From: Limnoperna fortunei
Lineage: Eukaryota > Mollusca > Bivalvia > Mytilida > Modiolidae
Length of the DNA: 64,000 nucleotides
NCBI GenBank assembly: GCA_944474755.1
Contig: OX104117.1
Location: forward strand, 44,781,222 to 44,845,221
Direction: 5' to 3'
The notes beneath the pieces are model-generated. The model was not told the origin of the DNA and did no database searches. It saw nothing but the letters and a program-made list of their open reading frames with translations. Shown here piece by piece: positions 1 through 64,000 of the stretch; the stretch's first letter is position 1; the number at the start of each line of letters is the position of its first letter. The translations under genes were made by a program, and so were the position numbers.

Positions 1-10
1 TGTTGGTCTA

Positions 11-505
11 TTGAATATTGGTTCCTTGTTCAGCGCGCTGTGTGAGGCCGGGCACTGTTTTAAGGTCACAAGAGATCGCCGACCACGTCATCAAAGCTAT
101 CTACGTCTTGAACACAAAACGTTCATTCCTGTGTCGGTATACACGGATTCTCTCTCCAGCAGAAAACGAAACTCGTCGTTGAACCAGATTCTACGCCAGT
201 TGCGAAATGTCCAGCCCTTAATCTATTGTTCCATCGGACATATTGTCAAAGTACGTTGCGGAATATTTTCGAGCTGATTTTCTAAGTCCGATTGTAGTGG
301 TTGTTTCGACAATAGTTCGATTCCGTACATAAAAAACACAGATGTAGCTATCTTGACATGTTGGGTGGTCTTTGGTAGAGCAGTCTGAATCTGTTCCACA
401 GCCTAGAAATTGTGCTCTGGTCTACGTTTTCATTTCGTGCAATCTCTCTTTGGGAACCTTGGCATGAAAGTATTTTAACGTTTTCAAGACTTCAAGCTTT
501 AAAAC
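11..505 (-). pseudogene. Decayed Tc1-like transposase fragment
   Basis: Read on the minus strand, this stretch shows pieces of a Tc1-family DDE transposase in order. A helix-turn-helix of the form QREIARNENVDQSTISRLWN lies at about 415-475. A linker resembling the second helix-turn-helix lies at about 240-310. The first catalytic aspartate block WFNDEFRFLLE lies at about 165-205, followed by a VYRRRNERF-like strand. Reading frames change several times and stops interrupt it, so it is a fossil. It runs to the left window edge, so its end is unknown. The family is recognised from these motifs only; no terminal inverted repeat was seen. Confidence 0.6.
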
Positions 506-1975
506 CTCGTCCTGTTATACACTTTAACGTAGCGGACGAATTAATCACAAACGTTAGTCAAATGTAAAGGCGATATATTTAATGTACACTTTTAGAGAGT
601 GTACATTTGGCAGAACTTTAAAGTTGCCTGTAAAAAGTCAGTGACTAAATTGACCATTTCATTACACCAGACGGGTAAAATACATGCTTTGCATTTTTAT
701 AAATTCATAAGGGCTATGCGTTCCTTATTTTGAACAATATATGTTATTCCAGGCTTGGCGAAAATCAAATGTGGATGTTAAAATATTCAATGACCTTTTC
801 GTCATGTTTCATTCAGGGGTCGCTTCACTTCCCTAGAAGTATTAAAACCTTTGATTGTTTCCACATTTTATACTACTATCCTTTATATATAGCTTAAATT
901 CAGACTCAGATATTCTTTTGCTGTGTTTTTAAGGAAAATGGAAAGAAGCAATACCAGTACCTTATGATTAGTCATGCCAACACAATCAATTATACATAAT
1001 AATATAAATTCATTGAAGAAGAAATATGTATTATGGTATATTTTTTAATAGTAAACATGTCCTGCTTGGAGAGCGATTTTTTTAACAGATTATCAACATT
1101 CAAACGGGAACAACTGTGCTCCTCTCCATGTCGAATTGTTTTTGTACTCGTATGACTCTATGAACTCTACGTTCAGTGACTACTTACATTTAATCTATCA
1201 TAAGGAGCATGAAATTATGGCATTATCGATTCAATTTATTCGGCCTCTTTCCTTAACCTTCTCATAGACCTTCATTGATATCAATATTTCATCAGTTCCA
1301 GAATTTAGCTCTTACAATTTACAACTCATATGTTGTTTTATCTCTTTCAATCACTATAACGATTTTCTAGACCCGACGCTACTAATGACCATAAGGCTAT
1401 TCAAACAGCTCTTCAGATATTTTATGGTCTTCACCACGACTTAGTTAATCGTTATGGTAAATCAATCTTACAAATGCAATCGGACATTTTTTCCGCTTCA
1501 AGTCGCAAGTTTTCCAATTCCTCGATTTGACTATTTCACGGACTATGAATAACTCGATCGGTGTCTAATTACTTGTAGAGAGACCAAAATGTGCCCATGT
1601 TTAACGCTGGCTGTGTTCGGATGACTGTTGTTTGCTTTAGTTTATTTTGTTCTTTTTGGTTTCTTCTTTGTGTCGTGTGTCTATCGTGTGTCTTCGTCCG
1701 AGTGCAGATGTGTCACTTTCTCCTGAATTTTGATTTTTTGTTTACAGTTCGGTTATCTTACATTTTACTAGACGACATCTAATATACCTTTTTGTTGTTA
1801 AAACCATCACGTATAAGCAGCAAATCAAATTAATCGGTTTCAATTTATTTGTGCAATTGTGTCTGCCCTTTATTACTTGTTAATTATATTTGCACACACT
1901 GCGTCAGCATACGTGGGTACAATGGGTTAAATGATTTCTAACATTATACACACGCTTCATCTCTGTTGTTTCGAG
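506..1975. other. Stretch without recognisable genes
   Basis: AT-rich sequence with only short chance reading frames. I see no conserved protein motif, tandem repeat or known mobile-element end here. Confidence 0.5.
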
Positions 1976-2015
1976 GGCCTCGGTTGTCGAGTGGTTAAGG
2001 TAGGTCGTCCCTGTT
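1976..2015 (+). mobile_element. SINE head fragment (tRNA-like A box)
   Basis: About 40 bp matching the first bases of the tRNA-derived SINE found complete at 15206 and 36597: gggcctcgg, then a box A-like gtcgagtggttaagg. The copy stops abruptly and LINE-like coding sequence follows. Confidence 0.5.
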
Positions 2016-2054
2016 GAAATTGTTCAGGAAACTGATCCTGACATAACTGCTAAT

Positions 2055-2960
2055 TGGTATTAAAGAGACCTTTCAGATGATTAAAAAGTATTTACCAAAT
2101 AATTGGATATTGGAGTTAGTTAATGGTTTAGATAATTATACAAAAGTGAGCATATACAAATCAAAAGTTTGTATTTCAAATTATACTATTCCAAGAGATT
2201 GTAACCATATTCTACCTAAAGATATACATAAGTGTAGTACTAAAGACTTCTAGAATGTTTTAGTTAATAAAGTGTTTCAAAAACGAACTTCAGAACAATT
2301 TTGGATTGAAAATTTGATAATGTAGATTTTGCTAAATCTTACAAGTTATCAAGGTTACAGGTTTTGTCTCCTTATAGCCATGAATTGAATTACAAAATAC
2401 TTATGAATATTATTTATAGTAATGACCAATTGTTGTAGTGTAGAAAATTAGATAGTGACATCTTTCAAATTTGTAAGAAGCATAGAGAAGATTTATTTCA
2501 TATGTTTTTACATTGTGACGAACTACACGGATTTCACAGTTTTGTAATTGATATTTTATTTGATGTTTTTCAAAATGCAAAACTGTTAATAGTCTCAATT
2601 ATGAACAACTCATTTTAGTGGAATACCTTCAAGCAGATGATAATGTAAACCATTTGTATGTAAATGTTTTACTCAGTTTTGTAAGACTAAGCATCTTTCA
2701 AGATGACAATATTTCAGTATTTATGGAAAAATGTAAGATGTTAAAATGTTGTTTCTGTTGTTTCTTTCACTGTTCAAGTCTCATGTAAAATATGCCAAAC
2801 TATTGTATTTTCATATGAATAAAAATAAAAATCTGTATCTCAAATATTTTGTTAATAATAATAGAACAATTGCATTATTGTCTTACTACTAATGTGAAAT
2901 TATCTGTGATACTGTTTATATTTCTTTGAATGTATATATGTTTGATCATTATAATAAAGA
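2055..2960 (+). pseudogene. LINE 3' end fragment (zinc-knuckle-like C terminus)
   Basis: Translation on the plus strand, with several stops, gives a polypeptide with the C-terminal signature of APE-type LINE ORF2 proteins. At about 2440-2540 a cysteine/histidine pattern reads CRKLDSDIFQICKKH followed by LFHMFLHCDEL. It ends in an A-rich tail with AATAAAAATA and AATAAAGATA signals before 2966. The 5' part (endonuclease and reverse transcriptase palm) is missing. The clade cannot be fixed from this end alone. A SINE copy begins just after its tail. Confidence 0.5.
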
Positions 2961-2967
2961 TAAAAAA

Positions 2968-3216
2968 AGGAAGTTCGTCTGCTATTAATCACGTGGTCTG
3001 TCAACATTGAGATTGAGGGTTCGTGTCTCACTTCGGGCAGGATGTTTACTCGACTCCAATCTTAATTTACAAGGTTTGCCAGTTTTCCTACCGAAGGTCG
3101 GGGGTTCTCTACGGGTACTCTGGCCCGCACCCACCCCCCATAAAAATTGGACGCCATGATATAGCTGAAAAATTGCTGAAAGTGGCGTTAAACATCATTC
3201 AAACAAACAGACAAAA
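2968..3216 (+). mobile_element. tRNA-derived SINE, 5'-truncated, diverged
   Basis: Matches the full SINE at 36597 from just after box A through the conserved core (the ccagttttcctaccg block, ctggacgcc-like block and gatatagctgaaaaattg) and ends in the ggcgttaaac tail followed by caaacaaacaga. Box B is degraded. Confidence 0.8.
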
Positions 3217-3341
3217 AATCTGTTGATTCGACTTTTTGACCATATTTTATACATATTATATCCAAATTTTGAGTTTTTAGATTCAGCTGAATGGCAACAA
3301 ATTTCAGTTTTAAATACTTTAAATTGTTGTATGCTTTCCAA

Positions 3342-3533
3342 CACTGAACATGCGGGGTTTAGCCTCACTATGGACAGGGTGTACTCGACTCGAACTGTAC
3401 TTGACAAGGATTGCCAGTTGGCCTGCCGAAAGTCGGGAAATTTTATCGGGTACTTTGTCTTCCTCCCGCTATAAACTGGACGTCATGATATATCTGACAA
3501 ATTGTTTAAACACATTCAAACAAGATAACAAAC
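3342..3533 (+). mobile_element. tRNA-derived SINE, strongly diverged
   Basis: Alignable to the same SINE from just before the box B region to the tail (agggtgtactcgac, attgccagttggcctgccg, ataaactggacg, then a catgatatatctgac block). It has many substitutions and a shortened 3' tail, so it is older than the copies at 15206 and 36597. Confidence 0.7.
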
Positions 3534-4433
3534 ATTTCTTTAAAAAAAAATAACACCAGACTATTGCTGTTTAATTTTCATTAACTTAAAAATAATTCAA
3601 ATATGCATAAAATACTCCATATTTGTTGGTTTAATGTATTAGACAGTTAATTACAAGAAAGTTTGATAAAAATCGATGAGAAGGTGGTTTGAAGTGAACA
3701 GACATATGCTGGTATTGTCGGTTGGTTATTTTTTGCCAGTGAACTTTGTGAAATGGTAGGTAAACACACAAAATTAATTCTTTTATACTTAATTCAATAA
3801 TTACCCAGGGTGATCTTTTCGCCAAGTTTTTATCAATTCATCTTTTTTTTATAGTACGATGCACGCTTGATTGAACATAGTGTTATTAATGTGTTAGAAA
3901 TAAACGTAAGGTGTTTTCAATGACAAATGTGATGACGTAGTAGACAATACAATTTGAGGCTTTATAATGTGAAATAAATCATAATTTTGACAAGAACATA
4001 CATGGAGTGTATTTAAGTAACCTTATAACAGGGTTGTATATTTTACACTAAAGAGCAATAATTAGGGATACCACTGTTTGTATTTCCTACGTTAGTAGTA
4101 AGTCTGAAAAAAGACTAAGAAAATAAAAAAATAAAATAAAAAAGGTTATTGTTTACAAATCATGCAGTTAAACAGGCAAATTTCACAAAAATACCATTAA
4201 TATCCTCTAAAATTGAAATAAGTTTATGGCCATTTGGACTGTGATAATCTTTTCTTGTGATTTATTTCTTTAAAAAATACCTCCCCTTTAGACCCTCACA
4301 TTCCAATGGTGACTCTTAGTCACATGATGACGCTTTAGAAAAACACTGAAATGGCTACCTGGAAGTGCAGACGACAATCAAAGTTAAGTTTAGAGTAATT
4401 AATAATGCGAACTGATGAAATTTGTAGCCAATC
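3534..4433. other. Stretch without recognisable genes
   Basis: AT-rich, with A-runs near 3541 and 4118-4142. No conserved coding motif or repeat unit was recognised. Confidence 0.45.
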
Positions 4434-4637
4434 GTTTGTTTGTTTGTTTGAATGATGTTAAACGCCATTTTCAGCAAACCCCTCGACCCGCGGTAAGAAA
4501 ACTGGCAATCCTTATCAATTAAGATTGGAATTGAGTACACCCTGCCGGCAGTGAGAATCGAACCCGCAAACTCAGTGTTGACAGACCACGTGATCAATAG
4601 TAGACCAACTACCTTAACAACTCGGCCACCGAGGCCC
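4434..4637 (-). mobile_element. tRNA-derived SINE with internal deletion
   Basis: Minus-strand copy. It starts at the tRNA-like head (rc of ccaccgaggcccc at the right end) and ends in a gtttgtttg tail on the plus strand at the left. About 60 bp of the conserved core (the ctccggcttcctccc...ctggacgcc part) are missing. Confidence 0.75.
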
Positions 4638-4805
4638 CGTAGACAATCGTGAAATGGCGAAAATATGTGATAAAAAAGTGTACTTGATTTTTTTAAAAGG
4701 TATTATTATTTAAAATTGTACTACACACGTTAACCTGACCAGATTTGGGTTTGTTTCTATATTTAAACACAAGTATTGCACATAACAAGCAGTACTAAAA
4801 ATAAA

Positions 4806-4836
4806 CCAGCCATCGAAGACACCTTTCGATGGCTGG
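4806..4836. repeat. Perfect 12-bp inverted repeat, 7-nt loop
   Basis: ccagccatcgaa at 4806-4817 is the exact reverse complement of ttcgatggctgg at 4825-4836. No gene context explains it. Confidence 0.7.
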
Positions 4837-6986
4837 CCATGCATGGTAAAAATTGGACGCAGCTAAAAGTGTTAAACACTCCATCGACAACGTGCATAAT
4901 GTGATTTGAGAAAGTGTTTTCAGTAGAAAGTCGAAGATGGACAATGATGACGGATATGGTAGGCCAAGTGGATCCTGATGAGTTTCCAAGGGTCTAACAT
5001 TCTGAACAAACAGAGATATTGACAAACTTTATAACTCATGCCCTTTGTTAAAACTAGAGTAAAATTTCCTAAGGAACAATAAACGGACTCACGTGTTCAA
5101 TGTTAAGGTGTTTGCGAGCAGGCATTTAAAACAATCCGGTAATGTATTCTTGTATAACAGATATCACTTTAAGACCACACTATTTTTAATTTTTTGATTT
5201 AATGTAATCCTCAAAACAGTGTGATACTTGCCCGTAAATTGTTAAAATTATTTAACGTTACAATATAAAATGCTTGCTTCTTTTCCTCTTTAGTATACAA
5301 CAAGATTTTTAGGGACATCGGATACAAACTGACGACACTAAAAAAACTAAGTTTCAGTCAAGAGGTAGTGCATAAACCGCACACTTAAACTTCCCCGAGG
5401 GATCACATCGTTTGTACGTCCTACGTTATATTTGCGTTTACATAATATTCTTTACTTAGATTGTACTTACCAGTTTGTTAATGTCACTGCGCATTGCCTG
5501 TATCTAGCAAAAATATAAACATATACATTATTAAAGGGTAATAGTAAAATAGAATTACATGTAATTGACGTGATAATGCCTATATATACCTATCTGATAA
5601 ATTTTAATGTAGCCGAGATTTCAGAAAATAAAACCAGGCAGTGTTTGTATACATTTATTATTTGCCACTAATGTGGGTTTTAGTTTGTCGTGCTGTCTGA
5701 GGAGGATTGTCACAAACAGAAAACAAAACGCATTCAAATCCGAAATCCAATTAAACATTAAAAATTTTTCAACTAATCAAATGGCTCTCTGACACGGCAA
5801 TAGTTCGTCGATTCGTTTGTGCTTACTTAAGTAATATAATAGAAATTTCGATATGTGGGGAATGCAACCTATATATTCCTATTTAATTTGGCCCCTTCCA
5901 CTAAGTGGCGGACGTCCTATAGTGATTAGTCTGTCCGTCCGTGGATTTATTATGGTTTGGGCGAGCATCACCTATACTACATTAATACGCTAACCCAGGT
6001 TCTTTTCCATGATAGAATTAACATTCCCATGATCAAAGAACAACAAATCGACTGATAGACTCAATGGTTGAGCTTGTGTAAGCAGCCACCGAATGTTTCG
6101 GTCGCGGGACACACAAATTGATCTTGAAAGAAATCTGAATGGGGTTTCGGCATTATTAATAAACCACAGTTTAGTTTGGACTACAATTTTTGTTGGCACA
6201 TTAATCAGTATTAAGAATGTATTCCTCTAAGCAATAAAATTAGAGCTCAAGAAATATTAAATGCTATTTGAGGACAATAAATCTGCCTGGAATTTGAGTC
6301 AGCTGCCTAAGTGCTTCATGTCAAAGAGTGTTGCCTGATATAAATTTCATATGTTTTTAGTAAGATAACTAATACAAAAATAACAACGGCATGAATACAG
6401 CTGTTAACAATAAACATATTAATAAACATATTAAATTAATTATTGTAATTCTGTGGTTTCGGTGTTTTATGCCTGCAATGTGTCTTTATAGATATAATAC
6501 AAATGCGTATATATCCATTAAGACTCCAGATGTTGAAATTATCTGATAATCCAACTCTTCTTGGAATATCAACTATACGTAGTTTACTCAAATGAGGAAA
6601 ATTTTTTAATCCATTACATATCTGCTTTAGAATGTAAAATATGAAAATGCCACGTTAAGCCCTCAACAATAGAAATAAAAAATATATAAAAAGACGCAAA
6701 CAGCGTGTTGTGGCGCAATGCTATAGAAAGATCTGTTTTCAACAGAAAGATTTTTTTAAAACCTAAGTATAATTCCATGTTAAATTTTAATGCAATATGA
6801 ATTGTTTTTTAAATCCTTTAAGAACATTAGACACAGTAGGGCAAAATATTTAACATTTAATTATTATATTAATTATAACGCTAGATAACGAAACTTATAA
6901 CAGATGGGCAAACTGTACGTTATTGAAGTAATTACGATTTTTCTTTTTCTTTTTAACACATTCTTTCCAGAATATGAATACATATA
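4837..6986. other. Stretch without recognisable genes
   Basis: AT-rich and non-coding as far as can be seen. Only short unrelated reading frames occur. A GC-richer patch at about 5890-5945 reads like the edge of an unidentified repeat. Confidence 0.4.
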
Positions 6987-7062
6987 GGAGCCTTGTTAGT
7001 CGAGTGATTATTTGCTTATTTTTTGTAAATTGGCGTAAAACCACATTCAAACAAGTAAACAA
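6987..7062 (+). mobile_element. SINE remnant: head joined to tail
   Basis: A SINE head-like sequence (ggagccttgttagtcgagtg) is followed after a few bases by the SINE tail-like sequence (ttggcgtaaaaccacattcaaacaag). The whole core between them is deleted. Confidence 0.5.
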
Positions 7063-7147
7063 TAAATAAATATGAATATGCATGTGTATACATATTATGT
7101 TTGCACATGTATTCTGTATCCTCCCAATTTAAGTAGATAGACACAAT

Positions 7148-7362
7148 TTTCAGTCGCAACACTGAGATTGTGGGTTCGAGCCTCACTGCGGCAGGGTTCG
7201 ACACCAATCTTAATTGACAAGGATTGCCAGTTTTCCTACCGAAGGGTCGGGGGTTTTCTCCGGGTCCTCCAGCTTCCTCCCCCAATAAAATCTGGACGCC
7301 ATGATATAGCTGAAAAATTGATGAAAGTGGCGTTAAACAACATTTCAACAAACAAACAAATC
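7148..7362 (+). mobile_element. tRNA-derived SINE, 5'-truncated
   Basis: Begins inside the tRNA-like part (cactgagattgtgggttcgag, box B) and continues through the complete core to ggcgttaaac and a caaacaaacaaa tail. It is better preserved than the copies near 3 kb. Confidence 0.85.
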
Positions 7363-7875
7363 CATTTTTTAACACTGGACCCTTCTCACCAGTTTTTGAC
7401 TGAACTCGTTCGACTTTTCTAAAATAGACTCAGAGATTAAATTTATTAATTTTCTAAAAAACTTTAAAAAATAACATACTGTTCCGGGCAAATTGTAGAC
7501 ATCATCTGGATTTAATTTTCTGGTTGAAGTCTGCTCGCTACAAAAAAAAAACAAATAAATTAAATTAAAAAAAAAACAACTAAAAGTATACAAAGCAAAC
7601 TTATAGCTGAAAATTATTACTGGCAAATTTAATTCTTATATTACTAGACTACTTACAGTGATTATGCATAATATCAATCGTAAGAAGAATATTAACCAAT
7701 CAAATATGTTTTTCTATCAAGGCCTGGCCATGTTCTTCATTTGTCACCCACCCAAAGCTTCATTAAAAGTCCTTTGTTCTTAATACTTTAAACTAATTTA
7801 TTCATTTTTAAATTTTACCTGTAGAATCTTTTTTTTTCAAAACATACCATAATGCATGTCTAGAAGGGGAAAGCT

Positions 7876-7990
7876 CATTACCGCGACATTGTCAAAATTT
7901 ACCGTTCATTACCGCGACATTTTGTTAAAAAATAAAGTATACATTACCGCGACATTTTTTCATCTATATAGTATACGTTACCGCGACATA
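7876..7990 (+). repeat. Left subterminal motif array
   Basis: Four copies of a 15-nt motif around ttaccgcgacat at 7876-7890, 7907-7921, 7942-7956 and 7976-7990, spaced 31-35 bp apart. This is a conspicuously CG-rich word in an AT-rich background. Confidence 0.85.
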
Positions 7991-8105
7991 TGTATAAAAT
8001 TTACGATTGGTTTTAAAGAGTTCTACATGTACATGTATAAAATCAATACAACACATAATATACTCACTATCTACTCACCCTGAACTGAAATCAGTTAATG
8101 ACAAA

Positions 8106-8651
8106 ATGGCAACGATAGAGAAGTTTGTCACAAACAGAGGAAATCCTGGGATAATCGTAGATGGATTTAAATTCAGAAAAGATAAATTTTTCAAGAATTC
8201 AAAACTTTGGAGGTGCGTAGAAAAATCGTGCAAAAGTAACTGCAAAACTGATTTAGATGAGCTTCTTATATTAGGAGGAAGACTTGAGCATGATCACGAC
8301 GAACCCGAGCGACGGACAATTGAGAGACAGAAAGTTCGACACGCCTGTAAAAGAAAAGCCGAAGATGAGCCATTTGAAAGACCATCTAAGCTGATCATTA
8401 AGGAGATTGAAAAAGTTGGTACCGATGAACTTGTGAGTCAGGACATAACTTCAGTAAGGCAGGCTATGTATAGACAACGGCGAAAGACGCAGCCCAAGTT
8501 ACCAACTTCTAGAATGGAAACAATCGAGATGTTGAAAGAATATGAACTGAAGTCGAGTAAAGGTGAAGACATGATTTATGTCAGTAGTGGTGAACTCACA
8601 CGAATTGAGTATGTTAGAAGGATGGCCTTTAAAGCGTTGCCGGTTGTCTGA
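8106..8651 (+). CDS. FLYWCH zinc-finger protein of a DNA transposon (181 aa)
   Basis: The start at 8106 was chosen because aaaATGg gives a good initiation context and the 33 codons upstream in frame read into the subterminal region without resembling protein. Residues 9-66 form a FLYWCH-type zinc finger: NRGNPGIIVDGFKF, W35, zinc ligands C37 and C42, then H62 and H64 in the EHDHD motif. FLYWCH domains bind DNA and are common in or beside Mutator-like transposases. The C-terminal 115 residues are basic and charged (HACKRKAEDEPFERPSKL and following), with no DDE catalytic signature. The ORF is uninterrupted, unlike every other transposon ORF nearby. It may be a DNA-binding accessory protein or a truncated transposase. 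Confidence 0.65.
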   Translation: MATIEKFVTNRGNPGIIVDGFKFRKDKFFKNSKLWRCVEKSCKSNCKTDLDELLILGGRLEHDHDEPERRTIERQKVRHACKRKAEDEPFERPSKLIIKEIEKVGTDELVSQDITSVRQAMYRQRRKTQPKLPTSRMETIEMLKEYELKSSKGEDMIYVSSGELTRIEYVRRMAFKALPVV

Positions 8652-8892
8652 TTCAGAAGTGTACAATCATGAATACTCTCAATTTTAACATTGACTTTTA
8701 AACTTTTAAATATGTATGTTTTGTAATAAATTATAAAGATATATATCCTGCTCAAAGTCCTACTTCCACCTCCTCGTGGTGAGCAGGGGAAACAGGTCTT
8801 ATGCATCAAATGTATAAGGCGCTGGCTGACGGAAGAGGCACTATTATATTTAAATAAAATAAATCAATCTATATAATATATCTAACATATAA

Positions 8893-8995
8893 GGTCGCGG
8901 TAACGTATATTTAGAATGTCGCGGTAGCGTATACAATTTTGTCGCGGTAATGGATGGGTCGCGGTTATGAAAATTTCTAAAATGTCGCGGTAATG
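8893..8995 (-). repeat. Right subterminal motif array (inverted)
   Basis: Five inverted copies of the same word (gtcgcggtaa type) at 8893-8905, 8915-8929, 8941-8952, 8957-8969 and 8981-8995. One has gtta and one has gtag in place of gtaa. Confidence 0.85.
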
Positions 8996-9935
8996 TAATG
9001 TACCCGTCTAGAACTGTGCTGACTGGGCCCACATTCGGGAACGTACATTACATTATAGTAAAATTTTAGCCTTAATTTTTCCGATTGGGAAGTTCCTTGT
9101 TTTATTGTTTAAGTTTCCTTTTAACTGTATATATACTCATATTATTGTGCGAGGTTATATTTAATTCTGAGGATCATTCACTACTTTTCAATTTTTATCT
9201 TTAATAAATTATATTAAAATCAATCACGTCCTAAATATAGCTGAAATATTACTTGCTATACATTTAAAATTAATCAATCAATTTTATCATAAAATTAAAC
9301 AAAAAATATCTTACTAAAATGTAAAATTAGTAAAAAAATACCTTAAATGAAACCGCCATTGGCTCTGCGAACAAATAAGAAGGTCTTTCCCACTGTTCCT
9401 CTAAAGTCAGAACATTTATGTGATCCTATGGGATTTTGTGTCTTGCTAAGCACAATTTGTCACTTCCAGTCAAAAAAAAAGTACATGGTTGTTAAAGACT
9501 TTCATTCCGTTGCTAGGAATAAAATGGTCCCAAGTCTCTAGGACTTACGGTTTTCAAGAAAAAAAGTTTGACGCGTTGCGACAATTTTCAGGTCAAAAAC
9601 ATGTAAACAGGAAGTCGATTGAGAAAAAAAATGTGGATGTTAAATCATTGCCATATGTCGGCCTACATTTTGTACACTTCAGATTTTGAGTATCTGTTAC
9701 GGTTTCTGAGTTTATCTGCTAACAACGGTTTTTGGTGTTGGGGCAGGTAACTATGTTACTAAAATAGAACAGTCTCACAGGGTGAGTCAGGTCATCTACT
9801 GGTATGAGCAATTTATGGTACCAAGTATCGGAGCAATTTATGGTACCAAGTATCGGAATGATATGTCGAAACACTTTCTGGCAAACCCATTTGGAAATTT
9901 GGGGAGAAAAAGAAAAATTATAATCATTAAAAAGT

Positions 9936-9956
9936 CATTTGTTCAAAGAACAAATG
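9936..9956. repeat. 21-nt palindrome (9-bp arms)
   Basis: catttgttc and gaacaaatg arms around aaa. It is a variant of the palindrome at 11559 and 12627 and sits just before a gaggtctttccc block. Confidence 0.8.
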
Positions 9957-11420
9957 TGAGGTCTTTCCCTGCATTTTGTTAGTGTTATGTCTACGTATAT
10001 GGTTGCTAACTACTTTACGGTCAGTTGCTTTGGTTTTTTGTGTACAAAGCAAGTGGTCCCAAGTCAGAAAATGTATGGTTGCTAATGACTTTTAGTTGGT
10101 TGCTATGGACAAAATGTCACTTCCGGCCATACAATATGATATTTGAATTCAGTTAGTGATCCCGATTCAGTTTCCCATGTATTGCCCGCTTTACTTTTGT
10201 ACGGTTAAAGTGTTATTTTATAAAAACTGTTTACGGTGTCGGCCATTTAGAAAATGGCTGCCCATAACTATTCGACTTTTGTTTTAAATCGAAGGACTTG
10301 ACATATTGGTCACAAATATCTTTTATGTTTACTATATAATCTGTAATGGTTTAAAAGTTATTGACAAATAACGCAGTTTACGATATGTTTTGGCCGCCAT
10401 TTTTAAACCACTCAACCGCATCATGTACTTCTTGGAATCAAATTGTAGGTCTTTTAATTCTCTTTAAAATGAACCAATGTTTAATTCATCATCTGTAACG
10501 TTTAAAAAGTTATAAACAAAAACCATTTTCAAAATACGAATCAAGGACATGAACTCATAAACGACAAGTTTTACGCTTTGATACTTGAAACATTTTTTAT
10601 ACATTTAGATGTGACGAACATTTTTCCTTTGAATTGTTTGCTTCAATTTTGTAGGTTTACTTGTTATTCTATAAAAACTGTTTACGGTGTCGGCCATTTT
10701 GAAAATGGCTGCCCGTAACCATTCGACTTTGGTCTTAAATCGAAGGGCTTGTTATGATCGTCACAAAAAACCATATATTTACTATATTATCTCTGACGTT
10801 TAAAAGTTATAACCCAAAAACTAATTAGCCGAAACGTGTCAAGGGCCATAACTCGAAAACGGTTTGTCGCACAGTTTTCGACTCTTAAATCAAATGTAGC
10901 TCTCAATGAGAGGAACATTTTTCTGATATATTGTCTTCTTCAATTTTTTTAAATGGTTTTTGAGTTATATCGAAAACAAAATTTCAATGGCGGCCATTTT
11001 GAAAATGGTGGACCAAAAAAATTTGTATCCCGGATATGTAATTAGGACCCTCATATCAACTTGTAAACCAAGTTTTGTGGAAATCAAACAATTTTGGCGT
11101 TTTCGACAAACTTCGCGTCAAAAACGCGTAACCAGTAAGTGGATCGAAATTTTTTTTACATGACAAATCATGGCCATGAGTCAGACAATATTTTCCCTAT
11201 TTTAGATTTTTGATATCTGTCATGGTTTCTGAGTTTATCTGAACACAAGGGTTTTGGGTTTTTGGGCAGATAACTCCGTTACTTAAATTAGATCTGTTTC
11301 GCAGGGTGACTCAGGTCGAGCCCAGTTAGTGTCGGTTAAGTGTGCCAAGTTTCGAAGCTATACGTCAAGACACTTTTTTGACATCAACGGCAAAAAAATA
11401 ATAATCATTATCAGAAATAC

Positions 11421-11546
11421 AAGGTCTTTCCACTGTAGTGGGAAAGACCTTAAACAAAAACAAGAAGGTCTTCTCATTCTATTGGGAAAGACCATAATAA
11501 TCATAAGAAATACAAGAAGGTCTTTCAACTGTAGTGGGAAAGACCA
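11421..11546. repeat. Three consecutive hairpins in the composite repeat
   Basis: Three imperfect inverted repeats of about 31 bp follow each other at 11421-11451, 11465-11494 and 11516-11546. Each has an aaggtcttt-type left arm and a ggaaagacc-type right arm around a ctgtag-like centre. They are separated by short A-rich spacers that themselves repeat (aataatcataagaaatac). Confidence 0.75.
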
Positions 11547-11558
11547 TAATTAAATCGC

Positions 11559-11579
11559 CATTTGTTCTGAGAACAAATG
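11559..11579. repeat. 21-nt near-perfect palindrome
   Basis: catttgttct and agaacaaatg arms meet around a single g. It immediately precedes a gagggtctttcccactg block. Confidence 0.85.
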
Positions 11580-12625
11580 AGAGGGTCTTTCCCACTGTTC
11601 CTCTAAAGTAAGAAAATACATGTGATGTTATGGTATTTTTGTTTTTCTAGTACAAAATGTCACTTACAGTCAAAAAAATAAGTTATTTGAGTAATGAAAG
11701 TAGTCCCGAGCCAAACAAAAATATGGTTGCTAAGGACTTTCATTCCGTTGCTCGGGATAAAATGCCTCTTCCGGTCATGAAAGACATATTTCAGTAAAGT
11801 ACATAATTCTGATTTTAAACATATATTGTTGCTAAGGACATTTTATAATAGTTACCTTGTTGCTATGGTATGAACTTGACCTATGACCTTTGACATTTGG
11901 CTCAAATGGAAGCTCTTTTCCTACTGATCATGTGAAACCTATATGTTTGCTATATTATCTCTAACCGTTTTCAAGTTTTAACCAAAAAGCATTTGACCGA
12001 AACGTGTCAAGGGCTGTAACTCGAAAACACTTTATCGCACAGCTTCGGTCCTTATGTACCGAATGAAGGTCTCAATAAAAGGAGTAATTTTCCTACTTAT
12101 TGTCTGCTTCTATCTTTTATGGTTTATGAGATATAGTGCTAACATTACCTATGGTGACCTTTGACCTTGACATTTTAAAATGTAATTTATGTCACTAAGG
12201 ATAAATGGTGGTGGTCCCAAGTTTCTAGGACTTACGGTTTTCGAGAAAAAAATTTTTACGCTTGCGACATTTTTCAGGTCAAAAACACGTAAACAGGAAA
12301 TCGAGTGGGGAAAAAAATTGCGTGTTAAATCATGGCCATAAGTCCACCGACATTTTGTACACCTTAGATTTTGAGAATCCGTTACGGTTTCTGAGGTTAT
12401 CTGCTAACAAGGGTTTTCATTTTGGGGCAAATAAATCTGTTACTAAAAAAGATCGGTCTAAAAGCATGAGCCATGTCATCTCCAGATATGACCGATTAAT
12501 GGTACCAAGTATCGAAATGATATGTCAAGACACTTCTTGGCAAACCTCCGCGAAGAAGAAAAATAATAATCATAAGAAATACAAGAAGGCCTTTCCACTT
12601 TAGTGGGAATCACCTTAATTAACCG

Positions 12626-12648
12626 CCATTTGTTCTGAGAACAAATGG
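12626..12648. repeat. 23-nt palindrome, second exact copy
   Basis: The same palindrome as at 11559, extended by one pair on each side, again followed directly by gaaggtct. Confidence 0.85.
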
Positions 12649-13005
12649 GAAGGTCTCTAGGACTTACGGTTTTCGAGAAAAAAATTTTGACGCGTTGTGA
12701 CATTTTTCAGGTCAAAAACACGCAAACAGGAAGTCGATTGGAAAAAAAAAATTTGCGTGTTAAGACATCGCCATAGGTCCACCGACATTTTGTACGCTTC
12801 TGATTTTAAGAATCGATTACGGTTTCTGAGTTTATCTGCTAACAATGGTTTTTGGTGTCGGGGGCAGATAACTCTGTTACTAAAAATAGAGCGGTTTCAC
12901 AGGGTGAACTGAGTAATCTCTGGATATGACCGATTAATAGTACCAAGTATCGAAATGATATGTGAAGACTTTTTGGCAAACCTCAGCGGAAGAAGAAACT
13001 TCGCA

Positions 13006-14329
13006 AAAAATGAAAATATGATAATTATATTGTTCTTCAAATAAGAAGATCCACATTTGCCGTTCAACGTTTTATTTTATTTTCAACGAAAAAGTTTGTA
13101 CATTTAATATACCGTGTAAAAATGCATCAATTGTTGTGGCGGTACAAGAGATGATATAACAACCAAGTACAACCACAAAGTCGTTGCATGATAATTTGAA
13201 ATGTCAATCATTATCAGCACGTCAAGCAAAGCAGAAGATTTTATCATAATACTAGGTTTTGGCTAGAGTACATTTCTTATTTCTGATCCCACAGAAATTC
13301 GACAAGTAGCTCAACAGAGTGTAGGACAAAATCCCCCCCCCCCCCGAACAAAATCCCTTCCGTGTTATTCAGCACTGGCGGACGCAATCGCCTTAGTAAT
13401 ACAAAAGGACTTATTTGCCATATAAATCTATACTAAATTAATCAATGACATAAGTGCAAAAGTGTATCAAACAACAAAATTGCAACAACAAAAAATCGAT
13501 AAAAGATACAAGTCTATGAGTACCCTGTCTTTAATCCAAAGACTGTTAAATAAAAGAATCAAGACACTGAATTTGTCGATAATTTTCCGGGTTTAAAATT
13601 AATTAAAGAATCGAGATATAGATGAACATTAAAAATAATGAAGTCAGATAAGAGATTAGACCGAAACAGTTTATTTTGATCACATTTTAAATATTATGAA
13701 CTTTATGGTCCACTTCATTTAGATTATAAAAGTAGCATAGACATTGTTCACGTTGGGCTTTTTTTATATCTGCCACTTTCGATTACAAGAGTATGATTGG
13801 CTATTCGAAATTTTGAGATGAATTTGCGAATTTCAAAGTTAGAATAGGATAAATAAGATTCTTTTTCAGTCATTTTTCAAAAATTTATATAGAAAGATTT
13901 TATTTTAAAATTTTAAATGTGAAACTTTCTCAGCATACATGTTCATATAAAACTTTAACAATTCTTATTTAATATATATCGACCAATTAGCAATTCAACA
14001 GTTTATTTTACTGTCTCCAGTTTTGCTAATTAAAATCATTGTACGAATATTTAAATTGAGCGAAATAAAGACACAAAAGAGTCTACCTGTCTTTAGCTTC
14101 ATCTGTTCTTGTATGTAGCATCTTATATGCACTGAAAATATTTGAAATTTTTATACTTTCCTGAGTTCGAATACATAATATATCCATTGATAATTAAAAG
14201 TGTGTTAGCCATTTGCCAGTAGTTGTCCATAATTTGTTCACGGAGATAGCAGCAATTTAATAAAATACTTAACATCCCTGTGCTACTTTATCTTTTGAAA
14301 TAAAATAAACTGTCATAAAAATGTCAAAG
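13006..14329. other. Stretch without recognisable genes
   Basis: Apart from the poly-C tract at 13333, this is plain AT-rich sequence. No protein motif or repeat was recognised. Confidence 0.4.
13333..13345 (+). repeat. Poly-C tract (13 C)
   Basis: An uninterrupted run of 13 C in otherwise AT-rich sequence. The length may be affected by sequencing error. Confidence 0.8.
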
Positions 14330-15191
14330 ATTTTTACGTATAATTTCAAAACAAATGTTTGTACGACAGAGAGAAGAGGGATATTCACAAAGAACGTTCA
14401 GTTGATGAAATAATTGGAAGAGATCATTCAACAGTCTCCAAATTTTGAAAGCGACTTGTTGAAAGGAATTCGGTGTAAAATAAGCCGAAAACCGGAAGAA
14501 AAAAGTTGTTGACAGAACAAGGAGACCGAGTGATTTTGCGCTTTGTGAAAGTAAACAGGAGAGAAACCAGGGATTCGACAAATATTGTAAATGAAAGACT
14601 GTCACAACCTGTATCTACAAGGACTGTTCGGCGGCTATTGAAATTTCATGGATTCACAGGGTACCGGATTCGGAAAAGTGTCACTTAAAACTTAAGAAGT
14701 CGTGCAAACTGGTGCAGTGGTAAGTTGCCATGACAATTCAAATATATTGGAAGCGTATAAAAATTTCTGATGAGACTTAATTCAGTGTTGGCCAGGATAG
14801 GAGTGTGCATGTATGGAGAAAAGCTGATAAAATCATTACATTTGACGGAGTTTGTACTTTGATAGAAATTGATGGAACAATGAAATCTCTCCGATATTTT
14901 ATTGCCAGTAATCGCAAAAAACTTCCTGAACGGTGGTTACATCTTTCAAGACGACAATGCAATAGGTCATGCATCTCATAGAGATGTTAAGTGGAAAAGG
15001 GAAACATTTTAAAATGTTTTGAATTGACCATTTCAATTTCGGATTTAAACCTTATCGAAAATGTACGGGGAACAATTCATATCAAAATACAAAATTCAAA
15101 ATGCGACATTTTCAATAAGGAAATTCTAGCGAGGGAGTGAAGAAGATATAGGTTAGACTAACTCTAGTGTATATCCAGAGACTTTATGATT

Positions 15192-15205
15192 CATTTCCTA
15201 AAAGA
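15192..15205 (+). repeat. Target site duplication, left copy
   Basis: catttcctaaaaga, identical to 15471-15484 on the other side of the SINE. Confidence 0.9.
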
Positions 15206-15470
15206 GGGGCCTCGGTGGCCGAGTGGTAAAGGTAGTTTGCCTACTATTAATCACGTGTTCTGTCAGCACTGAGATTGCGATTTCGATTCTCACTGCAGGC
15301 AGGGTGTACTCGACTCCAATCTTAATTGACAAGGATTGCCAGTTTTCCTACCGCAGGTCGGGGGTTTTCTCCGGGAACTCCGGCTTCCTCCCCCAATAAA
15401 ATATGGACGCAATGATATAGCTGAAAAATTACTGAAAGTGGCGTTAAACACCATCAAACAAACAAACAAA
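15206..15470 (+). mobile_element. Complete tRNA-derived SINE (265 bp)
   Basis: The head is tRNA-like (type II, Leu/Ser style) with box A tggccgagtgg at 15216-15226 and a box B-like gatttcgattc at 15279-15289, an internal RNA polymerase III promoter. A conserved core follows (ccagttttcctaccg, ggggttttctccggg, ccccaataaaa, gatatagctgaaaaatt) and then a ggcgttaaacacc tail with an (aaac)n end. This arrangement fits mollusc V-type SINEs such as the RUDI family, named from memory. Perfect 14-bp target duplications flank it, so the ends are certain. Such SINEs are copied by a LINE that recognises their 3' tail. Confidence 0.92.
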
Positions 15471-15484
15471 CATTTCCTAAAAGA
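15471..15484 (+). repeat. Target site duplication, right copy
   Basis: catttcctaaaaga. The transposase reading continues from here into the C-terminal IRSVI motif. Confidence 0.9.
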
Positions 15485-15506
15485 ATCCGTAGTGTTATTA
15501 TAGCAA

Positions 15507-17229
15507 AAGTTAACATAACAAAATATTGAAGAAAACAGGTAAGCTCTGCTATACGTTTCGTCCCATAAGCAAAACGGGCCAAACAAAAACGGCCTACCTA
15601 AATAACAAAATAGCGAAAATGGCGATAATTGGTTTTTTTTTAAAATAATTATGGCCATTTATTGTAGAACTTTATTATATAGTAAACTACACAACTTTAC
15701 TTTGCAAACTTAAATACTAAAATGTTGGCTAACGTGTAGTAGTGATTGACAATAACCTAGAACAAACAGTTACTATGTTTAGGAAGACTAACATACACAT
15801 ATATATAGACACATACTAAGGATGAATTCACTTAGTCAACGAGACGGTTTTGTTATGACGTCTGTGTTAATTAAAGTCAATTTCAATATAAACACTGATT
15901 GACTTGAACAATTTTTTTACATTGTCGAAGTACTTTGCAGTGTCCTGAATGTGTTTTACGTGTCATTTTGTGTAATTATTAATATTTGCTCTCTGAAGTT
16001 TCCCAATACTTGTCTACATTATGATTTATATTTTGAATACTTCTTTACATAAGTAACTTCGACAATGAATCTCACATTCTATGTCCTGTCATTATACATC
16101 TCCAACAGTGTTGTTAAACCATATACATGTAGTTTTGGAATTATAATCGGTTATTCCGGCAGATTCGATTATTCAGTAAACAGCATAACTTTAACTGGAA
16201 ATAATACATACCGGGAATTTCCTATACACGTATAAAATCGGTTGCTTTAACATACAGAAAAATGGGTACTTTATTTATTTTGTATCAAAAATGAAAAAAA
16301 AGTTTTTTTCTGTCGATCGTTATTTTGTTCTGGGAATTTTTTTTTTAGATTACATGTATTTTTAGCGCAATAAGATAAACCATGTAATTAGTGACAAATT
16401 CTCGACGGTTGTGTTTTAAAACAGCGAAAAATTATACCATTTGCACTGATTATTTACTTACCATGCAGATGTTATGACAGAGAATCATCACAGAAACATA
16501 GCCAGGATATTCATATACTTTCTTGTTCTTTTTAAACTCGTTCATACATTAAAGAGCCGTCACAGAAGATAATAGGATGCATGCCGTTTTCACACTTTGT
16601 TTTCAATATAGTTTCATTGCTTTTCAGAAGTATTCTTTTGCACATTATGTCACATTATATTACCCTTATATAGTTTAGTATAACATGTAGCTGATGCTCA
16701 GAAGAATTAGAAAGATCAATGGAAATAAGTAAGAATTACATATAAACGTTTTTTTTACTAAAACCCCTTAGACATATATTGCACGACTCGGAATTGCTCA
16801 CCAGGACCATGCGCAGATTTGGTTTTAGTAATGGCAGTAGTGTGGGTTGAAGTGTATGTAAAAAAAACAAATGCATAGGGTACATGCGCATTATAATTCA
16901 TACCGAGTTTAGTTTGCATAAACGCTTTAGATTCAGATAAGAGTTTTCAATATTAAATGCGGTCAGTGGAGGGATCAAACAAGCCTCTATTGCATGTTCG
17001 GCTACAGTATCAATTTAAAAAAGAAAAAAAAAAAACAGAACCAGAAAGTTTGTTATACTCCTTTTTATACTACGATAAAACCTAAGTTGTTTTTCTGCCA
17101 AATAAAGCAAAAGTAGCCACTTGAAGGATTTGCTAATGACGTAGCGCACATTGTTGGGGGATTTTTGGTGTCGGATAAATATCTTTTTTTGTTGCTAGAC
17201 CTTTAACGAATGAAAAATGTGTCAATAAA
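15507..17229. other. Stretch without recognisable genes
   Basis: AT-rich with T-runs (16300-16350) and an A-rich run near 17020-17035. No coding motif was recognised. Confidence 0.4.
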
Positions 17230-17427
17230 CTAGTATTTGTTTAGTTTTGGATCAAAACGAGCTGCATCCGTCTTTTGAGCAACAAAGATACTTGAATTAT
17301 AAGCTGAAATATTTTTAAGATTTTCCTTATAAATCGCGTTGTAAATTGTAACAAGAAAAATATTTACCAGGTCATTTAAACATTCGGGTGTTAGGTACTC
17401 GAAATTGTGTACGTCATCATTTTTCAA
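17230..17427 (-). pseudogene. Possible LINE reverse-transcriptase fragment
   Basis: A 65-codon minus-strand frame contains FEYLTPECLNDLVNIF and later SSIFVAQKTDAARFDPKLNK. This resembles the finger region of non-LTR reverse transcriptases just before the NYRPI motif. There are no catalytic residues and no neighbours in frame, so this is tentative. Confidence 0.3.
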
Positions 17428-17441
17428 AATACAGTACTAGC

Positions 17442-17640
17442 CGCCGTAAAAGCAACACTGACTGATTGCTGACGGATTTTGGAACACTGATTGATTGCTG
17501 ACGAATACATACGTCCAAAATTATGAATCCGTCATTACATTAGTAAACGTCAGTAATCAGCCCGATCCAGAATTCGTCTTGTAATTGTATGCATAAATCG
17601 GTCAGTTTATTGACGGATACATATAACTTAATAATTTGAA
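17442..17640. repeat. Cluster of short tgattgctgacggat-type words
   Basis: tgattgctgacgga at about 17463 and tgattgctgacgaa at about 17490 are followed by inverted or partial versions (cgtcagtaatcag near 17548, cagtttattgacgga near 17604). A related cluster is at 27166-27290. It may be the ends of a small inverted-repeat element; boundaries are not defined. Confidence 0.35.
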
Positions 17641-17949
17641 GATTAAACGAATTCTGCGTCATTTGTATATTATATATATGCATTTATAATAAAATAAACG
17701 CAAGTATCAAAACGAATAAGTAATAAAAACGTATCGTTCGAAAAAGTAAAATAAAATATATAAAAATTAATAAAAACTATTTTCGTTATATTATATAATG
17801 AATCAAATTTCCTTAAGGCACGACAACTCTGCGGTTCGAGCCCTGTAAACCTACAAAAACTCCATTAGATTTAAGAAACATCAGTAGCGATAAAGGTATA
17901 CACATCGAGGGAATATATACTTGGTATACTATGGTGCAAAAGTGCAGAA

Positions 17950-18640
17950 CTAGACCTTGACAGATCAGAATACGAAGATTTTGATGTCCCATTTTTTAAA
18001 CTTACAAATAAGTTAAAGAAAAAATTAAAAATTTAATTTCTGAATATTATATAAATAAGATAAAAACTAAATTAAATAATTTAAATAACGAATCTAAACT
18101 TTACTTATTTAGTAAACGGAAAACAGACATAAGAATTGAAGACTATTTAGTAAATGAGAACAGTTTTATATATAGACAAATGATAACAAAACTAAGAGTG
18201 AGTGACCATACCTTACATATAGAACAAGGGAGATGTCATAAATATTCCCAGATGTCAACGAATATACATTAAATGCCAAATTGTTGAAGATGAAAAACAT
18301 TTTCTTTTACATTCTCAAATTAACACTCTACCAAGAGATATCTTGTTTTCAAAATTTAAAATATAGACAATAGCTTTGCAAATTTAAATACACATGAAAA
18401 AGTAAAATATATCCTCCCTCAGTCCACATTTAGAACATTTAACTTATGTTAAGTACTTTATAAAGCGATCATTTGAAATGCGAAAATAGGGTCCACATCG
18501 GTTAAAATGTACTAAATTTGTAGTTATATTAGAAATAATAACTACTGTACTTGAGTATGTTTGTATTCTAATGTTTTTGTTTATAATGTTATAATGTTGC
18601 TTTGACCCATATGGGTGTAATTTGCAAAAAAGAATCTGTT
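17950..18640 (+). pseudogene. LINE 3' end fragment, copy 1
   Basis: The plus-strand translation includes a segment typical of LINE C termini (ITKLRVSDHTLHIEQGRC near 18190, then KCQIVEDEKHFLLH in a shifted frame near 18275-18310). The 3' part from 18367 (aatagctttgcaaa...) to the terminal block atatgggtgtaatttgcaaa at about 18609-18628 is shared with 26690-26905, so the two are copies of one family. Confidence 0.6.
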
Positions 18641-19101
18641 AAAGCATTAACATATTCTCGTCATTTTATTGAATAAACGTACCTTTTAAACAAAAATATT
18701 GAGAAATCGTAACGAAATTGCATTGTTCCAGTTTGAAATTTTCAGTTGAGCGTAATTTGACATCGGAATTCTAATCGTGACGTCATATTAATTCGAATGT
18801 AGAATTGTTAAAAAAATAATGTATCGGGAGTATGTTAAATCATACAAATCTCAGAATTAAGACTAAAAATAACTGTATTGTTAACAATAACGATAAATAT
18901 TGATAATACATAACAAACAGCATTTTTAAGTCAGTTTTTACATTAACACAAAACACACAGCTTGTAAACGCATGTGCGAACTAAACTTATTGGAATTTTG
19001 ACACCTGCTTTGCTTACATAGCTTAAGCAGGACGTCATATTAGAATCGAGATTGATCCTCTTTTTTTATTCGGCTTATTCTATTTTCATCTATGTCTGAA
19101 C
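18641..19101. other. Stretch without recognisable genes
   Basis: AT-rich with no conserved motif seen. It ends at the hairpin at 19102. Confidence 0.4.
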
Positions 19102-19161
19102 GAGGTCGACTCACTCACAAACAAAGGCAGTTTATGATAAGTTTGTGAGTGAGTCGACCTC
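19102..19161. repeat. Perfect 21-bp hairpin with 18-nt loop
   Basis: The left arm 19102-19122 begins gaggtcgactcac. The right arm 19141-19161 is its exact reverse complement, ending gagtcgacctc. Flanking bases do not pair. It could be a remnant of a foldback element or a small hairpin RNA; the sequence alone does not decide. Confidence 0.85.
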
Positions 19162-19499
19162 AATCATACACCGATGAATTACCGAAAATATGCGTTTAAT
19201 CCTTATAATTATCCCCAAATTGTTTTTAAATATTACTATCTTTTCAAAACATAAAATTTCATTATAAGTGTGTGACACAGCGGAATATACACAACGAACT
19301 GAAGTCTAAGACGTGGTCGGTTTTTATTGAATAACGGGCATTGACAACAGATGTATTTTACGATGTGCCGAGAAGATTATTACTGAAAACAAAATAAGAC
19401 AGAACAACAAACAATATTTTCGTGAATTCCGTATACTAATGTTCGAATTGTACCGCGGTTTATCTGTAAATTAATATACCAGAAGGAAATAGTGACTAG

Positions 19500-19906
19500 A
19501 ATATATAATAAAAACGATGCTTTTATCGCGTAAAACTACTAGACAAGTACACCCTCCATCACGGATGAACAATATTTATCTTCAGGAAGTATATAGTCAT
19601 AAACACTTGGGCATCTTCTTCTCGGATCATGGCTCATGGCTTGAACATATCGATTACATTCTTAAAAAGGCATGTTTAAGAGTCAATATATTACGACGTG
19701 TACGCTTAGTTTTAGATCAATATACCTTAGAAACAATGTATTTTTCATATATCAGACCAATTTTAGAATATAGCGACGTCGTTTGAGACAACGGGATTCA
19801 AACATTAGTTAATAAAATCGAAAGCGTTCAGATAGAAGTGATGCGAATCGTAACAGATGGCACAAAATTAACATCGCTCGAAAATTATACGAGGAAACAG
19901 GATGGG
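19500..19906 (+). pseudogene. LINE ORF2 fragment, left half (split by Gypsy insertion)
   Basis: A frame from 19517 encodes the thumb region of a CR1/Jockey-type reverse transcriptase: KHLGIFFSDHGSWLEHIDYI, ILRRVRLVLDQYTLETMYFS and YIRPILEYSDVV, then after a stop a segment ending LYEETGW at the insertion site. The right half resumes at 25471 with SDRRKKHKLVMIYKMVNG. The two halves join at the LTR boundaries, so the LINE was there first. Confidence 0.75.
19903..19906 (+). repeat. Gypsy target duplication, left (tggg)
   Basis: tggg directly precedes the 5' LTR and is repeated at 25467-25470. It could be read as 5 bp (atggg) if the final a of the LTR is shared. Confidence 0.65.
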
Positions 19907-20103
19907 TATTATATACTTCAGAATTCATATATATAATTTTTTCCGGAAACTGTGTTTTCCGAGATTGGTTTTTAAATAGTTTAGTTTTGTGATTGATTTT
20001 GGCGCTAATGAAGAAATAAAGATGTCACATTGAACGTAAGCTCTATCACTTATTCCACGATAATTAACCTATTTTCCTCTTGCATAAAAGGATAAAGGTT
20101 ACA
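19907..20103 (+). repeat. 5' LTR (197 bp)
   Basis: Starts tattatatac and ends ggttaca. It contains an aataaa polyadenylation-type signal and is about 94-95% identical by eye to 25269-25466. The start is TA rather than the usual TG in both LTRs. Confidence 0.85.
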
Positions 20104-20121
20104 TGGTATAGAACCCGAATG
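20104..20121 (+). promoter_or_regulatory. Primer-binding-site candidate
   Basis: tggtatagaacccg begins directly after the LTR. TGG matches the complement of a tRNA CCA end. The priming tRNA was not determined. Confidence 0.5.
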
Positions 20122-20340
20122 TAAGTTTACAATTTATGATTGCAACAGAGAATTTCTGACAATTTTTGACCCAAAAAACACGTTGTCTTCTGCTACACCA
20201 CGGGATCACATGTTCTGAATCTACACGTAGAATATTCGTAAGTGAGGTCTCCCTCATTACAACGTTAAAGCCGCTAATATTTTTTTATACTATGACCTCT
20301 ATATATAAACAGTATGTGAGATCATTCTCATTAATGCATA

Positions 20341-20988
20341 ATGTCGTATTTAGATGAAACCTTGAGCAACATATCCGAGTCAAATTTTTCTGATTATTCT
20401 ATTCTTTCTGATCAGTTTTTAGAAGATAACCAATTTACTGTCACAACATCAGAACATTCAACTCCTACAAGTATCCGTTCAAATGTATATTTTGACTCCG
20501 AGGACGACCATTCTTTAGAACCCTCTTGTCTTAACCCCACAGATCAACTTCACCAAGAAAATTATAGATCAAATACTTCAAGAGTTCCTAAATCCACTGT
20601 CCAAATTATGGAGAAACTAGCTGTATGCCGAAAATTTGGGTCTATGTTTCTTCATGAGTTTGAATCAGAACTGTCGGAATTACGAAATAAGGTAAATCAC
20701 TTAACTGATTTGGTTGAAAAATTTGCAGTTTCTCAGAATACACCATACCGTCGTCCGCAAACACGTCGATTTAATGACAGTAGTCGAAACACGAGAGAGA
20801 ACTTTTCAAATCAGGACAGGCGAGAACAAAATTCAAACGTGCCAGAAAACGCACCATTTACTTGCTATAAATGCCAGTGTAAGAATCACATCCAACGATG
20901 TTGTATGTGGAACGACCAGGGAGAAGCTAATTCGAGCGTTCAGTGTCAACTCTGTTCTCAATACGGGCATGAAGCTCTAATGTTTTAA
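20341..20988 (+). CDS. gag: Gypsy gag-like ORF (215 aa) with CCHC knuckles
   Basis: Capsid/nucleocapsid-type protein that would package element RNA. The ATG at 20341 opens the only long frame. The N terminus is acidic and serine-rich; a helical stretch is at about residues 85-130 (MEKLAVCRKFGSMFLHEFE, then ELRNKVNHLTDLVEKF). A retroviral-type zinc knuckle C-x2-C-x4-H-x4-C (CYKCQCKNHIQRCC) is at about residues 178-191, with a second partial knuckle CQLCSQYGHE near the C terminus that lacks its last cysteine. A stop follows directly. In intact elements gag continues to or is followed by protease; here the next pieces are in other frames. Confidence 0.75.
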   Translation: MSYLDETLSNISESNFSDYSILSDQFLEDNQFTVTTSEHSTPTSIRSNVYFDSEDDHSLEPSCLNPTDQLHQENYRSNTSRVPKSTVQIMEKLAVCRKFGSMFLHEFESELSELRNKVNHLTDLVEKFAVSQNTPYRRPQTRRFNDSSRNTRENFSNQDRREQNSNVPENAPFTCYKCQCKNHIQRCCMWNDQGEANSSVQCQLCSQYGHEALMF

Positions 20989-21271
20989 GTTGGGAAACAT
21001 TCCGAACCCGAGGGACGCAGGGCACGTCCCTTCGGACGGACGGAATTAAGTGCCAGAAAAAGTAGTCCATCTCCGAGCCGACCTAGGAATAACCAATTAC
21101 GCACAAATTCTATTTCAAATCAAAACTTTTCGTCTGATAAAACCTCTGACGCTGAACCTGAAAATGACTCGAAACCGACAATATTGACAATATTAGAATC
21201 TCAACAACTGTGCGACTGAATTTCTTCACAAAACAAAACATTCTATTCAGCAACTTCATGATAAAATAACA

Positions 21272-21493
21272 TTGGCAAACAATCAATCGGTCGACATTTT
21301 GGGGACCACTCAAGTAAAATTAAAAGTCCGTAATGGGAAACATTGGATTAACGTACTATATATCCTCAGGCAAACTACTCACCCTTTAATCCTAGGTACT
21401 GCTCAAAACATTGTATTGAATTTTAAAGAAAATGAAGGGGGGACTATCAAACACTTAAGGTTAACAGTGACTAGAGAATTTCAGTTCCACTAA
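21272..21493 (+). pseudogene. Retropepsin-like remnant
   Basis: A 73-codon frame resembles the C-terminal half of an LTR-element aspartic protease: VDILGTTQVKLKVRNGKHW, then HPLILGT, the usual ILG flap-distal motif. The catalytic D-S/T-G is not visible upstream, so the enzyme is incomplete. Confidence 0.5.
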
Positions 21494-22057
21494 ACAAATA
21501 GTTGTATGGGGAAAATTAAGTAGTAAAATACTGTATGGAACACAGGGACTTTGTACTAATAGTAAATTTTTTAATAAGATAGGACTTTTAACTGCGAAAA
21601 GTTTAGTTACACGTGTGATAGAAGATGTGTCCCTGTCAGACTTTTAAATGTTACGAACGAACAAGTTGTTATTCTGAAAGGAAAATTACTTGCGAATTTT
21701 GAAATTTTTGATGGTGATTTTAAAATTTCTGCCGAGATTCTACATGGGGCGACAAAAAGTAGTGAGAAATGTGTGCAAAATATTCGATTATCAGGTAACT
21801 GTGCATCTGTGGAAAAAGACACAAACTTTTTGTCGTACTTTGAATTTCCTGACAATTTAAGCCTTACTGAAAAATGTGAGCTTGAAAACTGTTTACAATC
21901 CCATTAGGATTTGTTTGTTACAGATGAAAACCCGGATCTGGGGTATACTGATGTTGTCTAGCATAAAATATGCTTTAAACCGGATTTCCGGCCGAAATAC
22001 CAAAAACCGTGCCTGGGATCGTCACCGGCATCGTTTCAACTACAGATAGACACAATA

Positions 22058-22249
22058 TTGCACGGTCTTACGTTTAAAATATGTCTTTGCTATCTCGATG
22101 ACGTGAATATCGCATCTGAAACCTTCAGTCAACATATGGATGATACAAATAGTGTGTTTAACCGCTTAAGAGAAGCAGGACTTAAACTTGACCCGAAGAA
22201 ATGTTTAAATCGCCAAATTAAATCTATCGAAATATTTGAAAAAATCTGA
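22058..22249 (+). pseudogene. Gypsy reverse transcriptase fragment (YLDD)
   Basis: A 63-codon frame carries the palm catalytic motif YLDD (22091-22102) followed by a segment typical of Ty3/Gypsy RT (FSQHMDDTNSVFNRLREAGL, then KLDPKKC). The fingers upstream and the RNase H downstream are deleted, with integrase sequence starting about 30 bp later. Confidence 0.75.
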
Positions 22250-22287
22250 TTTTAGTATAGAAAGTTTACAAACGTTGCAGGAAAACG

Positions 22288-22870
22288 ATGAATTTTGTCA
22301 ACCATATAATCTTCCAGAATCACAAAAGGAGGCCCGAAAAGTTATTAGTTCAAGTATCTGACTGTGTTTTACTTGAGAATTTGCTATTCCGTTGCCGTGT
22401 TGCAAAGTCAAAACGATTAAGACTTGAAAAATTACCAATTAGTGTTACCAGAAGTGGCTGTCAAAACGGTGATTTCACAGTTTCATGATTCGGTCCTTGG
22501 TGGACACGGTGGCATCCAACACAGCATTGACTTAATAAAGGAAAAAACGTCACGGACTACATTAAAAGTTGTTCAGACTCTCAGCGTCTGAAAATGACAA
22601 AAGTTAACACAAAGTTGGAAATTACAGCTTACCGAACCCATGATGCCCCGTTTCAAGTGGTTCAAATAGATATTTAAGGACCAGTTCCAGTTTCGAACAA
22701 AGAGAATAAGTACATTTGTACGGCGGTTGACTTATTTAGCAAATTCATTTTTGCTGAACCTATACCAGCAGCAGACTATAACTGTAGCGGAAGTAATATT
22801 CAGGATGATTACACAGTTTGGTGTATTTGACACTTTAATAAGTGATTTGGGCTCAGAATTTATCGGTCTG
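22288..22870 (+). pseudogene. Gypsy integrase, N-terminal and core remnants
   Basis: Pieces in several frames: an H-H part with FHDSVLGGHGGIQHSIDLIK at about 22479-22540, the first catalytic Asp region with QIDI then GPVPVSNKENKYICTAVDLF near 22660-22740, and the second Asp region FDTLISDLGSEF near 22826-22861. Stops and frameshifts separate them. The DDE glutamate segment is not seen. Confidence 0.7.
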
Positions 22871-23148
22871 ACCACGCTCGTAAGACCGACATAAACACAA
22901 TCCCAAAGGACTGTCAAGCCTATGTGAGAAATTTTACTGACAGGCTAAATTGTATTCGCAATGAAGTCGGACAGAATTTGCTTACGGCACAAGAAAAAAT
23001 GCTGGAACGGGCAAACAAGAAAAAATAGACATTATCATATGTGATAGGAGACTATGTATATTTAAACAAAGAGCCTACTGGTCAAGGACAAAAATTCTAG
23101 TTTAAATATAGTGGTCCATACATCGTTCAAAAGGTCAATAGTCCGCAT

Positions 23149-23574
23149 ATGTTCGTGCTAAAAGATGTTAAAACGCAAAAGTCTCTTCCAAGACCAATCC
23201 ACATTAACAGACTTAAACCGACTTTTGTTCGTCAACCTAATCCCGCTTACTATTTCATGGAACCCGTGGCAACAAAAGTGCGGACTGAAAATCAGTTTGA
23301 ACTATCGTCCGAGTCAAGCGGTGAAACGCATTTATCCGGTTCACCAGATGCTAATTATAGTGTTCCTTCAAACTCAGATAATGTTCTGCAGCCAGATAGC
23401 CATGCTGAAGATGACAGTCCGGTACAAAATTTACTTAGATCGACCAGAAAGAAACGAAAACCGACCAGATACCGAGACAGTTCCTTCGCGGACAAAGAGA
23501 ATGTTTCAACTGACGAAGTCAAAGGTGGTAATGTCAAAAGATTTTTGGCCAAAAAGTTAATCGGTGGCCACTAG
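23149..23574 (+). pseudogene. Integrase C-terminal tail ORF (141 aa)
   Basis: Begins inside the SH3-like C-terminal domain of a Gypsy integrase (upstream in frame: GDYVYLNKEP, then FKYSGPYIVQKVNSPHMFVL) and continues with SLPRPIHINRLKP. An acidic, serine-rich tail follows, ending in a basic RSTRKKRKPTRYRDSSF stretch. The ATG at 23149 is internal to the domain rather than a true start. The tail is well preserved compared with the catalytic part. Confidence 0.65.
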
Positions 23575-23699
23575 AACTTCTCAGTACATCTAGTGGAAGA
23601 ACCAGCCCACGACGCTAGATGGATTCTTCATTCTCAATTAGACACTTCCTTGAACTCAGGACGCGAAATAACGTATCAGTGAAACACATCTGCGACTAT

Positions 23700-24043
23700 T
23701 AAAAGAAAATACACTTTTTCGTAAGAGACAAATTTCTAGACATTAATATGGTGTTCCTTGAACTTCCGTTCATTCTATATTTTTGTGGAATTTACAGCAT
23801 GGCCATCCGCAACCAGAATCGTTTCGGGAAGATGATAGTAAACTACAGGAACAAGTTAATTCAGTTAACAGATTTGTCCATGAAATCAAAATAAGAAGCC
23901 AAAAGACAAGATATCAAGCCACTGCTCATTACAGCTCAAATTTCGGCTTATATCTAGACGGAGTTCACCCCCACCCAGATTTGGCAAAACTTTGGCTTAT
24001 CAGAATCGCACTCAACCTTCCTAACGATTGTGGCCGTCTGTAA
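23700..24043 (+). pseudogene. Extra Gypsy ORF with DGVHP motif (SGNH-hydrolase-like end)
   Basis: Downstream of integrase, where some elements carry env-like or accessory genes. One frame near 23735-23785 reads FLDINMVFLELPFILYF. The 86-codon frame from 23783 continues LQHGHPQPESFREDDSKLQE, a helical segment, then SSNFGLYLDGVHPHPDLAKL and WLIRIALNLPNDC. D-G-x-H-P is the C-terminal catalytic block (Asp-x-x-His) of SGNH/GDSL hydrolases. The nucleophile Ser block was not found, and one frameshift separates the two parts. Assignment is by motif only. Confidence 0.4.
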
Positions 24044-25257
24044 ACCTTAGATTGTTATGTGAGATCATTCTGACTACCTTGTGTTTTTAAAGTGACAAAG
24101 CTATGTACACTTAATTTATCCCGTGAGATCTTTCTCATGGATTTTACTAGAAATTTTGATATAACCGGTTTGATCTTCAACCAGACAGTTCACTGGACTT
24201 TTCTGTGTCTAGCGCCATGCAAGAAAGAAAACAGATATAATTCGAGAGATCCTTCTCGCAATTTGTGTTTTTTTTTAACTATTGACAAAAACATATTGTT
24301 TTTAATTTGAATTGAAACTTTTTGTTGATTTTTCCTGTGAATTTATACAATTTTGTCACGTGCGATAAATATTTGTTTAAAGGTTGATTCGTACGGATAG
24401 TACAAATACATGTAGAGAATAGTTTTTTATTTTTTCTCTATTTTTTCCATGATAAAGATCGAAAAAATAATTTACAGACTTTTTTTCATGACCCCGATTT
24501 CATATATGTTCATATATATATAAATTTTCATTATTTTACTTTGAGAACATGTATTTCAAAAAGTGTTGATTTCATTCTTTTTAAGAGTGCTAACTGAGTC
24601 AAATGTGCTGTTACATGATTGTATGTAGTTTAACATGCCCGTTGTAATGAAATCCAAGTTCAGAGGTCAAAAAAGAGTTCAGAAATAAACCAGGTTGATG
24701 ATGTTTAAGGCCGATTTTCATGTGTTCCCAAACGTCGTGTTTCCCCAATTTTTATGCGAGATAGCGAGTGAGATAGTATTTGTCCGGACATCGAATGTGT
24801 GCGTGATCTTATGTTTTTTTTTCAAGACAAATGTTAACTTATGATTATTCCGTCTTGTGTAAATCTTCCAAAATTGTAAGAGTTAGGGCTCTGCTCAACG
24901 ATATTTCCAGTTTTAGCCTGCCACTTTTATATGAACTTTGAGAGATTTCTGGTTGGTTTGCCAATGTATAATGACTCTTAACTTTGCACAAGCATGTACC
25001 TGTAGTGAGTGAGATTGAGTTTGATTTGATTTTTTGCAATGAAAATAATGGCACCTTATGATATAGACTTTAGATACACTGAATGCTAATATTTGGTCAA
25101 TTTTTGAATTTCTTTTCTATTACTGGTATATGATTTATTTTGAGAAACTTAATATGAATATGTTAATATTTGTATTATGTACATGTATAACTTGTTATTG
25201 CTCTGATGTCTTATATATCTGAATTCATTGTTGTTCGAAAAATGGAATTTTTCTCTT
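24044..25257 (+). other. Gypsy 3' non-coding region
   Basis: AT-rich sequence between the last ORF and the polypurine tract, with many T-runs. No coding motif was recognised. Confidence 0.5.
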
Positions 25258-25268
25258 GAGCGGGGGGA

Positions 25269-25466
25269 TATTATATACTTCAGAATTCATATATATATAT
25301 ATTTTCCGGAAACTGTGTTTTCCGAGATTGGGTTTTAAATAGTTTAGTTTTGTGATTGATTTTGGCGCTAATGAAGAAATAAAGATGTCACATTGAACGT
25401 TAGCTCTATCTCTAATTTCCCGATAATTAACCTATTTACCTCTCGCATAAAAGGATAAAGGTTACA
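25269..25466 (+). repeat. 3' LTR (198 bp)
   Basis: Preceded by the polypurine tract. It ends ggttaca and is followed by tggg, the target duplication. Confidence 0.85.
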
Positions 25467-25470
25467 TGGG

Positions 25471-26345
25471 AAAAACTCTGATCGTAGAAAGAAACACAAA
25501 CTTGTTATGATATACAAAATGGTGAACGGGAATACACCCGAGTGTTTGAGTAATTTATTACCAAATATCAGGTCTAACTTTCATCGGCATTTTACACGCC
25601 ATTCTAACAATATTACTGATATTCGCACTAGGACATCTTTATATTCAAATTATTTCTGTCGTCAACTACTAAATTGTGGAATAACCTGCCGATAGATATC
25701 CGGAATTCGGGATCGCTAAACATATCGGAGCTCAAAATAAAAAACGTCCATTATTTTATAATGCAGGTAGTAGGATGGGTCAAATCTTGCATGCCAGAAT
25801 GCGCATGAATAGCAGCTGTCTGAATGAGCATCTATTCAGGCGCAGTCTGGTTGACAGTCCAAATTGTACATGCGGACAGATAGTCAAACAGACATTTCCT
25901 ACTGTACTGTCATAAATATTCCGATCTTCGTCGCAAAACTATTTTTGCTTTGAATTTTCAAGTACAAATCGATTTAAACCTATTTCTGTATGGATCAGAT
26001 GCTCTAACATTGGAACAGAATACTGAATTTTGTTTAAGTGCAATCCCCTATATTCTAAAAAGTAAAACATTTTGTGGATGCGTAGACATTAAAAACCTAA
26101 AAGCATTTCATCAACCTTTTCTTTTTTTCCCTTTTCCAATCAAATATATTTATTAATTTTTTTCTTTCCTCTCTATTCTTCATTATATAATTTATCAAAC
26201 CTGTCAGAGCATGTATCTTACATTTTGTTAAATATGTAATTTCATAATTAGAGACGGGTTTGTTAGCTTGTTTCCGAATCCTTGTATTGTATTAATAACT
26301 GTATGTTTAATGAAAATCTATTTATACAATAAAATATGTTTAAAT
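25471..26345 (+). pseudogene. LINE ORF2 fragment, right half
   Basis: Continues the LINE from 19906: KHKLVMIYKMVNG, TPECLSNLLPNIRSNF and RTRTSLYSNYF, then frameshifted LHARMRMNSSCLNEHLFRR and a cysteine-rich C terminus CTCGQIVK. It ends with an AATAAAATATG-type tail near 26330. CR1/Jockey-type by motif. Confidence 0.7.
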
Positions 26346-26449
26346 TAATATATAATAGATGTTTTCGCTTTTGTCGTAAATCTTATTAGCATTATACCCC
26401 GGAATTCTTAGGAATTGTGGCACATGCAGAAATTAAACTTTGATCAAAG

Positions 26450-26638
26450 TAATCTACTATTGATCACCTAGTTTGTCTGTTCGACCCTTACAGCTAGAGG
26501 GTGTGCTCGACTTATTCCTAAATTTGCAAAGAGTACCAGTTCTTATGTTCTCATGTTCCCTATAAACATTCGACGCCATATTACATAGCGCAATATAGTT
26601 TTTGCAATTGCCGTTAGACACACTTCAAACAAACAAAC
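26450..26638 (+). mobile_element. Very old SINE copy
   Basis: Faint match to the SINE (gatcacctagtttgtctgttcgaccct, gggtgtgctcgact, ccagttcttatgttctcatg, acgccatattacatagc, then a caaacaaacat tail). Many substitutions and small deletions. Confidence 0.55.
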
Positions 26639-26689
26639 ATAAAAATAATGCGCCTTCGCGTTTTTCATCTTTAGTACTTTTCCAGCTTT

Positions 26690-26905
26690 AGGCAATAGCT
26701 TTGCAAACTTAAATACCGATGAAAAAGTGAAATATATCATCTGTTCAAAATCAGAACATTTAACTTATGCTAAGGACTTTATAAAGCGATCATGTCCACA
26801 TCGGTTTAAATGTATCAGTTATATTAAAAATAATAAATATTGTGCATTGAGTATATTTATAATTATGCTTTGCTCCATATGGGTGTAATTTGCAATAAAG
26901 ATATA
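26690..26905 (+). pseudogene. LINE 3' end fragment, copy 2
   Basis: Shares aatagctttgcaaa, acatttaacttatg, actttataaagcgatcat and the terminal atatgggtgtaatttgcaa block with 18367-18628. Contains only the 3' end, followed by an AT-rich tail. Confidence 0.6.
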
Positions 26906-27165
26906 TTTATATAAAAATTTCAAAGGCAAATATTAGAGGTACGCATTGGCACGCGAGGTTAATTTTTTTTTAAGTCATTGTGTTTATTTTTCAATTATTT
27001 TTTTTTTATAAAATAACACTAATGTTTATATTCCGTCAAAAATGCATTGGTTATTGATTGGGGGAATTTCTTTTTATATCATTTATAACTTTCGACCATA
27101 TTAAGCCTAATGTTTATTTAGGTACAAAGAGCAAGAAATGAGGTAATAACAGCGATCAGTCCAAA

Positions 27166-27290
27166 TCAATTTGTCAGGTCAGTCAAATTGTCAATTGACG
27201 GATGGACGGATTTGAAACGATCTGACGGACCGGGAATGATTTGACTGTTCTGACGGATTGATAACTGATTGCTGATGGATGTAAGAATAA
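27166..27290. repeat. Second cluster of gacggat-type words
   Basis: Repeated gacggat/gacgga words (27197-27280) including ctgattgctgatggat, resembling the cluster at 17442. Partial inverted symmetry only. Confidence 0.3.
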
Positions 27291-28758
27291 TGATGTAATC
27301 ATAACTCTGAATTTCTGTAAATATTGGGACAAAAATAAAGAAAGCTGTAGTTTGGTACTTTGTGTCTTCCTTTAAAATTGTTAAAAACATCCAAGAATGC
27401 GTTGTTTCTTAATTTTAATTTTTGCACATTTTTAAAATTTGTTTTCATGTACTGTGAAAGCGCAATACATTCAACAATGTCTAGACATGTTTTTTTTACA
27501 ATTTTTGTACGAACATTTGACGTTTTTGTGGCTCTTTTAACTCACACTGTGAAAAATCGAATCGAATTTAGATATGCGTTTTTTTCTTTAAAACTTGTCC
27601 AAGAATTTGTAGGGTACATACCAAATTTTTGGGTAGATTAACACGGGTTTTCCCAAGTCTAATCGTTTTTGTTACCGCCACATTTTAAAAACCTTTTTCA
27701 TTTGATGTCAAGCTATGTTATAACAAAAATAGTTGAATGAAAATATACGAAATATTTTCGCTCATAAAACAAACGCTATAATGACGTAACGTTAAGAGGC
27801 CCCAATAACATGCGCTAGGTGTACTCTCAGTAAACCTTTGAGGATGTTGCAATACATGTATAACAATATTTTGATTGAACATCTTTAGATTTCCACACCG
27901 TTTTCTTAAAATAAGTTCAGAGGTGGCACTTGCTGCTCCCTTTTTACTACAATTGCGTTGAATATCTAATTGATTTATAGGTTCCTGACGTAACCGCGAA
28001 AAGGCATGATTACCTTTGTTTATGCATAAATAATGGCATGCAAGCGAATGTTGAGACATTTCTACAACCCATCACATAAGTGGTTTTCGTTTTGCATCTT
28101 AGTAAGGGTTTAAAACAAAGACATGTAGCAGGGGCAGTTTTTTTACATAGTCAAATCGTTTGTTTATTCTCACCTTTACATGTGACTCCACTTTTATAAA
28201 CAAAAAAAAACAATATGTAGAAAACTTTATTCCTTTTTATTTATTCTTAGAATGTTGCTTTTACTTTTTAACACTATGTGTATTGGTTAGAACAGTTTAA
28301 GCAGCAGACCAGAACAACACCTATTGAACACAAATATTTATAAAAAAAAAGTCATTTAATTTGCCATGCACACGCCTAAGTGTAATCGGACTTAATTCGA
28401 TGTACGTTCTGTATATTAACATGGAAATTTCTAACGAAATTGCACACAATCCGAATATAAGTGGTTAGAATTTTTCACAATCAAAATTCAAGTATTCGTA
28501 TTGAATTCGATTTTGCAATGATTAACTAATATAAGAAAATACCATTCGATTAGTTGTCATGTTATCTTGACAACTATTTTAGCAAATTCTAGACATTCGA
28601 ACTGTTGTCGCAGCAGATTCTAAATTTCAGCCAAAATTATAGGAAAACCTAGATTTTTACGAAGTTTGGTGTGACTTTTAGTTACAACAATTTTTAAATT
28701 AAATATTAGTAAAACGAATTATATCTCGATCCTCATTAAACGACTCCGAGTCCGTTCA
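27291..28758. other. Stretch without recognisable genes
   Basis: AT-rich. A 113-codon minus-strand frame at 28059-27718 has no recognisable motif. Nothing else was seen. Confidence 0.35.
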
Positions 28759-29172
28759 GCAATCATTTGAACGGTCGTTAAAGTCATACGATCTTTGACT
28801 ATAACACGAACAGGTTAGTTTTAATCGTTCACGCTTCAAGAAGAAACAATAAGTCTAGACAAGGTCGTGAACTTGTGGAACTTAAGGACAATTAATCTTA
28901 GCGTCTAATAATGTGTTATTATTTTGAGGACTCGCTGTGTTTTATTGACTGATTGTATGCCGTAAATTTCGCTTCACTATAAATATATAATTAAATTCAA
29001 CTCGTTAAAACGTTATCTTGCCATGGTTTTCAGTCCTGGAAGATAGGTTATGTATAACTTGCTAATGTGCTCAAAATAAACTGAAATGTATTGTTATGCT
29101 TTATGAGCTATAGTGCCCGTGTTATTGGCCTATAGCGGTTGGTGTCGGTGGTATCAAAGTTTAACAAGCTGG
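28759..29172 (+). repeat. 414-bp direct duplication, left copy
   Basis: From gcaatcatttgaacgg to aacaagctgg. Matches 31728-32141 over the same 414 bp with about nine differences. The shared sequence has no ORF and no TG...CA ends, so it is not obviously an LTR. Confidence 0.9.
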
Positions 29173-30480
29173 TCTTGTGGTTATTCCAGGCAGCATGTGT
29201 TTTTTCGTTCATTTGGTAATAGTGGCATTGGTTTTATTCCAGGCAATGTAAAAAGTTGTATTTAATATAAAGTGTTTAATAAAGGTGCTGCGGCCTATTA
29301 CTTCCAATCACGTTGTGTATTATTTTACATTATTTTGGTGGACTATTTTGCAAGAGACAATATCGTTAAATAATGAAAATTTTAAAACATTCAAAATATC
29401 TATGAAGAGGTTTTACCTTGTATGTTTCCACCAACCAAACTTTGAAAATATCTTCCAGTCTTCTTTCGTTAGATCTTTCACATCTGTAAAATATGAAATT
29501 TATTTGGTTTAAAAAACTATACCAAGTTATTCCCGTACATAAATAGAAAGGTCAACATATATAAAATTTAATACTACTACCTTCTTTAAATTTACCCAGT
29601 TTCTAATCTAGCAGCTTTTGTAAACGTTGCTTTTATGAATACTGTCACATTTCGAATTCTATTAAAAGGGTGTAAAAGCTATTTTTATCAATACTACCTA
29701 TATTACTTAGATTCGAATGGATCTTTTTGGTAATCTCTCAGCGCAAACTTGCATTATTGTTTACCTGTTTAGTACCATAACGTAAGAGTCAGATAGTTAA
29801 TTGTCCCTGGATTTGATGTTTTTTGATGTATGGTTTAGAGAATTTCTATACGAAGATTGCACTTTTAAAGGTCGGATGACGGATGGACGTACAATGATTG
29901 AATAAAGACAAAGTTGATAATCCTTCCAGGTTATGTCCAGTAGTAAGGCAATTTATGACAATAAAAATGTAGTGACACCATTCAGTCCGATAGCCAAAGA
30001 TGCCTAATCAAACGGGACACAAAAGTGACGAAAAAAGCTCAAAATAGACCACGTGATGTTCAAAACTAATTTAAGGCAATGAGATGCTCTTTAATACTAT
30101 TTTACGCTATATTATAGATGAATACACCATAAATTTAGTTTATAAATTAACGACTTACCTTTGTTTGGTTTGATTATTCGTTTTATTTGAAATACTATTT
30201 CCTTGATGTGGCTTAGTAGAATGAAGGGAGGTACCAAAATAGGACTCTGCCAGTTTGTATATATAAAGAACGATCTGGTTTCTAGCCATTTGCGCTCACT
30301 GTTCGCGGATATAATTGCCATTTTGTTACTATGAAAAGAAATTTTTTTATTTGTTTTAGACAGGCTAAAGTACAAGTAAACAAAAATGTGATAATATTTA
30401 GTTAGTTCAAGCACTAAACAAAGGCAGAAATTTTTTTTATGTACATGCATGTGTGATCTTTTGTCAAAAATAATATACAA
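29173..30480. other. Stretch without recognisable genes
   Basis: Between the two duplication copies. Only a weak internal repeat (ttattccaggca near 29182 and 29235) and AT-rich low-complexity frames are seen. Confidence 0.35.
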
Positions 30481-30490
30481 CTTTAGCCTT

Positions 30491-30569
30491 TTGATGAGGT
30501 CGATAGAAACTGCAGTATATTGACCGAAACATTAAGACTATAATTGTATATTATTATTATTATTATTAA
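30491..30569 (+). ncRNA. Degenerate hammerhead-like core followed by (tta)n
   Basis: ttgatga (30491-30497), a stem II ggtc/gacc (30498-30501 with 30522-30525) and gaaac (30526-30530) lie in the order of a hammerhead core, but the first core C is T. No stem III with a UH cleavage site follows. A tta microsatellite at about 30549-30569 comes next. It may be the 3' end of a retroelement. Confidence 0.3.
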
Positions 30570-31084
30570 AAAGACAATCTGATTTCAAACTAGAAAACGA
30601 ATCACACTGAAGATATAGAAAATTGAAAAACAAAATCTATTTTTAACAAAGGTTATCCTTCCAACTTTTTCCTTGTAGAAGTAATCAGTCTAAATACTAT
30701 TTTCAAGTTTATATTTATAAAGACTTACAACTTTGATTTTAAACAGTTTAATTATGTGACGTGTTTCAACTAATGATTTTTTAAATATTATTTACAACTG
30801 GTTAAAAGTATTGCAACACTCGATGTTTTGTAATGAACACATTTGCAGATAAGCAAGAGTCAATATTTCATGCACATTCAGCTAAAATGCAATTATTTTA
30901 TATTAACTAAGAACACTGGCAGGTGCATATCGATAAAAACATTTAAATATTAAAATTTTTATTAGACACAATTTCATTTAAACAAAGATAACCAGTTTTG
31001 TGTAAATATATGGTGTTGGAAACAATTAGTCCGTTGAAAAACAGCCAAACATGAAAGAAACGTCTGCACAGTTTTAAATCAAAG

Positions 31085-31640
31085 TTCTGTTAGAAAGTTT
31101 TAATATTATGTGTAACGCCCGCATCTAAAAGCTTCCTCAAACAATTAACTGAGCGACGAATTTCCTGATGTATTGTTTAGTCTAGCTCTGCTTATGTATG
31201 TACCGGAGATTTGTGTTCCCTCACAACAATCGATGATGTCTCAGATATGCGCCATTGAATTCAAGTTAGGACTTCTTGCTATCAATTACAATGTCAAACA
31301 CAATGCAGTATCTGGCGTTGTCATCCACGACGACGGGTCTTGTCCGTGGTAGATGATTGTCAAAATAAGCTACTACGCTCTTTTTCAGAATGTCATGAAT
31401 ATATGTCTTTGCGCGTTCATATTACCGCGAACAGTTATGAGGTAAAGCTGGCAGTCATTTGACACAATTATACAGGATAATGTATAATTAAAAGGATGTG
31501 AGCGTTCAGGTGAAATTTTAATCAAGCACGATTTTCTGTACACGTGAAGCTTGCACCCTTCCTGATCACGTTCAAAGTGCATGATTTTGTCGTGCAACAT
31601 ATCAGTTTAAATCCAGAATTTATAATTGCACAATCATTTA
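31085..31640 (-). pseudogene. Tc1-like transposase fossil
   Basis: Minus-strand reading gives the catalytic half of a Tc1-like transposase in pieces: LHVYRKSCL near 31530, CQLYLITVRGNMNAQRHI at about 31400-31460, then frameshifted YIHDILKKSVVAYFDN, TRPVVVDDNARY (second Asp) near 31315-31345 and a degraded SPNLNS block near 31260. No N-terminal DNA-binding domain or inverted repeats were found. It lies between the two copies of the 414-bp duplication. Confidence 0.6.
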
Positions 31641-31727
31641 AAGTAAGCATATCTGTAGAACGAAGATGTAACCACTCTTTCGTGGCCTGCAAGAGGTCTA
31701 GATCTCAACTCAATAAAGCATCTATGG

Positions 31728-32141
31728 GCAATCATTTGAACGGTCGTTAAAGTCATACGATCTTTGACTATGACACGAACAGGTTAGTTTTAATCGTTCA
31801 CGCTTCAAAAAGAAACAATAAGTCTAGACGGGGTCGTTAACTTGTGGAACTTATGGACAATTAATCTTAGCGTCTAATAATGTGTTATTATTTTGAGGAC
31901 TCGCTGTGTTTTATTGACTGATTGTATGCCGTAAATTTCGCTTCACTATAAATATATAATTAAATTCAACTCGTTAAAACGTTATCTTGCCATGGTTTTC
32001 AGTCCTGGAAGGTAGGTTATGTATAACTTGCTAATATGCTCAAAATAAACTGAAATGTATTGTTATGCTTTATGAGCTATAGCGCCCGTGTTATTGGCCT
32101 ATAGCGGTTGGTGTCGGTGGTATCAAAGTTTAACAAGCTGG
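31728..32141 (+). repeat. 414-bp direct duplication, right copy
   Basis: Second copy, starting 2969 bp after the first. It is followed by ctatgtggtcagttgggtag, which resembles a tRNA box A but lacks a convincing box B. Confidence 0.9.
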
Positions 32142-32539
32142 CCTATGTGGTCAGTTGGGTAGGCGATTACAAGCTCTGGAACTTCCTCCACAGAACTTGA
32201 AACATTTTGGAGATCAATTACACCAGGAAAGGCGATAGATGACACTTCAACAAATTACACGCTTTATTGGCAGCAGGCGACGCAGGGTTTTAGCAGTCAT
32301 AAATTCTTACGGTGGATATACCCGATATTGACCCATGACGGCTAATTATCAATTTGGGGTTTATGGTTGACATTTTCAAGTGTGATTGGACAATTTAATA
32401 ACAGTTTGGAATATTCGGTGACAATAATATTTTAAGACTACGTTAAAGAGCAAAGACCGTCCATATTTTTATGAAATGATATGTAAATAAAATTGGTTAA
32501 AATAATGTCTCATTGTGCCCAACAATGCATTTTTTTGTT
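32142..32539. other. Stretch without recognisable genes
   Basis: Between the duplication and the LINE. No conserved motif apart from the box A-like word at its start. Confidence 0.35.
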
Positions 32540-33367
32540 TGCTATACAAATTTTCTATTCCAAATTTTGACAACTTTACTGTTTTTAGAAATAAAGCAAA
32601 GAAACAAAAACGAAATAGTGGTGGTATAATTATTTATGTTAAAAATAAAAATCGAAAAGGTATTGAATTTTTGTAATCCGATTCAGATTTATATATATGT
32701 GGAATATATTTTCTTACAAAATCTTCACCACACTATGATAATGAATATGAAACATTAGAAATGGAAGTTAATACTCCTTCTTAAAATGGAAAAATACTTA
32801 TAATGGGTAACTGCAATTCAAGAACATCAAATTCACCAGATTATATTCTAAATGATAATGAAAATCAATGTCTGAAAGACATCTTGCCAACAAATTATAG
32901 TGCTGATTTTCAATTACAAGAAAGTCGCAAGATAAAATACTGAATTCTCAAGGACGTGAGTTGTTGGATCTTTGTGTTTGTGGACAAATTCGAATTTTAA
33001 ATGGTAGATATATAGGAGATCTTCTAGGAAACATGGCTTGTTTAAATAAAAATGGTTGTAGTGTTGTAGATTATGCCATTGCATCTGAAAGTCTATTTTC
33101 TTCAGTAAAATACTTCCAAATTAATAATCCAACTCATTTTTCTGATCATAATCAATTGTCTTTACAACTTAAATGTCAGAACAAAACTAATGCACCTTAT
33201 GATAACTATGAAAAACAAAAATTTAGTTTCAAATGGACGAACTACTCAAAAATGATACTTGAAAAGAGCTTTAATAAAAATGTACCCATGACAATATAGT
33301 TAACTTTCAAAACACAATTTTTCAAAATAATATAAATGGTGTCAATAGTGCAAATGACACAATCTCC

Positions 33368-33401
<34 letters not shown>

Positions 33402-35770
33402 AACTTATCTTTAAAATATATGAAGAAATGTTATATTAAAACTGTAAAAAAGGAAAAGAAATCCTCATGGACAAATTCTCAGTTTATGTCTCTAAGAAAT
33501 ACTGTTAATTTATATAATAAAAAAAATGACCAGAATTTAAGAATAACTTTTTTAAAACTTATTCCAAAATAACTTAAGAAAATGTCTAAAATTATGAAAA
33601 GAAATCACAAACAAAAATATTATTAATACAATAAACAATATTAACCCAATGAGAGTACAGAATTTTGGAAAATTTTTAATTAATATTATAAATGAAAATG
33701 AATGTAAAAATGAACCTAAAATAGATTTAAATCAATTTGCCAATCATTTTAAAAATCAAGGTAACCCTCAAGAGATTATTAAACAGTTTGAATCCTAGGT
33801 AAATAACAATCTTTTAATAGAAGAACAAAACCTACTTGAACAAAATACAGATATACCTATTACAATAACAAAAATTAAAAAACAAATAAAAAAATTAAAA
33901 AATGGAAAAAGTAGTGGACCAGATCTTATTTGCTTCGAAGTTATTAAACCCAGTAGTACTGTAATGCTAACAGCTTTAGCCAATTTTTTAATCTTATCCT
34001 TAATACAACATTATACATGTATCCTGAAAATGGAATAAATCATTTATTATTCCAATATTTAAAAGTGGAAATACAACAAACCTTTCAAATTATAGAGGTA
34101 TCTTACTAACGAACTGTTTAAATAAATTATTTAATTCTATAATTAATAATAGATTATTTGATATCTTTCAAAACAAAATTGATACATCACAATTTGGTTT
34201 TCGAACAAACCACAGAACCTCAGACAGCATATTTATCGTCAAAACCTTACTAAATAAATATATAAACATAGAAAAAAATTATTTGGATGTTTCATAGATC
34301 TTAAAAAAGCATTTGATTCTGTATGGAGAAATGGGCTTCTGTATAAACTTGTTCAAAATAAAAAATAGGATATAAAATATATAATGTGATTAAAAATATG
34401 TATAGCAAAACTGTAGCTTAAGTTAAATACAATTTTTTTATATGTGATAATATCCTTATAGACAGAGGCATAAAACAAAGGGATAATTTAAGTTCCTTGT
34501 TATTTAATATTTATATCAATGATATTCCAAGTGTATTTGATACTAACTGTAAACCAGTTTCACTAAAAGATATGTCTTTAAATTGTCTTATGCTAGCTGA
34601 TGACATACTACTTTTGTCAGAATCACCTGATGGACTACAAAAATCTATTGATAGACTACATTAGTACTGTGAGAATTGGTAACTTTTAATAAATGCCAAC
34701 AAAACTAAAATTATGATATTTCAACAAAAAAAATATTTTTAATACAAAAGATGATTTCTATTTAGGCACAGAAAAATTGGAAAAAGTATTTAAGTACAGA
34801 TATTTAGGAAACATCATAGAAGCCTCTGGAAAATTTCACTCAACCCACTTTGAATTATCAAAAAAGGAAACAAAGTAATGTTTAGAATGTTCAAATATCT
34901 ACAACCCTTAAACAATATTTTAATAAATATTTATAAAAAGTTATTTGATTCATTTGTTAAACCAATCTTAATGTATAACTCTGAAATTTGGTACATGGAC
35001 TTCTATGAAAAAATTATTAAAGCATCTAAACGGGGAGAAGAAAATAATTTTGATCAAATTTCATTAAAAGATACTAGTTTCATTGAAAAGGTAAATCTAA
35101 CATTTTGTAAATACACATTAGGTTTGAGCAAACAGTATGTAAACATAGCAGCAAGAGATGAATTAGCTCAATATTCTGTAGATACATTTATTAAAATGCA
35201 GTCAATCAAATACCTAATAAGACTTCTACACCATACTAGTAATCCTTTGCTAGTTTATGCATTCTTATTATCACAGTCTTTATATGTACATAATATATGC
35301 AGTTCAAATAATATGGAATAACTAAAAAATATGAATATTAAAGATAACGGTTACTATGTAAAATGCTATTTTCAAAAACGAAAAAAACTTAAACCAGAAA
35401 ATAGAATATATTTGTATAGTAAAATAAAAACTGAATATAACATAGATGAATATTGTTAAAAACAAACTTTGATAACAGTAGAAATATCTGTAAAATGAGA
35501 ACAAGTGATCATTTCCTTGAAATTGAAAAAGGAGACCAGATAGACTATATCCAGTGTGTTCTAACAATGTATTAGAAAATGAAATTCACTACTTTTTCGA
35601 TTGTCCGAAATACTCCGATATAAAATTTTTTTAGAAAATAATATTAAAAATAGCTATGAATATGATATAAATAAATATATAAATATAATGTCTTCTTGGA
35701 GTCATTTCAGTTTGTTGCTCCATTTATTAAAAATTCTTTAATACTGAGAAAAGTGGACCTGAAGATTGCA
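32540..35770 (+). pseudogene. APE-type LINE, decayed but nearly full ORF2
   Basis: Consecutive pieces of a non-LTR retrotransposon ORF2. Endonuclease: GGIIIYVKNKN near 32622, a GDFN-like block mutated to MGNCNSRT near 32803, and a C-terminal block RILNGRYIGDL, VVDYAIASE and SDHNQLSL (32990-33170). Reverse transcriptase: GPDLICFEVIKP near 33915, NYRGILLTNCLNKLFN near 34090, FGFRTNHRTSDS near 34193, LKKAFDSVW near 34300, LLFNIYINDIP near 34498 and the catalytic LADD (DD at 34599-34604). C terminus: a 147-codon frame 34878-35321 and a cysteine/histidine end (EIHYFFDCPKYSD near 35585). Many stops. The clade is uncertain. Confidence 0.75.
33371..33400 (+). repeat. (TA)n microsatellite inside the LINE
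   Basis: About 15 TA dinucleotides interrupt the LINE between endonuclease and reverse transcriptase. Confidence 0.9.
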
Positions 35771-36584
35771 TGATTCTACTACATGATCTATATGTTGCTA
35801 ATTTTTGTTTATGTATGCCTTTAACCCTTCACGGGGTATAACTGTGCTTTATTTGACATTCTGAGTATCCAAAAGAAGATATGCAACGATTTTCTTAAAT
35901 ACTACCTGATCGCATGTACTTAAACATGTCATTGACCAGTTTCATCTATTCATCTTTAGTTATAACAAAAGTTTTCTTGGAATAATTTTATCAATTTCTA
36001 CATCATATTATAATATTATATAATTTGCCTTACCTAAACACGCTTATGATTAAATTCAACAGTAAAACGTTTGCAATGACAAAGTAAAATCCAAGCAGTA
36101 TAGGATTAACATATCTGCTGACAGCTGTTGGACATCTGGGCTTCATGTTTGTAGAGTAAATAGTCACATTAAAAGAGCACATTGGTTCTTCAACTGCAAT
36201 TAGTCAAATAGCAAATGGTTAATTGCATCATTACGTCGATCTCTGTTCTCGATCTGAATATTTTAGAATGGGCTAAAATACAAAGGAACAGTTCGTTATT
36301 GTTTATTTTGATGAAAAAGCCGTAAAGATAAAAAAAAAATCATCTATATTTGTCGCTTTAAAGGTGCCGGATTTTACTTGTATACCAAGTGTGCAGACCT
36401 ATTTACAATACTGCAGACGATTTTTCTCCTCTTTTGACCAAGAACAAGTGTTGTTTTCCGGGGAGAGTAGTAGTATTCTCCATTATTTCTATCGTATCGA
36501 CTTTTATCTATTATTGATTAATTCAGTATAAATTAATACTAAACAGACTTATTGTAGACAAAAAAGGCACGGAACGACGAAAGG
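35771..36584. other. Stretch without recognisable genes
   Basis: AT-rich; no motif recognised. Confidence 0.4.
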
Positions 36585-36596
36585 TCAAACCATATA

Positions 36597-36862
36597 GGGG
36601 CCTCGGTGGCCGAGTGGTCAAGGTAGTTCGTCTACTAATGATCACGTGGTCTGTCAACACTGAGATTGCGGGTTCGATTCTCACTGCAGGCAGGGTGTAC
36701 TCGACTCCAATCTTAATTGACAAGGATTGCCAGTTTTCCTACCGCAGGTCGGGGGTTTTCTCCGGGTACTCCGGCTTCCTCCCCCAATAAAAACTGGACG
36801 CCATGATATAGCTGAAAAATTGCTGAAAGTGGCGTTAAACACCATCAAACAAACAAAAACAA
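36597..36862 (+). mobile_element. Complete tRNA-derived SINE (266 bp) with target duplication
   Basis: Best-preserved copy: box A tggccgagtgg at 36606-36616, box B ggttcgattc at 36671-36680, full core and a ggcgttaaacacc tail with caaacaaacaaaaa. Flanked by the 12-bp duplication tcaaaccatata at 36585-36596 and 36863-36874. Very close to the copy at 15206, so it is a recent insertion of the same subfamily. Confidence 0.93.
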
Positions 36863-37246
36863 TCAAACCATATAAAGATCCATAAACCAGACAGACACAC
36901 TGTATTGAAATGGATATGTACAAGAACAGATATTTCATTTGTATATTAAGATAATTGGTATTCAGATATTTAGTTGATTGATGCTTAACCTCAAGCAAAA
37001 AATATTTCAGTTGTATTCAGGACGTGAACAATTGCAAATTAAATATATAAACCATGCTTTTATATTAAAATATGATCTCGTACAAATTATAATGTTATAT
37101 ATATATGTACACTTATGAAGAAAAAGGATTTAAAGTATAAATGATTAAACAGCATATTATAATAGGAAAATAATTAGACAGTGAAAATAATTACAGATAA
37201 GTATACTCTACTGTATAAATTAATTTCTTTTAAAAATATGAAATTG

Positions 37247-37507
37247 TTTGTTTGAATGATGTTTAACGCCACTTACAGCCATGTTTCAGCTACTTGATGA
37301 CGTCTGGTTTTTATTGGGGGATGAAGCCAGAGTACTCGTAGAAAAACCCCGACCCTTCGGTAGGAAAACTGACAATCATTTTCAATTAAGATTGGAGTCG
37401 AGTACGCACTACCCGCAGTGAAACTCGAACCCGCCACCCCTGTGTTGACAGACAACTTGATTACTAGTAGACGAACTACCTTAACCCCTCGGCCACCGAG
37501 GCGCCAC
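37247..37507 (-). mobile_element. tRNA-derived SINE, minus strand, with target duplication
   Basis: Inverted copy: tail at 37247 (tttgtttgaatg), tRNA-like head ending at 37507 (rc ggcgcctcggtggccgag). Flanking duplication tatgaaattg at 37237-37246 and 37508-37517. Diverged in core and box B compared with 36597. Confidence 0.88.
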
Positions 37508-37517
37508 TATGAAATTG

Positions 37518-39190
37518 TAAACAAGCTAGTATTCAAAAGTTACCGAATATGGACCATGTAAAAATATCCATTAAGATATGATGGTTTATAATATATGGAC
37601 TGTTTCATTGACATACTCGAGTCTCTTGGTTCGATACTTAAAATATGACCAAGACACCACCTTGTTAAAACATTTAATGAAGTTGATAATGAATTTTGAG
37701 GTCTTAACCTCTCAGTTAGTATACACAATTTTTCTAAAAATATAATTTAAAATAACTAAAAAGGGTTTTTACGTAAATAACGATGTAAGATTACAGAAAA
37801 AGTCAATCTGTATCCCAATAGATACCAAAGATTTCAGCTAAATTCGAACTATTTTCAGAATGAATTGGTTTTTAACTTAGCAATGTGCTTAAGCATAGAG
37901 ACCCGATAATAAATCGGAACAGATCTTCTGATAAAGCAACAATTTTCAGTTCAAGAAGAGTAGCTTGGGCTTCAGCATTAAATACTGAAGATGCAGTTGA
38001 TATGCGGCGAGATTTAACGCTTTGTTCAAAGACAGCGACTGCAACTACTGAATCAATCTGAAAAATACCTGAATGATCAGGGTAGCAAGATTTTATTTAT
38101 GTAAAATGTTATATAATCAAAGAGTTTGTGGCGGACTTCTTGTCCTCTGAAATCCTAAATCCCGGTTTGGTTTATCCATAAGGAATTTGGAGGAACTTTA
38201 GTAGAGGCTAGTTTATCAAAACGTAAGAATTTCACCGGGGATCTTTTTTCATATGAGAATTTATTTTTATGCCATAATGTTGCATTATATTCTAATGTTT
38301 TTAAAGACTGTTATCTTCAAGAGTCGTGAAAACATTCGGAGCAGGACTTGTAGGATATGTATTTAATTTAGTTGCAATATTTCATCTATATTCAGGACGA
38401 GAACAGGTTAACAAACTATAAATCAATTCGGGAAATGAGATGTACTTAATGCAACAAATTTATGAAAAGTATGATGCATTATGAAGGAACGGAAAATTTT
38501 GTAACGGCTTCAACGTTTGGATTGCTCTATGAGTCAAGTAGACGGACTCTCTCAAGATGATCCCAGAATCCATCTAAGCGAACACAGAGCGATGAGCTCT
38601 ACGGCAATTGTGTGTCACGTGATCAAAGTCTGCTTAATGCTGATATTGACCTTTTCGTCATGAGTCAAAAAACCGTCATAAAGTGAAAGATAAAGAGCAC
38701 AAAAATTAATTTTAAAGGCAGACTTAAAAATAAATTTGACATCGATAAAAAATAAATGTTCTATTTAAAAATAACAACACAAATTTTATACGATTTTTTG
38801 CAATGTGTAAATCGCTCTATTAAAAACTTAAAATCATATGACAATCATGTGACGTCACCATTAAATAGAAAGACGTCATGTGACCACAGGAATTTAGAGG
38901 CCCTGTTATAGGGTGTTCGGAAGTAACGCCAAGTATTAAATGTGGTGCAAACATTATAAATAAATAATTAAACGTCCTATTCCAATGCAAATAATATAGT
39001 GTTTACAAAAATTTACTTGCAAGCTGTTTGTGTTCTGATTTATTTTAAAAATTACAGTCATGACAGTAGCGTGATACATGTACTACGGTTCCGCATAGTG
39101 ACAGGTCCCGTGTTCAATAAAATGAAATATAGACCAATATATACGTAATTTAAAAAAACACAATACAACAAACAAACTAGAACAAGTCAA
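37518..39190. other. Stretch without recognisable genes
   Basis: AT-rich; no coding motif or repeat recognised. Confidence 0.4.
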
Positions 39191-39536
39191 CTAAAACTGT
39201 ACACTTACAAATATCACCAAATCGGCGTATTTATGTCTATGCCCGCCAACATAAAACATCCCACTGTGAATGGAATGTATCCATAAAAACAAACGAATCC
39301 ATAATAATATATTATTTCTCCAAAGAACACATTCTAATCGGACACGTAATTGATCAAACATCCTAATATAGCACATTTGGATATTTTTCGCCAATGCAAA
39401 CAGTATGTCAACGTCACTTTTTTCAATCATGACCCTTAATTTTCATTGGTCATTGGTCGTTTAAAAAGGGCGGGGTCCAAATAGGGGTAATGGGGATAAA
39501 GATAGCAACACTGACCAAAGAGGGGCGGGGACAGTC
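39191..39536 (-). promoter_or_regulatory. Candidate promoter and first exon of an unknown gene
   Basis: On the minus strand two GC boxes (ccccgcccc near 39520-39530 and ccccgccc near 39468-39475) are followed by a TTTAAA and two ccaatg words. An ATG at 39430 then opens a 79-codon frame with a hydrophobic, Trp-rich stretch (LLWIRLFLWIHSIHSGMFY). The frame runs over tttg|gtaagt-type bases at about 39205-39215 that could be a splice donor. This is the only GC-box cluster noticed in the window. No protein family is recognised and no second exon was found. Confidence 0.25.
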
Positions 39537-40951
39537 TGTCCAAAATTGTCTAGATTCTTAATGACGTACAGGTATATGCATCTTACCAAAAGTCTGTTAT
39601 AACTTAATAGATAGATAGATAATTATTTGACTTTCAATAGTAACTTCTTGTTGACGCTATAAGAAAAATAGCAAAGAAAAACGACCGAACAACAAGAGCC
39701 AAAAGTCAAGGGACAGTTAAAAATCCGGATATAGACAAACGCAACACAAATACCAAAAACACTAAAAACAGCAAGAGAGTAACCTGAACCCAATAAAAAC
39801 CATGGGTACATGTATACATGATAGTGAAATAGTGTAATCGATGAACAAAAGTAAAACAAGGAATTGTGCAAAAAATTAAAAAAAAATAATAAAGAACTAT
39901 ATTATCTGTGCTCGCATTTTGGCAATGTCAACTCCATATTACTAAATGAAAAGAGTTAAATTTAGGTGTTAGTTTCCTTTCTTTTCTGTGGGATTAATAA
40001 TAATTATTTTGTAACCAAAATATCTAAGTTCCAAAGCAATTTATCACAACTGAGTATGAAGATCTTCGGGATTATATGAATGATTACCGGGGAAAATCGA
40101 TACGGATCTCATGTCCTTCCCGTCGTACGTTTTTTGGTCTTTAGGTAGTAAATTTCAACTTTGTCTCATTTCCGGTTTTTTACATGCGAACTGAAGATTC
40201 ATACCGTATTAAGGAGCAGAAAGTTTTCTTGGGTAACACACATTTCTTGATCTTAAGCGTCATTTAATGTTGAATTTATTAGAAATTTATATCTTGTATT
40301 TGATTAAAAGAGAACACAATTATTGAGGCCTATTTGTTTAAAATAACCTAAAGTCTATTAAAACTTCCACCCTTGCAATTGGGACATCTTTTGGTGGTTG
40401 GAAAGTACCATACCACTTCCAAAATATATCCAAACCTTTGAAAATTGAACACACTCTTTTCAACTACACCAAATTACTCATAATCCATCATATTTCATGC
40501 AATTTTATATAAATGTTTTTTCAAAGATTCTTATTTCCAATAAATCCAAAATGCATTACAATAACAGGAAAAAAAGGCAAAAAAAATTACGAAGGAAAAA
40601 CACAATTTTATGGGAAATAACGAGATGCGAAAGAACATTAATTGTGGTATCGTACATTATTACTAAGTCAAAGTCGGGCGGGAACCCACTTAAATTGTCT
40701 TGATTCCGCTTAGTTAAAATGTCGCGTAATGCTTGGCGATTTGTGAATGATTCTATCCATTCCCAATATAGATTATAATTAAGACACTTTGCTAAATATC
40801 AAACACACGCAACATTTTTAAGGTGGAAATTTGAAAGGTAAACGCAAAATGCTTCTTGGTCAGTTCACCGTACTACTCTTCTGTACACACGGTCTCTAAC
40901 TGGGCGCTCTAGACACAGGCATCTAGTCGCCTACCAGAAATTTTTTTGTCA
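39537..40951. other. Stretch without recognisable genes
   Basis: Contains a short gata run near 39610. Otherwise there is no recognised motif up to the satellite. Confidence 0.4.
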
Positions 40952-41206
40952 TATGACGGTGTTTCTTGTCATAAATTTACACATAGACTGACCAACGAAT
41001 GGCCTTAGTCATTGAGTGTCAATATAAATAAATAACGTGAACAATCACAACATATTCATCTTAAACTTTCTCATTTTAAATTAACCCAAAACTTTTTTAA
41101 TAGTTGCTTCTCAGTCCGCTAACCGGGGACGTGCCGTGCTGTTACTTGGCTTTGCTCAAATATTCCAACAAGATGTAATCAAAATTATCAAGGTGACAAA
41201 TTCATT

Positions 41207-41250
41207 ACGCCAGACGCGCGTTTCGTCTACATAAGACTCATCAGTGGCGT
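41207..41250 (-). ncRNA. Type I hammerhead ribozyme, unit 1
   Basis: Read on the minus strand: stem I strand ACGCCA, core CUGAUGA, stem II GUCU/AGAC with loop UAUGU, core GAAA, a very short stem III (ACG/CGU) and the cleavage triplet GUC, then stem I partner UGGCGU pairing fully with ACGCCA. All invariant core positions are present. Cleavage is predicted between 41213 and 41212. The minimal stem III is known from Schistosoma and newt hammerheads, which act best as dimers; a tandem array supplies that. Confidence 0.92.
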
Positions 41251-41755
41251 TTAACTATAAATGTTTAAGATATTCTTCATTGGGAGATGGAATAATATTT
41301 TTCTCATTGGGAGATGGAATAATATAAGTCCACTGGGATCGTGTAAATACACAATACAGGCAGTTCAAAATATTATATAAAGGGTCTAAAAGAATGCTGC
41401 TGAACCAGTACACTTATTTAGTATCGGATCGACAAACATGACGATACAGCATAAACAAAAAATAATAATATACAAGTCTAGAAGATTATGCAACGATACA
41501 TATGACGGTGTTTCTTGTCATAAATTTAGACACAGACTAACCAACGAATGGCCGTAGTCATTGAGTGTCAATATAAATAAATAACGTGAACAATCACAAC
41601 ATATTCATCTTAAACTTTCTCATTTTAAATTAACCCAAAACTTTTTTAATAGTTGCTTCTCAGTCCGCTAACCGGGGACGTGCCGTGCTGTTACTTGCCT
41701 TTGCTCAAATATTCCAACAAGATGTAATCAAAATTATCAAGGTGACAAATTCATT

Positions 41756-41799
41756 ACGCCAGACGCGCGTTTCGTCTACATAAGACTCATCAGTGGCGT
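41756..41799 (-). ncRNA. Hammerhead ribozyme, unit 2
   Basis: Core identical to unit 1. Predicted cleavage 41762/41761. Confidence 0.9.
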
Positions 41800-42304
41800 T
41801 TAACTATAAATGTTTAAGATATTCTTCATTGGGAGATGGAATAATATTTTTCTCATTGGGAGATGGAATAATATAAGTCCACTGGGATCGTGTAAATACA
41901 CAATACAGGCAGTTCAAAATATTATATAAAGGGTCTAAAAGAATGCTGCTGAACCAGTACACTTATTTAGTATCGGATCGACAAACATGACGATACAGCA
42001 TAAACAAAAAATAATAATATACAAGTCTAGAAGAGTATGCAACGATACATATGACGGTGTTTCTTGTCATAAATTTAGACACAGACTGACCAACGAATGG
42101 CCGTAGTCATTGAGTGTCAATATAAATAAATAACGTGAACAATCACAACATATTCATCTTAAACTTTCTCATTTTAAATTAACCCAAAACTTTTTTAATA
42201 GTTGCTTCTCAGTCCGCTAACCGGGGACGTGCCGTGCTGTTACTTGGCTTTGCTCAAATATTCCAACAACATGTAATCAAAATTATCAAGGTGACAAATT
42301 CATT

Positions 42305-42348
42305 ACGCCAGACGCGCGTTTCGTCTACATAAGACTCATCAGTGGCGT
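42305..42348 (-). ncRNA. Hammerhead ribozyme, unit 3
   Basis: Core intact. Predicted cleavage 42311/42310. The 3-bp unit deletion lies outside it. Confidence 0.9.
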
Positions 42349-42850
42349 TTAACTATAAATGTTTAAGATATTCTTCATTGGGAGATGGAATATTTTTTTC
42401 ATTGGGAGATGGAATAATATAAGTCCACTGGGATCGTGTAAATACACAATACAGGCAGTTCAAAATATTATATAAAGGGTCTAAAAGAATGCTGCTGAAC
42501 CAGTACACTTATTTAGTATCGGATCGACAAACATGACGATACAGCATAAACAAAAAATAATAATATACAAGTCTAGAAGATTATGCAACGATACATATGA
42601 CGGTGTTTCTTGTCATAAATTTAGACACAGACTGACCAACGAATGGCCTTAGTCATTGAGTGTCAATATAAATAAATAACGTGAACAATCACAACATATT
42701 CATCTTAAACTTTCTCATTTTAAATTAACCCAAAACTTTTTTAATAGTTGCTTCTCAGTCCGCTAACCGGGGACGTGCCGTGCTGTTACTTGGCTTTGCT
42801 CAAATATTCCAACAAGATGTAATCAAAATTATCAAGGTGACAAATTCATT

Positions 42851-42894
42851 ACGCCAGACGCGCGTTTCGTCTACATAAGACTCATCAGTGGCGT
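42851..42894 (-). ncRNA. Hammerhead ribozyme, unit 4
   Basis: Core intact. Predicted cleavage 42857/42856. Confidence 0.9.
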
Positions 42895-43399
42895 TTAACT
42901 ATAAATGTTTAAGATATTCTTCATTGGGAGATGGAATAATATTTTTCTCATTGGGAGATGGAATAATATAAGTCCACTGGGATCGTGTAAATACACAATA
43001 CAGGCAGTTCAAAATATTATATAAAGGGTCTAAAAGAATGCTGCTTAACCAGTACACTTATTTAGTATCGGATCGACAAACATGACGATACAGCATAAAC
43101 AAAAAATAATAATATACAAGTCTAGAAGATTATGCAACGATACATATGACGGTGTTTCTTGTCATAAATTTAGACACAGACTGACCAACGAATGGCCGTA
43201 GTCATTGAGTGTCAATATAAATGAATAACGTGAACAATCACAACATATTCATCTTAAACTTTCTCATTTTAAATTAACCCAAAACTTTTTTAATAGTTGC
43301 TTCTCAGTCCGCTAACCGGGGACGTGCCGTGCTGTTACTTGGCTTTGCTCAAATATTCCAACAAGATGTAATCAAAATTATCAAGGTGACAAATTCATT

Positions 43400-43443
43400 A
43401 CGCCAGACGCGCGTTTCGTCTACATAAGACTCATCAGTGGCGT
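43400..43443 (-). ncRNA. Hammerhead ribozyme, unit 5
   Basis: Core intact. Predicted cleavage 43406/43405. Confidence 0.9.
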
Positions 43444-43948
43444 TTAACTATAAATGTTTAAGATATTCTTCATTGGGAGATGGAATAATATTTTTCTCAT
43501 TGGGAGATGGAATAATATAAGTCCACTGGGATCGTGTAAATACACAATACAGGCAGTTCAAAATATTATATAAAGGGTCTAAAAGAATGCTGCTGAACCA
43601 GTACACTTATTTAGTATCGGATCGACAAACATGACGATACAGCATAAACAAAAAATAATAATATACAAGTCTAGAAGATTATGCAACGATACATATGACG
43701 GTGTTTCTTGTCATAAATTTAGACACAGACTGACCAACGAATGGCCGTAGTCATTGAGTGTCAATATAAATAAATAATGTGAACAATCACAACATATTCA
43801 TCTTAAACTTTCTCATTTTAAATTAACCCAAAACTTTTTTAATAGTTGCTTCTCAGTCCGCTAACCGGGGACGTGCCGTGCTGTTACTTGGCTTTGCTCA
43901 AATATTCCAACAAGATGTAATCAAAATTATCAAGGTGACAAATTCATT

Positions 43949-43992
43949 ACGCCAGACTCGCGCTTCGTCTACATAAGACTCATCAGTGGCGT
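43949..43992 (-). ncRNA. Hammerhead ribozyme, unit 6, mutated at GAAA and stem III
   Basis: The minus strand reads GAAGCGCGAGUC instead of GAAACGCGCGUC: the last A of GAAA is G and a stem III base is changed. The pair next to the cleavage site becomes G-U and stem III loses a pair, so activity is probably lost or reduced. Confidence 0.85.
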
Positions 43993-44497
43993 TTAACTAT
44001 AAATGTTTAAGATATTCTTCATTGGGAGATGGAATAATATTTTTTTCATTGGGAGATGGAATAATATAAGTCCACTGGGATCGTGTAAATACACAATACA
44101 GGCAGTTCAAAATATTATATAAAGGGTCTAAAAGAATGCTGCTGAACCAGTACACTTATTTAGTATCGGATCGACAAACATGACGATACAGCATAAACAA
44201 AAAATAATAATATACAAGTCTAGAAGATTATGCAACGATACATATGACGGTGTTTCTTGTCATAAATTTAGACACAGACTGACCAACGAATGGCCTTAGT
44301 CATTGAGTGTCAATATAAATAAATAACGTGAACAATCACAACATATTCATCTTAAACTTTCTCATTTTAAATTAACCCAAAACTTTTTTAATAGTTGCTT
44401 CTCAGTCCGCTAACCGGGGACGTGCCGTGCTGTTACTTGGCTTTGCTCAAATATTCCAACAAGATTTAATTAAAATTATCAAGGTGACAAATTCATT

Positions 44498-44541
44498 ACG
44501 CCAGACGCGCGTTTCGTCTACATAAGACTCATCAGTGGCGT
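44498..44541 (-). ncRNA. Hammerhead ribozyme, unit 7
   Basis: Core intact. Predicted cleavage 44504/44503. Confidence 0.9.
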
Positions 44542-45046
44542 TTAACTATAAATGTTTAAGATATTCTTCATTGGGAGATGGAATAATATTTTTTTCATTG
44601 GGAGATGGAATAATATAAGTCCACTGGGATCGTGTAACTACACAATACAGGCAGTTCAAAATATTATATAAAGGGTCTAAAAGAATGCTGCTGAACCAGT
44701 ACACTTATTTAGTATCGGATCGACAAACATGACGATACAGCATAAACAAAAAATAATAATATACAAGTCTAGAAGATTATGCAACGATACATATGACGGT
44801 GTTTCTTGTCATAAATTTAGACACAGACTGACCAACGAATGGCCTTAGTCATTGAGTGTCAATATAAATAAATAACGTGAACAATCACAACATATTCATC
44901 TTAAACTTTCTCATTTTAAATTAACCTAAAACTTTTTTAATAGTTGCTTCTCAGTCCGCTAACCGGGGACGTGCCGTGCTGTTACTTGGCTTTGCTCAAA
45001 TATTCCAACAAGATGTAATCAAAATTATCAAGGTGACAAATTCATT

Positions 45047-45090
45047 ACGCCAGACGCGCGTTTCGTCTACATAAGACTCATCAGTGGCGT
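45047..45090 (-). ncRNA. Hammerhead ribozyme, unit 8
   Basis: Core intact. Predicted cleavage 45053/45052. Confidence 0.9.
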
Positions 45091-45590
45091 TTAACTATAA
45101 ATGTTTAAGATATTCTTCATTGGGAGATGGAATAATATTTTTCTCATTGGGAGATGGAATAATATAAGTCCACTGGGATCGTGTAAATACACAATACAGG
45201 CAGTTCAAAATATTATATAAAGGGTCTAAAAGAATGCTGCTGAACCAGTACACTTATTTAGTATCGGATCGACAAACATGACGATACAGCATAAACAAAA
45301 AATAATAATATACAAGTCTAGAAGATTATGCAACGATACATATGACGGTGTTTCTTGTCATAAATTTAGACACAGACTGACCAACGAATGGCCTTAGTCA
45401 TTGAGTGTCAATATAAATAAATAACGTGAACAATCACAACATATTCATCTTAAACTTTCTCATTTTAAATTAACCCAAAACTTTTTTAATAGTTGCTTCT
45501 CAGTCCGCTAACCGGGGACGTGCCGTGCTGTTACTTGGCTTTGCTCAAATATTCCAACAAGATGTAATCAAAATTATCAAGGTGACAAAT

Positions 45591-45707
45591 GAAAAAAATA
45601 TTATTCCATCTCCCAATGAAGAATATCTTAAACATTTATAGTTAAACGCCACTGATGAGTCTTATGTAGACGAAACGCGCGTCTGGCGTAATGAATTTGT
45701 CACCTTG
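45591..45707 (+). repeat. 117-bp inverted insertion within unit 9
   Basis: After ggtgacaaat (ending 45590) the sequence switches to the reverse complement of unit bases, from the gggagatggaataat block back to ccttgat, until 45707. It then resumes at ctgttacttgg, re-duplicating 63 bp. 117 + 63 = 180 bp accounts exactly for the 729-bp spacing. Confidence 0.9.
45646..45689 (+). ncRNA. Inverted hammerhead ribozyme (plus strand)
   Basis: Full intact core on the plus strand: ACGCCA 45646-45651, CTGATGA 45652-45658, stem II, GAAA, GTC ending 45683, TGGCGT 45684-45689. It is the only copy that would cleave plus-strand transcripts, between 45683 and 45684. Confidence 0.92.
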
Positions 45708-45775
45708 CTGTTACTTGGCTTTGCTCAAATATTCCAACAAGATGTAATCAAAATTATCAAGGTGACAAATTCATT

Positions 45776-45819
45776 ACGCCAGACGCGCGTTTCGTCTACA
45801 TAAGACTCATCAGTGGCGT
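45776..45819 (-). ncRNA. Hammerhead ribozyme, unit 9
   Basis: Core intact, 87 bp beyond the inverted copy; the two could pair as a long hairpin. Predicted cleavage 45782/45781. Confidence 0.9.
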
Positions 45820-46324
45820 TTAACTATAAATGTTTAAGATATTCTTCATTGGGAGATGGAATAATATTTTTCTCATTGGGAGATGGAATAATATAAGTCC
45901 ACTGGGATCGTGTAAATACACAATACAGGCAGTTCAAAATATTATATAAAGGGTCTAAAAGAATGCTGCTGAACCAGTACACTTATTTAGTATCGGATCG
46001 ACAAACATGACGATACAGCATAAACAAAAAATAATAATATACAAGTCTAGAAGATTATGCAACGATACATATGACGGTGTTTCTTGTCATAAATTTAGAC
46101 ACAGACTGACCAACGAATGGCCTTAGTCATTGAGTGTCAATATAAATAAATAACGTGAACAATCACAACATATTCATCTTAAACTTTCTCATTTTAAATT
46201 AACCCAAAACTTTTTTAATAGTTGCTTCTCAGTCCGCTAACCGGGGACGTGCCGTGCTGTTACTTGGCTTTGCTCAAATATTCCAACAAGATTTAATTAA
46301 AATTATCAAGGTGACAAATTCATT

Positions 46325-46368
46325 ACGCCAGACGCGCGTTTCGTCTACATAAGACTCATCAGTGGCGT
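46325..46368 (-). ncRNA. Hammerhead ribozyme, unit 10
   Basis: Core intact. Predicted cleavage 46331/46330. Confidence 0.9.
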
Positions 46369-46873
46369 TTAACTATAAATGTTTAAGATATTCTTCATTG
46401 GGAGATGGAATAATATTTTTTTCATTGGGAGATGGAATAATATAAGTCCACTGGGATCGTGTAAATACACAATACAGGCAGTTCAAAATATTATATAAAG
46501 GGTCTAAAAGAATGCTGCTGAACCAGTACACTTATTTAGTATCGGATCGACAAACATGACGATACAGCATAAACAAAAAATAATAATATACAAGTCTAGA
46601 AGATTATGCAACGATACATATGACGGTGTTTCTTGTCATAAATTTAGACACAGACTGACCAACGAATGGCCTTAGTCATTGAGTGTCAATATAAATAAAT
46701 AACGTGAACAATCACAACATATTCATCTTAAACTTTCTCATTTTAAATTAACCCAAAACTTTTTTAATAGTTGCTTCTCATTCCGCTAACCGGGGACGTG
46801 CCGTGCTGTTACTTGGCTTTGCTCAAATATTCCAACAAGATTTAATTAAAATTATCAAGGTGACAAATTCATT

Positions 46874-46917
46874 ACGCCAGACGCGCGTTTCGTCTACATA
46901 AGACTCATCAGTGGCGT
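46874..46917 (-). ncRNA. Hammerhead ribozyme, unit 11
   Basis: Core intact. Predicted cleavage 46880/46879. Confidence 0.9.
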
Positions 46918-47422
46918 TTAACTATAAATGTTTAAGATATTCTTCATTGGGAGATGGAATAATATTTTTTTCATTGGGAGATGGAATAATATAAGTCCAC
47001 TGGGATCGTGTAAATACACAATACAGGCAGTTCAAAATATTATATAAAGGGTCTAAAAGAATGCTGCTGAACCAGTACACTTATTTAGTATCGGATCGAC
47101 AAACATGACGATACAGCATAAACAAAAAATAATAATATACAAGTCGAGAAGATTATGCAACGATACATATGACGGTGTTTCTTGTCATAAATTTAGACAC
47201 AGACTGACCAACGAATGGCCTTAGTCATTGAGTGTCAATATAAATAAATAACGTGAACAATCACAACATATTCATCTTAAACTTTCTCATTTTAAATTAA
47301 CCCAAAACTTTTTTAATAGTTGCTTCTCAGTCCGCTAACCGGGGACGTGCCGTGCTGTTACTTGGCTTTGCTCAAATATTCCAACAAGATGTAATCAAAA
47401 TTATCAAGGTGACAAATTCATT

Positions 47423-47466
47423 ACGCCAGACGCGCGTTTCGTCTACATAAGACTCATCAGTGGCGT
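47423..47466 (-). ncRNA. Hammerhead ribozyme, unit 12
   Basis: Core intact. Predicted cleavage 47429/47428. Confidence 0.9.
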
Positions 47467-47971
47467 TTAACTATAAATGTTTAAGATATTCTTCATTGGG
47501 AGATGGAATAATATTTTTCTCATTGGGAGATGGAATAATATAAGTCCACTGGGATCGTGTAAATACACAATACAGGCAGTTCAAAATATTATATAAAGGG
47601 TCTAAAAGAATGCTGCTGAACCAGTACACTTATTTAGTATCGGATCGACAAACATGACGATACAGCATAAACAAAAAATAATAATATACAAGTCTAGAAG
47701 ATTATGCAACGATACATATGACGGTGTTTCTTGTCATAAATTTAGACACAGACTGACCAACGAATGGCCTTAGTCATTGAGTGTCAATATAAATAAATAA
47801 CGTGAACAATCACAACATATTCATCTTAAACTTTCTCATTTTAAATTAACCCAAAACTTTTTTAATAGTTGCTTCTCAGTCCGCTAACCGGGGACGTGCC
47901 GTGCTGTTACTTGGCTTTGCTCAAATATTCCAAAAAGATTTAATTAAAATTATCAAGGTGACAAATTCATT

Positions 47972-48015
47972 ACGCCAGACGCGCGTTTCGTCTACATAAG
48001 ACTAATCAGTGGCGT
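47972..48015 (-). ncRNA. Hammerhead ribozyme, unit 13, G8 mutated
   Basis: actaatcag on the plus strand makes the minus-strand core CUGAUUA instead of CUGAUGA. The changed base corresponds to G8, the general acid in catalysis, so this copy is predicted dead. Confidence 0.88.
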
Positions 48016-48520
48016 TTAACTATAAATGTTTAAGATATTCTTCATTGGGAGATGGAATAATATTTTTTTCATTGGGAGATGGAATAATATAAGTCCACTG
48101 GGATCGTGTAAATACACAATACAGGCAGTTCAAAATATTATATAAAGGGTCTAAAAGAATGCTGCTGAACCAGTACACTTATTTAGTATCGGATCGACAA
48201 ACATGACGATACAGCATAAACAAAAAATAATAATATACAAGTCTAGAAGATTATGCAACGATACATATGACGGTGTTTCTTGTCATAAATTTAGACACAG
48301 ACTGACCAACGAATGGCCTTAGTCATTGAGTGTCAATATAAATAAATAACGTGAACAATCACAACATATTCATCTTAAACTTTCTCATTTTAAATTAACC
48401 CAAAACTTTTTTAATAGTTGCTTCTCAGTCCGCTAACCGGGGACGTGCCGTGCTGTTACTTGGCTTTGCTCAAATATTCCAACAAGATTTAATTAAAATT
48501 AGCAAGGTGACAAATTCATT

Positions 48521-48564
48521 ACGCCAGACGCGCGTTTCGTCTACATAAGACTCATCAGTGGCGT
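48521..48564 (-). ncRNA. Hammerhead ribozyme, unit 14
   Basis: Core intact. Predicted cleavage 48527/48526. Confidence 0.9.
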
Positions 48565-49069
48565 TTAACTATAAATGTTTAAGATATTCTTCATTGGGAG
48601 ATGGAATAATATTTTTTTCATTGGGAGATGGAATAATATAAGTCCACTGGGATCGTGTAAATACACAATACAGGCAGTTCAAAATATTATATAAAGGGTC
48701 TAAAAGAATGCTGCTGAACCAGTACACTTATTTAGTATCGGATCGACAAACATGACGATACAGCATAAACAAAAAATAATAATATACAAGTCTAGAAGAT
48801 TATGCAACGATACATATGACGGTGTTTCTTGTCATAAATTTAGACACAGACTGACCAACGAATGGCCTTAGTCATTGAGTGTCAATATAAATAAATAACG
48901 TGAACAATCACAACATATTCATCTTAAACTTTCTCATTTTAAATTAACCCAAAACTTTTTTAATAGTTGCTTCTCAGTCCGCTAACCGGGGACGTGCCGT
49001 GCTGTTACTTGGCTTTGCTCAAATATTCCAACAAGATGTAATCAAAATTATCAAGGTGACAAATTCATT

Positions 49070-49113
49070 ACGCCAGACGCGCGTTTCGTCTACATAAGAC
49101 TCATCAGTGGCGT
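49070..49113 (-). ncRNA. Hammerhead ribozyme, unit 15
   Basis: Core intact; last one. The partial final unit stops before its ribozyme. Predicted cleavage 49076/49075. Confidence 0.9.
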
Positions 49114-49619
49114 TTAACTATAAATGTTTAAGATATTCTTCATTGGGAGATGGAATAATATTTTTTTCATTGGGAGATGGAATAATATAAGTCCACTGGG
49201 ATCGTGTAAATACACAATACAGACAGTTCAAAATATTATATAAAGGGTCTAAAAGAATGCTGCTGAACCAGTACACTTATTTAGTATCGGATCGACAAAC
49301 ATGACGATACAGCATAAACAAAAAATAATAATATACAAGTCTAGAAGATTATGCAACGATACATATGACGGTGTTTCTTGTCATAAATTTAGACACAGAC
49401 TGACCAACAAATGGCCTTAGTCATTGAGTGTCAATATAAATAAATAACGTGAACAATCACAACATATTCATCTTAAACTTTCTCATTTTAAATTAACCCA
49501 AAACTTTTTTAATAGTTGCTTCTCAGTCCGCTAACCGGGGACGTGCCGTGCTGTTACTTGGCTTTGCTCAAATATTCCAACAAGATGTAATCAAAATTAT
49601 CAAGTTTTGGGTTAATTTA

Positions 49620-50090
49620 TTGTTACTAATAACATCAAGATGCAGTGGTTACAATATATAGTAAATCGTAGAACTTAAGATACAAATAAATTTGTTAATA
49701 CAATACATGTAATAGATAATCAAAACTGTACGTGAGAAGAAGTAGAAACTGTCGAGAATTTACTGTGGAATTGTGATAATATACAGAACTTTTCATTAGC
49801 TGTTGAATCTTGGGTTTTGTCAAAAGGTTTAAGTGTTCCTTTTACAAAAACGTCAGTTCTTTTTGGAGACACAACAAAAACAAAGGTGATCCTTTGTATC
49901 TTATTTTTATTTAAACCTGAACCATATTCATATTGTATCATATATTATGGTAAAGAATTATATTTGACAAATATGTTAAAAATTCCTTTGAAATAGAGAA
50001 GTAAATAGCAGTTAAAAAATTACTAAATGAGTTTGATAAAATGTGGAATATTTTGTATTTGTGTATTTAATTGACATGCTTAAATTAGCG
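49620..50090 (+). pseudogene. LINE C-terminal fragment
   Basis: Plus-strand translation contains the LINE C-terminal Cys/His pattern, read with one changed residue as EEVETVENLLWNCDNIQNF, then VESWVLSKGLSVPFTKTSVL and ILCILFLFKPEPYS. No catalytic part. It begins right after the satellite, so the satellite may have grown next to or within it. Confidence 0.5.
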
Positions 50091-51419
50091 TAAAGAAGAT
50101 AGAAAATTTATGCTGGCAACATCTTTTTCAATATAGATTTTGCCCTTTTTCCTCTTTTTCAATTAGATCATTTTCTGTAGTATCAATACTTAGTCATTCC
50201 TTTGAACCTCTATTATTGCATACATTTTAAATGTTAAATTCTAAAACAACTACACTTATACCATAGAAACCTATATATTTGTTATTTATTGACTTTGAAT
50301 GTTACAGCATCTGATAGTACAGACAACATGAAGTTTCTATCTTGAACAATATTATATACATGAAACTTAATCTGTTTCTAGTTGTACAATGGTGCCCCCC
50401 CCCCCTGTGCGCTCAGCTTTTTGCTTGCATAGTTTTATTATTCCATATTGTAACTGTATACTGCTAAAATTCAATTAAAAAAATCTACACGATAACACGT
50501 CTATATTTGATATTATGCCTCCTATGTTGTTGACATGTCCGAAATCGTCCTTGACATTTGCTGCGGGAATATAACATAGGAAGTCAGCAATTTGAGTTTC
50601 TAAAGGAACCTAGCGTTGTTTTTTTTTTAAAAAGATCGTCTGCTTTCGTAACGTTCAATGGTATTCGGACAAACCGCTACACTATTCCTGCCTTAACTGC
50701 AGACGACATTACCCGAAGGATTTCGAATACACTACAATCACCTCTTCCAAACACACTAACACACACTTCCATTGTAATTTAGGTCAAACTTTACTTTATA
50801 AAAATTGCCCATTAAAAATGAAAATCCGCCGCATTTCATACGCTAAATAACTGGAAAATAATTGTGTAATTCAAATTAAACATTTTTGGATCTACAACAG
50901 GAGCACAAGCTTGACTAAACGCGATAAGCGTTTAAAATTTGTCTGCCAAAAAAAACCGCCTCCTGACACGATAACATTGAGTACAGATTTTTTGTGTTAC
51001 AGCAAATGTATAGATTTCAAATAATTGTAAAAATTAAAAACAAAAACGTGTACACTCAGGTGCTCTGTACGATTAAGCAGTGCCTACCTCTAATAGGACA
51101 CCCGTCGAGTTACTAGTTTTCATGTCTAGGAAAAAACTCGGAATGGTAAATTGAATGCAATAAATGAGAATTGCGGATAAGTCATTTCTTTCCTAAACGC
51201 AAATCGAAATGATCAAAAGAACTCAAAATTCAGTTGTTCACTCCACTTAATTTTATGGCGCTAGAGACACATTCTGTTTTACAATTATAATAGGAAAACA
51301 ATCACTGGCACAGAGACCGTCACGATCTTTCCTTGAGAAAACGGGGAGTGAAGAATTTGTTACTGGAAGATCGACTGTTGAATAAGAACCATTCCAAGAA
51401 TGTAAATATATATATAGAC
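50091..51419. other. Stretch without recognisable genes
   Basis: AT-rich, with an 11-C run at 50395-50405. No conserved motif was seen. Confidence 0.4.
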
Positions 51420-51778
51420 ATATTATATGGTTGTCACAATACTTAGACGTTTGTATGTATATATATATATACGTCTACAAATGAAGCCCAACACTGTTAG
51501 AATTGAGATTTTAACACTGTCAAATTTTTGCTTACCCTCGGCCAAATCCGCTATATAAAAATATAGCTTCATTAACCTGGGTGAATCGTAGACATAGACA
51601 TAGTACATGTGTACTAGCGTGTGACGATGGAATTTTCGTGACCAATACACATTAATTTGACAGTAATCCAATTCTGTATTTTTGTATATATTATATAGGA
51701 TGACAAAGTTACTTGTCATACAGTCACAGTAAGTAATTTATATACAAACGTCTAAGTATTGTGACAACCATATAATAT
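51420..51778. repeat. 37-bp perfect inverted repeat around 285 bp
   Basis: The left arm 51420-51456 (starting atattatatggttgtc) is the exact reverse complement of 51742-51778. The left arm is followed by a TA-rich palindromic run. It lies about 100 bp upstream of the Penelope endonuclease ORF and may belong to that element's terminal structure. Confidence 0.85.
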
Positions 51779-51874
51779 ATCTATCCAGCGGATTTCTGAA
51801 ACATCAGAAATACAGGGTTAATATCAAATATTTATATATACAAAAATGCAGAAGATCAGTTAGTCCGAGCAGAA

Positions 51875-52327
51875 ATGTCGTCATGTAGCCGCCAATCGGG
51901 GCAATGTTGCATCTGTGGTGACGGTCGTTGTATGAGATGTGATCACATACAACACACCAAACACTTCACCAGCGCATTAAATGGCAAACAATTTGACATC
52001 CATGTCAATTTAAATTGCAAAAGTGAGAACATCATATACCTGTTACAGTGTGGTATATGCAATCTCCAGTATGTTGGTGAGTATGTGCAACGATTCAGCA
52101 AACGAATGAACAGGCACAGAAGCGACACAAGATGCAAACCCAAATTACCCCTTACTAGGCACCTATGTACGCACGGCACTGCAATAGCTGAAATTTTTAA
52201 TAAACTCAGGGTGACCCAAATAGACCATAACCCAAGGTGGACACCCAAACAGAGAAAAGAGAAAGAAAGTTTTTGGATAAAAACATTGGGAACATCATTT
52301 CCGAAGGGAATTAATAAAAAATTATAG
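51875..52327 (+). CDS. Penelope-like element GIY-YIG endonuclease, C-terminal part (150 aa)
   Basis: Encodes the C-terminal endonuclease of a Penelope-like retroelement, which nicks DNA for target-primed reverse transcription. Residues 11-22 contain cysteines in CC-x-C and C-x2-C spacing, followed by H24, H27 and H30, a probable zinc-binding part. Residues 52-82 form the GIY-YIG core: IIYLLQCGICNLQYVGEYVQ with Y55, C59, C62 and Y66-V67-G68, then R77 and H81-R82. A Trp (W134) and a terminal FPKGINKKL complete the usual C-terminal end. The Glu of the common VGET is present (E69), with Y replacing T. The RT domain upstream is missing (5'-truncated). The ATG at 51875 is the first in frame, not necessarily a native start. 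Confidence 0.8.
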   Translation: MSSCSRQSGQCCICGDGRCMRCDHIQHTKHFTSALNGKQFDIHVNLNCKSENIIYLLQCGICNLQYVGEYVQRFSKRMNRHRSDTRCKPKLPLTRHLCTHGTAIAEIFNKLRVTQIDHNPRWTPKQRKEKESFWIKTLGTSFPKGINKKL

Positions 52328-52586
52328 GACCTTAGACCAGATACAAACATGGTCTTCGATTATTCATGTAGAATTACGTGTCGTTATATTTATGTTAAAA
52401 CTGCTTTTTTGTATATATATATATTGATTGTAACCGTATAAATAGTGCTACATATTTATACACCTGTACATACTTGTAATAGCACTAACAAAAAACTTTT
52501 GTTCGTTAATTAGTAGATATCGTATACATCACATACGTATAACGACAAAAACTGTTTACCTGTTATTGTCATTCGTTGTAAAAATA

Positions 52587-52613
52587 CTGACGAAGCCAGT
52601 TGGTCAGGTGAAA
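52587..52613 (+). ncRNA. Hammerhead-like core downstream of the Penelope ORF
   Basis: ctgacga (52587-52593) and gaaa (52610-52613) flank 16 bases that can form only a weak stem II (A-U, C-G, C-G with a bulge). Penelope-like elements are known to carry type I hammerheads in their terminal repeats. No stem III or cleavage triplet is clear, so this is a relic at best. Confidence 0.3.
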
Positions 52614-52696
52614 TATTTGTGCAATTTTGTAAAGTGTAAAACTTTGTTTTGGCTTTAATTTTGTATCTAGATGTTGTTGTACATATTTTTAACCGA

Positions 52697-52732
52697 ATAT
52701 ATATATATATAATATATATATATATATATAAT
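52697..52732. repeat. (AT)n microsatellite
   Basis: Alternating AT for about 36 bp with one interruption, followed by a T-run. Confidence 0.9.
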
Positions 52733-53371
52733 TTTTTTTTCACAATATATGAGTGCATATTATTTTTTTAAGTATATTGTATTAATTTCTTCTAGTGGTT
52801 TTTTTATGGCAAAATGCAAAATAAAAATAAATGGTTGAATAAGTAAGGCGTCAATATTCACAGTAATTTATAAACTTCAACAATTCCAGTGTGAAATCTT
52901 GTCTATTATCAGAATAGAAAAATGTTGTTCTCCTACACCCACCTTAACTGGGAGACTTGCAATTTTATCTGTATCCGGAAATGAGGAGCAGGAGTAATTT
53001 ATCAATTGGAACATCCCACGCAGCCATCTTCATAAAATTTTCCTAACAATTATCCTTCAATGTAGATCTTTGGTGTTATTTTCGAATTTGATGTTTTAAT
53101 TTATTGTTATTTTTGGAACCACTTGAAGTTTGTGTAGGAAGCTGACTAAGGGGATATGTTTTTGCAGTGTGTCGGTTTATTATGTCTGAACTGGTAACTA
53201 ATATAAATGTTTACTAGAGTCAGTTCAGCTATACTTTTACGCACGAGGTTTTTCTGGTACATGATTGAATATAGGTTTAATATTGCGGTAGCACAGCAGT
53301 TAAGATAGCATGAAATTTGTGCTTACTATATTGTTTTAATGAAGTATTTTGTTGTATTGTAGGATACTTAC

Positions 53372-53546
53372 CATCCATATCATCCAAGAAATTGCTTGCA
53401 AACAATGGCCAAAACCCAGATCTTATAATTTTCCATACTATATCCAATGTAAATTCCGAGTTTGGATATGCTATTGAATACGATGCAACACCATACGATA
53501 TCATAAAAATTACTATGATTCCCACAAACAACGCAAAATCTGGGAA
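53372..53546 (-). CDS. TRPM-like exon 5 of 5 seen (S5-pore)
   Basis: S5 FALFVGIIVIFMISYGVASY and a pore-helix region WKIIRSGFWPLFASNFLDDM, then a canonical donor g|gtaagt in phase 1. The position of the usual FGE/YGE-like filter reads FAS, which is unusual. Confidence 0.85.
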
Positions 53547-55958
53547 CTGAAACATAATGCAGACAATCTTATAATAAAACTGCGCTTTGTATCTTGTACT
53601 CAATAATTTTATAATATAAATTGCATGTCTTTAACATTTCCATAATTCTGATGAAGAAATTAAAATTGTATTTAGAAGAACCGATGATTCCTTATCATAA
53701 AAAGAGCCGATGGTATTGCGTAAAACAACGTATAACATTCTGATAACTGATGACATTTTATGTATACAACTCCGATTCATTACTTCTGACACAATATGTT
53801 AAGTGTGTAGTGGTATGTTTCAGAAACTAGCATTTGTTAAATTTATATTCTTAACACAGAACCTTAGGTTAAGTGGCCTTATACGCTGGTGTTTGTGTAT
53901 GTGTATATGTACATCAAAAGTAAAACAACAGGTTTATCTGTTGTAGCCATTTTACACGCCAGATAAATGTTATTCCTTCATTTAAGGGGGCTTATTAGGT
54001 AGAAAAGTCGTAAACGGTCAATACAGAACGAATTTTCGAAAATTTATTTTCAATTTTAAGTTTAAAACAATGTATAAAGTACCATTCCAGCTATCACTCG
54101 CAGAGTAGGGCCCATTTTCTTGGACAAGGAGAAGATATGTAGTATTCTCAGGTAAAACATCATTAAACTGCATGCATATAAAACTCTTGCAGCTTCCAGA
54201 CTCTCGTTTGATCCTACATATTTGCAAACTACAGCAGCAGCAAACAATACTATGGACATGATATCAATTACATTCCAAAAGTCACTAATATAATTGATAC
54301 ATTTTCCGGTAAACTGTTGTGCAAATGGTGCTGTAAACAGCTTAAAATAAATATAAATCAATATAAATAAATGTTCATCATTTTTGTTGTAGGCAAGCAA
54401 CATTTACAGATATTTACAGCTGGCTTAAAATTTATAGATATTTCTAGTCGTGAATACTCAAATTGATTAAAGTTAAGTTTGTCAAATAAAAAAATTTACC
54501 CGGATAACTTGCGGACAGTATTTGTTTAATAATATTCAGTCGTTATTTTGTAGTGTAAACATATTTTAATTTAATGTATGCAATACGTTAAACATTCTCT
54601 GATTTATGGTTGTATAATTATGTTTTTCTATTTGCACATCAATAAACCAAATGCTTAAAATATCCGATCGTTACATATGTCACTAAATAAATAATTAATG
54701 TATAAATTTTCAAGTCGATAATCTCGGAATGAAAAAAAATGTTCCAGATTAAATACACTAGTGTTACAGGTTTCATACCTGTCTGATTTCATCGCAAAAT
54801 ATGCTAATAACCCACAATATTAGAAGCACGTCAATGCGGGAGAAATCTCCGTTCATTGTTATGATGGTGTAACTGACCAACAGAAGGAATATAAAATGGG
54901 AAATCTGAAAAAAATATTATTTTAACTTTCATGATGAAAGAAGAGTAATTTGATGATTAGTAAATCGTTTTATTCATATTGCGACAAATATAAATAACAA
55001 CCATTTAGTGTAGAAACTAACAGATGTCGGCTACTAAACAATTTTTTGTTACACTGAAACTTAGATGAAATAAAAAATAGTTGATTATAATGTTGTTCTC
55101 TTTAAATATTTTATATTTACCAAATTATTGATGTACACAATAAGGGGAGCACTGTAGAACTGTAAAACTCGTGAAACTCGTGAAACAAACATATGAGTTC
55201 TTGTTTTTGTGGAGTAGTCTTTATCTTCAAATGCATTCCAGTCCTTCATGCACAATACCAGTGGAGGGCAGAATATGCCCAACATACACTATTGTAGGAA
55301 ACACAGTTTATATAGATAAGTACATATAATGCTTATTGAACGAATTAAAAATACGTATTTGTTATATTACATATGAAAAGCAGAACTAAAATTTAAATTA
55401 CTATTATATTTTTGTTATAATGTTGTTTCATGTACATTAAAGCTGCGGAGTGCAGATTTTTGTCTTTATTAGTGTTATTACGACTTGTGGACTCTATATT
55501 GTTTAAGTAATATATAAATAATATTAAATAATTAACTGTGTCCACAACATCAAAACTATTATGACTGAAAACAAACAATGAAATATTTCTTTAGCAATGT
55601 TAAGTTGCTGCAAGACTTTATGCCAAAGATTTGCCTATATTATGATCAACTCAGATTGCTCGAATGCATCAAAAAGTAAAATGTACTTTTTCTTAAAAGA
55701 AATGTTTTTAAATGTTTTCACACATTTTGATTAGATTTCATATTTCTATCTACCTGAAATAATCCAATATCAAATGGCAAATCTCCCATAAGTTGCTTAT
55801 CCAACCAGCTATCGAAGTCTATTGAAGTTTTCATAGCGATGTCCATATACTTAAGATTACCCCAGGTTAACACTTTCGACTGCAAAATTTCTTGAGCATT
55901 TACATGCTCATTCTGCTGGTAAGCCTTTAGCATTTCAACAGCTATTTTAGAAAACTCC
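53372..55958 (-). CDS. TRPM-type cation channel gene, partial (five exons)
   Basis: Five exons on the minus strand: 55958-55754, 55288-55121, 54904-54779, 54340-54083 and 53546-53372. All have AG/GT borders, and the four internal junctions are all phase 0, so they read through as one protein of about 245 residues. Order: pre-S1 region, hydrophobic pre-S1 helix, S1 and S2 ending in the family signature CDEIRQ, S3 with FWNVIDIMSIVLF, S4 with YLRILHIFSLSKKMGP, S5 with FPDFALFVGIIVIFMISYGV and a pore helix. This is the transient receptor potential M architecture, a plasma-membrane Ca2+/cation channel. The N-terminal part (upstream of 55958) and S6, TRP helix and tail (downstream of 53372) were not found. 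Confidence 0.85.
54083..54340 (-). CDS. TRPM-like exon 4 of 5 seen (S3-S4)
   Basis: Exactly 86 codons. INYISDFWNVIDIMSIVLF (S3), then S4 with ARVLYACSLMMFYLRILHIF and the S4-S5 linker SKKMGPTLRVIAGM. Acceptor tattttaag; donor atg|gtactt. Confidence 0.88.
54779..54904 (-). CDS. TRPM-like exon 3 of 5 seen (S1-S2)
   Basis: Exactly 42 codons with no in-frame Met at its start, so it is recognisable only by splice sites. Encodes S1 (SHFIFLLLVSYTIIT), a short loop with MNGDFSRID and S2 (VLLILWVISIFCDEIRQ). EIRQ at the S2 end is a strong TRPM marker. Acceptor tttttttcag; donor cag|gtatga. Confidence 0.88.
55121..55288 (-). CDS. TRPM-like exon 2 of 5 seen
   Basis: Exactly 56 codons. Contains CMLGIFCPPLVLCMKDW (pre-S1 hydrophobic helix) and FVSRVSRVLQFYSAPLIVY, matching the FY-x-APIV element ahead of S1. 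Acceptor cctacaatag; donor g|gtaaat. Confidence 0.8.
55754..55958 (-). CDS. TRPM-like exon 1 of 5 seen (pre-S1 region)
   Basis: Acceptor tttgcttcag, donor cag|gtagat. Encodes EFSKIAVEMLKAYQQNEH, a helical repeat like the last TRPM homology region, then TWGNLKYMDIAMKTSIDFDS. Enters with two bases of a split codon, so at least one more exon lies upstream. Confidence 0.75.
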
Positions 55959-56760
55959 CTGAAGCAAATTATTACTAATACGTAAAATAGTAGAAGACTT
56001 CGATAAACTGTGTTATGCTCTAGGTATATGAAGAAATTTTTATACATGATTAGATTTGATCAAATTATTTGGTTCACACGTTACAGAAATAAATGTTATA
56101 GAAGCTTATTTCCAAAATGCGATTGTTTTCCTTTCACATTAATAATGTCGCATACATACATTATTCTTTCAGTATTCTACTATAGTTGAAATACCACGCA
56201 GGATATTTATTTTGAAATCAATAAATCGATACCAGTTTATCTGTTATAATGAGCACTGGACGATAATCCAACATTTAATCAATCACTTATTTACACTTAT
56301 AAATGTAACATAATCTTTTAAACATGGAATAAGAACAACGAAATCCCAAAATCAATTGATCAGCTAAGAACAATTGATTGCAATACGAATATGACCGTTG
56401 AATATAAAAACATGTAGAACATATATTCGTTGTTTGCAATACTAACTGGCATTCGCAATTATTTCTATAATCAACTCCATGAATTTAACGATTGTTTTAT
56501 ATATTTTTTAAATTATTGTTTACGGTGTTTTTCGATACATAATTAGAATTTTTTATTATTATGTTTGATATTTCAATATTTGTCTGCTTCTAGTTATAGT
56601 AGAGCACCCTTTAAAGTCTTACTACTATTTAAAAAAGAGGAGAAACATTCAAATAAAAAACTCAAAATAAAATTAATCACTAAAGTACAGAACACCAAAT
56701 TACCAAAAATAAGAACAGAAAGGACAAATACAATGGCCTAAACTACAGGCTTAAAACAGT
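55959..56760. other. Stretch without recognisable genes
   Basis: Presumably intronic to the TRPM gene or upstream of it. AT-rich; no further exon was recognised. Confidence 0.4.
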
Positions 56761-57574
56761 AATATAAAATATGACGCATTGGCGCCCAACCGGTTAAAGG
56801 AACCACAGCCCTACTACTGTATTCTAATACTCTAACACAGTCATAAGAAAATGTTACCACACCAATAAAAAAACCAATAAAAAAAAAATCGCCGAATACT
56901 AGAGCTGCACAAACAGCCTTAGCCAAAGCTACTATTATGCCTAAACATCTATAAAGCATAAAAATACAAAGACAAGATAATAAAATACAAACACGTTAAG
57001 TTAATAACTTCTTTGCGCTTTCTCTGAACTTCTTGTTACGTTTATCATATGCAATCGGGTGAATATTGTGTTAATTTGGACGTTTGTGGTTTGTTTGAAT
57101 ATCCTATATTTTTTCAGTATGAATAACGGATAGTTTGGTACATCTGCCTATTTGTAAAGTCTTTTATAATATAAAATATGACGCATTGGCGCCCAACCGG
57201 TTAAAGGAACCACAGCCCTACTACTGTATTCTAATACTCTAACACAGTCATAAGAAAATGTTACCACACCAATAAAAAAACCAATAAAAAAAAATCGCCG
57301 AATACTAGAGCTGCACAAACAGCCTTAGCCAAAGCTACTATTATGCCTAAACATCTATAAAGCATACAAATACAAAGACAAGATAATAAAATACAAACAC
57401 GTTAAGTTAATAACTTCTTTGCGCTTTCTCTGAACTTCTTGTTACGTTTATCATATGCAATCGGGTGAATATTGTGTTAATTTGGACGTTTGTGGTTTGT
57501 TTGAATATCCTATATTTTTTCAGTATGAATAACGGATAGTTTGGTACATCTGCCTATTTGTAAAGTCTTTTATT
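56761..57574. repeat. 407-bp tandem duplication
   Basis: Two copies, beginning aatataaaatatgacgcattgg at 56761 and 57168. They are nearly identical (differences mainly in an A-run and one base in aagcataaaaatac). Each carries tggcgcccaaccgg at 56780 and 57187, which resembles the start of a tRNA-Lys primer-binding site. Confidence 0.92.
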
Positions 57575-57896
57575 ATTAATATAATTATCGTTTTACCGTT
57601 GTTTCTGCTGGAACCATCATAAGGGGTATCAGTTCTTAACCACACTGAACTGAACAACGCGTCCCTTGGGTTGTGGATAGGTTAGATTTCGAAAAAGACT
57701 AGGCTCATTGCAGCGGCTATAAAAGCCAATATCATCCGTCCCTACCAAATATTCAATACCTTTGCGGTAGTAGAATTGTTTTCACATTGTGTCATCCCTT
57801 TTCCGGTTGATTTAATGTTGTTTAACTTGACCCTTTCCTGAATATAGCTGTATATTGCTCGCTGGACGTTAAGCAAACATTCAATCAATCAATCAA
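57575..57896 (+). mobile_element. Retroposon-like unit with (caat)n tail, copy 1
   Basis: Ends gaatatagctgtatattgct, gctggacgttaagcaaac, then attcaatcaatcaatc. This is a tail form common to mollusc SINE/LINE families. The 5' boundary is unclear. It is part of the 651-bp duplication. Confidence 0.45.
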
Positions 57897-58225
57897 AATA
57901 ACGTATACCAAAAAAAAAAACACTTGACGACCCCAAGTTAAGGTCCCCATTATCCGCTTCCCAGAGATTCACCGTGCAGCCAAAGCTACTATTATGCCTA
58001 AACATCTATAAAGCATAAAAATACAAAGACAAGATAATAAAATACAAACACGTTAAGTTAATAACTTCTTTGCGCTTTCTCTGAACTTCTTGTTACGTTT
58101 ATCATATGCAATCGGGTGAATATTGTGTTAATTTGGACGTTTGTGGTTTGTTTGAATATCCTATATTTTTTCAGTATGAATAACGGATAGTTTGGTACAT
58201 CTGCCTATTTGTAAAGTCTTTTATT

Positions 58226-58549
58226 ATTAATATAATTATCGTTTTACCGTTGTTTCTGCTGGAACCATCATAAGGGGTATCAGTTCTTAACCACACTGAA
58301 CTGAACAACGCGTCCCTTGGGTTGTGGATAGGTTAGATTTCGAAAAAGACTAGGCTCATTGCAGCGGCTATAAAAGCCAATATCATCCGTCCCTACCAAA
58401 TATTCAATACCTTTGCGGTAGTAGAATTGTTTTCACATTGTGTCATCCCTTTTCCGGTTGATTTAATGTTGTTTAACTTGACCCTTTCCTGAATATAGCT
58501 GTATATTGCTCGCTGGACGTTAAGCAAACATTCAATCAATCAATCAAAA
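58226..58549 (+). mobile_element. Retroposon-like unit with (caat)n tail, copy 2
   Basis: Second copy, created by the tandem duplication rather than by independent insertion, because the flanks are duplicated too. Confidence 0.45.
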
Positions 58550-58628
58550 TAACGTATACCAAAAAAACACTTGACGACCCCAAGTTAAGGTCCCCATTAT
58601 CCGCTTCCCAGAGATTCACCGTGCAGCT

Positions 58629-60169
58629 CTGTGGTGGTAGCACTGGGAAGCTATCCAGTATAGTCCCAGATGAGTTATTTACATATTGTCCTGCAATTAC
58701 AAACGTGTGAAGAACTCCAACAAACTATTGGATGTAGGTGAGACGGGGAGAGCAAAACCGGCTACTTGAATGTCAAAGCATTTTACAGTCAATTTATAAT
58801 ACTTGAACGCCTGAATAAATTGTGCCACGAGGCCTATTTGTTCATACAAAAGTAACCTTAGTTTTTAGTTAACCAGAATAAAAAACTGCACTGCCTTTCA
58901 CATAATTACTGCGGTAGCTGTAAGTGTTCTATAGAGTTACATGTATAATTATAATGATATCAAATTATGATTCTGATATAGCACCGTATTAGTATTCTAA
59001 TTTTTAAGTCATATGATACGGCTATGAACATCTGAACAACCAAAAGAACGCCGAAAAGAGTCGTTCCCTCGTCGAGCTGTTTTTAATGTGTAAAGGTCCG
59101 TGAAATGCAAAACACAAACATATAGAATAACAAGGAGTAGCACCTGTTTAACACACAAACAAAATGCAAACAATAAGCATGAATAAACAGAAAAGAGTAA
59201 CACAATACAATTTCTCACCACATATATGGGGAATACCGTTAATCAGGTTAAAAGGAAACAAGAGTGCAAGACAGTCAGAACAGATCATTAATAATTTTTG
59301 TTGTAGAAATTCCGAAGTAATCAACCAAATCATGATAGCAATAGTAGAACTCCAGCATCCCTAATTCAACATTGACAATTAAACTCTGGTCAAGCAAGTT
59401 CTTAATCCCAGGCGATCCTCTTGTCCAAGTAGAAAGCACATTAATATCATATGAATTGATACATATATATATTTACACGTATTTAAACAACATATCTAGG
59501 TGCTATTTCCATTTTGTTACAAATGAATGGTAAGTTGTATGTTGAAACATTAATTTTGAAGTTTCCCATTAGTCGTACATTTCGGACAAAATGTCAAAAT
59601 TTAATTCACTGTATAAGAGCATGTATAATTCAAGTAAACATTACATTTCAAGTCACATTTAGGATTTTGACCAATTTAATTAAAATAAAATATTTCGCAA
59701 GCTCCCACTTTTTGTTATTGTCGCTGTAAAGATCTAACAACATCCCATTACCATTGTTAAGAATTTTATCCAGTCCTCCTCTTTTCTGACGGGAGTTCAA
59801 AAGCAAATGAAACAGGAATCATGTTTCAAACCAATAAAAGCAAATTACAGTGTGATATTTTATAGTTTATCAAAGCACATCTTTTCATTAGGTGCAACAT
59901 TCGTATGAATCAGAATTTACGCGGCAATGTTCAGGGGATACACAAATAATTTATCAAGAATATTATAACGAAACAAACTTGAATTTCGCGAAGAGTGTAG
60001 TATCATCAGCCATGACTGTAAACACGAGTATTTTCACGACAAATGTCAAATGTCAAATGTCCAATTTGATGAAACGCCTGTTTCTGCATCATACACATTC
60101 AACGGCGTTTTACAATAAGTCACAATATATACACTTTTTACATATTATACAATAATGTCACGCAATTTA
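58629..60169. other. Stretch without recognisable genes
   Basis: AT-rich, with short reading frames at 59009-59364 on both strands that overlap each other. No conserved motif. Confidence 0.4.
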
Positions 60170-61850
60170 AAATAATGATTCGTACCGTTCAAAGAACCAG
60201 GCCTTAAGCTGTTTTTTGAAAATGTCTAAGGATTTAGACTGTTTTAGACTCGTTGGCAGAGTATTCCACAATTGAGGTCCCACTGTACTAAAAAAGTCTT
60301 ATTTCTGTTAAATGGAACAGCGTAGCAGCCGACAGACGATTCAGATGATCTTGAAGCACGTTTAGATACTGGACGGGACAGGAGATCCAGTAGATAAGAA
60401 GGGGCATTTCCGACTGAGCAATTGAACATATATACTAAAATTTTAAATGTAATGCGAGCTCTTATTGGCAGCCAATGTAGTTCAAATAACGCCTGTTGTG
60501 AACTATCATACTTCGAACGACGCAAGACAAGCTTAGCACACATGTTCTGAATGCGCTGAAGTTTTGACAGATTAGATTTGAATGTGCCGTAAAGAATTAC
60601 ATTGCAATAGTCCAGGTGGGATATTACTAAGGATAACACAAGTGTTTCAGTAGCCTCTCTTGTCAGATACTTCCGGATGCTTTTTATTTTGAGATAGTTC
60701 AGCATAGCAGCTTTACATTTTGTCTTAACATGCTCCTTAAAGGAAAGAGACTCATCCAAAAATGCACCCAGGTATTTAATATAGCTTTGTGATTTAACAA
60801 TGTCGCCACATATATTAATTTTGTTAGTGCTGCACTTGGTTAGTTGTTGACGACTCCCAAACAAAATGAATTCAGTCTTTGAATTGTTCATTTTAAGTTT
60901 ATTGCCATTCATCCAATCATTGATTAGTACAGCAGCTTCTTGGAGTTCCTGAACTGCACGTGATTCCTCATTGGGTGTTGGTTTGAATCGTTTATTAGCC
61001 GTATGGTCGTCCGCGAATCCATGCACAGAAATAGTTGGAGACACAATATCAAAAATAGTCCCCGCATATGTCAAATATAGCCAAGGGCCCAAGCAGCTTC
61101 CCTGGGGGACACTGCATTCGAGGTCCCGTATGGTCGATAATTGCGAGTTGACACTAACTCTGCATGTGCGAGGCCTCAAGTACGAATCCACCCATTTTAA
61201 GGCTATTCCACGAACACCATACTGCCGCTCCAGCACTTCCAATAATATGTCATGATCAACAGTGTCGAAAGCTGCACTTAGATCGAGAGCTATTAGCGCA
61301 GTCACCTCTTGATGTTCCATCCCATTCAAAATGTCATTGACTAGTCTCAGTAGAGCTGATTCGCAAGAGTGAAATCGACGGTAGGCGGACTGATTGGCCG
61401 GTAGAAGGTTGTGAGCTGATACGTGCTCGTTTAATTGTTTTAGGGTAGCTTTTTTCTATCACTTTAGACAGAAATGCCAGGTTACTGACAGGTCTGTAAT
61501 TGGCCAATATTAATTCAAGACCAGTCTTTTTCAACAATGGTCTGACGACAGCTTGTTTCCATCTTGCTGGGAAAACACCTTGAGTGAGAGACTGGTTTAC
61601 TAATTGAGTGATAGTAGGTAAGAGTTCATTTAGAAAGCATTTCAAAACATTTGTAGGCATGATGTCAAGTTCACATGATTTATTCTGCATTTTTTGAATA
61701 AATTGTTTAATATCACTCTCTAAAAGTGGCTTGAACATTGAGAATTGAGGCACGTCCTTCAATAGAGGTTGGAAGTTCTCAAAATCCTTAAGTGACTCGC
61801 GTATGTTCTTGATCTTGTCCATAAAGTAGTCAGCAGTAGACAATCGTCAG
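60170..61850 (-). pseudogene. CR1/L2-type LINE reverse transcriptase, nearly intact
   Basis: Two minus-strand frames, 61843-61334 and 61329-60244 (361 codons), belong to one ORF2. The first carries FPARWKQAVVRPLLKK and NYRPVSNLAFLSKVIEK. An extra A in an A-run near 61447-61452 shifts the frame; the shifted reading continues through the motif HVSAHNLLPANQSAYR. The second carries the RT palm: ALDLSAAFDTVDH, VPQGSCLGPWL and FADD (DD at 61006-61011), then thumb motifs (IKYLGAFLDESLSF, HLDYCNVILYG, LHWLPIRARI). A second shift near 60290 moves the C-terminal LKQSKSLDIFKKQL out of frame. The N-terminal endonuclease is missing (5' truncation near 61850), typical of target-primed insertion. Confidence 0.85.
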
Positions 61851-62213
61851 TAAACCCAAAGCAAAATCAAAAACTTCTTTTCATTGTGAACCATTATTGA
61901 CAATGAAAATAATGTACCTAAATGACTTTGTAAACAAAGTGTTCTCAATAATATTCATTGTTATAATAAACAATCAATATCTTTATGCACGCTTTATTTT
62001 GATTATAATTATTATATATGTCATTTTATCTGTTTTTATGTTTGACCTATTTAGTTTACTGTGATCAATTATTTATGGTGCTTGTTCATTTTAATTCTAC
62101 AACAAAAAACTCCAAAGAATTACCATGCATTCTGCTTTAAAATCTCGTCCCCGGTTTTCATTGCCAGATTCTTTAGCATAACACAACCAACCATGCAGTT
62201 CGCCAGAATATCC
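61851..62213. other. Stretch without recognisable genes
   Basis: AT-rich flank between the LINE 5' truncation point and the 328-bp duplication. Confidence 0.4.
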
Positions 62214-62872
62214 TACAAAAATATTAATAAAATACTTGATAGAGTTGTGTATACTCGTATGGGAAACTCATGTATTAAATCAGGATAAGAAGAATAAATC
62301 CAATATAAGGTTTAAATTGTATTTTCATCACTTTTTATGAGAACGAATGCTCCCTACAGTCAGAAAAACCTATGGCACATTTATATTAAAAGTTCGGAAC
62401 ATAACCTAATGTAAAGATCAAAGAAGTGCAATAACTATCCAAATAGACATATAACACACCGCCCTAAAGTTTGCTTGTTTCACAAACGTTCAATCATTTA
62501 AAATTCTTAGAGAAACAAAACTTTATTTTTAAATTTCAAAATACAAAAATATTAATAAAATACTTGATAGAGTTGTGTATACTCGTATGGGAAAATCATG
62601 TATTAAATCAGGATAAGAAGAATAAATCCAATACAAGGTTTAAATTGTATTTTCATCACTTTTTATGAGAACGAATGCTCCCTACAGTCAGAAAAACCTA
62701 TGGCACATTTATATTTAAAGTTCGGAACATAACCTAATGTAAAGATCAAAGAAGTGCAATAACTATCCAAATAGACATATAACACACCGCCCTAAAGGTT
62801 GCTTGTTTCACAAACGTTCAATCATTTAAAATTTTTAGAGAAACAAAACTTTATTTTTAAATTTCAAAATAC
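62214..62872. repeat. 328-bp tandem duplication
   Basis: Copies start at 62214 and 62542 (tacaaaaatattaataaaat) and differ at only a handful of positions. No ORF or element ends. Recent local duplication. Confidence 0.9.
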
Positions 62873-63010
62873 ATTCCATCGCACCTGTACCCTTAAATAT
62901 GCAAATCTTGTTGATCAAGTCAATCTTTACATGCAAAATCAGGCAACGCGAGTTATATGAGGTTTTGGAGAAATACTGTTGAAAAAGTATACCGTGAACG
63001 TGGAAGTTTT

Positions 63011-63215
63011 TCCGTGGGGGTTATTTTCGCTAAATTCACGACCAGGAAATATCCGCGAAAATAACCCCTACGCGAATTATTTGGTTTTAACGAATCAAAG
63101 AACGTGAAATTTGGTTATAACTATTAAAAATTGTACCGCGAAAATTACCCCCACGCGAAATATTTGGTTTTAACGAATTAAAGAACGTGAAATTTGGGAA
63201 TAACTACCAAAGATT
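63011..63215. repeat. CG-rich 83-bp repeat with inverted head
   Basis: ccgcgaaaatwacccc...acgcgaa..tatttggttttaacg...aacgtgaaatttgg occurs at 63053 and 63136 (period 83). An inverted version (tccgtgggggttattttcgc) precedes it at 63011. Looks like part of a small inverted-repeat element; the family is unnamed here. Confidence 0.65.
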
Positions 63216-64000
63216 GTGAAGAAGTTTTTGATGGGGGATACTTATAAAAATTGGGTATAGTATTTTAGGGGGAATTGAATACATGTTGAAAACTTACCAC
63301 ATATAGTGTGAATGCTGTTAATGAGGTTAAAAAATAATGAAATGAATGTGAATAAATGGAAAGACAATCCTAGTGTTTTTATTCCTCGGAAGTTTTACGG
63401 TAATTTATTTGATCTCGGGATGTTTTACAATAGTGTATTCCCTGAAATTTGTACACTTGTGTATTTATTTCCTGGCAATTTTACCGAGTAAATTTTTCAC
63501 TTAAATTTTTAAATTACTACCTAGGAAGTGTTATAGTAGAATATTTTATCTGAAGATTTCTGTGATACGCCTCCCCATCCTTATTATATTGATAGAATTA
63601 ATTCATTGTTTACTTGAGTAGATATCATGTCAATTGTATATTATTGACTTAAAAGAAAATGAACTGGTTTCCAATAAAAACTACCCTTTTATGTAAAAAA
63701 AAAACAAATAAACAAAGGAGCCGAAAGGTAAACACTGTTTAAAAAATATACCAAACAAACTATCAATAACACTTCTGAATTACACTATTTACAGATATCA
63801 GATACTAGTGATTAATGCTAAACCCGACGATATACACGGAATAAATCTACGCATTTACGTCATATACCTACGGCAGTAAAGGCACGCTTAACAACATCCT
63901 TTTCGTTGTTCAATTTTTTTTATGACATTTGATTACCAACTTAGCGTGCAGCAGGTAAATTGTCAATACATTGTTTAGATCTGAGAATTAATTAATGACT
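63216..64000. other. Stretch without recognisable genes
   Basis: AT-rich to the window end; nothing recognised. Confidence 0.4.

Follow-up and report, generated by a model that had tools for sequence, protein, structure and literature searches.

The window (the whole stretch of DNA analysed, 64,000 nucleotides) contains a tandem array that resembles retrozymes and has a unit of 549 bp; 13 of its 15 sense-strand hammerhead ribozymes are intact, and it lies in sense within a predicted intron of a TRPM-type gene. Read-through transcription of this intron would likely give a multimeric RNA, predicted to cut itself; to this reading as a whole we assign a probability of about 0.6. The array, its orientation, the intact ribozyme cores and the in-phase exons with splice signals on both sides are read directly from the sequence. 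Animal retrozymes as such are familiar, as RNA circles that are abundant and self-made; what is new here is the sense placement in a predicted TRPM-type intron, the predicted double hammerhead, the variant pattern suggestive of block duplication and the presence of a fragment of a GIY-YIG endonuclease within that intron.

Comparison of the unit with the whole window confined the matches to a single region, with an inverted piece inside it and a short inverted match at its right edge:

40,950-49,604, minus strand, tandem array with a 549-bp unit, comprising 14 whole units and one partial unit at either end (unit-versus-window comparison)
45,588-45,708 (right limit judged by eye), plus strand, inverted piece of the unit, belonging to a 180-nt insert that one unit of the array carries
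49,602-49,619, 18 nt at the right edge of the array that match the unit in inverted orientation and share 3 nt with the direct unit

One whole unit has 546 bp, another has 729 bp and carries the insert, and the others have 549 bp. The high identity between units described in the first-pass annotation was found again, whole units being 98.5-99.5% and the left partial one 98.1% identical to the reference unit. The GC content of the one unit measured was 34.4% and no open frame of at least 70 aa was found in the array. The two flanks share no exact word of 7 nt or longer that could represent a target-site duplication; a 4-nt TTGT was spotted by eye. Tandem Repeats Finder returned 0 rows for the window, which is uninformative because its longest period is 500. 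The motif AATAAA appears 15 times on the antisense strand of the array and never on the sense strand, where ATTAAA is found 21 times; these counts are not used as evidence because the units are copies and hence amount to one observation.

The window holds 16 type I hammerheads (Rfam RF00163), 15 on the minus strand and one on the plus strand:

41,207-41,250, minus strand, intact (Rfam)
41,756-41,799, minus strand, intact (Rfam)
42,305-42,348, minus strand, intact (Rfam)
42,851-42,894, minus strand, intact (Rfam)
43,400-43,443, minus strand, intact (Rfam)
43,949-43,992, minus strand, damaged at A15.1 and stem III (permissive search, 28.9 bits)
44,498-44,541, minus strand, intact (Rfam)
45,047-45,090, minus strand, intact (Rfam)
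45,646-45,689, plus strand, intact, within the inverted piece (Rfam)
45,776-45,819, minus strand, intact (Rfam)
46,325-46,368, minus strand, intact (Rfam)
46,874-46,917, minus strand, intact (Rfam)
47,423-47,466, minus strand, intact (Rfam)
47,972-48,015, minus strand, core G8 changed (permissive search, 30.2 bits)
48,521-48,564, minus strand, intact (Rfam)
49,070-49,113, minus strand, intact (Rfam)

The Rfam type I search on both strands, proposed in the first-pass annotation, gave 14 matches above the gathering threshold of 34 bits (13 minus, 1 plus), each with 37.9 bits and an E value of 5.5e-06, far above background and spanning the full model from 1 to 45. The permissive search added the two weaker minus-strand copies below threshold, so that the fifteen copies originally counted on that strand were all recovered. 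Their spacing, described as exactly one unit throughout, equals 549 for 12 of the 14 intervals, the other two measuring 546 and 729. Similarly, the core is complete in 13 minus-strand copies, identical across 44 nt, while one reads CUGAUUA with G8 changed and another is altered at A15.1 and at a single stem III position; the claim of an intact ribozyme in every full unit is not supported. The plus-strand copy, the sense intronic TRPM-type setting and the predicted pairwise folding had been overlooked. A scan of a viral contig collection for the hammerhead core gave 0 matches. The string CTGACGA...GAAA at 52,587, past the endonuclease fragment, was considered as a further hammerhead and dropped, having no hammerhead match.

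The surroundings of the array correspond to a predicted TRPM-type gene:

54,065-54,403, minus strand, open frame with exon A (exact exon ends not set)
53,372-53,546, minus strand, exon B (AG acceptor, GTAAGT donor)
36,194-53,371, minus strand, predicted host intron of 17,178 bp with the array inside in sense
36,034-36,193, minus strand, exon C, last transmembrane helix (AG acceptor, GTAAGG donor)
30,159-30,328, minus strand, exon D, TRP-helix region (AG acceptor, GTAAGT donor)

Joined, exons A to D code for 254 aa that match TRPM5 over residues 13-248 (E 2.1e-33), a match spanning the array intron, and exons B, C and D have AG/GT signals with agreeing phases. The TRPM-type exons flanking the array look intact, and since they are predicted on both sides and on the same strand, the array is in sense within the predicted intron, its hammerheads lying 5.0-12.9 kb from the next exon, exon C. 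The open frame at 55,721-56,059 was tried as an upstream TRPM exon and rejected, the solved-structure search giving only an unrelated chain (E 0.93) and Pfam nothing useful.

The single 44-nt hammerhead folds poorly alone, the form with a 2-bp stem III reaching -8.1 against an MFE of -11.4; a 3-bp stem III leaves a loop of 2 nt. Cofolding of two ribozymes gave exactly the double hammerhead, in which the core bases stay free, at -34.3 against 2 x -11.4 kcal/mol (the energy quoted is the cofold MFE). The MFE structure of a 624-nt tandem sequence of the window contains the same double hammerhead, with pairing probabilities of 0.92 for stem III, 0.94 and 0.60 for stem I and 0.97 and 0.95 for stem II. 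In the cofold test a stem III mutant lost the structure while a G8 mutant retained it, as expected because folding energy is blind to catalysis. Neighbouring hammerheads are predicted by these models to fold pairwise as double hammerheads. Counting against this are that self-dimerisation was equally strong in 18.4% of 500 shuffled 44-mers and that the Mytilus galloprovincialis repeat cleaves at ~0.1 per min with no stated dimer requirement (PMC7229834).

In the mechanism that we favour, transcription of the host gene through the intron would likely yield a multimeric RNA, predicted to cut at each intact copy. Neighbouring units are predicted to form a double hammerhead by pairing along their palindromic stem III (ACGCGCGU), and monomers of 549 nt would thereby be released. 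By analogy with published animal retrozymes, a host ligase could close these monomers into circles, and the founding copy might have been inserted by the reverse transcriptase of a partner, the best candidate being a Penelope-like element. A fragment of a GIY-YIG (Penelope-type) endonuclease is located at 51,800-52,324 in the same intron, on the opposite strand and 2.2 kb from the array, which itself contains neither a reverse transcriptase nor an endonuclease. A reverse transcriptase is found nearby at 60,247-61,455; a viral contig scan with it gave 6 pattern matches, none encoding a relative. Against the favoured reading, ribozyme cleavage was dispensable for in vitro insertion by an active Penelope-like element (PMC11167929). 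The unit length beyond the published range, the monomer's modest self-pairing, the lack of a shared flank word of 7 nt or longer and a ribozyme conserved no better than its surroundings weigh on the same side.

How the array grew is suggested by four variant sites common to non-adjacent units, which give the unit order P-QQR-QQR-R-Q-PSS-PSS and agree at lag 3 in 7 of 12 cases (p 0.0044, or 0.020 when the best of lags 1-6 is taken). This order points to block duplication, presumably in DNA, rather than to a single pass around one RNA circle or to a simple burst from one template. A one-step insertion, in which a reverse transcriptase circled one 549-nt RNA many times and the whole tandem cDNA was inserted, any differences being later mutations or copying errors, is the proposed retrozyme route (PMC7229834) and would fit an array whose two ends fall at unrelated points of the unit (263 and 21 past the cut site), as well as the inverted foldback at the right edge and the internal inverted piece, which template switching might leave. 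However, one monomeric circle could not produce the observed order (a multi-unit circle could), and we consider this route improbable.

Rather unlikely too is an inert satellite, in which the repeats decay within a large intron and the ribozymes are passengers without effect in the animal. The two damaged sense copies and the block-wise variant order, typical for satellites, would suit it, as would a ribozyme showing no extra conservation over other parts of the unit within the array (singleton columns 3/44 versus 17/505) and a monomer without unusual structure (z +1.16 for the one unit folded, 87 of 100 shuffles being at least as stable), but the other 13 sense copies are identical over 44 nt, the intronic sense orientation would expose the ribozymes to transcription, and comparable repeats are transcribed and self-cleaving in three animals (PMC7229834). 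The GIY-YIG fragment raises a further alternative, that a Penelope-like element lost its coding part and left its untranslated end (pseudo-LTR) in tandem as the unit; such elements do bear type I hammerheads and occur in tandem (PMC7761336, PMC11167929). This we regard as very unlikely, given the opposite strand and distance of the fragment, the lack of open frames of at least 70 aa in the array and the minimal hammerheads described for Penelope (PMC7761336), against a full-model match here.

A bolder extension of the self-cutting reading is that 13 slow hammerheads in series cut the host transcript, with three-unit duplications tuning the expression of the TRPM-type channel and the intron supplying 549-nt retrozyme RNA. 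If the ribozymes cut at the published mussel rate (0.1 per min) and Pol II moves at 3.5-4.1 kb per min, an estimated 4-6% of transcripts would arrive at exon C without a cut, any one ribozyme alone cutting 12-31%; we hold this extension to be a long shot. Many ribozymes in series, sense and intronic, are a natural test of the effect of self-cutting introns on a host gene, with the core-changed copy, the stem III mutant and the inverted copy as natural controls within the array. The locus makes testable what transcribes animal retrozymes and how they affect the genes they occupy, and the array extends the unit length and predicts cutting by pairs of units rather than singles.

Animal retrozymes with type I hammerheads have already been published, including that of Mytilus galloprovincialis (350-390 bp), with units of ~170-400 nt, or 150-450 bp in earlier work cited there (PMC7229834). 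The non-LTR ones form dimers to long multimers with GC under 45-50% and a highly self-paired monomer, have no LTR, primer-binding site or polypurine tract, show target-site duplications, when present, of >4 bp, and occur as linear and circular RNA in tissue and as dispersed genomic copies (PMC7229834). The array shares with them a type I hammerhead per tandem repeat, many units, low GC, non-coding sequence and a Penelope-like sequence nearby, bearing out the retrozyme-like tandem layout first proposed, and differs in its unit of 549 bp, its monomer that is not highly self-paired and its sense position in a host intron (the Mytilus retrozyme was compared by description). Given this length and this monomer, the unit is therefore called a retrozyme-like variant and not a proven member. 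The early remark that the period exceeds published sizes agrees with these figures, though the pDo500 satellite of Dolichopoda cave crickets, compared by description, also has a hammerhead per repeat of roughly 500 bp (PMC7229834, PMC2837043). Its multimers reportedly cut themselves down to monomers, both a single and a double form of the hammerhead having been proposed, and its ribozyme region is significantly more conserved across species than the remainder of the repeat (PMC2837043), in contrast to the absence of such a sign within our one array. Hammerhead-bearing Penelope-like elements resemble the array in type I hammerheads and tandem layout (PMC11167929, PMC7761336); they differ from it, the array being devoid of reverse transcriptase and endonuclease and its ribozyme fitting the type I model in full. 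The W-element satellites of Schistosoma, also compared by description, are satellite-like too and in part carry hammerheads with in vitro cleavage, but they are other repeats in another setting (PMC8490949). Cpeb3 has one HDV-like ribozyme with a measured host effect, compared with 13 intact hammerheads and a hypothetical host effect here; in both cases self-cleaving ribozymes lie in an intron kilobases ahead of the next exon, 9.9 kb there and 5.0-12.9 kb here (PMC10919898).

Within the window, blastn matches to the unit are confined to 40,950-49,604 and, judged from this sequence, the hammerhead array (tandem 549-bp units with the ribozyme on the minus strand) is real and mostly intact. The first-pass annotation had claimed a retrozyme-like satellite with a hammerhead in every full unit, and a covariance search of both strands separates the motif from background: 14 type I hammerheads lie above the Rfam gathering score, 13 on the minus strand and one on the plus strand, each with 37.9 bits (E 5.5e-06). 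Two more minus copies, both damaged, appeared in a permissive scan of the window (30.2 and 28.9 bits). The fifteen minus copies claimed earlier were therefore found, but they are not all exactly one unit apart, since the spacing is 549 in 12 of the 14 intervals, 546 in one and 729 in another. Likewise, the claim that all core bases are present holds for the 13 of 15 minus ribozymes that have one 44-nt sequence in common, but G8 is altered in one copy (47,972-48,015) and A15.1 plus a stem III base in another (43,949-43,992). Each unit also carries a direct duplication of ~21 bp (CATTGGGAGATGGAATAATAT) beside the ribozyme, at 41278-41325 and equivalent places.

The array lies in a predicted intron of a TRPM-type channel gene, with its ribozymes in sense orientation relative to this predicted gene.

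Features of the array and its predicted host gene
54,065-54,403, minus: exon A open frame (TRPM channels, best E 1.3e-12; Pfam Ion_trans, E 9.1e-09)
53,546-53,372, minus: predicted exon B (AG acceptor, GTAAG donor)
53,371-36,194, minus: predicted intron between exons B and C, 17,178 bp
51,800-52,324, plus: endonuclease fragment, in the same predicted intron as the array
45,646-45,689, plus: plus-strand hammerhead copy, in an inverted piece within the 180-nt insert of one unit
36,193-36,034, minus: predicted exon C (AG acceptor, GTAAG donor)
30,328-30,159, minus: predicted exon D (AG acceptor, GTAAG donor)

The region 53,280-53,630 (minus) matches TRPM chains (best E 2.4e-05), the phases of exons B, C and D join without a stop, and the 254-aa protein from joined exons A to D has a TRPM5 match at E 2.1e-33 that spans residues 13-248. 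A candidate upstream exon at 55,721-56,059 was unconfirmed. At the level of sequence, the array, its strand, the intact cores and the exon chain of the predicted gene can be taken as established.

For a single 44-nt ribozyme the MFE structure (-11.4 kcal/mol) is not a hammerhead, and the pairing probabilities are 0.91 for stem I, about 0.3 for stem II and 0.002 for stem III. The stem III sequence (ACGCGCGU) is palindromic, and two copies cofold exactly into a double hammerhead (-34.3, a gain of 11.5). Cofolded with itself, the stem III mutant gains 8.4 and loses this fold; the G8 mutant keeps it when paired with an intact copy. The double hammerhead between neighbours is also present in the MFE structure of 624 nt of contiguous tandem sequence, where stem I of the single-hammerhead form stays <0.001. 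Two points speak against the double hammerhead. Dimerisation was equally strong in 18.4% of 500 shuffles, so the energy gain is unremarkable and only the shape is special, and a cleavage rate of about 0.1 per min is published for the mussel repeat (PMC7229834). A whole monomer (one unit folded) shows no unusual degree of structure, with z +1.16 and 87 of 100 shuffles folding at least as stably.

From these folds, neighbouring units are predicted to cleave as a pair, which would give 549-nt products. By analogy with PMC7229834, a host ligase might close the 549-nt RNA, and a partner, for instance a Penelope-like element, might mobilise the unit. We made a rough cutting model with borrowed rates, namely 0.1 per min for the mussel ribozyme (PMC7229834) and the mammalian Pol II speed of 3.5-4.1 kb per min quoted in PMC10919898. 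Once exon C is made, modelled uncut transcripts would amount to 4-6% at 0.1 per min, 72-76% at 0.01 per min and practically none at 0.8 per min. The outcome for the host gene would hinge on the true cleavage rate, because splicing is lowered by fast intronic ribozymes and not by slow ones (PMC10919898, citing Fong et al. 2009).

Variants were compared across 16 unit rows (14 whole units plus the two partial end units, with insert columns left out); 4 sites carry shared variants and 20 columns are singletons. With the unit boundary at the ribozyme cut site there are two four-gamete violations; among the four phases tried, there are none only when the boundary falls between nt 38 and 208. In this phase the unit classes, defined by shared variants, run along the RNA as P QQR QQR R Q PSS PSS, and lag-3 identity is 7/12 (p 0.0044 in 200,000 permutations, or 0.020 when the best of lags 1-6 is taken). 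Because of this order and the lag-3 identity, we read the array as three-unit blocks duplicated in DNA, although a circle of several units, if copied, could also have given this order. Singleton columns number 3/44 in the ribozyme versus 17/505 in the rest of the unit, with no sign in this comparison of extra ribozyme conservation inside the array. On the RNA strand the first nucleotide of the array is unit position 21 and the last is 263, both counted from the predicted cut. An 18-nt stretch at the right edge (49,602-49,619) is an inverted match to the unit and shares 3 nt with the direct unit, and no exact word of at least 7 nt is common to both flanks in either orientation (a 4-nt TTGT, seen by eye, was left uncounted). 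These edge features could reflect template switching, during reverse transcription or during repair.

We label the endonuclease fragment Penelope-type by its motif. Of 27 candidate proteins, 15 match it with E no higher than 0.001 (51-61% identity), and 14 of these 15 have a GIY-YIG Pfam domain; scored directly against Pfam, the fragment gives only a weak match that misses the cut-off (E 0.03). The frame at 49,736-49,993, the only one scanned between array and fragment, had no Pfam match. Elsewhere, a 403-aa reverse transcriptase open frame lies at 60247-61455 (minus; RVT_1, E 2.4e-22), and frames at 32907-34661 (plus), inside the next TRPM-type intron and antisense to the gene, weakly match an endonuclease (E 0.00061) and a reverse transcriptase (E 1.3e-06), both below cut-offs. 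An HDV-like ribozyme candidate at 8747-8836 (plus) scores 31.5 bits for RF02682 (cut-off 44) and 23.5 for drz-agam-1 (cut-off 37); by eye it has P1 CCTGCTC/GAGCAGG, a CCTCCTCGTGG loop and a possible P2 CTTCC/GGAAG. A FLYWCH zinc-finger open frame (7998-8648) ends about 100 nt before it.

None of the titles and abstract openings searched, in a collection covering a minority of subscription papers, describes a hammerhead array in a TRPM intron. What is new is that the array sits in sense in a predicted intron, that its units are predicted to pair and that its variants come in blocks. Its layout and predicted chemistry are retrozyme-like. The earlier remark that its period is longer than known sizes agrees with PMC7229834, which gives ~170-400 nt for animal retrozyme RNAs, 350-390 bp for mussel repeats and about 5000 mussel ribozymes, versus a unit of 549 bp here; the pDo500 repeats of Dolichopoda are roughly 500 bp (PMC2837043). 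Since unit size and self-pairing fall outside that published description, we do not class the array as a member of the retrozymes.
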